In this document: positions 1 to 43,110 of the stretch, one piece after another
Layout of the letters: the number at the start of each line of letters is the position of its first letter
How positions within the stretch are numbered: position 1 is the first letter of the stretch
NCBI RefSeq assembly: GCF_009725985.1
Contig: NZ_RCNR01000042.1
Coordinates: 1 to 43,110, forward strand
Length of the DNA: 43,110 bases
Direction: 5' to 3'
Source of the DNA: Zobellia amurskyensis
GTDB lineage: Bacteria; Bacteroidota; Bacteroidia; Flavobacteriales; Flavobacteriaceae
Notes under the pieces: model-generated
Database searches by the model: none
Seen by the model: only the letters and a program-made list of their open reading frames with translations
Told to the model about the DNA's origin: nothing
Program-made: the position numbers and the translations under genes

Positions 1-728
1 AAAAAGGAGTGGTATGCTGCGCAGACTACTGCCAATTGGTCTAATGTATTCCAATAATCATAGGTCATTCTGGGTTGTCCTTGATATCCCAAAGTGCCGT
101 GGCGCGTTTTTACAGGGCCGTTATAATCAACATATTTGTAAGCAAACTCAGCGTGCCAAAGAATGAGCTCTATAAGGTCGGCTACTTTTTTATCACCCAT
201 TTCCGTTTTCCAGTTGTCAAATAGAGCTGGATTACTTGCGTATTGCAATATTTCAAAGATGGTTTCAAGTCCGTAAGCCCCACCATCCCGCGTTGGACCA
301 CCACCGTATACAGCAGCCATATCATAGGTGCTCAAATCATCGAATCCCCGTGCATCAACAAAAAAATCATAAGCTAGTTTTGAGGATGCCGTTTCCATAA
401 GGTGGTCGGCCACAAAGAATGGTACCGAACTGCCGTGCCCATCAACTTTAATTACAAATTCGTCTTGAGTTTCTTTTGGCTCAAATTCTGAAAACCAACC
501 TTCGTTATTCAACATTTTTCCTTCAAACACCACTTTGGATGTAGTGGTGTTTATAATATGGAAAGGTGTATCATTTTCAGCACCATAACATACAAAACGT
601 TTGGATTCCCCTAAATTATAACCCAATTGGTTGACATAAGGTTCATACTTTTTTGAATCAATAGTTGTTTCCTGTGCGGTACAATAAGCAGAGGCGAATA
701 ATATGGCGGCTAGGAGTGTTTTTTTCAT
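1..728 (-). CDS. GH9-like protein with cellulase Ig-like N-domain, 3' part cut by window edge
   Basis: Reading on the minus strand from the ATG at 726-728, the frame stays open to the window edge (242 complete codons), so the C-terminus is missing. The product begins MKKTLLAAILFASAYCTAQE, a plausible signal peptide. Next comes YVNQLGYNLGESKRFVCYG (about residues 30-48), which resembles the Ig-like N-terminal domain of GH9 cellulases (NQxGYxxxxxK). From about residue 115 the sequence looks like the start of an (alpha/alpha)6 barrel (KLAYDFFVDARGF, then TRDGGAYGLETIFEILQYA). The GH9 base motif DAGD is not present where it is expected; TRDGGAYG is found instead. It is therefore a GH9-related protein of unknown specificity, probably periplasmic or secreted. 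It lies 29 bp downstream of the sulfatase ending at 758 and looks like part of the same long operon. GH9-like membership is likely; activity is unknown. Confidence 0.65.
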   Translation of the reverse strand, partial: MKKTLLAAILFASAYCTAQETTIDSKKYEPYVNQLGYNLGESKRFVCYGAENDTPFHIINTTTSKVVFEGKMLNNEGWFSEFEPKETQDEFVIKVDGHGSSVPFFVADHLMETASSKLAYDFFVDARGFDDLSTYDMAAVYGGGPTRDGGAYGLETIFEILQYASNPALFDNWKTEMGDKKVADLIELILWHAEFAYKYVDYNGPVKTRHGTLGYQGQPRMTYDYWNTLDQLAVVCAAYHSF

Positions 729-757
729 CAGTTTTTAATTACTTGTATTAGGAACTT

Positions 758-2245
758 TTATTCGTTTACCGCGTATTGAACTCTTAGTTTATTGAGCTCT
801 TTTTTCATTTCCAAAATTTGCTTTGTCATGGTTGATGAGTTGTATATGTTATTCATTTCCGAAGGGTCTTTTTCCAAATCATAAAATTCCCATTCTTCCC
901 CGTTTGGAACATCTTCCCCATAAAAGCGAATGAGTTTGTAACGTTTATTGGCAACCCCTTCATGACGGCGAACTGCATGTGCTCCAGGATATTCATAATA
1001 ATGGTAGTACATAGATTTGCGCCAGTTTTTAGGTGCTTTCCCTTTCAAAAGGGGTACGACACTTTTACCCTGCATATCATCTGGAATAGGAGCATCGGCA
1101 AGGTCAAGAAAGGTTTCGGCAAAGTCTATGTTCTGTACCAAATCGGTATTTACGCTTCCCAGTTTAACGGTGCCGGGCCATTTTACAATAAGCGGCGTAC
1201 GAAACGATTCTTCATACATAAAACGCTTATCGAACCAACCATGTTCACCCATGTAAAAACCCTGGTCAGAAGAGTAGATTACTATGGTGTTTTCGTCAAG
1301 CCCTTGCTCTTTAAGTGATTTCATTATTTCACCCACACTTCCATCTACAGACCAAATACAACGTAAGTAATCTTTCATGTATGTTTGGTATTTCCATTTA
1401 ACAAGCGCTTCACCCCTAAGGTTGTCTTGGGCAAATTTTGCGTAACGTTCCTTATATCTTGGGTCGTTTGCATAACGTTCACCTTCGGCTTTTAAATCGG
1501 AATCAATTTTCATGCTTGTGGCAATGTCCATTTCTTGCTTATGAGCGGCCGTAGTACGTGTAGCATAATCGTCAAAAAAGTTATCCGGTTCAGGAATTTC
1601 TACATCCTCATATTTGTTCATGTAGCGTTCTGCCGGATCCCAATTACGGTGCGGAGCTTTGTGGTGTACCATCATCATAAAGGGCTTGTCTTGGTCGCGT
1701 TCGTTTTCTAACCAATTCAGCGCACGGTCGGTAATAACGTCGGTAACGTATTCGCCTTTGTAATTTGTATCGCCTTCTTCGGTTATAAAATCCGGGTTGT
1801 AATATTTTCCTTGTCCAGGAAGTACTTCCCAGTAATCAAAACCTTGCATTTTTCCCGGAAGGTGAATTTTCCCGATCATAGCAGTTTGATAACCGTTGGT
1901 ACGCAGTATTTTTTGAAACTGCTGCTGGTCATGGTCAAAAACGGTTTTCTTGGTATTGTCCAGTTTCTTATGAAGATGGCTCATTTTACCTGTTAATAGG
2001 GTAGCTCTACTTGGTGCACAGATTGAGTTTTCTACATAAGCCTTATCAAAACGCATTCCTTCTGCGGCCAGTTGATCTATATTGGGAGTTGGGTTTAAGC
2101 TTTGTAGTCTGCCACCATAAGCTCCAATAGTTTGGTAAGAATGGTCATCAGAAAAAATCCAGACAATATTAGGTTTCTTTTCTTGTGCAATGGTGAGTAA
2201 GGGTAGCAGATAAGCAGCCAAACAGATTAGTTTATTCAGTTTCAT
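758..2245 (-). CDS. Formylglycine-dependent sulfatase (family S1), CAPSR type
   Basis: A 495-aa sulfatase with a signal peptide (MKLNKLICLAAYLLPLLTIAQ). It carries the N-terminal metal-ligand segment NIVWIFSDDHS (Asp33, Asp34) and the active-site signature CAPSRATLLTG, with Cys76 as the predicted formylglycine. A second metal-site segment, YSSDQGFYMGEHGWFDKR, and the C-terminal RYKLIRFYGEDVPNGEEWEFYDLEKDP stretch are typical of full-length S1 sulfatases. It should hydrolyse a sulfate ester on an algal oligosaccharide in the periplasm. The sequence resembles the glucosamine-6-sulfatase-like branch (S1_8/S1_11 neighbourhood), but I cannot fix the subfamily. It sits between a sulfatase upstream and a GH9-like gene downstream, with short gaps. 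CAPSR fits the CxPxR sequence accepted by both classes of formylglycine-generating enzyme; no maturase gene is in the window. Confidence 0.92.
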   Translation of the reverse strand: MKLNKLICLAAYLLPLLTIAQEKKPNIVWIFSDDHSYQTIGAYGGRLQSLNPTPNIDQLAAEGMRFDKAYVENSICAPSRATLLTGKMSHLHKKLDNTKKTVFDHDQQQFQKILRTNGYQTAMIGKIHLPGKMQGFDYWEVLPGQGKYYNPDFITEEGDTNYKGEYVTDVITDRALNWLENERDQDKPFMMMVHHKAPHRNWDPAERYMNKYEDVEIPEPDNFFDDYATRTTAAHKQEMDIATSMKIDSDLKAEGERYANDPRYKERYAKFAQDNLRGEALVKWKYQTYMKDYLRCIWSVDGSVGEIMKSLKEQGLDENTIVIYSSDQGFYMGEHGWFDKRFMYEESFRTPLIVKWPGTVKLGSVNTDLVQNIDFAETFLDLADAPIPDDMQGKSVVPLLKGKAPKNWRKSMYYHYYEYPGAHAVRRHEGVANKRYKLIRFYGEDVPNGEEWEFYDLEKDPSEMNNIYNSSTMTKQILEMKKELNKLRVQYAVNE

Positions 2246-2293
2246 ATAGTGGTATTTATTAATTTTATTAGTTGAAGAATGATAAGGTGTTCT

Positions 2294-3745
2294 TTACAAT
2301 TTACCAATCTGCCTATTTTCGGTTCCAGACTCAATACCTACATTTAAATCTCCCAGTTCTTTACGCGCTTTTTCTACAACTACCATTAATTCTTTTACTG
2401 TTTCCGGGTGATAGGCAATTACATTATATCGTTCTCCTGGATCACGCATCATATTGTAAAGTTCTGGCTGTTCTATAACAGTCTTTATTCTCTTTCCGCC
2501 ATGCCCATCGTTGCCACTTTCTGTGTTATAACTGCTATAGGTATGGGGAAGCACAAGTTTATAATTACCTTTTCTAACTCCGTTTAAGTTGTTCTTTCCG
2601 TGATAATATAATATGGTGTTACGAGGCGTATCTGTAAACTGTCCTTTCCAAAGAGATGATATATCTACGCCGTCTATTTTGTTGTTGGATAGTTTTCCGT
2701 TGGTAATCGCCGCGAAAGTGGGAAGCAAATCTACCGCACAAGCCAGTTTATGAGAAACAGTCCCTTCTGGAGTATTTCCAGGCCACCGAATGATAAAAGG
2801 AACCCGTTGGCCGCCTTCCCAGCTAGTAGTCTTCCCTTCTCTTAATCCGCCCGAAGAACCTGCGTGGTTACCGTAGTTTAACCATGGTCCGTTGTCCGTT
2901 GTAAAAATAAAAATAGTGTTATCCGCAACACCATTTCGTTTTAAGGCTTTATCTATTTCTCCAACAGACCAATCAATTTCCATCATTACATCGCCATAAA
3001 GACCTTGCTCGCTCTTGCCTCTAAATTTGTCAGAAACTCCTAAAGGTATATGAGCCATGGTATGTGGCACGTAAAGGAAAAAGGGTTCGCTGGCATTTCG
3101 ATCTATAAAATCTACTGCTTTTTCTGTATAAAGGGTGGTCAATTTATCTTGGTCTTTTAAGCTCTTAACGTACGCTATGGTTTCGTTTCCTTCTATAATT
3201 GGTAAATCAGGAAACTGAGCTCTGTTCTTCTCTGCAGAAAGATGTTCTCCGGTAGCGCTGTCATGCGGCCACATATCGTTGGAGTAGGGTAGGCCTACAT
3301 ATTCATCAAAACCATGTTGTAATGGCAAAAACTCTTTCTGCCATCCCAAGTGCCATTTTCCAAAACAAGCTGTTTTATAATCTTGTTCTTTGAACATTTC
3401 TGCAATAGTAAGTTCATCTTTGTTCAAGCCGATTTCATGTCGTGGAAATAGTGCACCGGAAAACCCGATTCTATTGGGATAACACCCTGTCAATATTCCC
3501 GCTCTTGAAGCACTGCATACAGGCTGTGCGGAGTAATAATTAGTAAAACGTGTTCCTTTGGCGGCCAGTTGATCAATGTTAGGAGTTTCAAATCCTGTAG
3601 CGCCATATACGCCCACATCACCATAACCCTCGTCATCAATAAAAACCAGAACTACATTGGGACGGTCTTTATCTTGGTTTTGGGCAATGGAAAAGTTAAT
3701 GGAAAGCAACGCAATGAAAGCGAGAAAAATAGATGTGTTGTTCAT
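2294..3745 (-). CDS. Arylsulfatase A-like sulfatase (family S1), CSASR type
   Basis: A 483-aa sulfatase with a signal peptide (MNNTSIFLAFIALLSINFSIAQ), the metal site NVVLVFIDDEGYGD (Asp37, Asp38) and the signature PVCSASRAGILTG, with Cys77 as predicted formylglycine. TACFGKWHLGW and TTDNGPWLNYGNHAGSSGG are typical of the arylsulfatase A-like branch. The protein is predicted to be periplasmic and to remove a sulfate ester. The motif is CxAxR, which radical-SAM maturases (anSME) accept better than oxygen-dependent FGE. The 177-bp gap in front of the gene (3746-3922) holds a large inverted repeat, so its expression may be set apart from the upstream GH117. It differs clearly from the two other sulfatases here and presumably targets another sulfate position. 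Confidence 0.92.
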   Translation of the reverse strand: MNNTSIFLAFIALLSINFSIAQNQDKDRPNVVLVFIDDEGYGDVGVYGATGFETPNIDQLAAKGTRFTNYYSAQPVCSASRAGILTGCYPNRIGFSGALFPRHEIGLNKDELTIAEMFKEQDYKTACFGKWHLGWQKEFLPLQHGFDEYVGLPYSNDMWPHDSATGEHLSAEKNRAQFPDLPIIEGNETIAYVKSLKDQDKLTTLYTEKAVDFIDRNASEPFFLYVPHTMAHIPLGVSDKFRGKSEQGLYGDVMMEIDWSVGEIDKALKRNGVADNTIFIFTTDNGPWLNYGNHAGSSGGLREGKTTSWEGGQRVPFIIRWPGNTPEGTVSHKLACAVDLLPTFAAITNGKLSNNKIDGVDISSLWKGQFTDTPRNTILYYHGKNNLNGVRKGNYKLVLPHTYSSYNTESGNDGHGGKRIKTVIEQPELYNMMRDPGERYNVIAYHPETVKELMVVVEKARKELGDLNVGIESGTENRQIGKL

Positions 3746-3778
3746 GTAAACAGTGGTTTGGTAGTTTGTATTCTATGG

Positions 3779-3838
3779 AAAGGACTTTTCTGTGTAAAAG
3801 AGGATATATTAAGGCGCTATCCAACAAAAAAGTCCTTT
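3779..3838. repeat. Nested inverted repeat between GH117 and sulfatase genes
   Basis: A perfect 11-bp inverted repeat, AAAGGACTTTT (3779-3789) and AAAAGTCCTTT (3828-3838), encloses a second pair, GGATA (3802-3806) and TATCC (3818-3822). Together they could form one long interrupted hairpin in the minus-strand transcript between the GH117 stop (3923) and the sulfatase start (3745). No T-run follows it in the minus direction, so it looks more like an RNA-processing or stabilising structure, or a regulator site, than a simple terminator. The rest of the 177-bp gap shows nothing I recognise. Confidence 0.5.
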
Positions 3839-3922
3839 GCTAAATTTAAGATAATAATTAGGTTTTTACCACTGTTTAACAACCAGACATTAGACTGTTA
3901 TAATTCTATTTTAAGGTCTGTT

Positions 3923-5224
3923 TTATCTTCCTTCGGGGTTCTTATTTTGTTTGGGTGCCTGAGCAAAATAAACTTCAGGTTTGTGCCATACACCTGTTTT
4001 TTTATACGAAGGTTCATCAACGTCTAGGCTTAAGTCGCAATCAAATCTTGCCATAATGGAATATCCTTTTTTAGGAGTATTACTGGCATTGGTAAAATGG
4101 CAAAGCCCCCAAGAAACTCCTCTTCCATCACCTGAATCCGTAAAGGCATCTGCAGCAAAAGGAGCAGCTGCAGTAGGTGCTAATGATACCACAGAAGCAA
4201 TTTCAAAATTAACACCGTCTTTTGCATATTGCATGGTGTACCTTTCGTTACCATCTTTTATCGCCAACGTTGCCACACCTTCTTTAAATGGGAAGTAAGT
4301 GGTTTCATGCCCAGAAGTCATAACGGGATTTAAAGGGTGTTTTTCAAATGGACCTAATGGGTCAGTGGCAATAGCAAGACCATGACCAACAGCATATTTA
4401 TCGCGAATGTCAGGCCACTTATTGTAAGCGGCTTTATAGTAAAGGTGAATTTTTCCTTTGTAAACAATGGGTTGTGGGTCATGCGTAGCGTCTTGATCCC
4501 ATTCTCCTTTTTTTCCAAAAGGAATTACAGAATCACCTCCATGTGTCCAAGGACCACTGGGCGAATCCGCATAGGAAACAGATACCGGACACCAGTCACC
4601 TCTTAGTCCGCTAGGCTCGTTAAATGCTTGATAGTATAAATAGTATTTTCCTTTCCAAATCAGAATATCCGGTGTGGCTACTGAACGCCATCCTGCTTTT
4701 GGTTTTTCGGGTCTTCCAATGGCTACACCTTCTTCTTTCCATGTGGTTCCGTCTTCGCTGGTAGCATACCAAATGTCGCATAAATCCCAATCCGTAGAGG
4801 GAATTTCATCCGTAGCTTCATTGGCACGGTCCCAACCAATTGGCGGTACTTTGGTATCTCTTTTAGTATAGTACAGATAGTATTTTCCATCCACTAAAAT
4901 AGGTCTGGAAGGATCACGTCTAGAAACGGTTCCGTCCCCATTGTTGTAATCAAATCCCTTTAGTTCAGTGTATTTAAATTGAGAGAAAAGCTCATTGTCC
5001 TGAACGCGTGGCGTAGGGTAGTTGAACATACGTTCTGCTGCTGCACTTAATGGCATATCCGGTTTTTCGGAAGGCATTTTATGAGGAAAAACTTGGTGTT
5101 CCTTAGGTGTTGAATCTTCCGTTGAAGCCGACTTGGCTTCCGTTTTTTGGTCTGAACAAGCGATAAGCGAAGCTACCGCAAAAAGACTTAATGTGGACCG
5201 CTTTAAAAAAGAATGGACTTGCAT
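3923..5224 (-). CDS. GH117 family, predicted exo-alpha-1,3-(3,6-anhydro)-L-galactosidase lipoprotein
   Basis: A 433-aa lipoprotein (lipobox LIAC, Cys23). Residues 60-65 (SAAAER) match the SxAxxR motif of the GH117 domain-swapping N-terminal helix. A five-bladed beta-propeller follows. By my recollection of ZgAhgA (Asp97, Asp252, Glu310) and BpGH117 (His302), the equivalents here are Asp104 (RRDPSRP), Asp249 (HDPQP), His306 and Glu307 (GHETTYF). The 57/58-residue spacing from the second Asp to the His and Glu is the same. The known family reaction releases 3,6-anhydro-L-galactose from neoagaro-oligosaccharides. Only one GH117 clade has proven activity on these; others are uncharacterised, so the precise substrate is open. 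Neighbours are another propeller enzyme and a sulfatase, fitting end-trimming of a sulfated galactan in the periplasm or at the membrane. Confidence 0.85.
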   Translation of the reverse strand: MQVHSFLKRSTLSLFAVASLIACSDQKTEAKSASTEDSTPKEHQVFPHKMPSEKPDMPLSAAAERMFNYPTPRVQDNELFSQFKYTELKGFDYNNGDGTVSRRDPSRPILVDGKYYLYYTKRDTKVPPIGWDRANEATDEIPSTDWDLCDIWYATSEDGTTWKEEGVAIGRPEKPKAGWRSVATPDILIWKGKYYLYYQAFNEPSGLRGDWCPVSVSYADSPSGPWTHGGDSVIPFGKKGEWDQDATHDPQPIVYKGKIHLYYKAAYNKWPDIRDKYAVGHGLAIATDPLGPFEKHPLNPVMTSGHETTYFPFKEGVATLAIKDGNERYTMQYAKDGVNFEIASVVSLAPTAAAPFAADAFTDSGDGRGVSWGLCHFTNASNTPKKGYSIMARFDCDLSLDVDEPSYKKTGVWHKPEVYFAQAPKQNKNPEGR

Positions 5225-5271
5225 AGATGTGATTTTATAGTTTGAACTGAGTTTGTTTTGTAGTACTAACT

Positions 5272-6426
5272 TTAGTTAGCTATTTTTTCAATTTTCAACG
5301 GGATTTGTATATTGAAAGATTCACGTATACCCTTGGCATCAAGTGTATCCGCAGCACATAGGAGCGCGATTGGTTCACCATTCTCCATGTACACTTGTGG
5401 TCGTTCTAAATGTTCAAATTGTTGTTTTCTCCCATTCTCCCATTCAACAATACGTTTTGAGATTTCAAAATTCTTAGCAGCATTCCAATGTATCCCATCT
5501 TCGGAATCATAATGTACCAAAGAGAATTCGCGAGTTTTACCTTCGTGTTTTATACGTTTTACAATAGCTCTGAATTTACCGTCCTGGTACCAAATATAAG
5601 GGTCTTCGGCAGGAAAGCGTTCGCCTTCAAAAGTAAAAACTGGATCAGGGTATTTCTTAAAAGGACCTGTAGGTGAATCTGCAATAGCCACCATATGAAC
5701 AACAGGGCCACCTCCTGGAAGTGGGTCTTTTTTACCCACAGCCTTATACACCATTAAAATTTTACCATCTGGCATTTGACATACGGAAGGATTGGAAGTC
5801 ATTAAAGCATCAAGGGCGTCTTCGTTAGGTGCAATATCTAACACAGGCTCATCAAATCGTTTCCATGGTCCGTTAGGTGAATCCGCTACAGCTACTCCTA
5901 TACGTTGGTTGTTACGGTGTACCCAGTTAATCTTAGGTTTGCCGGGAACACTTACAATCTTTTTGTCTCCGGTGTTACCCATATAATACAAGTAGTATTT
6001 TCCGTTGAACTTATGCACAGTTGGGTTATGGGTCGTAGAACCATCCCAGAATTCTGCACCACGGTCCGGTAAGGCAAAGTCTTTATGCTCAAATGGACCA
6101 AAGGGCGATTCTGATACTGCATGGGCAATCACGGAATAGTTTACCCATTCCCAACCAATATTTTTAGGCCATTGGGAGTAAAACATGTGGTAAAGCCCGT
6201 CTTCACCTTTTACCATAGAACCGCCCCAAATACTAAGACTGTCATTCCGGAATACGGACTCTGGTGAAACTTTTCCGAATTCTATTTTGTAGTCTGGAAC
6301 TGCTTTGGCGGTAGTCGCTTCATTTTTTGCTGATGCAGTAGTTTCTGTATCCGATTTTTTTTCACTTTTGCAGGAAAAGAGCAAGCAGACAGTTGCTAAG
6401 GCCGCGATTATATTCAGTTTTTTCAT
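5272..6426 (-). CDS. Five-bladed beta-propeller glycoside hydrolase-like lipoprotein
   Basis: The start is placed at 6426, where MKKLNIIAALATVCLLFSC gives a clean lipoprotein signal (Cys19) and a 384-aa product. The frame is open 48 bp further, to an ATG at 6474, but that adds a poor N-terminus. Blade-type repeats such as DGLYHMFYSQWP, NGKYYLYYMGN and DGKFRAIVKR, together with SPFGPF/SPNGPW/SPTGPF turns, indicate a GH43/GH117-like propeller. Conserved stations are WGGS, HNPTV, EDPYI and ERPQV. The same set occurs in the C-terminal half of the 826-aa protein at 36900-39380, so the two define one family. The first canonical GH43 Asp appears replaced by the WGG station. Its substrate cannot be named. 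It is transcribed just before GH117 with a 47-bp gap, and probably acts on the same oligosaccharides. Confidence 0.7.
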   Translation of the reverse strand: MKKLNIIAALATVCLLFSCKSEKKSDTETTASAKNEATTAKAVPDYKIEFGKVSPESVFRNDSLSIWGGSMVKGEDGLYHMFYSQWPKNIGWEWVNYSVIAHAVSESPFGPFEHKDFALPDRGAEFWDGSTTHNPTVHKFNGKYYLYYMGNTGDKKIVSVPGKPKINWVHRNNQRIGVAVADSPNGPWKRFDEPVLDIAPNEDALDALMTSNPSVCQMPDGKILMVYKAVGKKDPLPGGGPVVHMVAIADSPTGPFKKYPDPVFTFEGERFPAEDPYIWYQDGKFRAIVKRIKHEGKTREFSLVHYDSEDGIHWNAAKNFEISKRIVEWENGRKQQFEHLERPQVYMENGEPIALLCAADTLDAKGIRESFNIQIPLKIEKIAN

Positions 6427-6514
6427 AGTTGTATTCTTTTTGTTGAACCGAGTTATGAAAGAGAAGCTCTTCACTCGCTATTTGTTTTACAGTTAATTTG
6501 AATTTTTAGAGTCG

Positions 6515-9500
6515 TTATCTATTAATATTTCTCAAAGTGTACACATACCTTGGTTTGGACCATTCACTTTCTCCTCTTTTTGTTTTTTTCATGATGCTCA
6601 CAAAGTGTGGGTCATCGCCTTCAAAATTAATTACCGTCATTCCTTTTGTTCGTGTAGCGTTTTTGAAAGGAAGGTAACTGGCTCTAGTGCCATACCTTAC
6701 CACGTAGTCCGTGTCATCTATTTCACCAGAATAGCCAACTACAAGCTTATCACCAACTATAAAAGCATCCCAGATTACAGGCGGAAGCTCTTTACCACTG
6801 GGGCTTCCGATTCGTGTTTCGGAAGGTTTACTTATACCTTTTTCATTTGTAGCAATAAGTTGAAAAATATATTCCTTTCCGTTTTTCAAGTTTTCAATTT
6901 CTAGGAAATTGGTTGTAGTCTTTTCGGATTTTACCAGTTCACCATTGGTGTTTTGATGGATGACATGATAAGTGTCCGCACCAAAAACAGGATTAAAATG
7001 AATCCGAACCGATGTATTTCCGGACTCTATTTGAGAAATAGAAGGCTGTTCAGGAACCGTAATGGCAACACTTTTATGAAACCGCTTATAACCATTAGGA
7101 GAAAGTAGGTTGATGTTTAAACTAGATATGTCACTTAAGTATGGTTTCCAGTTAATATTATTTTCTGTTGGACCAGCTCCCGGTTTTAATACCGGCATTT
7201 CTATACTATTTTGGGCCAGTGTGTCTCCTTTTGAATCATGGACAGACCATAATAAACGGTGATTTTTTAAAGTATAGCTAGGGTAGTCTCCTGAGTTTTT
7301 AGGAGTAATTGAAATCTTTGCATTTCCTTTTCTTGCATCTAAATCTGATACTTCAATTTGTTGAATAGGGCTATGTTCATTTTCTATTCGATTATATAAT
7401 TTTCGCTTTTGGCGCCATGTGTTTACAAGTCCCCAAACTCGGTTTTCCTCTGGTGAGGTAGCAGCATAACCACTCCGGTAGTCGTTGAATGTCCATAATG
7501 AAGCTCCGATTACAAAAGGATTCTTGCCTCGTAAGCTGTTGTTCCACTCGGATATTTCAGGAATATCACCATCCAAAGAAGTAGTGGCCATAGGTTGTAT
7601 TCCATATTCAGAAATGAAAACAGGTTTGTTTGGCCATTTAGAACGCAGGGTTTTAAATACTTCATCTGGCCTGCCTTGAAACGGATATAAATTGTGCATA
7701 ATAATATCCACTAGCGTATTGGGGTCGTTCTGGGGAGTTGACGTATTGCGCCACCCGCTGTTACTCACGCAGGTAACTAAACGATAGGGGTCCAGTTCAT
7801 TTTTGACATAATCAATCGTTAATTTGGCATAATCAAAATGGTCTTTAAGTTCGTTGCCAACACTCCACCCAATTATACTGGGGTGGTTAATATCTCTTTC
7901 AATCATCTCTTTCAACCATTGTTTGGCTAAAGGGTAATGTGGTGGTGTAAACTCAGGATTGGTAAGTTCACGTACGTTAACTTCCTCAAAAATTAAAATA
8001 CCTTTTTCATCGCAACGTTCAATTAACTTTTTATTCTGTGTGCCGTGCATGATTCGCATAAAGTTGGCACCAGCGTTTTTCATTAGGTCCACATCTTTAT
8101 TTATTAAATATTGTGGTTCAGAAGACCCCCAATACCTATGGTCGCTCACTCTATTAAAACCAGCTAAACGAACAGGTTCTCCATTTAGAATTAATTTAGA
8201 GTCCGTCAACTCTATTTTTCGGATACCGAACCGGTCTTTTCTTGTATCTAGAACATGGTCTTCTTCGGTTATGGATGTGGTAATATGATATAGGTGAGGA
8301 GTGTCAAAATGCCAAAGTCGCACATCATTTGCAGGTAGTGTAGTGGCCAGTTGTACCTCTTGCGTACTGTTAGGAGGTATGGAGACCATGTGCTGTAAAT
8401 TGACGGGAGTGGAAGCTTCATCAATTTGTGTGGATAACAATACGGTTCTCTTTTGTGCCGATGAATTTTTAACGCGGATTTTGAGTTTCAAGTTGGCCGT
8501 ACCCTTTTTCAGGTCTGGGTCTGCATGAACATATTGATAACTGATGCGGACATCATTGTTTTTGACCAGATGAACATCTCGAATAATTCCACCCCAATTC
8601 CATGTAGCACCAACTAATGCACTATTGTCCACTTCTACGGCCAACACATTGGGACCGTTAAAATGAAGTTTATCGGTCACGTCAAATTCAAAAGGGGTAA
8701 AACCACCTTGATGATTCCCTACCAGTTCTCCGTTTAAAAAAACTTTAGCAATGTGATAGACAGCATCAAATTTAAGTCGTACTCTTTCTTTGGAGTTCCC
8801 TTTCCAGTTTCGCGGAAGATTGAAATCTTTACGGTACCACCCTTTTCCTGTATAATTGGAAAATTCATTAAGCATATCCCAATGTCCCGGAACACTTAGG
8901 TCATTCCAGTTGGAATCATCAAAATCCGATTGAAAAATGTTTGCTTTTTCCGCCACCGATGTCTCCATTTTTTCTTTGGATACTGGCCTGAACATTACGG
9001 CATCGGCGGTTACGGTCCAAGCTGTAATAGCGGTTACTTCAATATAGCTATCTAAGGTTTTGTCAAAGCTGAAAATGCCCAAACTAAGCCATTGGTCGCA
9101 GCGATTTCGTTGGTTAAAATATGAAGCCGTAATCCCATTGGCATGTTTTACGTTCAATTCTGCCGTTAAATGTGATGCGAAAGGAAAGCGAACAAAAGCT
9201 TCGTAGAACCCTGATTCGGGCAATTCGGGACGATAACGGACATAATTTTGGTCAGACTCACCCGCTTTAAAATCTCGTTGTAAATAATTGGCCCCATAGA
9301 AACCGGACCCGCGCTCGCCCTCTGTCTTCGTTAGCCAATCGCCTTGTATCTTTACCAGTTCGGTATTGGTATTGTCTATTACAATATCCTCCGGTGTTTC
9401 AGAAATATCAATATAATTTGAGCCTTCACCGTAAATGGTGTGGAATTTCCAATTACCACTAAGCAAAAGTTGCTCCTCACCAGAGGAGTTCCCTTTTTCC

Positions 9501-9565
9501 GTTTGGGCATAACAAATTCCAAAGACAAGAAAGAGTATACGGAATGCCAAATACTTTAAATTCAT
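6515..9565 (-). CDS. GH2 beta-galactosidase-like enzyme with inserted golvesin-C-like domain and Fn3 tail
   Basis: A 1016-aa secreted protein (signal MNLKYLAFRILFLVFGICYA). The GH2 sandwich begins at about residue 33 (LLLSGNWKF) and resumes at about 215 (FDDSNWNDLSVPGHWD). Residues of about 60-194 between them look like a golvesin C-terminal/xanthan-lyase-type sugar-binding domain (VDN-like start, YVRYRPELPESGFYEAF, NQRNRCDQWLSLG, TADAVMFRP). The TIM barrel carries the acid/base in SVGNE (Glu572) and the nucleophile in ISEYG (Glu653), so it should be an active retaining exo-beta-glycosidase, probably a beta-galactosidase. A fibronectin III-like domain (about 835-930) and a short C-terminal domain follow. 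It is a paralog of the GH2 at 11042-13333, which lacks the insert. The gap to the upstream sulfatase is only 6 bp. Confidence 0.85.
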   Translation of the reverse strand: MNLKYLAFRILFLVFGICYAQTEKGNSSGEEQLLLSGNWKFHTIYGEGSNYIDISETPEDIVIDNTNTELVKIQGDWLTKTEGERGSGFYGANYLQRDFKAGESDQNYVRYRPELPESGFYEAFVRFPFASHLTAELNVKHANGITASYFNQRNRCDQWLSLGIFSFDKTLDSYIEVTAITAWTVTADAVMFRPVSKEKMETSVAEKANIFQSDFDDSNWNDLSVPGHWDMLNEFSNYTGKGWYRKDFNLPRNWKGNSKERVRLKFDAVYHIAKVFLNGELVGNHQGGFTPFEFDVTDKLHFNGPNVLAVEVDNSALVGATWNWGGIIRDVHLVKNNDVRISYQYVHADPDLKKGTANLKLKIRVKNSSAQKRTVLLSTQIDEASTPVNLQHMVSIPPNSTQEVQLATTLPANDVRLWHFDTPHLYHITTSITEEDHVLDTRKDRFGIRKIELTDSKLILNGEPVRLAGFNRVSDHRYWGSSEPQYLINKDVDLMKNAGANFMRIMHGTQNKKLIERCDEKGILIFEEVNVRELTNPEFTPPHYPLAKQWLKEMIERDINHPSIIGWSVGNELKDHFDYAKLTIDYVKNELDPYRLVTCVSNSGWRNTSTPQNDPNTLVDIIMHNLYPFQGRPDEVFKTLRSKWPNKPVFISEYGIQPMATTSLDGDIPEISEWNNSLRGKNPFVIGASLWTFNDYRSGYAATSPEENRVWGLVNTWRQKRKLYNRIENEHSPIQQIEVSDLDARKGNAKISITPKNSGDYPSYTLKNHRLLWSVHDSKGDTLAQNSIEMPVLKPGAGPTENNINWKPYLSDISSLNINLLSPNGYKRFHKSVAITVPEQPSISQIESGNTSVRIHFNPVFGADTYHVIHQNTNGELVKSEKTTTNFLEIENLKNGKEYIFQLIATNEKGISKPSETRIGSPSGKELPPVIWDAFIVGDKLVVGYSGEIDDTDYVVRYGTRASYLPFKNATRTKGMTVINFEGDDPHFVSIMKKTKRGESEWSKPRYVYTLRNINR

Positions 9566-9571
9566 AAATTT

Positions 9572-11017
9572 CTAATAGTTTTTCTTAATGAACGGATGTT
9601 TCACTTTTGATTTAGTTTCGCGAAAGACCCATGGTTTCCAAGCTTCATAGCGTTCCTTCCATTCTTGAAGTGTTCTAGTTGGATATTTTGAAGATAGTCC
9701 GCCTTCCCTAAACTCTTGGGAAACCCCTTCATCCTTTATAGATTTTCTCCAAACATACAATTCTTCCAAAAGTTTATCCTTAACGTCTCCGTAGTGTAAG
9801 TCGTTGGCAAGATTATTTAGTTCGTAAGGGTCTTTTTCAATATCGAAAAGCTCAAACTCAGGCTTTGTTGGCGCAAAGAATTTGGCTTGGTCTTCGTTGA
9901 GTTTTCCTTCCATATACATGATGTTCATCTCGGCCAACATAGGATACATGTCTTCTTTATAACCACTGTATTGCAACCAAGCACGCTCTGGTATTAAATT
10001 ATGAATTAACTTATATTTATTGGAACGGATGGTACGCATGGCATCGTGAGTGCCGCCCATTCTACCTCTTGCTGCAAAAATGTATTCTCGGTTCTTTGAT
10101 TCTTCTTCAAAGAGGTTTTTTCCTTGTAACTCATGTTTAGGTTTGGCCCCTGCAACGTCTAGAATAGTAGCGGTAATATCAATAGTCTGGACCATATCCG
10201 TATTTACTTGCCCGGAGGCGAATTTGCCAGGCCATTTTATAATCATTGGTACTTGAAGACCCGGGTCATATAAAAATTGTTTTCCACGAATATGACATCT
10301 ACCATTATCACCAATTAGAAAAATCAAGGTGTTTTCGGCAAGGTCTTCTTTTTCTAATCGTTTTAGGATATCACCAATTTCGCGATCGCAGACTTGCATT
10401 TGTTCTAGGCCATTGGCCCAATCCCGTCTGGCAAAAGGTGTATCTGCGTAGTAGGGTGGAAGCTCTACTTTAGCAGGGTCAATAGGGTTTTTAGGGTCTC
10501 TGTTCCAAGCTCTGTGGGTTCCTCCTAATGTTATCTGAGCGAAAAAAGGTTGTCCTTTTTCACGTTCTTTCCAATCCTTACCCATAAAACCTAAATCGCC
10601 ACTAAAATTGGCGTCAGTTTTGTCATGGATCATCAAAGCAGTGAAGTAGCCTGCTTCTTTTAATAATACGGGCATGGGTTCAATATCGTATGGCAAAGGT
10701 TTTTTGTCTTCTTTGGCCGTTCTATGCTGTTCGGCGCCAATGTAATTTTGGTGATAGCCGGTAAGCATGGCCGAGCGCGAAGTTGAACATACGGGAGAGG
10801 TGCAAAAAGCATTGGTGTAGCGTATGCCTTCTGAAGCTAATTTGTCCGTCACGGGCGTTTCTATTCCCGGAGTACCGTAACAGCCTAAGTCAAGACCCCA
10901 ATCTTCCAACATGATCCAAACAATGTTAGGGCGGTCCGAAGCAGTACTCTGCGCCATGGAGTGGAACGGAATTAGGAGTACTGCTAAACAAAAGGTTTTA
11001 ATGAGTTTCATATGCAA
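9572..11017 (-). CDS. Sulfatase (family S1) with atypical CSTSR active-site motif
   Basis: An up to 481-aa sulfatase; the start may be the in-frame ATG at 11011 (MKLIKTFCLAVLLIPFHSMA signal peptide). The first metal site reads NIVWIMLEDWG, with Glu38-Asp39 in place of the usual Asp-Asp. The formylglycine signature is PVCSTSRSAMLTG (Cys77 counted from 11017), with Thr where CxPxR or CxAxR motifs have Pro or Ala. The second metal site is LIGDNGRCHIRGKQ and the C-terminus RNREYIFAARGRMGGTHDAMRTIR is family-like. It resembles N-sulfoglucosamine sulfohydrolase-type S1 members by eye, although in this locus the target is presumably an O-sulfate on a galactan. It sits between two paralogous GH2 genes with 6- and 24-bp gaps, suggesting they act in sequence on one oligosaccharide. 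Confidence 0.9.
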   Translation of the reverse strand: MHMKLIKTFCLAVLLIPFHSMAQSTASDRPNIVWIMLEDWGLDLGCYGTPGIETPVTDKLASEGIRYTNAFCTSPVCSTSRSAMLTGYHQNYIGAEQHRTAKEDKKPLPYDIEPMPVLLKEAGYFTALMIHDKTDANFSGDLGFMGKDWKEREKGQPFFAQITLGGTHRAWNRDPKNPIDPAKVELPPYYADTPFARRDWANGLEQMQVCDREIGDILKRLEKEDLAENTLIFLIGDNGRCHIRGKQFLYDPGLQVPMIIKWPGKFASGQVNTDMVQTIDITATILDVAGAKPKHELQGKNLFEEESKNREYIFAARGRMGGTHDAMRTIRSNKYKLIHNLIPERAWLQYSGYKEDMYPMLAEMNIMYMEGKLNEDQAKFFAPTKPEFELFDIEKDPYELNNLANDLHYGDVKDKLLEELYVWRKSIKDEGVSQEFREGGLSSKYPTRTLQEWKERYEAWKPWVFRETKSKVKHPFIKKNY

Positions 11018-11041
11018 AGGTTCTAGTTTTGAGTTTTTACG

Positions 11042-13333
11042 CTATTCTTCAAGTTGTTTGGTTGTGGACCACTCTGTAACATCAGATTTTAATTTCACGA
11101 AAAAAGGCTCGGTTGTGGGCCATTTGATTTTGATGGCTCCTTTTAAATCGGAGGTAACTTCTTTCGTAAGATTTTCTTTGCTGTTACCATATTTAAAAGT
11201 GAAAATGGAATCTTTTTCACTCACGGTGTACCCTATGCCTACGCCATTATGGGTCTTGCCCAAAAATTCTATCACGGGGGAATTCGAGTTTTCTATAGGC
11301 GGATTTTTCAATTCTTTTGAAGAGGCGGTTTTAACTTCAATTTGCATGGGCGACCATAGGCCAACCTGAATCCGAGTGGTGTTGTATTCATTTTTGAAGT
11401 TGAATTTCAGCGCAACATCCCCAGGTTTTATGATTGGTAGTTCAATCCGTTCTTTTCCGATTGATTTGCCTTCAGCATCAAAAAGTTCGTACACTAGCGT
11501 ATACTCTTTCATAATGTAAGCGGGAATATCTTGTTTGTTTCTTGGGTTTAGGGTAATCGCAATTGTGTTCTTATCAACTTCAGCTTTCAAACCTAGAACT
11601 GGCGCATAGATATCTTGAATCTGTTTGTGGGCTTTTTTCTTGTTTCGCCATACGTCTACAACACCCCAAGCCCTGTTTTCAGATGGAGGCGTAGCCTTAT
11701 AATCACTTCGGTAATCGTTATAGGTCCAAAGCGATGAACCAACTACGTATGGTAGCGTTCTAATTTTATCGAGTTGCTCAATAAGTACATTGCTGAATTC
11801 GGCATCAGGAGTAAGACCTATTTGCTTGTCACCCAGCTCTGAAATAAAAATTGGTTTTCCCGGAAATTTTTCATGAACCTTCTCCAACTTTTCGTAGGTC
11901 TCCCCATAGGAGTTCATGCACAGTAAATCTAGTTTTTCATAGGGTTCGTTACCGGGTTTGGCCAAGGGCAGGTGTGATGTAAAGCTTACCACGGTTTTCA
12001 AACGTGTAGAGTCTAGAGTTGCCACATGGTCTAGCATATCGCTTACATAGTTATACTGACCGGGCGTCATGGTCATGTCTTGCCATTCGCCGTCAGGGTT
12101 GCCAATTTCGTTACCCATGCTCCAACCAACCACACTGGGGTGGTTAAAATCGCGAGTAATCATTTCGTCCAACCATTTTTTTGTTCTTGGATTATCGGGG
12201 ATAGCATTTGGAGCGCCACGACCCCAAACCGGAATTTCTTCGATTAGCATATAGCCAATGCTGTCGCAAAACTGTAAAAGATTCTTGGATGCAGGTGCGT
12301 GCATAATCCTAGAGAAGTTACCGCCTAGGGCTTTGATGTCTAAAATATCGTTCTTGATGAGTTCACGGGGTTCCGTATTACCGTATAGGCGATGGTCGTA
12401 CACACGATTAAAACCATTTAAGCGTACAGCTTCATTGTTGAGGTATAATTCCTCTCCAATAGCCTCCATTTTCCGGATACCGAATTTGTCTGAAACAGCA
12501 TCTAGCTCTTGGTCGTTTGAAATAACACTACTATTTAAAACGTATAGATTGGGGCGGTCAAAATGCCATAATTCTACTTCTTTTAATTCCTTTTGAAAGG
12601 TCAAGACCTTGTTGGCGGTCTCGTTTGAAGCAACAGTCACTTCAAGGGTTTTAGGTTGCCATGATTCATTCTCGGGCCCAACAATTTTCGTGTTGATAGT
12701 AAGATTTTGCGCCTCAGCAGAATTGTTTTCAATTGTATAAGAAATGGTAAAATCCACTACACCTTCAATAAAATCGGGTACAGCGGAAATATGTTGACGG
12801 ACTAGGCGAACATCGTTATGGGCTAGCAAGGAAACGTTTCGGCTTATACCACCCCAGGCCCACCAAGCGCCTCTTCTGAACGTATTATCGGCCATGACCA
12901 AAAGTGAATTTGGTTTTCCGGGCTGTATTTGGTCAGTAATATTGAATTCAAAAGGAGTGTAGCCGCCTTCATGTTCTCCCAATAATTTTCCGTTCAACCA
13001 AACTTTAGAGGTTTCGTAAACGGCATTAAATTTTATGTAAAACTGTTTTTTCTGCCAGTTTTCAGGAATGGTGAAATTACGTTGGTAATACCCTTTGCCC
13101 TTAAAATGGGCATATCTGTTTTCAATATCCCAATTTCCGGGAACGGTAAGGGTATCCCACTTTGTGTAATCTGTGGCCAAAATTTGCTCTTCACTTTCTT
13201 CGTTAGAAGCTAAAAAGTACCATTCCCCGTTAAGGGATATGGTTTCGTTTTCTTGAGCCGTTTCCGTTTTTTTGGTTGAACATGAGCTTAGAAAAACGAT
13301 TGTAAAAAGCGCTATGGAAGCAAAATTTCTCAT
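11042..13333 (-). CDS. GH2 beta-galactosidase-like lipoprotein
   Basis: A 763-aa lipoprotein (lipobox LSSC, Cys18). It has a GH2 sugar-binding sandwich (ISLNGEWYF to about 170), an Ig-like domain and a TIM barrel with acid/base GNE (SMGNEI, Glu409) and nucleophile FISELG (Glu499). All catalytic stations of a retaining beta-galactosidase-type GH2 are present. Segments such as GFNRVYDHRLYGNTEPRELI closely match GFNRVSDHRYWGSSEPQYLI of the 1016-aa GH2 downstream, so these are recent paralogs. A short C-terminal domain (IGYTVSEKDSIFTFKYG) is also shared, but the inserted golvesin-like domain and a clear Fn3 are missing. It is predicted to be membrane-anchored in the periplasm and to act on beta-linked galactosides produced by GH117, GH97 or sulfatase action. 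The gap to the upstream GH97 gene is 9 bp. Confidence 0.88.
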   Translation of the reverse strand: MRNFASIALFTIVFLSSCSTKKTETAQENETISLNGEWYFLASNEESEEQILATDYTKWDTLTVPGNWDIENRYAHFKGKGYYQRNFTIPENWQKKQFYIKFNAVYETSKVWLNGKLLGEHEGGYTPFEFNITDQIQPGKPNSLLVMADNTFRRGAWWAWGGISRNVSLLAHNDVRLVRQHISAVPDFIEGVVDFTISYTIENNSAEAQNLTINTKIVGPENESWQPKTLEVTVASNETANKVLTFQKELKEVELWHFDRPNLYVLNSSVISNDQELDAVSDKFGIRKMEAIGEELYLNNEAVRLNGFNRVYDHRLYGNTEPRELIKNDILDIKALGGNFSRIMHAPASKNLLQFCDSIGYMLIEEIPVWGRGAPNAIPDNPRTKKWLDEMITRDFNHPSVVGWSMGNEIGNPDGEWQDMTMTPGQYNYVSDMLDHVATLDSTRLKTVVSFTSHLPLAKPGNEPYEKLDLLCMNSYGETYEKLEKVHEKFPGKPIFISELGDKQIGLTPDAEFSNVLIEQLDKIRTLPYVVGSSLWTYNDYRSDYKATPPSENRAWGVVDVWRNKKKAHKQIQDIYAPVLGLKAEVDKNTIAITLNPRNKQDIPAYIMKEYTLVYELFDAEGKSIGKERIELPIIKPGDVALKFNFKNEYNTTRIQVGLWSPMQIEVKTASSKELKNPPIENSNSPVIEFLGKTHNGVGIGYTVSEKDSIFTFKYGNSKENLTKEVTSDLKGAIKIKWPTTEPFFVKLKSDVTEWSTTKQLEE

Positions 13334-13342
13334 GAATACTCT

Positions 13343-15295
13343 TTATTTTTTGATAAACTTAATGGTAGCTCCACCGTGTTCGGCAAGCTGAATAGTTATC
13401 GTTTTATCTTTAGAAACTGTTTCGGTACGTTTTTTAAAAGGTACGGCCGTGTCCCATTGGCGTAGGTCAGCCTCTTTATTCAGTCCTTTTAAATCGATAC
13501 GCTCGGCTTCGATATCGTCAGTAAAAATTTCTGCGGTGTACTCACCATCGCCTAAAAAACTACAATCGATAATCATTTCCTGGGTCGCTCCACTTCGTAG
13601 AACACCTAAACACCAATCGTTGCCGTCACGTCTAGCTATGGCTGCCAATTCTCCAATTTTACTTTGGGGCAGTACAAAGGTCTCATCCCAGACGGAAGGT
13701 ACCGTCTGAATAAAATCCAACGCGGGTTGAATGCTTTTGTTTTTTAATAGAAATTGGGTATTCTCAGCAATACAGTTAAAAGGGGAGTAGAAAGTAACCA
13801 ATGTAGCCAGTTGATGCGCCCATGTGGTTTCTCCTGGTTCAGTAAGGCCTAGGGGTGTATAATCACCATGACCTGTTACATATCTCGTAAAGGGTAAAGC
13901 CGCATTGTGTGAAGCGGTTAGGGGACCTTCTTTCATATGGTTTACCTCTAAACCTCGTATGCCTTCACGCGTAACTTCGTTGGGATAAGTGCGATATTCT
14001 CCGGAGCTTTGTTGGCAACCATGAAAATTGACCATCAATTGTCTTTCTGCCGCTTTTCTCAATAATGCTTCGTCAAAGGATATTATGCTTTTGCTCTGTC
14101 CATTCATAAAATCGACTTTTACCCCAACGGCACCTGTCTGTTTTACGCTATCCAAAAATTGACCCATTATGGTATAGTCGTCTTCAGGAAAATTGATTTC
14201 CTTGGAGTGCTTCCATATAAAAATGCCAATTCCTTTTTCCTTGGCATAGTTGGAGAGTTCCGTCACCTTGTTCCATTTATTAGGCCATCTTTCCCAACCA
14301 TCATCAACCATATTATATGAAAAGTTCAGTTCTACGGCATCATCTACCATATCATGCTCTTCTTTATAATCCACATATTTTCCGGACCACCAGTGCCAAA
14401 CAGATTTTCCTGGTTTAATCCAGTTGGTGTCCGTAAATAATTTGGGGTCGGGAGCAGGGTTTAACGATGCTACCATGGTATTGTTGGCCAAATCGTTTAA
14501 AGTGTCCGCTAATAAAATACAGCGCCATGGTGTGGTTACATCACCTGTAACATCAAAACCGGCATCACCTTCTTCAAAATTGGCTTTAAAGGTGTTGTTA
14601 CCAACAGCTTCCAAGCGCATACCGCTATAATTATAAAGTGCAGCTTCGGCCAATAATGCATACCCTCCTTGTGGGAGTTCGCAAGTAAGGGTCAAGCCTT
14701 GAATAGGACCCATTTTAGAGACCGTAGGCATTTCGGAAATATCTGCAGAAAGCCATTCACCGGCGTGGGATTTTAATTTCCAGTCGCTATCGCGCTCAAA
14801 GTACCAAACTTTGGTTTGGCTTGGTATTTTAAAGCTACTTTCTTCACCCTGAACATGCTGTGTGCCTTGGCCCGAAACCACATAACGGTAGGCCACACCT
14901 TCATTGGAAAGTTGAAATTCTAATTTCCAGTAGGTTCCATCGGCTTCTGAAACTTTATAAGTGTGTAAGTCTCCTGTGTAGGAGGCTTCACTTTTAATTC
15001 CGTTAAGCGGATATTGAATCTGTATTTCTTTTTGCTCCAGAAGTGCTATTTCCACATTCTTCCCTAAATGTTTGTCATTTACTTTAAGGCCCAAGAGGGA
15101 AGTGTCTAGAACTATTTTTTGATTTTTAGTAACTTGAAATGCTAACTGACCGTTTGTAGCTGTAAACAAAGAAACTTCAGTAGTGCCATTAGTTAGGGTT
15201 TGATTTAGCTTATCATCTCCTGTACTAGTTTTACAGGAAAAAATCACGAACAAGAAACCAAAAAGTAAAGTGGATTTGTAGAATACATTTTTCAT
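13343..15295 (-). CDS. GH97 lipoprotein, retaining (GH97b) alpha-galactosidase-like
   Basis: The start is set at 15295, giving MKNVFYKSTLLFGFLFVIFSC (lipobox Cys21) and 650 aa. The frame extends to 15343, but that would run into the end of the upstream gene and bury the signal. It has the GH97 layout: beta-super-sandwich (LAFQVTKNQKIVLDTSLLGL), (beta/alpha)8 barrel (VWHWWSGKYVDY, YNMVDDGW) and a C-terminal beta domain. Asp395 in GVKVDFMN sits where the retaining branch (BtGH97b, a known alpha-galactosidase) has its nucleophile; inverting SusB-type enzymes lack it. The Glu in TREGIRG (about 444) is the likely acid/base. I predict a retaining alpha-galactosidase or related activity, for example on alpha-linked galactose branches. 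The gap to the upstream esterase is 17 bp. Confidence 0.87.
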   Translation of the reverse strand: MKNVFYKSTLLFGFLFVIFSCKTSTGDDKLNQTLTNGTTEVSLFTATNGQLAFQVTKNQKIVLDTSLLGLKVNDKHLGKNVEIALLEQKEIQIQYPLNGIKSEASYTGDLHTYKVSEADGTYWKLEFQLSNEGVAYRYVVSGQGTQHVQGEESSFKIPSQTKVWYFERDSDWKLKSHAGEWLSADISEMPTVSKMGPIQGLTLTCELPQGGYALLAEAALYNYSGMRLEAVGNNTFKANFEEGDAGFDVTGDVTTPWRCILLADTLNDLANNTMVASLNPAPDPKLFTDTNWIKPGKSVWHWWSGKYVDYKEEHDMVDDAVELNFSYNMVDDGWERWPNKWNKVTELSNYAKEKGIGIFIWKHSKEINFPEDDYTIMGQFLDSVKQTGAVGVKVDFMNGQSKSIISFDEALLRKAAERQLMVNFHGCQQSSGEYRTYPNEVTREGIRGLEVNHMKEGPLTASHNAALPFTRYVTGHGDYTPLGLTEPGETTWAHQLATLVTFYSPFNCIAENTQFLLKNKSIQPALDFIQTVPSVWDETFVLPQSKIGELAAIARRDGNDWCLGVLRSGATQEMIIDCSFLGDGEYTAEIFTDDIEAERIDLKGLNKEADLRQWDTAVPFKKRTETVSKDKTITIQLAEHGGATIKFIKK

Positions 15296-15312
15296 TTTAT
15301 ACTGATGTTTTC

Positions 15313-16197
15313 TTAGTTTTTTTTGATTGTTTCCGCTAGCCATGTTCTAATATTTTCTCGCTCTTTTAAATCATATAAAGTCCAAGTATTAGTATGATTC
15401 CTAACTGGGATATTCATAAAAGTAAAGTTTCCTTGAATACCTGATTGATGGAGGTAATTTTTACTTTTTGCTGTTTGCTGGCCTTCGGCACAAATAAATT
15501 GAGGTCTTCCGTTCAATCGTTTTAATCGTGCAAGGGCCGATGTTTTGTCGGAATTTGGATAGTCCCATGTTTTCAGACCGTCATAATGTGAGTTAATGAT
15601 AAAGGCTTTCCATAGATGGGAGATTTCATCATCATGAAGCCCGATATAGTTAACGGCGATGGCTCCTCTTGAGAATCCAGCTAAAATAATGTTGGAAGCA
15701 TCTCCCCCGAATTTAGCACATACTTCTTTAACCGTGTCTATACAGTATTTTTTGGTTGCTTCTATATCTCCCCACCACCATTTTTGGTTTTCGTTGCCAT
15801 CAGCACTTATAAAAGGCATACTTATCCATATAAAATCTTTGCCTTCGCTAAGACCATATCCCAAATTACAGCCATCTACTTGGCCTGTTGAAACATCTCC
15901 AGAAGCACTTGTATATGGTCCGTTACCCGGATATTCTACAATAACCGGATATTTTTTGCCTTCTTTATAATTCGTAGGCAGGTAGACTAAGTGATAGACA
16001 TCTGTGTTTAGGTATGAACCTAAAGTTTGTTTCACTCGTTTACCAGCTTCTGGCTTTCCTTCCTTTATTTCAGGAACAAAAAGGTCTTGATGAAAGTAAC
16101 TGATATCAGGTAATTGGGTACTATCTTCTTTCTGGGCTACTACTTGTGCAGTGCCCAGAATTAGAAATATAGAAAGCCCAATTACATTCTTGATCAT
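15313..16197 (-). CDS. Secreted alpha/beta hydrolase, putative carbohydrate esterase
   Basis: The preferred start is 16197 (MIKNVIGLSIFLILGTAQVVAQ, signal peptide), giving 294 aa. The longer frame to 16272 overlaps the upstream gene and has no better N-terminus. The nucleophile elbow GFSRG (Ser176) follows an alpha/beta-hydrolase core (YHLVYLPTNYKEGKKYPVIVEYPGNGPY, then FGGDASNIILAGFSRGA). A late His in PVRNHTNTW is the probable catalytic His. The Trp-rich QKWWWGD segment may form a substrate pocket. No endo-glycosidase motif is visible. It probably removes an ester group (acetyl or similar) from the polysaccharide, or acts as a general esterase. It lies between the FAD oxidoreductase and the GH97 in the same operon, 10 bp after the former. 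Confidence 0.7.
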   Translation of the reverse strand: MIKNVIGLSIFLILGTAQVVAQKEDSTQLPDISYFHQDLFVPEIKEGKPEAGKRVKQTLGSYLNTDVYHLVYLPTNYKEGKKYPVIVEYPGNGPYTSASGDVSTGQVDGCNLGYGLSEGKDFIWISMPFISADGNENQKWWWGDIEATKKYCIDTVKEVCAKFGGDASNIILAGFSRGAIAVNYIGLHDDEISHLWKAFIINSHYDGLKTWDYPNSDKTSALARLKRLNGRPQFICAEGQQTAKSKNYLHQSGIQGNFTFMNIPVRNHTNTWTLYDLKERENIRTWLAETIKKN

Positions 16198-16207
16198 TTT
16201 ATAGGGT

Positions 16208-18508
16208 TTAGTTATAAACTGATATTTTAAAAACAGAAACAGGTATATGCTCTTCTTTTTTGACGAACTCAAACGTTAGCTTGTCTGTTGAAATAGCCTT
16301 GTCTAGTTCAATAGTGTTTATAGCTTGATAATTACCTGTTACTTCTTTGATAATATTTCCAGAACCATCTTTTATTTTGTAATCGGCAACTACAAATGGA
16401 ATAACGTCTTCCGGATGTCCCATAAGCGTTGTCTCCAAAGCATGGTCATAATCGCAATCAAAAAAGAGTTTTATGGTTTTAATATCAACTTTATCGTCCC
16501 ATTTTAAATCAACCGTTGGGGTTTTATCGGAAATGTTGGCAACCCAAGCATTGGTACTTCCGTTTGAGTTAGGCCTAACTTCTCCGTTTTTAAGATTATC
16601 GACTTTAAAAATAGGAATGGGAGTAGACATTTTGAGGGCTATGTTTTTACCTTTTGGGCGTCTTTCTGGAGTCCAAAATTCAAAGCTGTCAACGTTTATT
16701 TCTGCAGGTGGGTCTTGCCTTCCAAAATTGGATACCGCTTTGTTTACCTTGTTCTCAACGGTCATCAATCCCGTTATACGCTCATCCGAAAGACGAACTT
16801 TTATCTTTTCATTTTTCATTAGACAGAAGAACGAGTAGTGGTCTTGCGCCTGTGTTTTAGTGGTTGTAAAAGTGATTTTTTGTTTCCCTTTCTGTAAATC
16901 GATTTCCTTTTTGTCAATAATTACGTCTGGCGTAAAATGGGTACATGCCGAACTGCTTTTAAGTTGAAGCTCTAAATTAGTAGCTTCCAAAGCATCTACT
17001 TCAAATTCAAAACTATACGTTTCGTTTGCTTTAAGAGGCACCATTTGAGCCAACCCGAACTTTAGTGTTTGCCAATCGTCTGCTGCCGCAAAACCGGTAA
17101 AAGCTAAGGTAGAACTAGCTTCAAAATTTGCGCTATTCGTTAAGTCGTCCGTATCTTCTAATGATAACCGAGGGATACTTTGTCCGTTTCTGTTAAGGGC
17201 CAGTTGTAGTTTTTCTATTTTTTCTTTGGACGCAATATCTCGCGGTAATAAACCTTCTTCTTTACAAATAACAGCTGCTTCGCCTACTGCTTGCGCTCCG
17301 TGAGCACAGGTAAGCATTACGCGAGAAGAGCCAAAGGCGACATGACTGGCGCTTATAATTCTTCCCGCAAGAAAAAGGTTGTCTATGTTTTTAGAATAAT
17401 AACAACGGTAGGGAATGGAATATACGCCTTTACCATGCCACTGTGTACATGAATTGTGCTTGCTGTAAATACCGTCTGCAGGATGTAAATCCATGGCCCA
17501 ACCGCCAAAAGAAACCGAATCATAATAATCGCGTTGCTCCACAATGTCTTTTTGGGTAAGCATGAAATCGCCTTCAAAGCGGCGACTTTCCCGTTTGCCG
17601 GGAATAGTCCCGACCCATTCTAAGGTAAGGTTTGCGGCTTCGGGATATTTACCGCTATTCTTTACGTAATCCCAAATGCCATACACCACTTTCCAAAGTT
17701 CAAATTTTATGTCTTCGGATTGATGTATCGTATCTAGTCGTCCACCGTGTTCTACCCACCACAATTTACAACCATGGTCACCCAATTGAAAGTTTTTGAT
17801 ACGGGGAAGTTCTTCTGCATTTTTTATGGCGAAAGAGGGAGGAGTATAGGTAATAGGTTTACCAATGTCTTTGGTGTAAAAGTAAAGTGAATGTCCTAAA
17901 AGGTTACCGTAATCTTCAAGATTGGGAGCGAAACCTTCATCAAACTCTTCTTTGGTTTCCGCACCCATCCGGAAAGAAGCTCCGGCCATAAAAGCAATTA
18001 TACCATCACCGGAGGCATCACAGAAAAGGGGGGCACTAGCTATGTATGTCGTGGAATTCTGACTGCAAAAAGCAGTTGCTGTTTTAATTTTATTATCGTC
18101 TCCTTTTTCAACATCATAAACAGCTGTATTAAGGAGTAGGGTTATGTTTTTTTCTTCGTATACTTTTTCGAGCAGTACGGTGTCAAAAATTAACGGATTT
18201 CCTTCTTTGTTCCTTTTAAGGTTCTCTAAAAGAATTTCATTGATCAACCCGCCCTCACGGCTCCAGCGGTTATTATTACCCATGTGTGAGGTAGCACCCA
18301 AACTCCAAAGACGAACTTCGGACGAGGCGTTACCACCAAGTACCGGACGATCTTGTAGGAGTGTAACTTTTAGGCCCGAACGGGCTGCTGTAATTGCGGC
18401 GCAGACACCTGAAAGACCACCTCCAACTACGACAAGGTCACTTTGTAGCGGTACGGTTTTCGTGATTCTTTTTTTGGAACTATAGGCTTCTGAAATCATA
18501 TAATGCAA
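16208..18508 (-). CDS. FAD-dependent oxidoreductase (PF12831-like), no signal peptide, C-terminal discoidin-like domain
   Basis: A 766-aa flavoprotein (a start at 18499 is also possible). The dinucleotide motif VVVGGGLSGVCAA (GxGxxG at 29-34) is followed by DRPVLGGNASSEVR, a hallmark of the FAD_oxidored group. PGKRESRRFEGDF and LFLAGRIISASHVAFGSSRVM complete the flavin domain by about residue 440. The C-terminal third is all-beta and ends in a coagulation factor 5/8-like (discoidin) sandwich (about 630-766). The N-terminus lacks any hydrophobic segment, so it appears cytoplasmic, unlike its paralog at 29258-31051. The reaction is unknown; oxidation or reduction of a monosaccharide product is plausible because the gene sits directly after the sugar symporter. 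The sugar-binding-type tail on a cytoplasmic protein is unusual. Confidence 0.75.
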   Translation of the reverse strand: MHYMISEAYSSKKRITKTVPLQSDLVVVGGGLSGVCAAITAARSGLKVTLLQDRPVLGGNASSEVRLWSLGATSHMGNNNRWSREGGLINEILLENLKRNKEGNPLIFDTVLLEKVYEEKNITLLLNTAVYDVEKGDDNKIKTATAFCSQNSTTYIASAPLFCDASGDGIIAFMAGASFRMGAETKEEFDEGFAPNLEDYGNLLGHSLYFYTKDIGKPITYTPPSFAIKNAEELPRIKNFQLGDHGCKLWWVEHGGRLDTIHQSEDIKFELWKVVYGIWDYVKNSGKYPEAANLTLEWVGTIPGKRESRRFEGDFMLTQKDIVEQRDYYDSVSFGGWAMDLHPADGIYSKHNSCTQWHGKGVYSIPYRCYYSKNIDNLFLAGRIISASHVAFGSSRVMLTCAHGAQAVGEAAVICKEEGLLPRDIASKEKIEKLQLALNRNGQSIPRLSLEDTDDLTNSANFEASSTLAFTGFAAADDWQTLKFGLAQMVPLKANETYSFEFEVDALEATNLELQLKSSSACTHFTPDVIIDKKEIDLQKGKQKITFTTTKTQAQDHYSFFCLMKNEKIKVRLSDERITGLMTVENKVNKAVSNFGRQDPPAEINVDSFEFWTPERRPKGKNIALKMSTPIPIFKVDNLKNGEVRPNSNGSTNAWVANISDKTPTVDLKWDDKVDIKTIKLFFDCDYDHALETTLMGHPEDVIPFVVADYKIKDGSGNIIKEVTGNYQAINTIELDKAISTDKLTFEFVKKEEHIPVSVFKISVYN

Positions 18509-18570
18509 TTTGTACTTTAGTATTTAGACTTGGTGTTTTTTGAAACGTTATAAGTAAGAAGTGTTTGGGC

Positions 18571-20223
18571 TTAATTCTTATGAGTGGTTTTAAAGATGAT
18601 ATAGCCCCCAAGTAATAGGACCAACGTTCCCATGCCTCCCACTAAGAGTGCCCCGGTTTTAGCTATGAAGGATAATATTAAAATCATTAGGCCGGTTAGT
18701 GCTACCCCAATACCGATAACCCGAGTACCTCTTTTATTTCCGGTGGAAGCTTCTTCTTCCGTCTCGGAAACCTTTTCAGCTACTTTAAGTTGATAGTTGT
18801 TGTATTCTACAGTGGCCTTTTGTTGGGAGCGCGCGTATACCTCAAATGCTGCTAATAGCACTACGGGAATACCCATACCAAACCCCATTTCTTCGGCTCT
18901 GTCAAATGAAAAGTTGAGAAGGGTAGGGGCCAGAAACTTGAAAAATGCATTGATGGCCAGTGTAATGACTGTAACAATTAAAGCACTCTTGCCAGTTTGA
19001 TATTTACTGAACAAAGCCCACATAGGCGGTAAGAACATGGCTCCACCGGTTATAGCCGCTAAGCTCATAACTACTTCCACGATACCACCCATATAAGGAA
19101 CCAGTAATGCAATGAGTATGGTTAGTATACCGAGTAATATAGTAGCTGTCCTACCTACTTTTACCAATTTGTCCCCATCCGCGTTAGGTCTAAAGTGTTT
19201 ATAAACATCATTGGCCAATACACCTGCAGAGATATTTAAAGTAGTGTTTACGGAGCTAGATGTTGCGAAAATCATTCCGCCCAACATTAGCCCCAACATG
19301 CCAACAGGCAGTACTTCTTTGCACATGAGGAGGTAGGCGCCTTCATCTGCCAAACCACCCAATTCAGGATTAAGAACTCTATAGATCATAGGAGGTAACA
19401 TCCAGATTAACGGACTAACGAGATAGAGTCCGCCAAAAAGCCATCCTACTTTTTTTGCATCTTTTGGTGTGGCCACACTGGTGTAGCGTTGTACGTATGC
19501 CCAATTACCGGCAATAAAGAAAAGATTGTATAACCCGAAGGCAACCATAAAACCCCAAGTGTATGCTTCATTTACCAAATTGAAAAAATTCTCAGGAGCC
19601 TGTGATACAAAATTTTCGATACCACCAATTTTATCCAGCGAAAGCGGAACAACAATTAAAACGGCTGCGGTAAGTACCACAAATTGAAGAACATCTGTAA
19701 CAATTACTGCCCAAAGACCACCAACTGCGGTATAGATTAAAATTAAGATACCCAGTACAATAATACTGGTACTTATAGGGAAACCTGTTGATACTTCAAC
19801 AATTTTAGCTACGGGATATAAAAAAGCACCCGTGGTAAAGATGGATATCAACAAAAATAAATAAGTATAAATTTTTTGAGTGCTGTACCCTAAACGGTCC
19901 GTTATAAATTCGGCCGCGGTAAGCGCTTTTGTTTTTTGCCATTTAGGAGCAATGAAAAAACCGATTAGAACACCGGCAATGCACATTGTGGTTTGAATGG
20001 TAATGGCAACCCAACCACTAGAATATGCTATGGAACCCCATACTACAAAGGTACCTGCAGAAAAGAAACTCATAAAGAGAGAAAGGCCACTCATCCACCA
20101 GGGTAGTGCTCCACCCGCTGCAAAGAATGATTTCATGTTTTTGCCCGATTTAGAAAAGCTTAGTCCGCATACGAAGACAAGCAAAGTAAAAATCAGTATA
20201 ACCGTAATGTCTATTGTGCCCAT
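18571..20223 (-). CDS. Sodium:solute symporter (SSS family), likely sugar transporter
   Basis: A 550-aa inner-membrane protein with many hydrophobic helices, starting MGTIDITVILIFTLLVFVCGLSFS. The segment KNMKSFFAAGGALPWWMSGLSLFMSFFSAGTF is the typical SSS beginning, with the conserved helix-1 region and a sodium-site Ser/Thr-rich stretch. YTAVGGLWAVIVTDVLQF matches the SSS signature region. A long hydrophilic insert (about 450-495, including KVAEKVSETEEEAS) precedes the last helices. It probably imports monosaccharides or small oligosaccharides released in the periplasm, using the sodium gradient. It follows susD after a strong intercistronic stem-loop (20268-20297) and precedes the cytoplasmic FAD oxidoreductase, suggesting that its substrate is that enzyme's substrate or a relative of it. 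Confidence 0.93.
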   Translation of the reverse strand: MGTIDITVILIFTLLVFVCGLSFSKSGKNMKSFFAAGGALPWWMSGLSLFMSFFSAGTFVVWGSIAYSSGWVAITIQTTMCIAGVLIGFFIAPKWQKTKALTAAEFITDRLGYSTQKIYTYLFLLISIFTTGAFLYPVAKIVEVSTGFPISTSIIVLGILILIYTAVGGLWAVIVTDVLQFVVLTAAVLIVVPLSLDKIGGIENFVSQAPENFFNLVNEAYTWGFMVAFGLYNLFFIAGNWAYVQRYTSVATPKDAKKVGWLFGGLYLVSPLIWMLPPMIYRVLNPELGGLADEGAYLLMCKEVLPVGMLGLMLGGMIFATSSSVNTTLNISAGVLANDVYKHFRPNADGDKLVKVGRTATILLGILTILIALLVPYMGGIVEVVMSLAAITGGAMFLPPMWALFSKYQTGKSALIVTVITLAINAFFKFLAPTLLNFSFDRAEEMGFGMGIPVVLLAAFEVYARSQQKATVEYNNYQLKVAEKVSETEEEASTGNKRGTRVIGIGVALTGLMILILSFIAKTGALLVGGMGTLVLLLGGYIIFKTTHKN

Positions 20224-20267
20224 TCTTATGATGAATATACTATTAACTCTAATTTTCTGTAATTTAG

Positions 20268-20297
20268 AAATAGGGGGTAAACTAGAACCCCCTATTT
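20268..20297 (-). terminator. Intercistronic stem-loop after susD (attenuator/partial terminator)
   Basis: A perfect 11-bp inverted repeat, AAATAGGGGGT (20268-20278) and ACCCCCTATTT (20287-20297), with an 8-nt loop, lies in the 104-bp gap between the susD stop and the symporter start. In the minus transcript no clean U-run follows, so it is more likely an attenuator or mRNA-stabilising hairpin than a full stop. That would give more susCD than downstream enzyme mRNA, a pattern common in Bacteroidota loci. Confidence 0.7.
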
Positions 20298-20327
20298 GAA
20301 AAAACTAACAAAAACTAACAAACATTC

Positions 20328-22136
20328 TTAATACCCAGGGTTTTGAGTTACTACATTTTCCGTAGCGTCAATTTCTGCCTGTGGTATAGGCCATAAATAG
20401 TGTTTTCCGGCGTCAAAGGTTCTTTCTTCCAACTCTCTGTAATCTAAGTTGCCCATTTCAACTCTTGGTTGAGAAGGCGCGCCAGTGTAATCTATGTAGC
20501 CGTCATCATCAATATTAGGAACATAATTTAAACTTCCTATTTTACTGAATCCATTGGCAGGACCACCAAAAACAGTAGTATTCATAACCTTTTCGGCAAC
20601 ACCCCATCTTCTAATATCAAACAGGCGAAGTCCTTCATCTGCGAACTCTACTTTACGCTCTCTTCTTATAATTTTTCTCAACTCTGCTTGATCCGTTGTA
20701 GTAACTGCAGGAAAAGCGAAACCACTATTGTTATAAGCACGTTCACGTACATCGTTCAATGCATTTAGAACACTAGCGTCTATGGTACCAGCTTCAATTT
20801 TAGCTTCGGCATAATTTAGAAGTACTTCTGCATATCTCATTAAATAAATGGTCTGTTCAGACTGTAAAGGACTAGGACCTCCTGTTAACGACCCTAATAA
20901 TCTAGGTGCATCTGAGAATTTTTTCCAGAAGTATCCAGTAAATGCAGTAAAACGATTCGCGCCTCCAGTTACATATTCAGTACCATCTACAGGGTCAATT
21001 ATTTTTCGACCTGCTGGGTTTGCCGCATTAGGATTGAAAACACGTTCAACTTTAGCGCCATCTTCAATACGCCAGGTTGCTATACTATCACTATGTTGTT
21101 GAATGATATGTCCTGTCCAGATATTATTTGGTAAGGCAATGGAAGCGGCCAAACGAGGATCACGATTTTCAAACGGATTTGCAGGATCATAAGCAGGATC
21201 CTCATCAATAGGTAATCCGTTTACAGTTTCGTAACTATCTACTGTTTGCTGAGAAGGAACCAATTGGCACCATCCACCAAACCTACTACCTTGAACTTGT
21301 GAAAGACTATGTGTTTTTGTTCCGTTTATATAGGATATATCCAATAGCACCTCTGATGAACCTATACCGGCATCTGTAAATAAAGCTTCGTAATCAGGAA
21401 ACAAACTGGGCGTTTCGGCAGAATTCATCACTTTAAGAGCGGCGCTTTCAGCCAATACATAATCTTCATTATACAATGCAATACGAGAAATCAGAGCATT
21501 AGCGGCATTAGCAGAGGCTCGCCCACGTTCATTTGCCGATTGTGTAGGAGGTAAAATACTAGCAGCCTCTTCCAAGTCAGCAATAATACTTGCAACGATT
21601 TCAGCTTTAGGCGTTCGGGATTTAATCTCCAGCTCTTCCAAGGAAGTTACTTCGGTCCTAAAAGGAACATCTCCGTAAAGTTCAGTCAGATAGCTGTAAA
21701 ACATGGCTCTTAAGAACAGTGCTTCGGCTTTGATTTGCTCATAACGACCAGGGTCAGAAGCTTCTTCGGCCTTGGGCATATTGGTCAATAGGTTGTTCGC
21801 TCTTTGTATACCGGTATAAAAACTATCCCAGAAGCCGTTTATAATACCTTCGGTAGAGGTAACTCCACCTGTGGTTACGGCTACAGTTCCACCAACATTA
21901 CCTCTATTATATGCGTAGTCTGTGGTGTGATCTAATAACTGAGGGAAAGGAACGCTTCTCACGTAATTCAAGGATTCGTAAACCCCTGTAAGAGCTACTT
22001 CCAATTGTGCTTCTGTTCTGAAGAATGTAGCATCAGTTGGGCTCCCAGGGTCTTCTAAGTTCAATACGTTGTCTTCACAGGCAGGAAATACCAGCAAGCT
22101 AAGACTTATTAAGATGATATATTTTATGTTTTTCAT
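20328..22136 (-). CDS. SusD/RagB-family surface glycan-binding lipoprotein
   Basis: A 602-aa lipoprotein (MKNIKYIILISLSLLVFPAC, Cys20) followed by EDNVLNLEDPGSPTDATFF, the usual start of SusD-like proteins. The N-terminal TPR-like part (ALTGVYESLNYVRSV; RYEQIKAEALFLRAMFYSYLTELYGDVPF) and the C-terminal RagB/SusD signature (YLMRYAEVLLNYAEAKIEAG, VRERAY, RRERKVEFADEGLRLFDIRRWG, YLWPIPQAEIDATE) are all present. It forms the lid of the SusC transporter at the cell surface and binds the incoming oligosaccharide. It is 18 bp downstream of susC, as a standard pair. The ligand cannot be read from sequence. Confidence 0.97.
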   Translation of the reverse strand: MKNIKYIILISLSLLVFPACEDNVLNLEDPGSPTDATFFRTEAQLEVALTGVYESLNYVRSVPFPQLLDHTTDYAYNRGNVGGTVAVTTGGVTSTEGIINGFWDSFYTGIQRANNLLTNMPKAEEASDPGRYEQIKAEALFLRAMFYSYLTELYGDVPFRTEVTSLEELEIKSRTPKAEIVASIIADLEEAASILPPTQSANERGRASANAANALISRIALYNEDYVLAESAALKVMNSAETPSLFPDYEALFTDAGIGSSEVLLDISYINGTKTHSLSQVQGSRFGGWCQLVPSQQTVDSYETVNGLPIDEDPAYDPANPFENRDPRLAASIALPNNIWTGHIIQQHSDSIATWRIEDGAKVERVFNPNAANPAGRKIIDPVDGTEYVTGGANRFTAFTGYFWKKFSDAPRLLGSLTGGPSPLQSEQTIYLMRYAEVLLNYAEAKIEAGTIDASVLNALNDVRERAYNNSGFAFPAVTTTDQAELRKIIRRERKVEFADEGLRLFDIRRWGVAEKVMNTTVFGGPANGFSKIGSLNYVPNIDDDGYIDYTGAPSQPRVEMGNLDYRELEERTFDAGKHYLWPIPQAEIDATENVVTQNPGY

Positions 22137-22154
22137 TGTAAAGAAATTATACGA

Positions 22155-25100
22155 TTAGAATGTTACGTTAAGGCCCATAGTGAAAACTTTGGTAACAGGG
22201 TAAAAAGCACCACTGGAAAACTGTGGGGTTAACGGGTCTATACCTTCAGGCATGTTATCCCAAGTAGCTAAGTTTTGCCCAGACAGGTAAATACGAGCAG
22301 CTGAAATACTGAATTTATCCAATAAATCTCTAGGTATCTTATAGCCAAGAGTTATATTTCTTAGTCTTACATAAGAGGCATCATGCATCCAAGTTTCATT
22401 CACACGCCAGTTAGAGTGTGAACTTCCTGGAGTTAAACGCGGATATGCTGCACCTGTATTAGTAGGAGTCCAGTAATCCGTTTGCCATTCCTGAATTTTA
22501 CCAGCGTTAAAAAAGGCCCAACCAGCATCACCTTGCAATACCACATCACGTCCTCCAGCTCCAAGTAATGATACTGAAAGGTCAAAACCTTTATAGGCAG
22601 AGAAAAGCTCTAGTCCCCAATTTTGAGTAGTAATGTCACTACCAATAATAGTACGGTCATCATTTGTTATTGCTCCGTCCGGAACTCCATCAGGACCAGA
22701 GATATCAGCATATTTTAAATCACCCGCTTGGATTGCTCCAAATCCTGGCGATGGTAATGAACTATTAAGATTACCGTCTACATCAAAATCGCTTTCTTGA
22801 TAAAGTCCATCTACTTTTAGACCATAGATAGAACCAATTTCTTCGCCAACACGGTTAATTGTGTTACCTGGAGGTAATTGATCTAGACCGCCCAAGTCTT
22901 TGATTTCGTTGTCAAAACCAGAGTAGTTAAGGTTGATTCCGTAACGGAAATCTTCACCGATCATATCGTTCCAACCAATACTAATATCGTATCCTGTGTT
23001 CCAAACTTCACCAGCATTCTGAACTGGAGCTTCCAAACCTACGGATGTGGGTATGGTAACCCCTAAAAGAATATCTTTTGTTTTACGCACGTAATATTCT
23101 CCAGTGAAAGATAGCTTACTGTTAAAAAATTTAGCGTCCATGGCAACATTCTGGGTTTCGCCGGTTTCCCATTGTAATTGAGAATTGGCTAAAACTGATT
23201 GGGCACCACCAACTACTGGAGTACCGCCAATAACTGCATTGGCATTACCAAGACCGAAAAGTGAAGTATAAGGGAAGTTTACCTCTTGAGCCACAGCAGA
23301 ACCATCTGAACCTTGAATTACATCTCCGTTATTATCGGTTCTGTTGGCAGCAAAAATGAACTGGTTTCCTAATTGTCCCCAAGAGGCTCTAAATTTTAGA
23401 AAGTTGATGGTTTCATTGTCCTGAAGGAACTTCTCTTCGGATACTACCCAACCCACTGAAAAGGATGGGAAAGTTGCAGAACGATAGCCTTCGGCAAAAC
23501 GTGAAGAAGCATCTCTTCTAACATTTGCTTCAAAAAGATATTTGTTCTTGTACGTGTAGTTAATTCTTCCGAATAAAGACTCTAATCCGTTTAAGGTTGA
23601 ATTACCAGAGTTTAGTTGTGTATCTGGTAAACCATTATCGAGACCTCTAAATTCGTCTAGAACAAATCCTCTTCTACTAGCAGACCATATTTCCGAATTG
23701 AATTTAAGAAATTCATAGCCTCCTAAAACCGAAATATTGTGGTCACCAAATTCTTTTCCCCAGTTAGCTACTGCGTTAAAGTTATCTTGAAACGTGGTAA
23801 AGGTTTCCTTAAAAAGCGAACTTTCTGAAATACCGCCACCTACAGTGCTTTGAGCAACACCGCCAGAACCTTCGTAATAGGTGTACCGCGCTCTAAAATC
23901 ATCTTGGTCCCTGTCAAAAAATTGTGGTGCATACGTTGCAGCAATTGAGAAATTGTTGAATGGTCTGTAAGTTACTTTGGCCAAAGCTCTAAAGTAATTT
24001 GAAACGGTTTCATCTTTTGCAGTAGAATTAGCTAGTGCAACGGGATTACTACCACCAAAACCGGAACCATAGGTGCCATCATCATTAAAAGCTACAAAGA
24101 GTGGCTGTAGACGGTATGCCGAACGGGTAAGATCATTTAAACGCGCGGGCTGACTTTTAATTTCTCTTCTAAAGTTAAGGTCAAAAGCTAAGTCTAATTT
24201 TTTGCTTAAAGCATAATCTAGGTTAAACCTACCATTATATCTTTGGAATTTAAAGTTAGGAATGTTACCATCCTGATCGGTGAACGATATAGAACTGGCA
24301 ACTTTCAATTTTTCAGAACCACCACGTACAGAAAGACTATGATATTGCTGTATAGCAGCTGAATTGAATAGAAGACCAACCCAATCCGAATCTGGTAAGG
24401 CCTCTGAACCTACTCCGTTACCCGAGCGGTATTGGTTAAGGACGTCGTCAGAAAATGCACCAGGCTCAGCAGAGTTAAATGCTTCCATATACCCTAAAGC
24501 ATCTGCGAATTTTAGGTTTTGAGCAATGCTCTGTACCCCAACGTAAGTATTATAAGAGGTTGATATTTTACCTTCCTTACCTCTCTTTGTAGTAATAAGA
24601 ATTACACCGTTAGCCGCACGAGAGCCATATATAGCCGAAGCCGAAGCATCTTTAAGTACGGAAATAGATTCAATATCACTAGGGTCTAAACCATTAATGT
24701 CATCAGGGATACCATCAACTAAAATAAGTGGATTGTTTTTGGCTCCGCTACCTAAAGTACCTACCCCACGGATACGAATGGCTGCACCATCTGAGCCGGG
24801 CTGGCCACTGGATTGTGTTGCGGTTAGACCGGGTACAAGGCCTGCTAAAGCTTGTGAAGCTTGTGCAACGGGTTGTTTTGCTATTTCCTCCGCTTTAACG
24901 GTTTCTACAGATCCGGTTAAATTAACTGCTTTTTGGGTTCCGTACCCAACCACGACTACTTCATCTAGTTGCGATGCTTCTTCAGCCATGGTAACATTTA
25001 ATGTAGTTTGACCGTTTACGGCCTTTTCAACAGTTCCGTAACCAATAGAACTGAAGATTAAGGTAGTTCCTTCTGGAATTTCAATACTAAAATTTCCGTC

Positions 25101-25262
25101 AAAATCTGCTACAACTCCATTGGTTGTTCCTTTTTCAACAATGTTGGCAGCTGGTATGGGGATACCTTGTTCGTCGCTTACGGTACCTGATACCGTAATT
25201 TGTGCCGATATTTCGCAAAGCGCGAATATCGATAAAAGAAAAAATAAGACTGCTTTTTTCAT
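22155..25262 (-). CDS. SusC/RagA-family TonB-dependent outer-membrane transporter
   Basis: The start is placed at 25262 (MKKAVLFFLLSIFALCEISA signal), giving 1035 aa. The frame runs 159 bp further to 25421, but that segment contains the promoter and operator and encodes no plausible N-terminus. Residues of about 21-95 form a carboxypeptidase regulatory-like domain (ITVSGTVSDEQGIPIPAANI), followed by the TonB-box-like DEVVVVGYGTQ (100-110), the plug (RIRGVGTLGSGAKNNPLILVDG) and a long beta-barrel ending in a C-terminal Phe (MGLNVTF). With SusD it imports oligosaccharides across the outer membrane using TonB energy. It is the first gene of the long operon reading to the left window edge and carries the TCTAGT tandem motif in its leader. 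Confidence 0.96.
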   Translation of the reverse strand: MKKAVLFFLLSIFALCEISAQITVSGTVSDEQGIPIPAANIVEKGTTNGVVADFDGNFSIEIPEGTTLIFSSIGYGTVEKAVNGQTTLNVTMAEEASQLDEVVVVGYGTQKAVNLTGSVETVKAEEIAKQPVAQASQALAGLVPGLTATQSSGQPGSDGAAIRIRGVGTLGSGAKNNPLILVDGIPDDINGLDPSDIESISVLKDASASAIYGSRAANGVILITTKRGKEGKISTSYNTYVGVQSIAQNLKFADALGYMEAFNSAEPGAFSDDVLNQYRSGNGVGSEALPDSDWVGLLFNSAAIQQYHSLSVRGGSEKLKVASSISFTDQDGNIPNFKFQRYNGRFNLDYALSKKLDLAFDLNFRREIKSQPARLNDLTRSAYRLQPLFVAFNDDGTYGSGFGGSNPVALANSTAKDETVSNYFRALAKVTYRPFNNFSIAATYAPQFFDRDQDDFRARYTYYEGSGGVAQSTVGGGISESSLFKETFTTFQDNFNAVANWGKEFGDHNISVLGGYEFLKFNSEIWSASRRGFVLDEFRGLDNGLPDTQLNSGNSTLNGLESLFGRINYTYKNKYLFEANVRRDASSRFAEGYRSATFPSFSVGWVVSEEKFLQDNETINFLKFRASWGQLGNQFIFAANRTDNNGDVIQGSDGSAVAQEVNFPYTSLFGLGNANAVIGGTPVVGGAQSVLANSQLQWETGETQNVAMDAKFFNSKLSFTGEYYVRKTKDILLGVTIPTSVGLEAPVQNAGEVWNTGYDISIGWNDMIGEDFRYGINLNYSGFDNEIKDLGGLDQLPPGNTINRVGEEIGSIYGLKVDGLYQESDFDVDGNLNSSLPSPGFGAIQAGDLKYADISGPDGVPDGAITNDDRTIIGSDITTQNWGLELFSAYKGFDLSVSLLGAGGRDVVLQGDAGWAFFNAGKIQEWQTDYWTPTNTGAAYPRLTPGSSHSNWRVNETWMHDASYVRLRNITLGYKIPRDLLDKFSISAARIYLSGQNLATWDNMPEGIDPLTPQFSSGAFYPVTKVFTMGLNVTF

Positions 25263-25327
25263 AAGCTCTGGTTTAAGTTGAGAGGTGAATAGTGAGTTAT
25301 TTAACGTTTGACTGTTCCAAATTATAA

Positions 25328-25348
25328 GTCTAGTCTGGTCTAGTCTGT
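25328..25348. promoter_or_regulatory. Tandem 10-bp operator-like repeat upstream of susC
   Basis: Plus-strand GTCTAGTCTG occurs twice in direct tandem (25328-25337 and 25338-25347), so the core TCTAGT recurs one helical turn apart. It lies 5 bp downstream (minus direction) of the proposed susC -7 box, where a repressor would block transcription start. A near-identical tandem, TCTAGTACGG twice, lies in the same place at 31067-31086. The likely ligand is the GntR/LacI-type regulator encoded at 25650, which is inference. Confidence 0.7.
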
Positions 25349-25352
25349 TTAA

Positions 25353-25384
25353 CAAATAAATAACATTATTACATATTTGCCAAA
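25353..25384 (-). promoter_or_regulatory. Candidate susC promoter (TTTG-N20-TTTATTTG)
   Basis: On the minus strand, TTTG (plus 25381-25384) is followed after exactly 20 bp by TTTATTTG (plus 25353-25360). This matches the Bacteroidota -33/-7 consensus TTTG-N19~21-TAnnTTTG with one mismatch. Transcription would begin within a few bases of 25347, at the edge of the tandem repeat, leaving a leader of about 85 nt before the susC ATG. Confidence 0.6.
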
Positions 25385-25610
25385 TATTTTTTGCTAAATG
25401 TTGAATTTGAGGGGGTAACAATTGGTATTCTCTTAATTATCGTGGTGTTTCATAGGATTTTTCTTTCCAAAAATATTTGAACACAATACTTTTAAGCTGA
25501 TTTTACCTAAATTAGAATCTGTAAAATCAATTATAATTTTAAGTGACTAGATTTATATTTTATAAATCGGCTACTTGATTCAACTGTAAAGCAGGTAATT
25601 TTGGTTTTAG

Positions 25611-25618
25611 TATTTTTG
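25611..25618 (+). promoter_or_regulatory. Candidate -7 box of the regulator gene (TATTTTTG)
   Basis: TATTTTTG fits the Bacteroidota TAnnTTTG element and lies 31 bp upstream of the regulator ATG. No good TTTG is found 19-21 bp upstream, so support is weak. A lone ACTAGAT half-site at 25546-25552 lies about 60 bp upstream and could allow autoregulation. Confidence 0.35.
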
Positions 25619-25649
25619 CGTTCGTCCCAAAATGGTTAAGAAAGAATAA

Positions 25650-26666
25650 ATGGTAAAACTTAGTATCGAAAAGAACTCAAAGAAGCCTAAATATCTTCTG
25701 CTTGCAGATAGTATTACTTCCCAAATTGAACAAAAGCAATTAGTTCTTGATGAAAGGTTACCATCAGTAAACAAGCTCTCCGCTCATTTTAACTTTAGTC
25801 GTGAAACAGTTTTTAAAGCATTAAACTACCTAAGCGAAAAGGGAATTGTTAGGGCAGTGGACAAGATTGGTTATTTTGTGAACGACCTTTCCGTAGAAAC
25901 GGAGTTTAAGGTGTTTTTCTTGCTGGATAAGTTTACTCCCTTTAAGGAAGATTTATATAATTCACTTATTTCAAGCTTGGGTGAAAATGTAAAGGTCCGC
26001 TTATATTTTCATCACCAAAACATTGAACTTTTTGCGTCTCTAATTTTAGATAATCTCAAAAATTACACACACTTTGTAGTTACCACATACATAGAGGATT
26101 CAAAATCGGTTCAGAAAGTGCTCAATAAAATACCACCGGAAAAATTGATTATTCTGGATAAATATGAGCCTAATGTCAACGATGGTTGTGGTATGGTTTT
26201 TCAAGATTTTGAGAATGACATTCTTAATCTACTAAAAGAAAATATTGATTTGGTTAACAAGTACGATAGGCTTGTACTTTTCAATCGTAAAAATGCACCA
26301 CACGGCGATTTTGTACAAAAAGGTTTTGAACGATTTAGTGCGGAATACAACTTTAAGAGCGAGGTGTTTTATAACTTTTCTCCGGACTACTTTGAAAAAG
26401 GAACGCTTTACATAACCATTGATGCCTATGATAGAGATATGGTGGAGATTATAAAATTGGCTCGTAAATCTGAATGGGAGCTGGGTAAAGAGATTGGGCT
26501 AATTAGTTATAACGATACCAGTACTAAAGAGATTTTAGCCGGTGGTATATCAGTAATTAGTACCGATTTTAAGAAAATGGGCGAGGAAGCTGCCAAAATG
26601 ATTTTAGAAGGCAGACGAGAACATAAAAGCAATGAAACCAAATTGATTCTAAGAAATTCGCTCTAA
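25650..26666 (+). CDS. GntR-type HTH / LacI-type ligand-domain transcriptional regulator
   Basis: A 338-aa regulator and the only plus-strand gene. The N-terminal winged helix (about residues 10-80) reads ADSITSQIEQKQLVLDERLPSVNKL, then FSRETVFKALNYLSEKGIVRAV, as in GntR family members. The rest (about 85-338) looks like a periplasmic-binding-protein/LacI-type sensor, ending IGLISYNDTSTKEILAGG and MGEEAAKMILEGR. Such hybrids sense a sugar in the cytoplasm and often control a neighbouring PUL in Bacteroidota. It is divergent from susC and convergent with cstA, its stop lying 8 bp from the cstA stop with no terminator hairpin. The tandem TCTAGT sites on both flanking minus-strand units are its best candidate operators. 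Confidence 0.88.
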   Translation: MVKLSIEKNSKKPKYLLLADSITSQIEQKQLVLDERLPSVNKLSAHFNFSRETVFKALNYLSEKGIVRAVDKIGYFVNDLSVETEFKVFFLLDKFTPFKEDLYNSLISSLGENVKVRLYFHHQNIELFASLILDNLKNYTHFVVTTYIEDSKSVQKVLNKIPPEKLIILDKYEPNVNDGCGMVFQDFENDILNLLKENIDLVNKYDRLVLFNRKNAPHGDFVQKGFERFSAEYNFKSEVFYNFSPDYFEKGTLYITIDAYDRDMVEIIKLARKSEWELGKEIGLISYNDTSTKEILAGGISVISTDFKKMGEEAAKMILEGRREHKSNETKLILRNSL

Positions 26667-26674
26667 AATATTAA

Positions 26675-28117
26675 TTACATTACCTGTACAAAAACCTTCT
26701 TTCGCTGTACGGCATAATACCAAAATAGCAACGAAATCAATATAGTGAGAATGGCACCTCCTATATAAGCCACGTTATTTTCCAATTCAAATCCTTCAGG
26801 TGCTATGAGAATGTATGTGGAGCATACCATAGTCATGAAAATGGCAGGAATTAGAGTAACCCAATACAATTTATTCTCATAAATTAAATACGCGGTAATC
26901 GTCCACAGCACTACGGTAGCCAAGGTTTGATTACTCCATGCAAAATAGCGCCATATCATTCCAAAATCCATCTGGGTAAGTGCAAAAGCAACTATAAATA
27001 GAGGAATACTTATATAAAGTCGATTTTTTATTTTCTTTTGGTCGGTCTTAAAAATATCCGATAATATAAGTCTTGCAGAACGGAAGGCGGTATCACCAGA
27101 AGTGATAGGAGCAGCCACAATACCCAATAAGGCAAGAACACCACCAACTTTACCCAACATGTTCAGCGATATTTCATTGGCAGCCCATGCTGCGTTATTT
27201 CCATTGGCCAACATGGCATCGTTAAGACCTCCCACATTACCAAAAAAGGTCATGGCTGCAGCGGCCCATATTAGAGCTACGACACCTTCGGTAATCATAG
27301 TTCCAAAGAAAATCTTTCTACCTAGTCTTTCGTTTTGCATACAACGTGCCATAAGGGGTGATTGTGTAGCATGGAAACCAGATATGGCTCCGCAGGCAAT
27401 CGTAACAAAAAGTATGGGAAAGAGGGGTGTTGCTTCTGGGTCGGACGTCATGTTTACTAGATTGGAAGGAACCAATTCAGGGATGGTGTAATCGCCAAAA
27501 AATAAAGCAATTAGCAACCCGAGGGCCATAAGAAGCATGGCTACCCCGAATACGGGATAGATTTTACCAATCATTTTGTCAATGGGCAAGAGGGTAGATA
27601 GGATATAATAAGCCAGAATTATCCCCACCCAAATCCAAAGGTTCCACATATTACCGGTCATCCCATCTATAATTTTTGCAGGACCCATAAGGAATACGGT
27701 ACCCACAAAAATCAAAAGTATAACAGTGAAGTAGCGCATAACATGTTTCATTCGTGGTCCCAAATAGATACCCACAATTTCGCTAATACTTAACCCGTTG
27801 TGGCGTACGGATAACATGCCTGAAAAATAATCGTGAACAGCTCCTGCAAAAATACTGCCCAACACAATCCATAAAAAAGCGGCAGGTCCAAACATTGCTC
27901 CGGCAATTGCCCCAAAAATAGGTCCTAGGCCAGCTATATTTAAGAACTGAATAAGAAAAATACGCCAAGCGGGTAGGGGCATAAAATCAATATCGTCCCG
28001 TAAACGTATGGCAGGCGTTTCTCTTTTTGTATCCACACCAAAAATGTTTTCCACTAGTTTTCCATAAGTGTAATAACCCAATACCAATACAAGAACAGAA
28101 ATGATAAACGAAACCAT
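26675..28117 (-). CDS. CstA-family carbon starvation transporter (short form)
   Basis: A 480-aa polytopic inner-membrane protein. Its start MVSFIISVLVLVLGYYTYGKLVENIFGVD, the segment QFLNIAGLGPIFGAIAGAMFGP, HDYFSGMLSVRHNGLSISEIVG and the HATQSPLMARCMQNERLGRK region are typical of CstA proteins. E. coli CstA (about 700 aa) takes up pyruvate and peptides. This shorter form is common in Bacteroidota and its substrate is not established. It is the last gene of the unit starting at 31051, 25 bp after the flavinylation-motif protein. That placement suggests it moves a small organic acid or other product linked to the redox proteins, or serves general scavenging. The family call is sure; the substrate is not. 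Confidence 0.88.
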   Translation of the reverse strand: MVSFIISVLVLVLGYYTYGKLVENIFGVDTKRETPAIRLRDDIDFMPLPAWRIFLIQFLNIAGLGPIFGAIAGAMFGPAAFLWIVLGSIFAGAVHDYFSGMLSVRHNGLSISEIVGIYLGPRMKHVMRYFTVILLIFVGTVFLMGPAKIIDGMTGNMWNLWIWVGIILAYYILSTLLPIDKMIGKIYPVFGVAMLLMALGLLIALFFGDYTIPELVPSNLVNMTSDPEATPLFPILFVTIACGAISGFHATQSPLMARCMQNERLGRKIFFGTMITEGVVALIWAAAAMTFFGNVGGLNDAMLANGNNAAWAANEISLNMLGKVGGVLALLGIVAAPITSGDTAFRSARLILSDIFKTDQKKIKNRLYISIPLFIVAFALTQMDFGMIWRYFAWSNQTLATVVLWTITAYLIYENKLYWVTLIPAIFMTMVCSTYILIAPEGFELENNVAYIGGAILTILISLLFWYYAVQRKKVFVQVM

Positions 28118-28142
28118 AAAATGTGGATTTTAAAATGTCAGA

Positions 28143-29261
28143 TTAGCTATTATCCTCTAAGAACTGAGTAACAAGATATGCATTCTTCTCTTTATTGGAT
28201 GCGGAAAAATGCTCAAGGTTTTTTAATACTTCCGAGGAAATTGCTTTTTTACTTCCTAGGTGCTCTAAGTATTTAAGCAACTGATTTTTAGTAAGTACAC
28301 TTAACTGCGTTGAAATATGCGCCACGGTAGCGTCAGAAGCAAAATCTATATGCTGCAGTAACAAACTTCGGGTATTGATATCAATATAGGGAAGTGCGTC
28401 CCAAAAAGGTTGCATAGCAGAGGGCGACTGCGAAAAAGAATCCGATAAGTTTTTAATAATGTAAGAACGAACTAAAGGAATACTTGATTTGAAGAGTTCC
28501 GATATTCTAGAAAAATTAGCTTTATACTGATTTTCATCAAAATTTTCTAAGGCATACATCTGATAATTGGTATGGCCGCTGTTCAGCATTTGCACCAACA
28601 TAGCTTCGTCTTGTTGCTGAACGGTATAGGCCTTAATTTGCTCCTTAATTTTACCATGAACCAAATGCCAAGCTACATAACAGGAATAGAGCGCTCCCGA
28701 AACAACGGATTCTTTTACCTCTTTTACCGTGGCGCCGGATAGGGCATCTACACCTTCAATCTTTGAAGGTTTGGGTTTGGTGACCAACTCATCTATGGCT
28801 CTTCTCTTTAAGATTGAATTGTGGTCTCTTAACAAATCATGAAGCTTCCAATAATCCGAGAACAAAAACTCATCATGGTCATGTTTGGTTAATGGTTCTT
28901 GAACTGAACGGTCAAAACCCGCATAATCACCCAAAAGGGTCCAATACAGGGTAATGTGCATAAATTTGCAATCTCCATCTGCACAAACGGGCGTTATGAT
29001 GTTGGAGGAATACAAAATAGGCGCTCCTTTTGCGTCCCGAAATAAGTTTACCTTTTGAGCACCCACAGAATCAGTAACGATTTCTAATGGGGTTTCTGAA
29101 ATGTGGAGCGCTGTGTTGGGTTGCCAATCCAATATATAAAACTCTGGACTAGCTTCTAAAACGGTCTTCTCGTGACTATCGGAAAATGCGATAGGCGACC
29201 CAAACTGAGCGTTGCAAAGATGGGGCGCAAGTAAAAGGAAGACGAACGCAATTCGTATCAT
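28143..29261 (-). CDS. Secreted FMN-binding-type protein with flavinylation motif and helical-repeat C-terminus
   Basis: A 372-aa protein with a signal peptide (MIRIAFVFLLLAPHLCNAQ). Residues 172-178 (DALSGAT, preceded by EGV) match the DxxSGAT motif at which ApbE attaches FMN to a Thr in NqrC/RnfG-type domains, so Thr178 is the predicted flavin site. Upstream lies a Cys pair, PVCADGDCKF (Cys93, Cys98), and a conserved-looking HITLYWTLLGDYAGF. The C-terminal half (about 215-372) is all-helical with HEAT-like pairs (VRSYIIKNLSD, LLLQHIDFASD). The gene overlaps the upstream FAD oxidoreductase by 4 bp (ATGA-type junction), which implies coupled translation and a shared task, probably electron transfer outside the cytoplasm. 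No apbE is in the window. Flavinylation is inferred from the motif only. Confidence 0.7.
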   Translation of the reverse strand: MIRIAFVFLLLAPHLCNAQFGSPIAFSDSHEKTVLEASPEFYILDWQPNTALHISETPLEIVTDSVGAQKVNLFRDAKGAPILYSSNIITPVCADGDCKFMHITLYWTLLGDYAGFDRSVQEPLTKHDHDEFLFSDYWKLHDLLRDHNSILKRRAIDELVTKPKPSKIEGVDALSGATVKEVKESVVSGALYSCYVAWHLVHGKIKEQIKAYTVQQQDEAMLVQMLNSGHTNYQMYALENFDENQYKANFSRISELFKSSIPLVRSYIIKNLSDSFSQSPSAMQPFWDALPYIDINTRSLLLQHIDFASDATVAHISTQLSVLTKNQLLKYLEHLGSKKAISSEVLKNLEHFSASNKEKNAYLVTQFLEDNS

Positions 29262-31051
29262 TTTTTAGAAGTAGGAATTTTTTCGTATTTCTGATCTTCT
29301 ATCAAATTTAAATATTCATCTAAATATCCAGTGTAAATCTCACGCGGCATAACTTCATATTTTTTACAAAGTGAAGCGGCATAACCAACTGCAGCACCCA
29401 TTTGACCCGTAGTAAGCATAACTCTAGGGCCTCCAAGGCCAGCATGCGAGCAACTGAAATTACGACCGGCCATAAACAAATTTTTAATATTCTTAGAGTA
29501 CAAACTTCTGTATGGAATATAGTATTGTGGACCTCTGTAGAATAACGCTTCCGAAATAAAATCTGGATTGTTTTCATCTTCTAGAACGGTTTGGTAATGT
29601 ACATCTACCGCTCTTGTTTCGATCACGACACCATCAGGAAATTTTGTTCCTTCCTTAGCGTCGTTGAAGGTAAAAATATGGTCGCCCACTAATCGTCTAG
29701 ATTCACGTTTACCTACTAAATATGAAACCCATTCCAGTTTTCGGTTTTTATTGACGTCGTCTTTTTTAGCGTTGGAAAATGAGCCATAAATAGCACGAAG
29801 CATGTGGTCGCGTATTTCTTCGGCATCATCAATCTGACTCAAATCGTTACGGCTAAATTCCCACTGCCATTCGCCATTAACTTCGGCATAATCTTTAGAT
29901 ACAGGCATGGCCCAAGGTACTTCAGGAAAATTCTGAGGGCTATCCGTATCTTTGGATCCCCAAAGTACAGAAGAACCCATAACGGCATTATCCGCTTCTT
30001 TTGGACTCCATAGTTCACCATGCTCCTCCCAATGCTCTCCATAGGTATCAACACTTTCACGTCCGTACGAGAATTCCGCGCCAGCCCAGAAACCTATCCA
30101 GCCATCTCCTGTAGAATCTACAAAATAAGGAGCGGTAAACCGCTTTCTATCTCCCGTAAAAGTTTGTCTAGCATCTACATATTTTACACTATTTTCTTCG
30201 GAAACGGCATCGTAAGCACGCCAGTTTAGAAATAAATCAATATTGTCATAACTCTTAACATTTTCATCCCTTTTTTGCTGGTCTATTTTGGACTCGGCTG
30301 AACCGTTGGGGTAGTGCTTGGTATCTATTTTCTTTAATATTCGTTCAAAATTACCGTAGATACCTAAGGTGTGAACGCGAATTTCTTCACTGGCATTCCC
30401 TCCTAAAACGGGACGGTCATGAATTAAGGCGACTTTAAGTCCCTGTTCTGCTCCGGCTATGGCCGCTGCACAACCCGCTAGACCGCCACCTACAACTACC
30501 AAATCATAAGATTTTACTTTTTCAGGAGCATTAGGTTGGGCCGTAATTTCTTGACGCCAAGCTGCTAACTTTTTAGTGGATGAGGGAGGTGTATCTTTTT
30601 TAGTTGAAAAATAGATGGCATCACAACGCCCGTTAAAACCTGTAAGATCTTGTAGTTCAATATGCGTAGCTTGCTTTTTGTTGATTTTGGCCTCACCGGC
30701 ATATTGCCATCCCCAACCAGAGCGGGTTCCTAAAACGGTATCTAATACCGTTTCGCCTACTTTTAATTGGAATCTTCCCGGAGCTTCCCATTCACCAGGA
30801 ACCCAATTCATGGTGCGTACCCAGATATGATATGTACCCGATTTTTTAAAGTTTACCTCCGTTGAAGCATTTTCTACCGGCTTGCCCATGCCATGCGCAT
30901 TTAGGTATGGCGAGCCCATTTGCTCTACAAACTGTGGGTCTACCAACCAACCTCCAGGGTTATCAAAACTTTCTGCCTCAACAAGTACGTCTTGCGATAG
31001 GCCGTAAAGCGTGCTGAAGATCACAAATAATAGGGAAAATACATTTTTCAT
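29258..31051 (-). CDS. Secreted FAD-dependent oxidoreductase with N-terminal carbohydrate-binding-like domain
   Basis: A 597-aa protein with a signal peptide (MKNVFSLLFVIFSTLYGLSQ). Residues of about 22-150 form a beta-sandwich starting VLVEAESFDNPGGW, like CBM6/35-type modules. The FAD domain begins at about 183 with LVVVGGGLAGCAAA (GxGxxG at 188-193) and DRPVLGGNASEEIR, then GKRESRRLVGDHIF and LFMAGRNFSCSHAGLGGPRVM. The flavin domain closely parallels the cytoplasmic paralog at 16208-18508. Its N-terminal module and export signal place this one in the periplasm or at the surface, acting on a glycan or sugar. The electron acceptor may be the flavinylation-motif protein encoded directly downstream (4-bp overlap). 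It is first in its unit, behind the TCTAGT tandem operator. Confidence 0.85.
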   Translation of the reverse strand: MKNVFSLLFVIFSTLYGLSQDVLVEAESFDNPGGWLVDPQFVEQMGSPYLNAHGMGKPVENASTEVNFKKSGTYHIWVRTMNWVPGEWEAPGRFQLKVGETVLDTVLGTRSGWGWQYAGEAKINKKQATHIELQDLTGFNGRCDAIYFSTKKDTPPSSTKKLAAWRQEITAQPNAPEKVKSYDLVVVGGGLAGCAAAIAGAEQGLKVALIHDRPVLGGNASEEIRVHTLGIYGNFERILKKIDTKHYPNGSAESKIDQQKRDENVKSYDNIDLFLNWRAYDAVSEENSVKYVDARQTFTGDRKRFTAPYFVDSTGDGWIGFWAGAEFSYGRESVDTYGEHWEEHGELWSPKEADNAVMGSSVLWGSKDTDSPQNFPEVPWAMPVSKDYAEVNGEWQWEFSRNDLSQIDDAEEIRDHMLRAIYGSFSNAKKDDVNKNRKLEWVSYLVGKRESRRLVGDHIFTFNDAKEGTKFPDGVVIETRAVDVHYQTVLEDENNPDFISEALFYRGPQYYIPYRSLYSKNIKNLFMAGRNFSCSHAGLGGPRVMLTTGQMGAAVGYAASLCKKYEVMPREIYTGYLDEYLNLIEDQKYEKIPTSKK

Positions 31052-31066
31052 AGCGGTAACATTAAA

Positions 31067-31086
31067 TCTAGTACGGTCTAGTACGG
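31067..31086. promoter_or_regulatory. Tandem 10-bp operator-like repeat upstream of the secreted FAD oxidoreductase
   Basis: TCTAGTACGG occurs twice in exact tandem, 16 bp upstream of the ATG at 31051. It shares TCTAGT-N2-GG and the 10-bp period with the repeat in front of susC. A TAnnTTTG-like box (minus TATATTTA, plus 31093-31100) lies 6 bp upstream in the minus direction, almost the same spacing as at susC. No good -33 TTTG is seen. Confidence 0.65.
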
Positions 31087-31206
31087 TTTCGGTAAATATA
31101 TAAAATTATTTTTAATCTAATTATTTAGCCTGTAATAAGTGATGTTAATATATTTTTGGGTTAGATTTTGAATATTTGTTAGTGAGGGTGGTTTTGAGCT
31201 GTTTAT

Positions 31207-31240
31207 AAAAAAAAATCCCCAAGGCAATACCTGGGGGATT
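31207..31240 (-). terminator. Rho-independent terminator of the GH2/cytochrome unit
   Basis: In the minus transcript, a stem pairs AATCCCC-x-AGG (31214-31224) with CCT-x-GGGGATT (31230-31240), with one mismatch and a 5-nt loop. A run of nine T (plus-strand A at 31207-31215) follows directly. It lies 25 bp after the GH2 stop at 31265 and separates that unit from the FAD oxidoreductase unit, which therefore needs its own promoter. Confidence 0.9.
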
Positions 31241-31264
31241 CATAGAATACTTGAGGCTATCTGT

Positions 31265-34180
31265 TTAATGCCATTCGCTCAGAATAAAACTATTGAGCCA
31301 AACTGCTTTTTCGCCACTTCCTTTAAATACGAAACTAACATTACTGTTCCCATCCGCTTCAAAGTATATCTCGGTGGGTTGAAAAGGTGTGGTCTGCATG
31401 GTTTCCCCTTCGGTTACGGTTATGTTCTCTAGGGTAGAGGAGCCATTTGCATCGTTTATAGTAGCACTAAGTTCTTTGGCATATGGAATCTTATAGATTT
31501 TATAAGTCGCCATTTTTTCTTGATTGGGATCCATGCTATCAGTATTGGTTCTTGGGGCATGATGAACTGTGTTCAACTTATATTTTCCCTTTTTCAATCC
31601 GGAAAATTCTAAGGTCAATCCTTCTTTTGACACACCCAGAACACCTTCACCATGAGCGAAACCGTATTTGCCAATAACATTTATTTCACCTAACCAACGG
31701 GTTGAGCTAGCATCACCATTACTTTGAACGGTAGCGGAGAAACCACCAAGCTCTTCAAATTCCTTTGTAGAGGCCGCATTGTCTTTGCCATTCCACGGAG
31801 TCCAATCAAACTGAACTAATTGTTCATCTCCTCCTAAATCTACCCAAAGCGTTTGAAAATCATAGATAGGCTTGGCGTTTGCAGCTATCACATCAAAATT
31901 AGCTTTTACGGTTGCAACCGTTGCGGAGGCAGATTTCAGACCTTTTGCTTTAGCTGTAATCGTAATCTCACCTGGAGAATTACCTGCACGGATTAAAACA
32001 GGAGCAACACCGTATTGTGAGGGCATGGGATTGGAACCAATACCTTCCTTATCGCCAATAATTTCTGCATCGCCCTTTATAGCGAATTCTACAGCTGTGT
32101 CCGTATCACCCAGTAGTGTGCCATTTCTATCTAGCACCTTTGCATAAACCACAAGAATGTCAGAACCATCCGCAACAAATTTTCTGCCTTCTGTATCAGG
32201 TTCTAGAACTATTTTATATGCCGATTCTGGAGTTTGCGTGGTTTCGGAAACAACAACTTTATTATCAAGCAGACCGTTTGCCGTCAGTTTTCCTTTTTCA
32301 TAATGAGGAATAGAAAATACGAACGGCGCATGTTTTAAATATTTGTATTTATCTGCTTTTGAAGGATGTTGTGTTGCAATGGTTTTACCATTCACTTTTA
32401 GTTCCACTTTCTCAGAATTGCTGAACACAACCACTTCTTTAGTACCTTCTTTCCAATCGGTATTAATATGGAGATAAGGATAATCCGTTAGTTCGGCAGG
32501 ATACCAAGCCAGATTTTCTTCGGGACGTGGGTAGCGGAAAGCTGTCATAAAACCACCTCGACTTCTATCTTTTGGCGTATCGGTAGGATGAAAAGTATAA
32601 TAGGCATGTGCCGTCCACGATATAAGTCCCAATTTCATGGGGTCGTTCATATATTCATTAATAGCCTCAGGACCACGACGCCCTTCCATTGCCAGCATGG
32701 GTTCATCTCCACTCCAATAATAGGGGCCGTACACCATTTGCCCATAAATATCCGTTAAACCAGAGGTTTGCCAACCTGTCCATCTACTACTTTGAGAAGC
32801 GGTATATCTAAACGGGTCTTCTTGTTTAATTACATTGTGAGCCCTTGGAACATAACCCCTGTGATTGATACCAGCTCCCCAGACAAAAACGGAAGTGTGG
32901 TTTCTATGGTTTCTGACCATAGTTCTTGCCGCTTTTTCGAAATTAATGAACCAAGCTTCATTACCGATGGACATCCATGTTGGGGCCTCTTCATATACCA
33001 GCATACCGAGTTCGTCACAGGCCTCTAACAAAGTATTGTCATGCGGATAATGTGCCGTTCGGATTACATTCATTCCCAGTTTTTTTAATTGTAGGATATC
33101 TTTGTAATGTAAAGAATTGGGCATGGCATCACCTATAAAGCCATAGTGTTGGTGTAAATTGGTGCCAATGAGTTTTATAGGTTTTCCGTTCAGGACAATA
33201 CCATCATGATTGTTCATTTCAATTTTCCTGAATCCCGTTTTAACTTCTACTTGGTCCACAGCTTTATCATCTTCCAGAACTATCGTATGTACTCGGTAGA
33301 GGTTAGGCTCATCTATAGACCAAAGTTTTAGATTATCCTCAATACTGCCAATGAGGTTAAATTGAACATCGGCTCCGGGAAGAATAGTTTTGGTCTGTTC
33401 TAATTTTAATACGACTAGACCTTTATCATCTATGACTTTACTTAAAACGGTAGTTTTTTTAGGCAGCGCATTTTCATTACGAACCGTAGTTTTAATGTTG
33501 ATTGTAGCATTAAGATTTATGGGATCTACAGTTGGCGTAGTGATGTATTGACCTGCATTTTCGGCTTCCCAATTAAAAGTTATGTGTAGAGGGTTGGTCT
33601 CTACTAAATACACATCGCGATACAGGCCAGCGAACTTAATATAATCCATTGGACCTGGGTCTGGCGGAATATCATCACGTTTTCGGTTATCGGCTAAAAC
33701 CGTTACGAGGTTCTTTTCGCCTCGATTTACAAAATCCGTAATATCAAAATGAAAAGGAGTGTAGCCTCCAACGGAGTGCTGACCATTGTGTTTACCATTT
33801 ATCCAAACATCTGTAACCTGATGAACACCTTCAAACTCAAGAAAAACCTTGTTGTTCGTGTTTGAGGAAACCTGAATCTCTTTTCGATACCAACCTACTT
33901 TTCTCATGAATGTATCTTGGTACTTATCATCTTGAACCCCATTCAGGTCCATTGTGGTAAGTTCCAATCCGTGAGGCACGTTAACTGTTTCCCACTTGGA
34001 ATCATCCGTATCTAACTTAAAGAAATCGGCATCGGGGTCACCCAAATGAAATTTCCATCCCTGGTTGATATTTAGTTTGGAACGGTCGGTCTTTGTAAAA
34101 CCTTCTGGTAAAGTTGTATGCTGTCCCCAAGCTATTGCCGTAAGCAATAGTGTGCAGAGCATTAATCTGTAATGCTTCAT
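31265..34180 (-). CDS. Large GH2-family protein lacking the canonical acid/base Glu, with C-terminal binding domain
   Basis: A 971-aa secreted protein (signal MKHYRLMLCTLLLTAIAWGQ). GH2 domains run in order: sandwich (INQGWKFHLGD to about 195), Ig-like (to about 315), TIM barrel (DGIVLNGKPIKLIGTNLHQHYG onward), a DUF4982-like domain (about 585), a Big/Ig-like domain (about 665-770) and a C-terminal lectin-like sandwich (about 800-971). Where GH2 enzymes read HPSxxxWSxGNE, this reads HTSVFVWGAGINH (428-440), so the acid/base Glu position is Asn439. The nucleophile position appears kept (MLAMEGR, Glu499). It may use another proton donor, act on an unusual substrate or be non-catalytic. It is last in its unit, after the cytochrome-domain gene (27-bp gap), with a terminator behind it. 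Confidence 0.82.
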   Translation of the reverse strand: MKHYRLMLCTLLLTAIAWGQHTTLPEGFTKTDRSKLNINQGWKFHLGDPDADFFKLDTDDSKWETVNVPHGLELTTMDLNGVQDDKYQDTFMRKVGWYRKEIQVSSNTNNKVFLEFEGVHQVTDVWINGKHNGQHSVGGYTPFHFDITDFVNRGEKNLVTVLADNRKRDDIPPDPGPMDYIKFAGLYRDVYLVETNPLHITFNWEAENAGQYITTPTVDPINLNATINIKTTVRNENALPKKTTVLSKVIDDKGLVVLKLEQTKTILPGADVQFNLIGSIEDNLKLWSIDEPNLYRVHTIVLEDDKAVDQVEVKTGFRKIEMNNHDGIVLNGKPIKLIGTNLHQHYGFIGDAMPNSLHYKDILQLKKLGMNVIRTAHYPHDNTLLEACDELGMLVYEEAPTWMSIGNEAWFINFEKAARTMVRNHRNHTSVFVWGAGINHRGYVPRAHNVIKQEDPFRYTASQSSRWTGWQTSGLTDIYGQMVYGPYYWSGDEPMLAMEGRRGPEAINEYMNDPMKLGLISWTAHAYYTFHPTDTPKDRSRGGFMTAFRYPRPEENLAWYPAELTDYPYLHINTDWKEGTKEVVVFSNSEKVELKVNGKTIATQHPSKADKYKYLKHAPFVFSIPHYEKGKLTANGLLDNKVVVSETTQTPESAYKIVLEPDTEGRKFVADGSDILVVYAKVLDRNGTLLGDTDTAVEFAIKGDAEIIGDKEGIGSNPMPSQYGVAPVLIRAGNSPGEITITAKAKGLKSASATVATVKANFDVIAANAKPIYDFQTLWVDLGGDEQLVQFDWTPWNGKDNAASTKEFEELGGFSATVQSNGDASSTRWLGEINVIGKYGFAHGEGVLGVSKEGLTLEFSGLKKGKYKLNTVHHAPRTNTDSMDPNQEKMATYKIYKIPYAKELSATINDANGSSTLENITVTEGETMQTTPFQPTEIYFEADGNSNVSFVFKGSGEKAVWLNSFILSEWH

Positions 34181-34207
34181 TCTATAATGTTCTTTAATAA
34201 AAATTGT

Positions 34208-36469
34208 TTATTTGCTCTTTTCAAGCTCTTCAATGGTCCAATAATCTTCACGACCTTCTTGTTCTTTTCTAACTTTACTGACTTGCCATCCGCCAACACC
34301 TTTTTCGTTGTTCAAGTGCATTCGGATATAAGTGACCACGCTGGCAATGTAATCATCGTCCTGTTGTTTCATACCCGCCATAACACCGGAATATTCTTTA
34401 CCGTCAACAGGTCCGGTAAGTCCATTTAAAAGAATTTTCACTGTAATATTCCAATCTTTAGCGGTAACCCTAGGGGAGCCTACCAATGACGGAGCCATTC
34501 CTTCAATACCCGTACCGTTCATGCCGTGACAAGCAGCGCAGAGGTTTTTGAAATTGTTGTAGCCCTCCACAATTCTCTTTCTTGTATTACTGTTTTGTAA
34601 AACGTACTGTTTCTTAATTTTCTCTATTTCTAAAGGAACTTCCTTTAAGCTTTCTTCACCAATAGTTGCAATGGCTTCATTACTAGGATTGGCCGCCATA
34701 ATTTCAGAAATGGTTTCTTTTCCCATTTTGTCTTTAGCTGAATTCAAAGAAAGGACTACTTGCTGTAAAACCTCAGGGTCTTTATCACTCTTCAAAGCCT
34801 GAACTGCTTCAAAAACACTGGCATCTCCTGATTTTAAAAAGGGCTCACTTACGCGTAAGGCTGCCGCACGTACACGGGCATCTTCGTCTTGTAAAGCAGC
34901 TAGAACAAGAGGTTTGTCTATGGCATCAAGACCATCTAGCGTCCAGATAGCATGAAGCCTACCTAAAGCATAATCAGTATCACCTAACATAGAACCTATA
35001 AAAGGCGTTCCACCAGTGACCATATCTTTCAAATCGGATACGGTACTCTTATCTTGTTTTAGTACCAATACTTTCTGTGCTGTAAGACGGTACCAACCGT
35101 TAGGGTGATGTAGGTATTCTAATAGCTCATTATTAGTTTTGTGCAATAAGTCTTCTTGTTTTGAAGGTGCTATTTCCTCATGAACTATTCTATAAATTCT
35201 ACCTTTTCCAACATTTTTATCAAAACCTTTTCTTTCTACTACGGGGCGCAAAAAACTACCTTTTCTAACCCAGTTACCCTCTTGGATAATACCGCGATAC
35301 ATGTCAACTACGTACAGACAACCGTCAGGACCAGTCTGTGTATCCACAGGTCTAAAGTTGGTATCTGTAGATGCCAAGAATTCCGTTTCGCCATAAGGAT
35401 TGGACAATACTTTTTTTCCGTTTACCAAGTTCACTTTCGCACGGCGAATTAAACGCCCAACAGGTTCTGGAATAAAAAGGTCTCCGTACATAGATAGTTT
35501 ATCTCCCAAGAATATAGACTGCCCACAGCTGGCCGTAAAATGATTTAGCGTTCCATCTTCACGAAGACGGCCAAAACCACCTTGAACATCCGGTGTTCCA
35601 ATAATAGGCCATACTTTTTCAAAGCCTTCTTCCCATTTTCCTTCCATTTCCAAAGTACCATAGTAGGGGTGTTGTTGGTAGCCCAGCGCGGGAGTTTCTC
35701 CACCGGCACTGGAATAGTAAAGTTGACCAATTTCATCTTGTGTCATACCCCATTGACCCGAAGGCGCATCTCTTAGAGTGTCAATTTCCATTTCGCCTCT
35801 GGTAAAACGGTATCGTAAAGAACCGTTGGATAAATAGAGGTAGTTATCCAATCCCCATATCATTGTAGCAGATTGGTGCTCTAGATTTGCATTGTCTCTT
35901 TTGTTATTTTCAAGTACTAATTTCTTTTCGTCAGCAACGTTATCGCCATCTGTATCTCTGTAGGTATAAAGACTACGGTTATAGGTCTCGCCAATTAGGA
36001 TGCGGTCATCTAACGGAAGTATAATCCTTGGAAGAATCAGGCTATCAACAAAAACGGTGCTTTTGTCCATTTTTCCATCACCATCAGTATCTTCAAGAAC
36101 AGAAACCCTGCTCCAAGGCTCATTTTCATTAGTACCGTCAATATCCTGCATATATGTGAGCATTTCAGCAACATAAAGTTTACCATCAGGACCCCAAGCA
36201 ATTGTTACGGGTTCATTGATCATAGGTTCACTAGCCACTAGTTCCATATGATAACCCTCAGGAAGATGCATGGTTTTCATACTCTCTTCTGGAGACATAA
36301 AAACAACAGGTGGGTCTTTTACGAGTGTTGGTTTGGTATAAATAACATCTGCGTAGACCGGTTTTTCTTTTTTGCAACTGCCAAGCGCTAATAGTATAAG
36401 GGCAGAAGTAACAAAGAGACTTTTTTGTGTCGTAGAACGATTTGGTAACTGGTAAAATGATTGATTCAT
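34208..36469 (-). CDS. Dehydrogenase-like beta-propeller lipoprotein with HEAT repeats and C-terminal cytochrome c
   Basis: A 753-aa lipoprotein (lipobox LGSC, Cys32). Residues of about 65-410 form a sorbosone/glucose dehydrogenase-like propeller (MINEPVTIAWGPDGKLYVAEM, DTDGDGKMDKSTVF, VDTQTGPDGCLYVVDMYRG). Helical HEAT-like repeats follow (about 430-600). The C-terminus carries one heme c site, LCAACHGMNG (CAACH, 644-648), with a possible distal Met in SGVMAGM. The layout matches the 'PVC-type heme-binding CxxCH protein' group, abundant in Planctomycetes and marine Bacteroidota. It is predicted to oxidise a sugar or related compound outside the inner membrane and pass electrons to its heme. 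The substrate is unknown. It heads a two-gene unit with the GH2 at 31265, behind a 430-bp non-coding region. Confidence 0.85.
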   Translation of the reverse strand: MNQSFYQLPNRSTTQKSLFVTSALILLALGSCKKEKPVYADVIYTKPTLVKDPPVVFMSPEESMKTMHLPEGYHMELVASEPMINEPVTIAWGPDGKLYVAEMLTYMQDIDGTNENEPWSRVSVLEDTDGDGKMDKSTVFVDSLILPRIILPLDDRILIGETYNRSLYTYRDTDGDNVADEKKLVLENNKRDNANLEHQSATMIWGLDNYLYLSNGSLRYRFTRGEMEIDTLRDAPSGQWGMTQDEIGQLYYSSAGGETPALGYQQHPYYGTLEMEGKWEEGFEKVWPIIGTPDVQGGFGRLREDGTLNHFTASCGQSIFLGDKLSMYGDLFIPEPVGRLIRRAKVNLVNGKKVLSNPYGETEFLASTDTNFRPVDTQTGPDGCLYVVDMYRGIIQEGNWVRKGSFLRPVVERKGFDKNVGKGRIYRIVHEEIAPSKQEDLLHKTNNELLEYLHHPNGWYRLTAQKVLVLKQDKSTVSDLKDMVTGGTPFIGSMLGDTDYALGRLHAIWTLDGLDAIDKPLVLAALQDEDARVRAAALRVSEPFLKSGDASVFEAVQALKSDKDPEVLQQVVLSLNSAKDKMGKETISEIMAANPSNEAIATIGEESLKEVPLEIEKIKKQYVLQNSNTRKRIVEGYNNFKNLCAACHGMNGTGIEGMAPSLVGSPRVTAKDWNITVKILLNGLTGPVDGKEYSGVMAGMKQQDDDYIASVVTYIRMHLNNEKGVGGWQVSKVRKEQEGREDYWTIEELEKSK

Positions 36470-36899
36470 ATTCGGTTTTTGGCGTTTGTTTGTTGTTCGT
36501 TTTTGGTTAAAACTGCAATATTGGTTGGTAAGAGTGATTGTTCGTAAAAATAATCATAGCACCCTATTGAAGTTGTTACAAATGATCATATGCCTATATC
36601 ATATGTGCTTTTTGATGATTTCTAATTTTCTAAACCGAAATGACACAGCAATTGGTTTTGAGAATTGTTTAAAATTATTTTTAAACCGTTGCCCGATGTA
36701 TCTTTTTTTCATAATTGAGATTCTTATAAAATGAATTCCTTTCTCCATATTGAAAAAAGAAAATTTAGTTTTAGAAAAGTGTTGTTTCTCTGTTATTGGA
36801 TAGCTCTAGATAGGTTTTTTGCATTCTTTGAATACGTTCCGCTTGAACCGAGCTTATGAATTAAGTTTTTGTTTTTCTTTTCTTGAAATGTTTTAATCC
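36470..36899. other. 430-bp non-coding region, likely promoter of the cytochrome/GH2 unit
   Basis: No convincing gene is present. The sequence is AT-rich. It contains a direct repeat ATCATATG (36585-36592 and 36598-36605, 13-bp period, each including the palindrome CATATG), and TTGAACCGAGCTTATGAA (36843-36860), nearly repeated at 6443-6459. No full TTTG-N20-TAnnTTTG promoter or terminator hairpin was found for either neighbour. The TCTAGT tandem operator is absent here. Confidence 0.6.
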
Positions 36900-39380
36900 T
36901 TAGTGTTCGCTTGCAGAAAGTTTAGAATACGCTATTATCAACTTACCTTCGTTTGTTTTTCCAAGTAATTTCCCTGCAAAATTGAGAGCTGTAATGCCGT
37001 TTCCAGAGCCGTCAAATTCCACGATGAGGTCTTTTCCTTTTTTCTTGGTTTTAGAAACTTTAGAACCTTTTCCAAAATCGACTTCCTCAGAAGCACCAAA
37101 TCGTAAAGAAGCAAGGTCAATATCTTTTTGAGCATCAAAACCTGCTTCTGAAAGCACTAGAATTTTAATCTTTTTTGTGGTTGAATCTATCTTCTTTTTA
37201 TTCAACATCTTAATGCGTTTATGCACAGTAAGGGGAACAACAATATTTTTGGAACTATGTTTGTCTCTAGCCAAATCATCTGCCTTTGGGACATCTATTA
37301 CGGCAAGGGAAAGATGTGTGGCTCTACCATACTCGTCCTGTAAAACATGGGGGCGCTCTAATTTATACCAATGTGTGCGGGTCCCATCTTCATAAGAAGT
37401 ATTGTCAGGCGTATAGGCCGTACCGGGGTTGAATTTCCAATGGATGCCGTCGGGTGAACGTAGGTAAATTGCCCGATAATCCCAGAATGCGTTAATCATC
37501 ATATGATACTGTACTTCATCTTTCCAAAGTACCGGATCTTCGTAATTGGAGTTTCTATATTTTTCGGGAATAATGGGGTTGTAGCGGATCTGGTCGGTCA
37601 GCACGGTATAGGGCCCCAGTGGGTCGTCTGTGGAACTGCGCATCATTTCCCCGGCCTTGGTTACAAATAGAAACCGACCATCTTCTAACTGAACGCCTGA
37701 TAAGTTGCGGTAATACCGGTATGAAAGTTTTTCGTCTTCATTGGTGCTTTTCCAATCGACGGTCATGGTTCCCAAACGATTCCATGGGCCGTTCATGGTT
37801 TTGGAGGTGAACAAGGTAGCTTCCCAGTCTACGAGGGAGTAAAGCATATATGTACCATCATTCAATAAAATTATATCAGGATTATGGCCCAATCCATTAT
37901 GAAAACCATAGGCCGTATCTTTTTTTACCTTGTACGGTCCCGTTGGTGCTTCGGAGACCACATGCGCTACAGTTGAATTTGGCCATTCCCAATGGCCCTT
38001 GGTAGCGTTTGCTGGCCACCTAGTTACCAACATATGGTATTTGTTGTCCTGATCTTTTACTGGTCTGCCACCCCAATAGCTCCACTCGGGATCTTCTATA
38101 CCGTTATCAGGGTCACGGGGCAAAACGCCTTCCGCTCCCCAAAGATCGGTTCGCAATTGCTTATGGATGGGCATGGGTAAGATAAGGTCGCTAAACGAAG
38201 TGCCGGATACCGCTTTTACTTTGGCCCTTACCAGTTGTGAGGCCTTACTCTTATTTCCTGAATGATCGTGGGCGAAGAGCACATATGAGTTATAGTCTTC
38301 TTTTTTCGGGGTAAAATCAACATATTGGGTGCTTGTAAGGTCATGGGCGATCTGGCGAAGGTGATTTCCATTGGCATCCCCTCTATACACCGAGTAACTG
38401 GCCACATCAACATCGATACTTTTGTTCCACTCCAGTTTAATTTCAGTTTGAAGGGCCTCGATTTTTAGTGTAGAAGGAGGGGCAGGGGCCTCACTGTCTA
38501 ATTTTTTAAGAAGCACCTTGTTCGATCCCACAGACTCTGAAGTATCGAGGCGGGTTACGACATAGCTATATGCCATACCGTTGATAAGGTTTGTATCCGT
38601 AAAAACAGAGTCAGGGGTAGTAGTCAGTTTTTTATACTCCCCATTTTTACTTTTGCTCCTGTATACCGAAAACTTGCCGCCTGAATTCGCTTTTTTATCC
38701 GTCCAATCCAAACGGATACCGTCGGCCACTATTTTTCCCGAAAGGGTTGGACCTTCTTTTTCAGGAGCTTTTACGCTAAGGTTGACATATTCTAGAAAAA
38801 CTTTTACATCTTCATTTGAATAAAACGAGACACGAATATGTGGTGTTCCGGCAGCGACATCTTCTTTCGTAATCGTATAGCTTCCTGAAAAATGCTCAAC
38901 AGTCTTGTCAGAGCCAATTAGTTTCACTTTTTCAGCTAAGATGCGCTCCTGTTCACCAAAAAATAGATGTAAGGAAAGGGAGCCGTTACTTATGTATTCC
39001 AAATCGGCACCAAGGCTCCAGTTCAATTCATCACCTGGTTTTAAGTTTTGATAATCAGAATTGATGTTCAAAGGTTTGGAATCGATATAGGCATAATCAA
39101 AAGAACTAAAATATCGTCCTGTAACCAAGCCCATAGAGTGACCTTCTTTCTGTGGTTCGTTAGAGGGCGTCCAGAATGGGGATTGCAATCCAAGGCGCCA
39201 AGAACCGGCCTGTATCAAATTAAAATCACCATCGTTTACATTGGGGTAGGGGGCGTTGTCCCCAAGGAGAACACTTTGTGCCGATAAACTCAAGTGGCAA
39301 AAAAGAAGCAATACAATTGATAGAAAAGTATATGCAGGGGTACTTTTTTCTTTTTGCCGAGGGTAATTTAAATGCATCAT
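36900..39380 (-). CDS. Multidomain beta-propeller glycoside hydrolase-like protein (CBM-like, two Fn3, propeller)
   Basis: An 826-aa secreted protein; the signal spans about 15-35 (AYTFLSIVLLLFCHLSLSAQ) and the ATG at 39377 is an alternative start. Domains in order: a jelly-roll carbohydrate-binding-like module (about 40-210, DGDFNLIQAGSWRLGLQ), two fibronectin III-like domains (about 212-300 and 301-390, FSVYRSKSKNGEYKKL and YSVYRGDANGNHLRQI), a five-bladed propeller (about 395-710) and a small C-terminal beta domain (about 725-826). Propeller stations WGGRP, GHNPDI, YEDPVL and LERPHV match the 384-aa lipoprotein at 5272-6426. The substrate is unknown; it is presumably a galactoside- or fucoside-type exo-enzyme. 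It is the last gene of the right-hand unit, 45 bp after GH29. Confidence 0.72.
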   Translation of the reverse strand: MMHLNYPRQKEKSTPAYTFLSIVLLLFCHLSLSAQSVLLGDNAPYPNVNDGDFNLIQAGSWRLGLQSPFWTPSNEPQKEGHSMGLVTGRYFSSFDYAYIDSKPLNINSDYQNLKPGDELNWSLGADLEYISNGSLSLHLFFGEQERILAEKVKLIGSDKTVEHFSGSYTITKEDVAAGTPHIRVSFYSNEDVKVFLEYVNLSVKAPEKEGPTLSGKIVADGIRLDWTDKKANSGGKFSVYRSKSKNGEYKKLTTTPDSVFTDTNLINGMAYSYVVTRLDTSESVGSNKVLLKKLDSEAPAPPSTLKIEALQTEIKLEWNKSIDVDVASYSVYRGDANGNHLRQIAHDLTSTQYVDFTPKKEDYNSYVLFAHDHSGNKSKASQLVRAKVKAVSGTSFSDLILPMPIHKQLRTDLWGAEGVLPRDPDNGIEDPEWSYWGGRPVKDQDNKYHMLVTRWPANATKGHWEWPNSTVAHVVSEAPTGPYKVKKDTAYGFHNGLGHNPDIILLNDGTYMLYSLVDWEATLFTSKTMNGPWNRLGTMTVDWKSTNEDEKLSYRYYRNLSGVQLEDGRFLFVTKAGEMMRSSTDDPLGPYTVLTDQIRYNPIIPEKYRNSNYEDPVLWKDEVQYHMMINAFWDYRAIYLRSPDGIHWKFNPGTAYTPDNTSYEDGTRTHWYKLERPHVLQDEYGRATHLSLAVIDVPKADDLARDKHSSKNIVVPLTVHKRIKMLNKKKIDSTTKKIKILVLSEAGFDAQKDIDLASLRFGASEEVDFGKGSKVSKTKKKGKDLIVEFDGSGNGITALNFAGKLLGKTNEGKLIIAYSKLSASEH

Positions 39381-39425
39381 TTTCTGAGTAACTATAGTAT
39401 TGTTATATGACTTAATAGAGAAATT

Positions 39426-40958
39426 TTAACGACGCTCGATTTTTAAAACATAAGCGAAATCGCACGGTTTTTCTTTGGGAAATTGAACAACAAGACCTTC
39501 CGTTTTCTGCTCCCATTTGATGCTTTCACTACTTCCCAACATTGAAATGCTTTTGATATCGTTGGGATAGAGCTTTCCTTTGCTACCTAATGTTCTAATG
39601 GTAATTTGTTCTCCCGGCCATTCCATACAAATGGCATACAGATTTTTACCGTTTTGAGTAAACCGAATATCTTCTGAAGTGTATTTTGGAATCAATTCTC
39701 CGCGCTCTTTTCCTTGTCCGTGATGGCCTGGGTTAGTTACTTCCGTAGGGCCTTCACCATAAAATATCCACGGCATGGTATTGTAAATAGCTTCACCGTT
39801 GATCTTTAACCAATCGCCCATGGCATATAGTTCTTTCTTTGTTTCCTCTGGAAAACTACCATCGGCCTTAGGGGGTACATTTAGGAGCATTCTGCCGTTC
39901 TTGCTGGTCATATCGACCAACATATCGATTAATGTACCGGCATCCTTTACCTTGTTCACAGGGTTATAAAACCATGTACTAGGCCATTCAAAGTGGCGTT
40001 GCATATTGATGTCGGCCATCCATGGGTCGTATTGCATTCCCAATAGGTTTCCGTCTTCGATATCACGAATTCCTATTCCCGGTGGAATATCATGGGTCTT
40101 ATAAAATACTTCTACTTCCTTTCCTAGTTCTTGCCCCTTATTGAAATAATCACTGATCAATTTTTGTTGATAGCTTTCCGGTACACTGATCAGCTCATTA
40201 TCTCCCTCAGGTAAAAGGCGGCCACGGTCTGTGTACTTTTTTAATTCACCCTTTACGGTTCCGCCAAAGCCGGTGTCGAACCAGATCATATCCGGTTCGT
40301 ATTTATCGATAGCTTCTGAAATACGGTCAAACCAAGCTTTAAAAATAGCCTCTGCTATACGGCCTTCATTGGCAGTGGCGTACTTTGAGTTGTCTTCATA
40401 AGGGTTAAGGTAAGTTAGGTCTTCTTTGGATAATTGGCCCCACATACGACTCCAAAAGTCTCCTGTATGGAAAGAGGATATTATGGGCATATTACGTTTG
40501 CGAAGTTCTTTTGCCAAACTCCCGTATATATCTACTTTAGGTCCTTTGTTTACGGAATTCCAATCGGTAATATCACTGTCCCAATTTACAACTCCGCTAC
40601 CATGCCATGCTACGGGTCCGCCAAATTGAGCACCTGCGTTCTGCATCAAATCGACCCACTTTTTGGCATCGAAATTTTCGCCTTTCCATGCGTCAATAGC
40701 TTCTAGAACGGTCATTTCGGGGTTTTTGGAAGCTACTTGTACAGTTTGCGGTCCCCAATGAAAATAGATTCCGAATTTCATTCCATAAAGCCAATCGGGC
40801 GTAGTATGCTTTTGCAATGAGGACCAATCTGCTTGGTATGGTTTTGCCGCTTTTTCACTTGTCGTTGCTGAATTTTGAGCAAAACTTAGCGTAACGGTCA
40901 AAAAAAATAGAATACACGTGTTTAACTTAAAAGGGATGGCTTTGGTTGGATTTTTCAT
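39426..40958 (-). CDS. GH29 alpha-L-fucosidase-family enzyme
   Basis: A 510-aa secreted protein (signal about 10-27, KLNTCILFFLTVTLSFAQ). GH29 motifs are present: KFGIYFHWG (61-69), the nucleophile in PDMIWFDTG (Asp228), NGRMLLNVPPKADG and INGEAIYNTMPW. Family members retain configuration and release alpha-L-fucose; some accept alpha-L-galactose, a component of porphyran. The usual KHHDGF substrate-binding motif is changed to WHGSGV (118-123), losing the second His, so the sugar bound at -1 may not be plain fucose. It abuts the DUF4038 gene with no gap (that gene stops at 40959), indicating one transcript. It is predicted to be periplasmic and to act in the same pathway as GH117 and GH2. Confidence 0.88.
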   Translation of the reverse strand: MKNPTKAIPFKLNTCILFFLTVTLSFAQNSATTSEKAAKPYQADWSSLQKHTTPDWLYGMKFGIYFHWGPQTVQVASKNPEMTVLEAIDAWKGENFDAKKWVDLMQNAGAQFGGPVAWHGSGVVNWDSDITDWNSVNKGPKVDIYGSLAKELRKRNMPIISSFHTGDFWSRMWGQLSKEDLTYLNPYEDNSKYATANEGRIAEAIFKAWFDRISEAIDKYEPDMIWFDTGFGGTVKGELKKYTDRGRLLPEGDNELISVPESYQQKLISDYFNKGQELGKEVEVFYKTHDIPPGIGIRDIEDGNLLGMQYDPWMADINMQRHFEWPSTWFYNPVNKVKDAGTLIDMLVDMTSKNGRMLLNVPPKADGSFPEETKKELYAMGDWLKINGEAIYNTMPWIFYGEGPTEVTNPGHHGQGKERGELIPKYTSEDIRFTQNGKNLYAICMEWPGEQITIRTLGSKGKLYPNDIKSISMLGSSESIKWEQKTEGLVVQFPKEKPCDFAYVLKIERR

Positions 40959-42617
40959 TTAGTTCTTTGGTTTTAAATTCCGAATGATAAGAATGGCGTC
41001 GGCTTCATGGCGCCATGGACGAAAATCCCAAAAGCCAAGTTCTACCATTTTGTATTTCTCTTCAGGTGTGAATTCTCCGGTGATGGTATTAAACCATTGT
41101 TGCGTTGCATTTTCGTAATTGAACTCTTTTGAGATTTGAACTTTAGCAGACGTATAGTGATTCTCTTTTGGAGTATACATCATAATGATGCCGTCCTTTT
41201 TATTGGTCAGATTATAACCACTGCCATTATAGGGAGCATTAGGTTCAAAGTTTTCAAAAGGGACCGTATCAAAAAGTTTTCGCATGTGGGTGAAATATTC
41301 AAAATGGGGTTTTTTAAAATCTTCAGGTTGTTCAAAAGGATTGTGGATCAGTGCGTTCCATGAAGTGCCTTGCCAATAATAAGTGGTATATCCGCCTGCG
41401 AACAGACACATATAGTTTCTTCGTAAACACACTTCGGCATTTACGTATGCGCCGGGAAAAACTACATAGGGCGATTCTTCATATCCCCCGTGTTCGATAT
41501 TGAAAATAGGTTTATTGGGGAAGTCGTTACGGGCATTCAACATATTCTGGTACAGGGTGTGTTGCCAGTTTTGCATCGAAATAAAATCGACTTCATCGGC
41601 ATGGTTTCTACAGAAACCGTAATCGTGAACGGATACCAGCCTATCATAAGAATCCAGATTTCTAGTTCGTTCAATACGTTCCGAAATATAGCCGGCAGTC
41701 GCCCTTGTTTTGTGAAGCGCTTCTTTTGAAACGTCCCAAACTATATTCGGAAAAGCTTGGTAGCGTTTTATGACATAATCATAATATCTATTGTCTGCCT
41801 CAGATTCCATTTCTGGCCAAGACACTAGTTTGTTCCAAACGTAAATCATGAGGTGACTAACGATTTCTTGATTGTGCATTTCTGAGATGACCTTGTCAAA
41901 ATGCTTAAAAAAGTCAATGTTTAAGGAACTATAGTCCGGTTTGGAGTTGGACCCTAGAAAAGGAAAAATATCTTCACGACCACCATATTCATGTTCAGGA
42001 TGCTCGGCCAGACGCTTGTCTTTTGGCCAAGAAACGTCGTATGAATACATGTTCATGACCACCTGATTGAAGCGATATTCGTTTAATAGCGATAAGAGGT
42101 GCTTAGTCTTGTCTATATCTTTCTCTCCATAATCTAATGCAAAGAGCCAATCGCACTCAAAAGCTAAATTGAAGTAATGGGAACCGTCTTCATAAAACAA
42201 ATGTTGAGGATTGTCTTCATTAAGTACGATACCTCCGTGACGTTCTGTTTTTTGGTTTTCTGTGATTGAAATCTTCCCTTTTTTACCATTTAAGCCCTTG
42301 AGTTCAGAAGTTATTACGAAAGATTTTTCGCCTATGCTAGCGCTAGAATATCGTAAAACCCATGTGCCGTTGTCATTATAGAAAAGAGGAATTTGTTGCG
42401 ATTCTTTACCGTTGGTAACTTCAGCAGTGGCAGTAATTTCAAAAGGAGCCTTTACCTTTTTATTTACAGGAAAGATTAAATCAATTACTTCCCATTGCTG
42501 ACATTCTATGACCGTATTTGCCTTTGGATTCTCAAATTTTTTGGACTGTGAACTGCCTATTATCGGAAGCAAAATAGCAAAGTAGAATGTATAAAGCGCT
42601 TTTACGTATGTTTTCAT
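40959..42617 (-). CDS. DUF5060/DUF4038 putative glycoside hydrolase
   Basis: A 552-aa secreted protein (signal MKTYVKALYTFYFAILLPIIGSS). The N-terminal Ig-like domain (about 35-120, VIECQQWEVIDLIFPV) matches DUF5060. The following TIM barrel (about 128-470, HLFYEDGSHYFNLAFECDWLF) matches the DUF4038 group related to GH140. Likely catalytic stations are IVWDVSKEA (Glu299) and PIFNIEHGG (Glu375). The first motif has Lys where clan-A hydrolases usually have Asn before the acid/base Glu. A small C-terminal beta domain ends the protein. The specificity is not known; an endo- or exo-activity on the target glycan is possible. It is directly followed by GH29 and preceded by the Asp-box protein (19-bp gap). 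Confidence 0.75.
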   Translation of the reverse strand: MKTYVKALYTFYFAILLPIIGSSQSKKFENPKANTVIECQQWEVIDLIFPVNKKVKAPFEITATAEVTNGKESQQIPLFYNDNGTWVLRYSSASIGEKSFVITSELKGLNGKKGKISITENQKTERHGGIVLNEDNPQHLFYEDGSHYFNLAFECDWLFALDYGEKDIDKTKHLLSLLNEYRFNQVVMNMYSYDVSWPKDKRLAEHPEHEYGGREDIFPFLGSNSKPDYSSLNIDFFKHFDKVISEMHNQEIVSHLMIYVWNKLVSWPEMESEADNRYYDYVIKRYQAFPNIVWDVSKEALHKTRATAGYISERIERTRNLDSYDRLVSVHDYGFCRNHADEVDFISMQNWQHTLYQNMLNARNDFPNKPIFNIEHGGYEESPYVVFPGAYVNAEVCLRRNYMCLFAGGYTTYYWQGTSWNALIHNPFEQPEDFKKPHFEYFTHMRKLFDTVPFENFEPNAPYNGSGYNLTNKKDGIIMMYTPKENHYTSAKVQISKEFNYENATQQWFNTITGEFTPEEKYKMVELGFWDFRPWRHEADAILIIRNLKPKN

Positions 42618-42636
42618 TGTATTCTCGTTTTAACTA

Positions 42637-43110
42637 TTATTCTGCCCAACCTTCTGTTACTCCGTTTAAGTAGCTTATAAACCAACCACTGCCCCAAGCG
42701 GCGCACCAGAGTACATCTTTGTTGTAGGGGTCAGGTCTAACGTCTACGATTTTATCTGGTTGGCCTAAACCTTTATTGATTTTTTTCCAGCTGTCTCCTC
42801 CATTTTGGCTCAAGTAAATACCTGGATTCATGAATTCGCCGGACATGCTCACTTGTTGACCCGCGGCACTGATTACAATTAGTTCCGAATCAACGGGAGA
42901 AGTTTCTGCTTGCCAGACAAAAGGAGCCTTGAATATTTGTTGCCAAGTTTTACCCTTGTCCGTGCTGCGCCAAACACCGCCTTCTTCATAAGAGCCACCG
43001 CGTTGCCCGGTAGAAATTAATATATCCTTGGTGTTGCGGTCAACAAATACATTGTTCACCGAATTAATAACTGATGGAATAGTCATTTTCTCCCAGTTAC
43101 TTCCTTTATT
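42637..43110 (-). CDS. Sortilin/VPS10-like BNR (Asp-box) repeat protein, C-terminal fragment at window edge
   Basis: The frame is open to the window's right edge, so only the last 157 residues are seen. The ATG at 43086 is internal, because codons before it continue the repeat (NKGSNWEKM). Asp-box repeats are visible: STDKGKTWQQI (a perfect SxDxGxTW) and SQNGGDSWKKI, plus the degenerate NKGSNW. They indicate a beta-propeller of the BNR/sortilin/exo-alpha-sialidase-like type. Such proteins occur in PULs as secreted glycoside hydrolases (GH33/GH74-like layout) or binding proteins. Catalytic residues would lie in the missing part. It is probably the first visible gene of the unit running to 36900. 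Confidence 0.7.
   Translation of the reverse strand, partial: NKGSNWEKMTIPSVINSVNNVFVDRNTKDILISTGQRGGSYEEGGVWRSTDKGKTWQQIFKAPFVWQAETSPVDSELIVISAAGQQVSMSGEFMNPGIYLSQNGGDSWKKINKGLGQPDKIVDVRPDPYNKDVLWCAAWGSGWFISYLNGVTEGWAE

Follow-up and report, generated by a model that had tools for sequence, protein, structure and literature searches.

We found that an FAD oxidoreductase with an export-type leader and the protein encoded next to it in Zobellia amurskyensis constitute a real, conserved two-protein module. The second protein, referred to here as the SGAT protein, very likely belongs to an as yet unnamed ApbE-substrate family whose members have a dedicated flavoenzyme as partner, its flavinylation being predicted from sequence. 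Both genes lie in the window, the 43,110-nucleotide stretch that was analyzed (contig NZ_RCNR01000042.1, positions 1 to 43,110; assembly GCF_009725985.1). An earlier note on this DNA had predicted flavinylation of the SGAT protein, and the prediction is supported by conservation of the motif, linkage to the FAD gene, and an adjoining apbE gene in some genomes.

The pair sits in a run of three minus-strand genes in the order FAD_oxidored (29258-31051), SGAT protein (28143-29261), and CstA (26675-28117). As the earlier note had described, the first two overlap by 4 bp: both open reading frames are present and share an ATGA stop/start at 29258..29261. The third encodes a CstA-family transporter of 480 aa (PF02554, E 1.2e-55), a candidate importer of the pair's product. 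On the same strand, 16 bp before the FAD gene, lies a tandem CCGTACTAG-A-CCGTACTAG (31068..31086), a candidate operator/promoter element that occurs only once in the whole window. A recognizable version of this element also precedes the FAD gene in each of the six related loci inspected, which makes a regulated promoter belonging to this run probable.

The surrounding genes confirmed that the pair is located in a polysaccharide utilization locus (PUL), with a SusC/SusD pair, carbohydrate-active enzymes, and a regulator. An SSF transporter (18571-20223), SusD (20328-22136), and SusC (22155-25421) span 18571..25421 on the minus strand, and the locus also holds three sulfatases, three GH2 enzymes, a GH97, two GH43-like proteins, a GH29, an apiosidase-like protein, and a GntR regulator. 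A second PF12831 oxidoreductase (16208..18508, minus strand) has no visible export leader and possibly serves a later, cytoplasmic step. The source bacterium is marine and seaweed associated. Assignment of the window PUL to a known Zobellia carrageenan, agar, or brown-algal system was rejected, the pair being unnamed in the accessible portions of PMC5698469, PMC9296495, PMC5613140, and PMC6950322. No dedicated membrane electron carrier was recognized among the neighbors identified, which are part of all neighbors of the pair. A DUF7133-cytochrome c protein of the window was dropped as a general electron acceptor because its cluster is limited to 4/79 related loci, all from Zobellia.

The 597-aa oxidoreductase (29258..31051, minus strand) matched FAD_oxidored (PF12831) over residues 183 to 575 (E 3e-62; 211.7 bits versus a curated cut-off of 27), with a GxGxxG motif at residue 188. 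The leaders of this enzyme and of the SGAT protein (MKNVFSLLFVIFSTLYGLSQ; MIRIAFVFLLLAPHLCNA) are hydrophobic as judged by eye. Thus, of the description "CBM-like plus FAD domain, exported" given in the earlier note, the FAD domain stood and export agreed with the leader as read by eye; the label "CBM-like" found no Pfam support, since the N-terminal region (about residues 20 to 150) had no Pfam match at E 1 or better. A single-sequence search at E 1e-5 returned no solved relative of the exported PF12831 enzymes. By profile, the closest solved chains were flavocytochrome c fumarate reductases, with a match limited to the FAD-binding stretch at residues 173 to 233.

The SGAT protein (372 aa; 28143..29261, minus strand) consists of a leader, an N-terminal beta-sheet domain that carries the motif, and a HEAT-like C-terminal half. 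It reached no Pfam or NCBIfam cut-off: the sole Pfam line up to E 1 was HEAT_2 (E 0.088, below cut-off), NCBIfam returned none, and four divergent homologues had no Pfam match at E 1e-3. The DALSGAT sequence was confirmed at residues 172 to 178 (28728..28748, minus strand), with Thr178 as the predicted site of FMN attachment; the ApbE motif is defined as D-x-x-[S/T]-G-A-[S/T] in the part of PMC12052999 that was available. Orthologues lacking the Thr of SGAT, which the earlier note had named as counterevidence, did not appear, as this residue was invariant (83/83 aligned sequences); Asp172 was kept in 82/83. Two cysteines, C93-x4-C98 (28968..28985, minus strand), were conserved to a similar degree (Cys93 in 82/83 sequences and Cys98 in 83/83).

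Among the 82 homologues in the best 79 named loci, 78 fit the pattern D..[STA]GA[TS], and the four outside it (DGVSSAT, DGISSAT, EAISGAT, and DAVTGET, the last being a second copy in locus L069) still keep the Thr. An additional homologue, in L191, has DALSGST instead. All seven residues of the ApbE motif were retained in sequences down to about 23 to 27% identity. The motif exceeds chance: the same pattern occurred in 0/888 other ORFs of at least 100 aa chosen from the 79 homologous loci (421,504 residues), and, given the composition of the SGAT protein itself, a chance occurrence is expected in 0.18% of proteins. A plasmid search returned two distant records, one of them annotated as a hypothetical protein.

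Linkage of the two families across genomes, which the earlier note had proposed to check, was seen in nearly every place (81/82, 10/10, and 16/17 in three samples). A scan of named genomes gave 241 relatives; we examined the 80 best, which correspond to 79 loci (L052-L130) and contain 82 SGAT homologues. In 81 of these cases, a FAD_oxidored gene on the same strand was separated from the homologue by, or overlapped it by, no more than 125 bp; gene starts were called mechanically, so the longer overlaps may reflect overextended starts. In the remaining case (L077), the homologue starts 56 bp away from the end of its contig. Since the 79 loci are the top of a score list, we added a phylum sample of 395 genomes, which yielded 10 places spread over 8 genomes, including two in the window genome itself. 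The FAD gene was adjacent in 9/10 and one gene away in L192, with apbE between. Across 60 near relatives, the window's own genome included, it stood beside the SGAT gene in 16/17 places; in one of the 16 (L172), the adjoining FAD gene is short and divergent (452 aa). The exception (L173, genome G010) is an SGAT homologue without a nearby FAD enzyme, located among di-heme peroxidase, imelysin, and porin genes.

Gene order within the pair varies. When 80 paired rows were placed on a tree, the FAD gene came first in 57 and second in 23, requiring at least two changes of order, so the pair stayed together through rearrangement. The second pair of the window genome (contig C3) comprises an SGAT homologue that is 28% identical and reads DGMAGAT and an FAD enzyme with a Tat-like leader. 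The distances of the two proteins were correlated (r 0.83, 80 pairs); shared descent alone would yield this value, and it was therefore set aside as evidence. At least one transporter gene was present in 46/79 loci (CstA in 18, SSF in 25, and MFS in 8), with the CstA homologue within 61 bp in 17 of its 18 loci. By length and N terminus, CstA also stands beside the pair in L172 and L188.

The association follows the type of FAD enzyme. We sorted the 32 FAD_oxidored matches listed at E 1e-20 by leader, as judged by eye. Fourteen were leaderless, about 760 aa long, with GxGxxG starting at residue 25 to 29 (residue 60 in one with a longer start), and 0/14 had an SGAT gene within 1.5 kb on each side. 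The other 18 were of the leader type (17 read as Sec- or Tat-like, one assigned by similarity), and 15/18 had an adjoining SGAT gene; of the three without this neighbor, two belong to genome G009 and one to G013. In the window PUL and in 11/79 loci, there is a leaderless PF12831 paralogue of 759 to 766 aa.

The earlier note had suggested looking for apbE elsewhere in the genome, and three copies were found, none on the window contig: one in an Nqr operon (whose NqrC reads DALAGAT), one beside DUF3570, and one beside thioredoxin-like and Rieske genes. In 10/79 loci, apbE directly follows the SGAT and FAD genes, with SusC or SusD in the locus (Spirosoma, Rudanella, Runella, Dyadobacter, and Chitinophaga); neither the window nor the other 69 loci have it close to the pair. 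Identity as apbE was established by Pfam for one of the ten (L117, PF02424, E 1e-75), which the others match by phmmer at E 1e-96 or better. On the tree, this adjacency fits one origin with loss in Larkinella, though the count is two changes. The same order of SGAT, FAD, and apbE recurs in L190, and in L192, from the window's own family, the order is FAD-ApbE-SGAT, with apbE ending 6 bp ahead of the SGAT gene. Of 44 homologue-bearing genomes selected from the 79 loci, 43 were searched, and ApbE was present in all 43, against a background of 131/198 in a phylum sample. However, genome-level presence is weak as proof of flavinylation and adds little, because 17/17 listed same-family genomes also carry ApbE.

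We also compared the predicted fold with that of FMN_bind proteins. The AlphaFold model of the full-length SGAT protein (mean pLDDT 79.7) has an N-domain built of beta-sheet, followed by a C-terminal half that is helical and HEAT-like. Modeled alone from 53 sequences, the N-domain reached pLDDT 86.3 overall, the motif loop (<50) being the low-confidence part. A structure search with the full-length model returned mainly helical-repeat proteins, with no E-value <0.04. In a Foldseek search of the N-domain against 350,542 chains, RnfG took ranks 1, 4, and 5 and NqrC ranks 7, 20, and 23, all nonsignificant (E 0.33 to 1.8, TM ≤0.40).

At the sequence level, the SGAT protein had no Pfam match to PF04205 (FMN_bind) at E up to 1. 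In hhalign, the N-domain scored 35.2 against 13 FMN_bind domains (mostly NqrC type) and 12.2 with the motif masked. Full column shuffles reached up to 17.7, and motif-keeping shuffles had a median of 34.5, several exceeding the real score. The alignment was collinear through the motif under relaxed settings and covered 31 columns without the motif under default settings. Since masking and shuffling leave the motif alone as the source of the score, we do not claim FMN_bind homology by sequence. These data would suit an FMN_bind fold that has diverged very far as well as a new type of ApbE-substrate domain.

Starting from the observed gene content, motif, and linkage and from leaders read by eye, we consider it probable that the two proteins form a periplasmic redox pair for glycan catabolism, in which electrons would pass from the FAD enzyme to a predicted FMN on Thr178 and on to a membrane acceptor, with import of the product. 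Hydrolases and sulfatases of the PUL would release a sugar or short oligosaccharide, which the exported FAD enzyme would probably dehydrogenate in the periplasm. ApbE, whose gene adjoins the pair in relatives, is predicted to attach FMN to Thr178 in the N-terminal domain of the SGAT protein, and this FMN would take the electrons from the FAD enzyme. The SGAT protein would pass them to a membrane acceptor encoded elsewhere and so to respiration, and its HEAT-like tail may serve as a surface for docking. Import of the product would fall to a neighboring transporter of the inner membrane, which is CstA in the window and SSF or MFS at other loci, and the leaderless PF12831 paralogue may act next.

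The main rival to this oxidative model runs in the opposite direction: the flavinylated protein would bring respiratory-chain electrons to the FAD enzyme, which would reduce a glycan-derived compound or an algal one, in the manner of the FMN-dependent reductases of fumarate and urocanate. We keep it as such because the known analogue consists mostly of reductases; according to the part of PMC8238504 available, reductases have been studied best among exported FAD enzymes that have FMN domains. The profile match to flavocytochrome c fumarate reductases, confined to the FAD-binding stretch, also leans toward this direction. However, the PUL setting and the sugar-type transporters fit nutrient oxidation at least equally; neither decides the direction, and overall we regard reduction as rather unlikely.

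Less likely still is that the SGAT protein is not flavinylated at all, its DxxSGAT loop being structural or binding something else and the protein serving the FAD enzyme as a nonredox partner (a scaffold, chaperone, or substrate-binding subunit). Such a role would agree with the loss of FMN_bind similarity upon motif masking and with the lack of a significant structural match, the full-length matches being repeat scaffolds only. Nevertheless, the retention of all seven motif residues at such low identity and the apbE genes that lie next to the pair in several genomes and in two different arrangements argue for flavinylation, making the nonredox role quite improbable. Finally, short motifs can arise by chance in large proteomes, and the motif and neighborhood might be a coincidence; given the invariant Thr, a motif found in none of the 888 neighboring ORFs, and a linkage that persists despite changed gene order, we give this explanation hardly any credence.

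Taken together, these data suggest that bacteria of this kind may transfer electrons to, or take them from, compounds derived from glycans prior to importing them. A broader proposal, which we put forward tentatively as possible rather than probable, is that SGAT proteins are an unnamed ApbE-substrate class with its own fold across Bacteroidota PULs, in which glycan sugars would be oxidized in the periplasm and electrons delivered to respiration via covalent FMN before carbon entry, a flavin-wired branch of polysaccharide utilization. If true, ApbE flavinylation would gain a substrate family that domain-model surveys would miss, since no Pfam or NCBIfam cut-off is reached. Exported PF12831 enzymes would gain a physiological electron partner, making their substrates assayable, and polysaccharide utilization would be tied to periplasmic electron transfer. 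In the literature searched, which is thin in subscription papers and preprints, we found no report tying flavinylation or FAD_oxidored to polysaccharide utilization loci. The main text of PMC8238504 contains none of the terms Bacteroid-, HEAT, carbohydrate, polysaccharide, FAD_oxidored, or glyc-; that of PMC11334425 lacks HEAT, carbohydrate, polysaccharide, and sugar and has Bacteroid- once, for a PDB entry.

Several known systems resemble parts of the module. The Zobellia AA3/GMC FAD-dependent glycoside oxidoreductases, proposed to oxidize glycosides (PMC6950322), share with the window enzyme an FAD cofactor and a proposed sugar oxidation; however, they are of the GMC family rather than PF12831, and the accessible part of that paper mentions no flavinylated partner. 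DUF2271 and DUF3570, both of which occur in the window genome, are ApbE substrates outside FMN_bind that were first noticed through apbE neighbors and a conserved motif (PMC8238504, in the part available), and Flavodoxin_4 and FMN_red forms are further examples (PMC11334425, likewise in part). The SGAT protein would join them as a predicted ApbE substrate beyond FMN_bind, although DUF2271 and DUF3570 are different sequence families whose flavinylation was shown by gel, that of the SGAT protein being predicted. Like NqrC and RnfG (PF04205), the SGAT protein carries DxxSGAT in a loop before a helix, the NqrC of its own genome has DALAGAT, and Foldseek gave weak, nonsignificant matches to them; unlike them, it has no Pfam match, and its sequence similarity to them is the motif alone.

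The closest parallel is the fumarate reductase-like class, in which, according to the accessible part of PMC8238504, an FMN domain forms the link between the respiratory chain and an FAD enzyme that is exported. As in the PF00890 fumarate/urocanate reductases with a fused or neighboring FMN_bind domain, an exported FAD enzyme and an ApbE-modified carrier (here predicted) form a module whose acceptor or donor is encoded elsewhere. In contrast to those reductases, the window enzyme belongs to PF12831 and not, over its length, to PF00890; the carrier, which has a HEAT-like half, is encoded separately and comes from another sequence family; and the pair resides in a PUL rather than serving anaerobic respiration. 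The module would work in a mode like that of known flavinylated redox modules, as a variant of them and not as a new principle.

Besides the exported-type PF12831 FAD oxidoreductase, the window encodes another PF12831 enzyme, in which no export leader was seen (16208 to 18508, minus strand). This leaderless type was found again close to the pair in 11 of the 79 best-scoring loci, a recurrence that hints at a two-step pathway in which exported-type and leaderless enzymes would both act. A possible local electron acceptor is the DUF7133/PVC-type protein encoded upstream of GH2 (34208 to 36469, minus strand), which combines HEAT and cytochrome c domains; its cluster was present in only 4 of the 79 best-scoring loci, every one from Zobellia.

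Some proteins lack a family assignment. In the window, an 826-amino-acid protein (36900 to 39380, minus strand) had no Pfam match at an E value of 1e-3, and its sole NCBIfam line was weak (exoglucanase CbhB; E = 2.1e-9, far under the cut-off). Two recurrent families of ~840 to 860 amino acids, exemplified by L121:13967-16537 and L083:5473-8001, adjoin the pair in 12/79 and 15/79 best-scoring loci, respectively. Pfam and NCBIfam searches gave no matches for either family; both are possibly unnamed carbohydrate-active enzymes.

Directly before the FAD gene lies a tandem CCGTACTAG-A-CCGTACTAG (31068 to 31086, minus strand), a version of which was recognisable upstream of the FAD gene in all six related loci compared. 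This element is possibly the operator for the divergent GntR-family regulator (25650 to 26666).

Within the SGAT protein, Cys93 and Cys98 form a nearly invariant C-x4-C pair (28968 to 28985, minus strand), for which a disulfide or a ligand role is a candidate. Two side-by-side SGAT-FAD pairs occupy a single locus in Arenibacter sp. F26102 (L089:4637-11032), where they adjoin a GFO/IDH/MocA oxidoreductase, and in Flavilitoribacter nigricans (L091:4972-10945). In a near relative, an SGAT homologue (L173:7840-8706, minus strand) has no FAD enzyme nearby and is perhaps a carrier working with a different partner; its neighbours are genes for a di-haem peroxidase, an imelysin and a phosphate-selective porin. 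The window genome itself encodes, on contig C58, a DAISGAT-bearing protein (L142:1300-1794, minus strand) of DUF2271, a known ApbE-substrate family.
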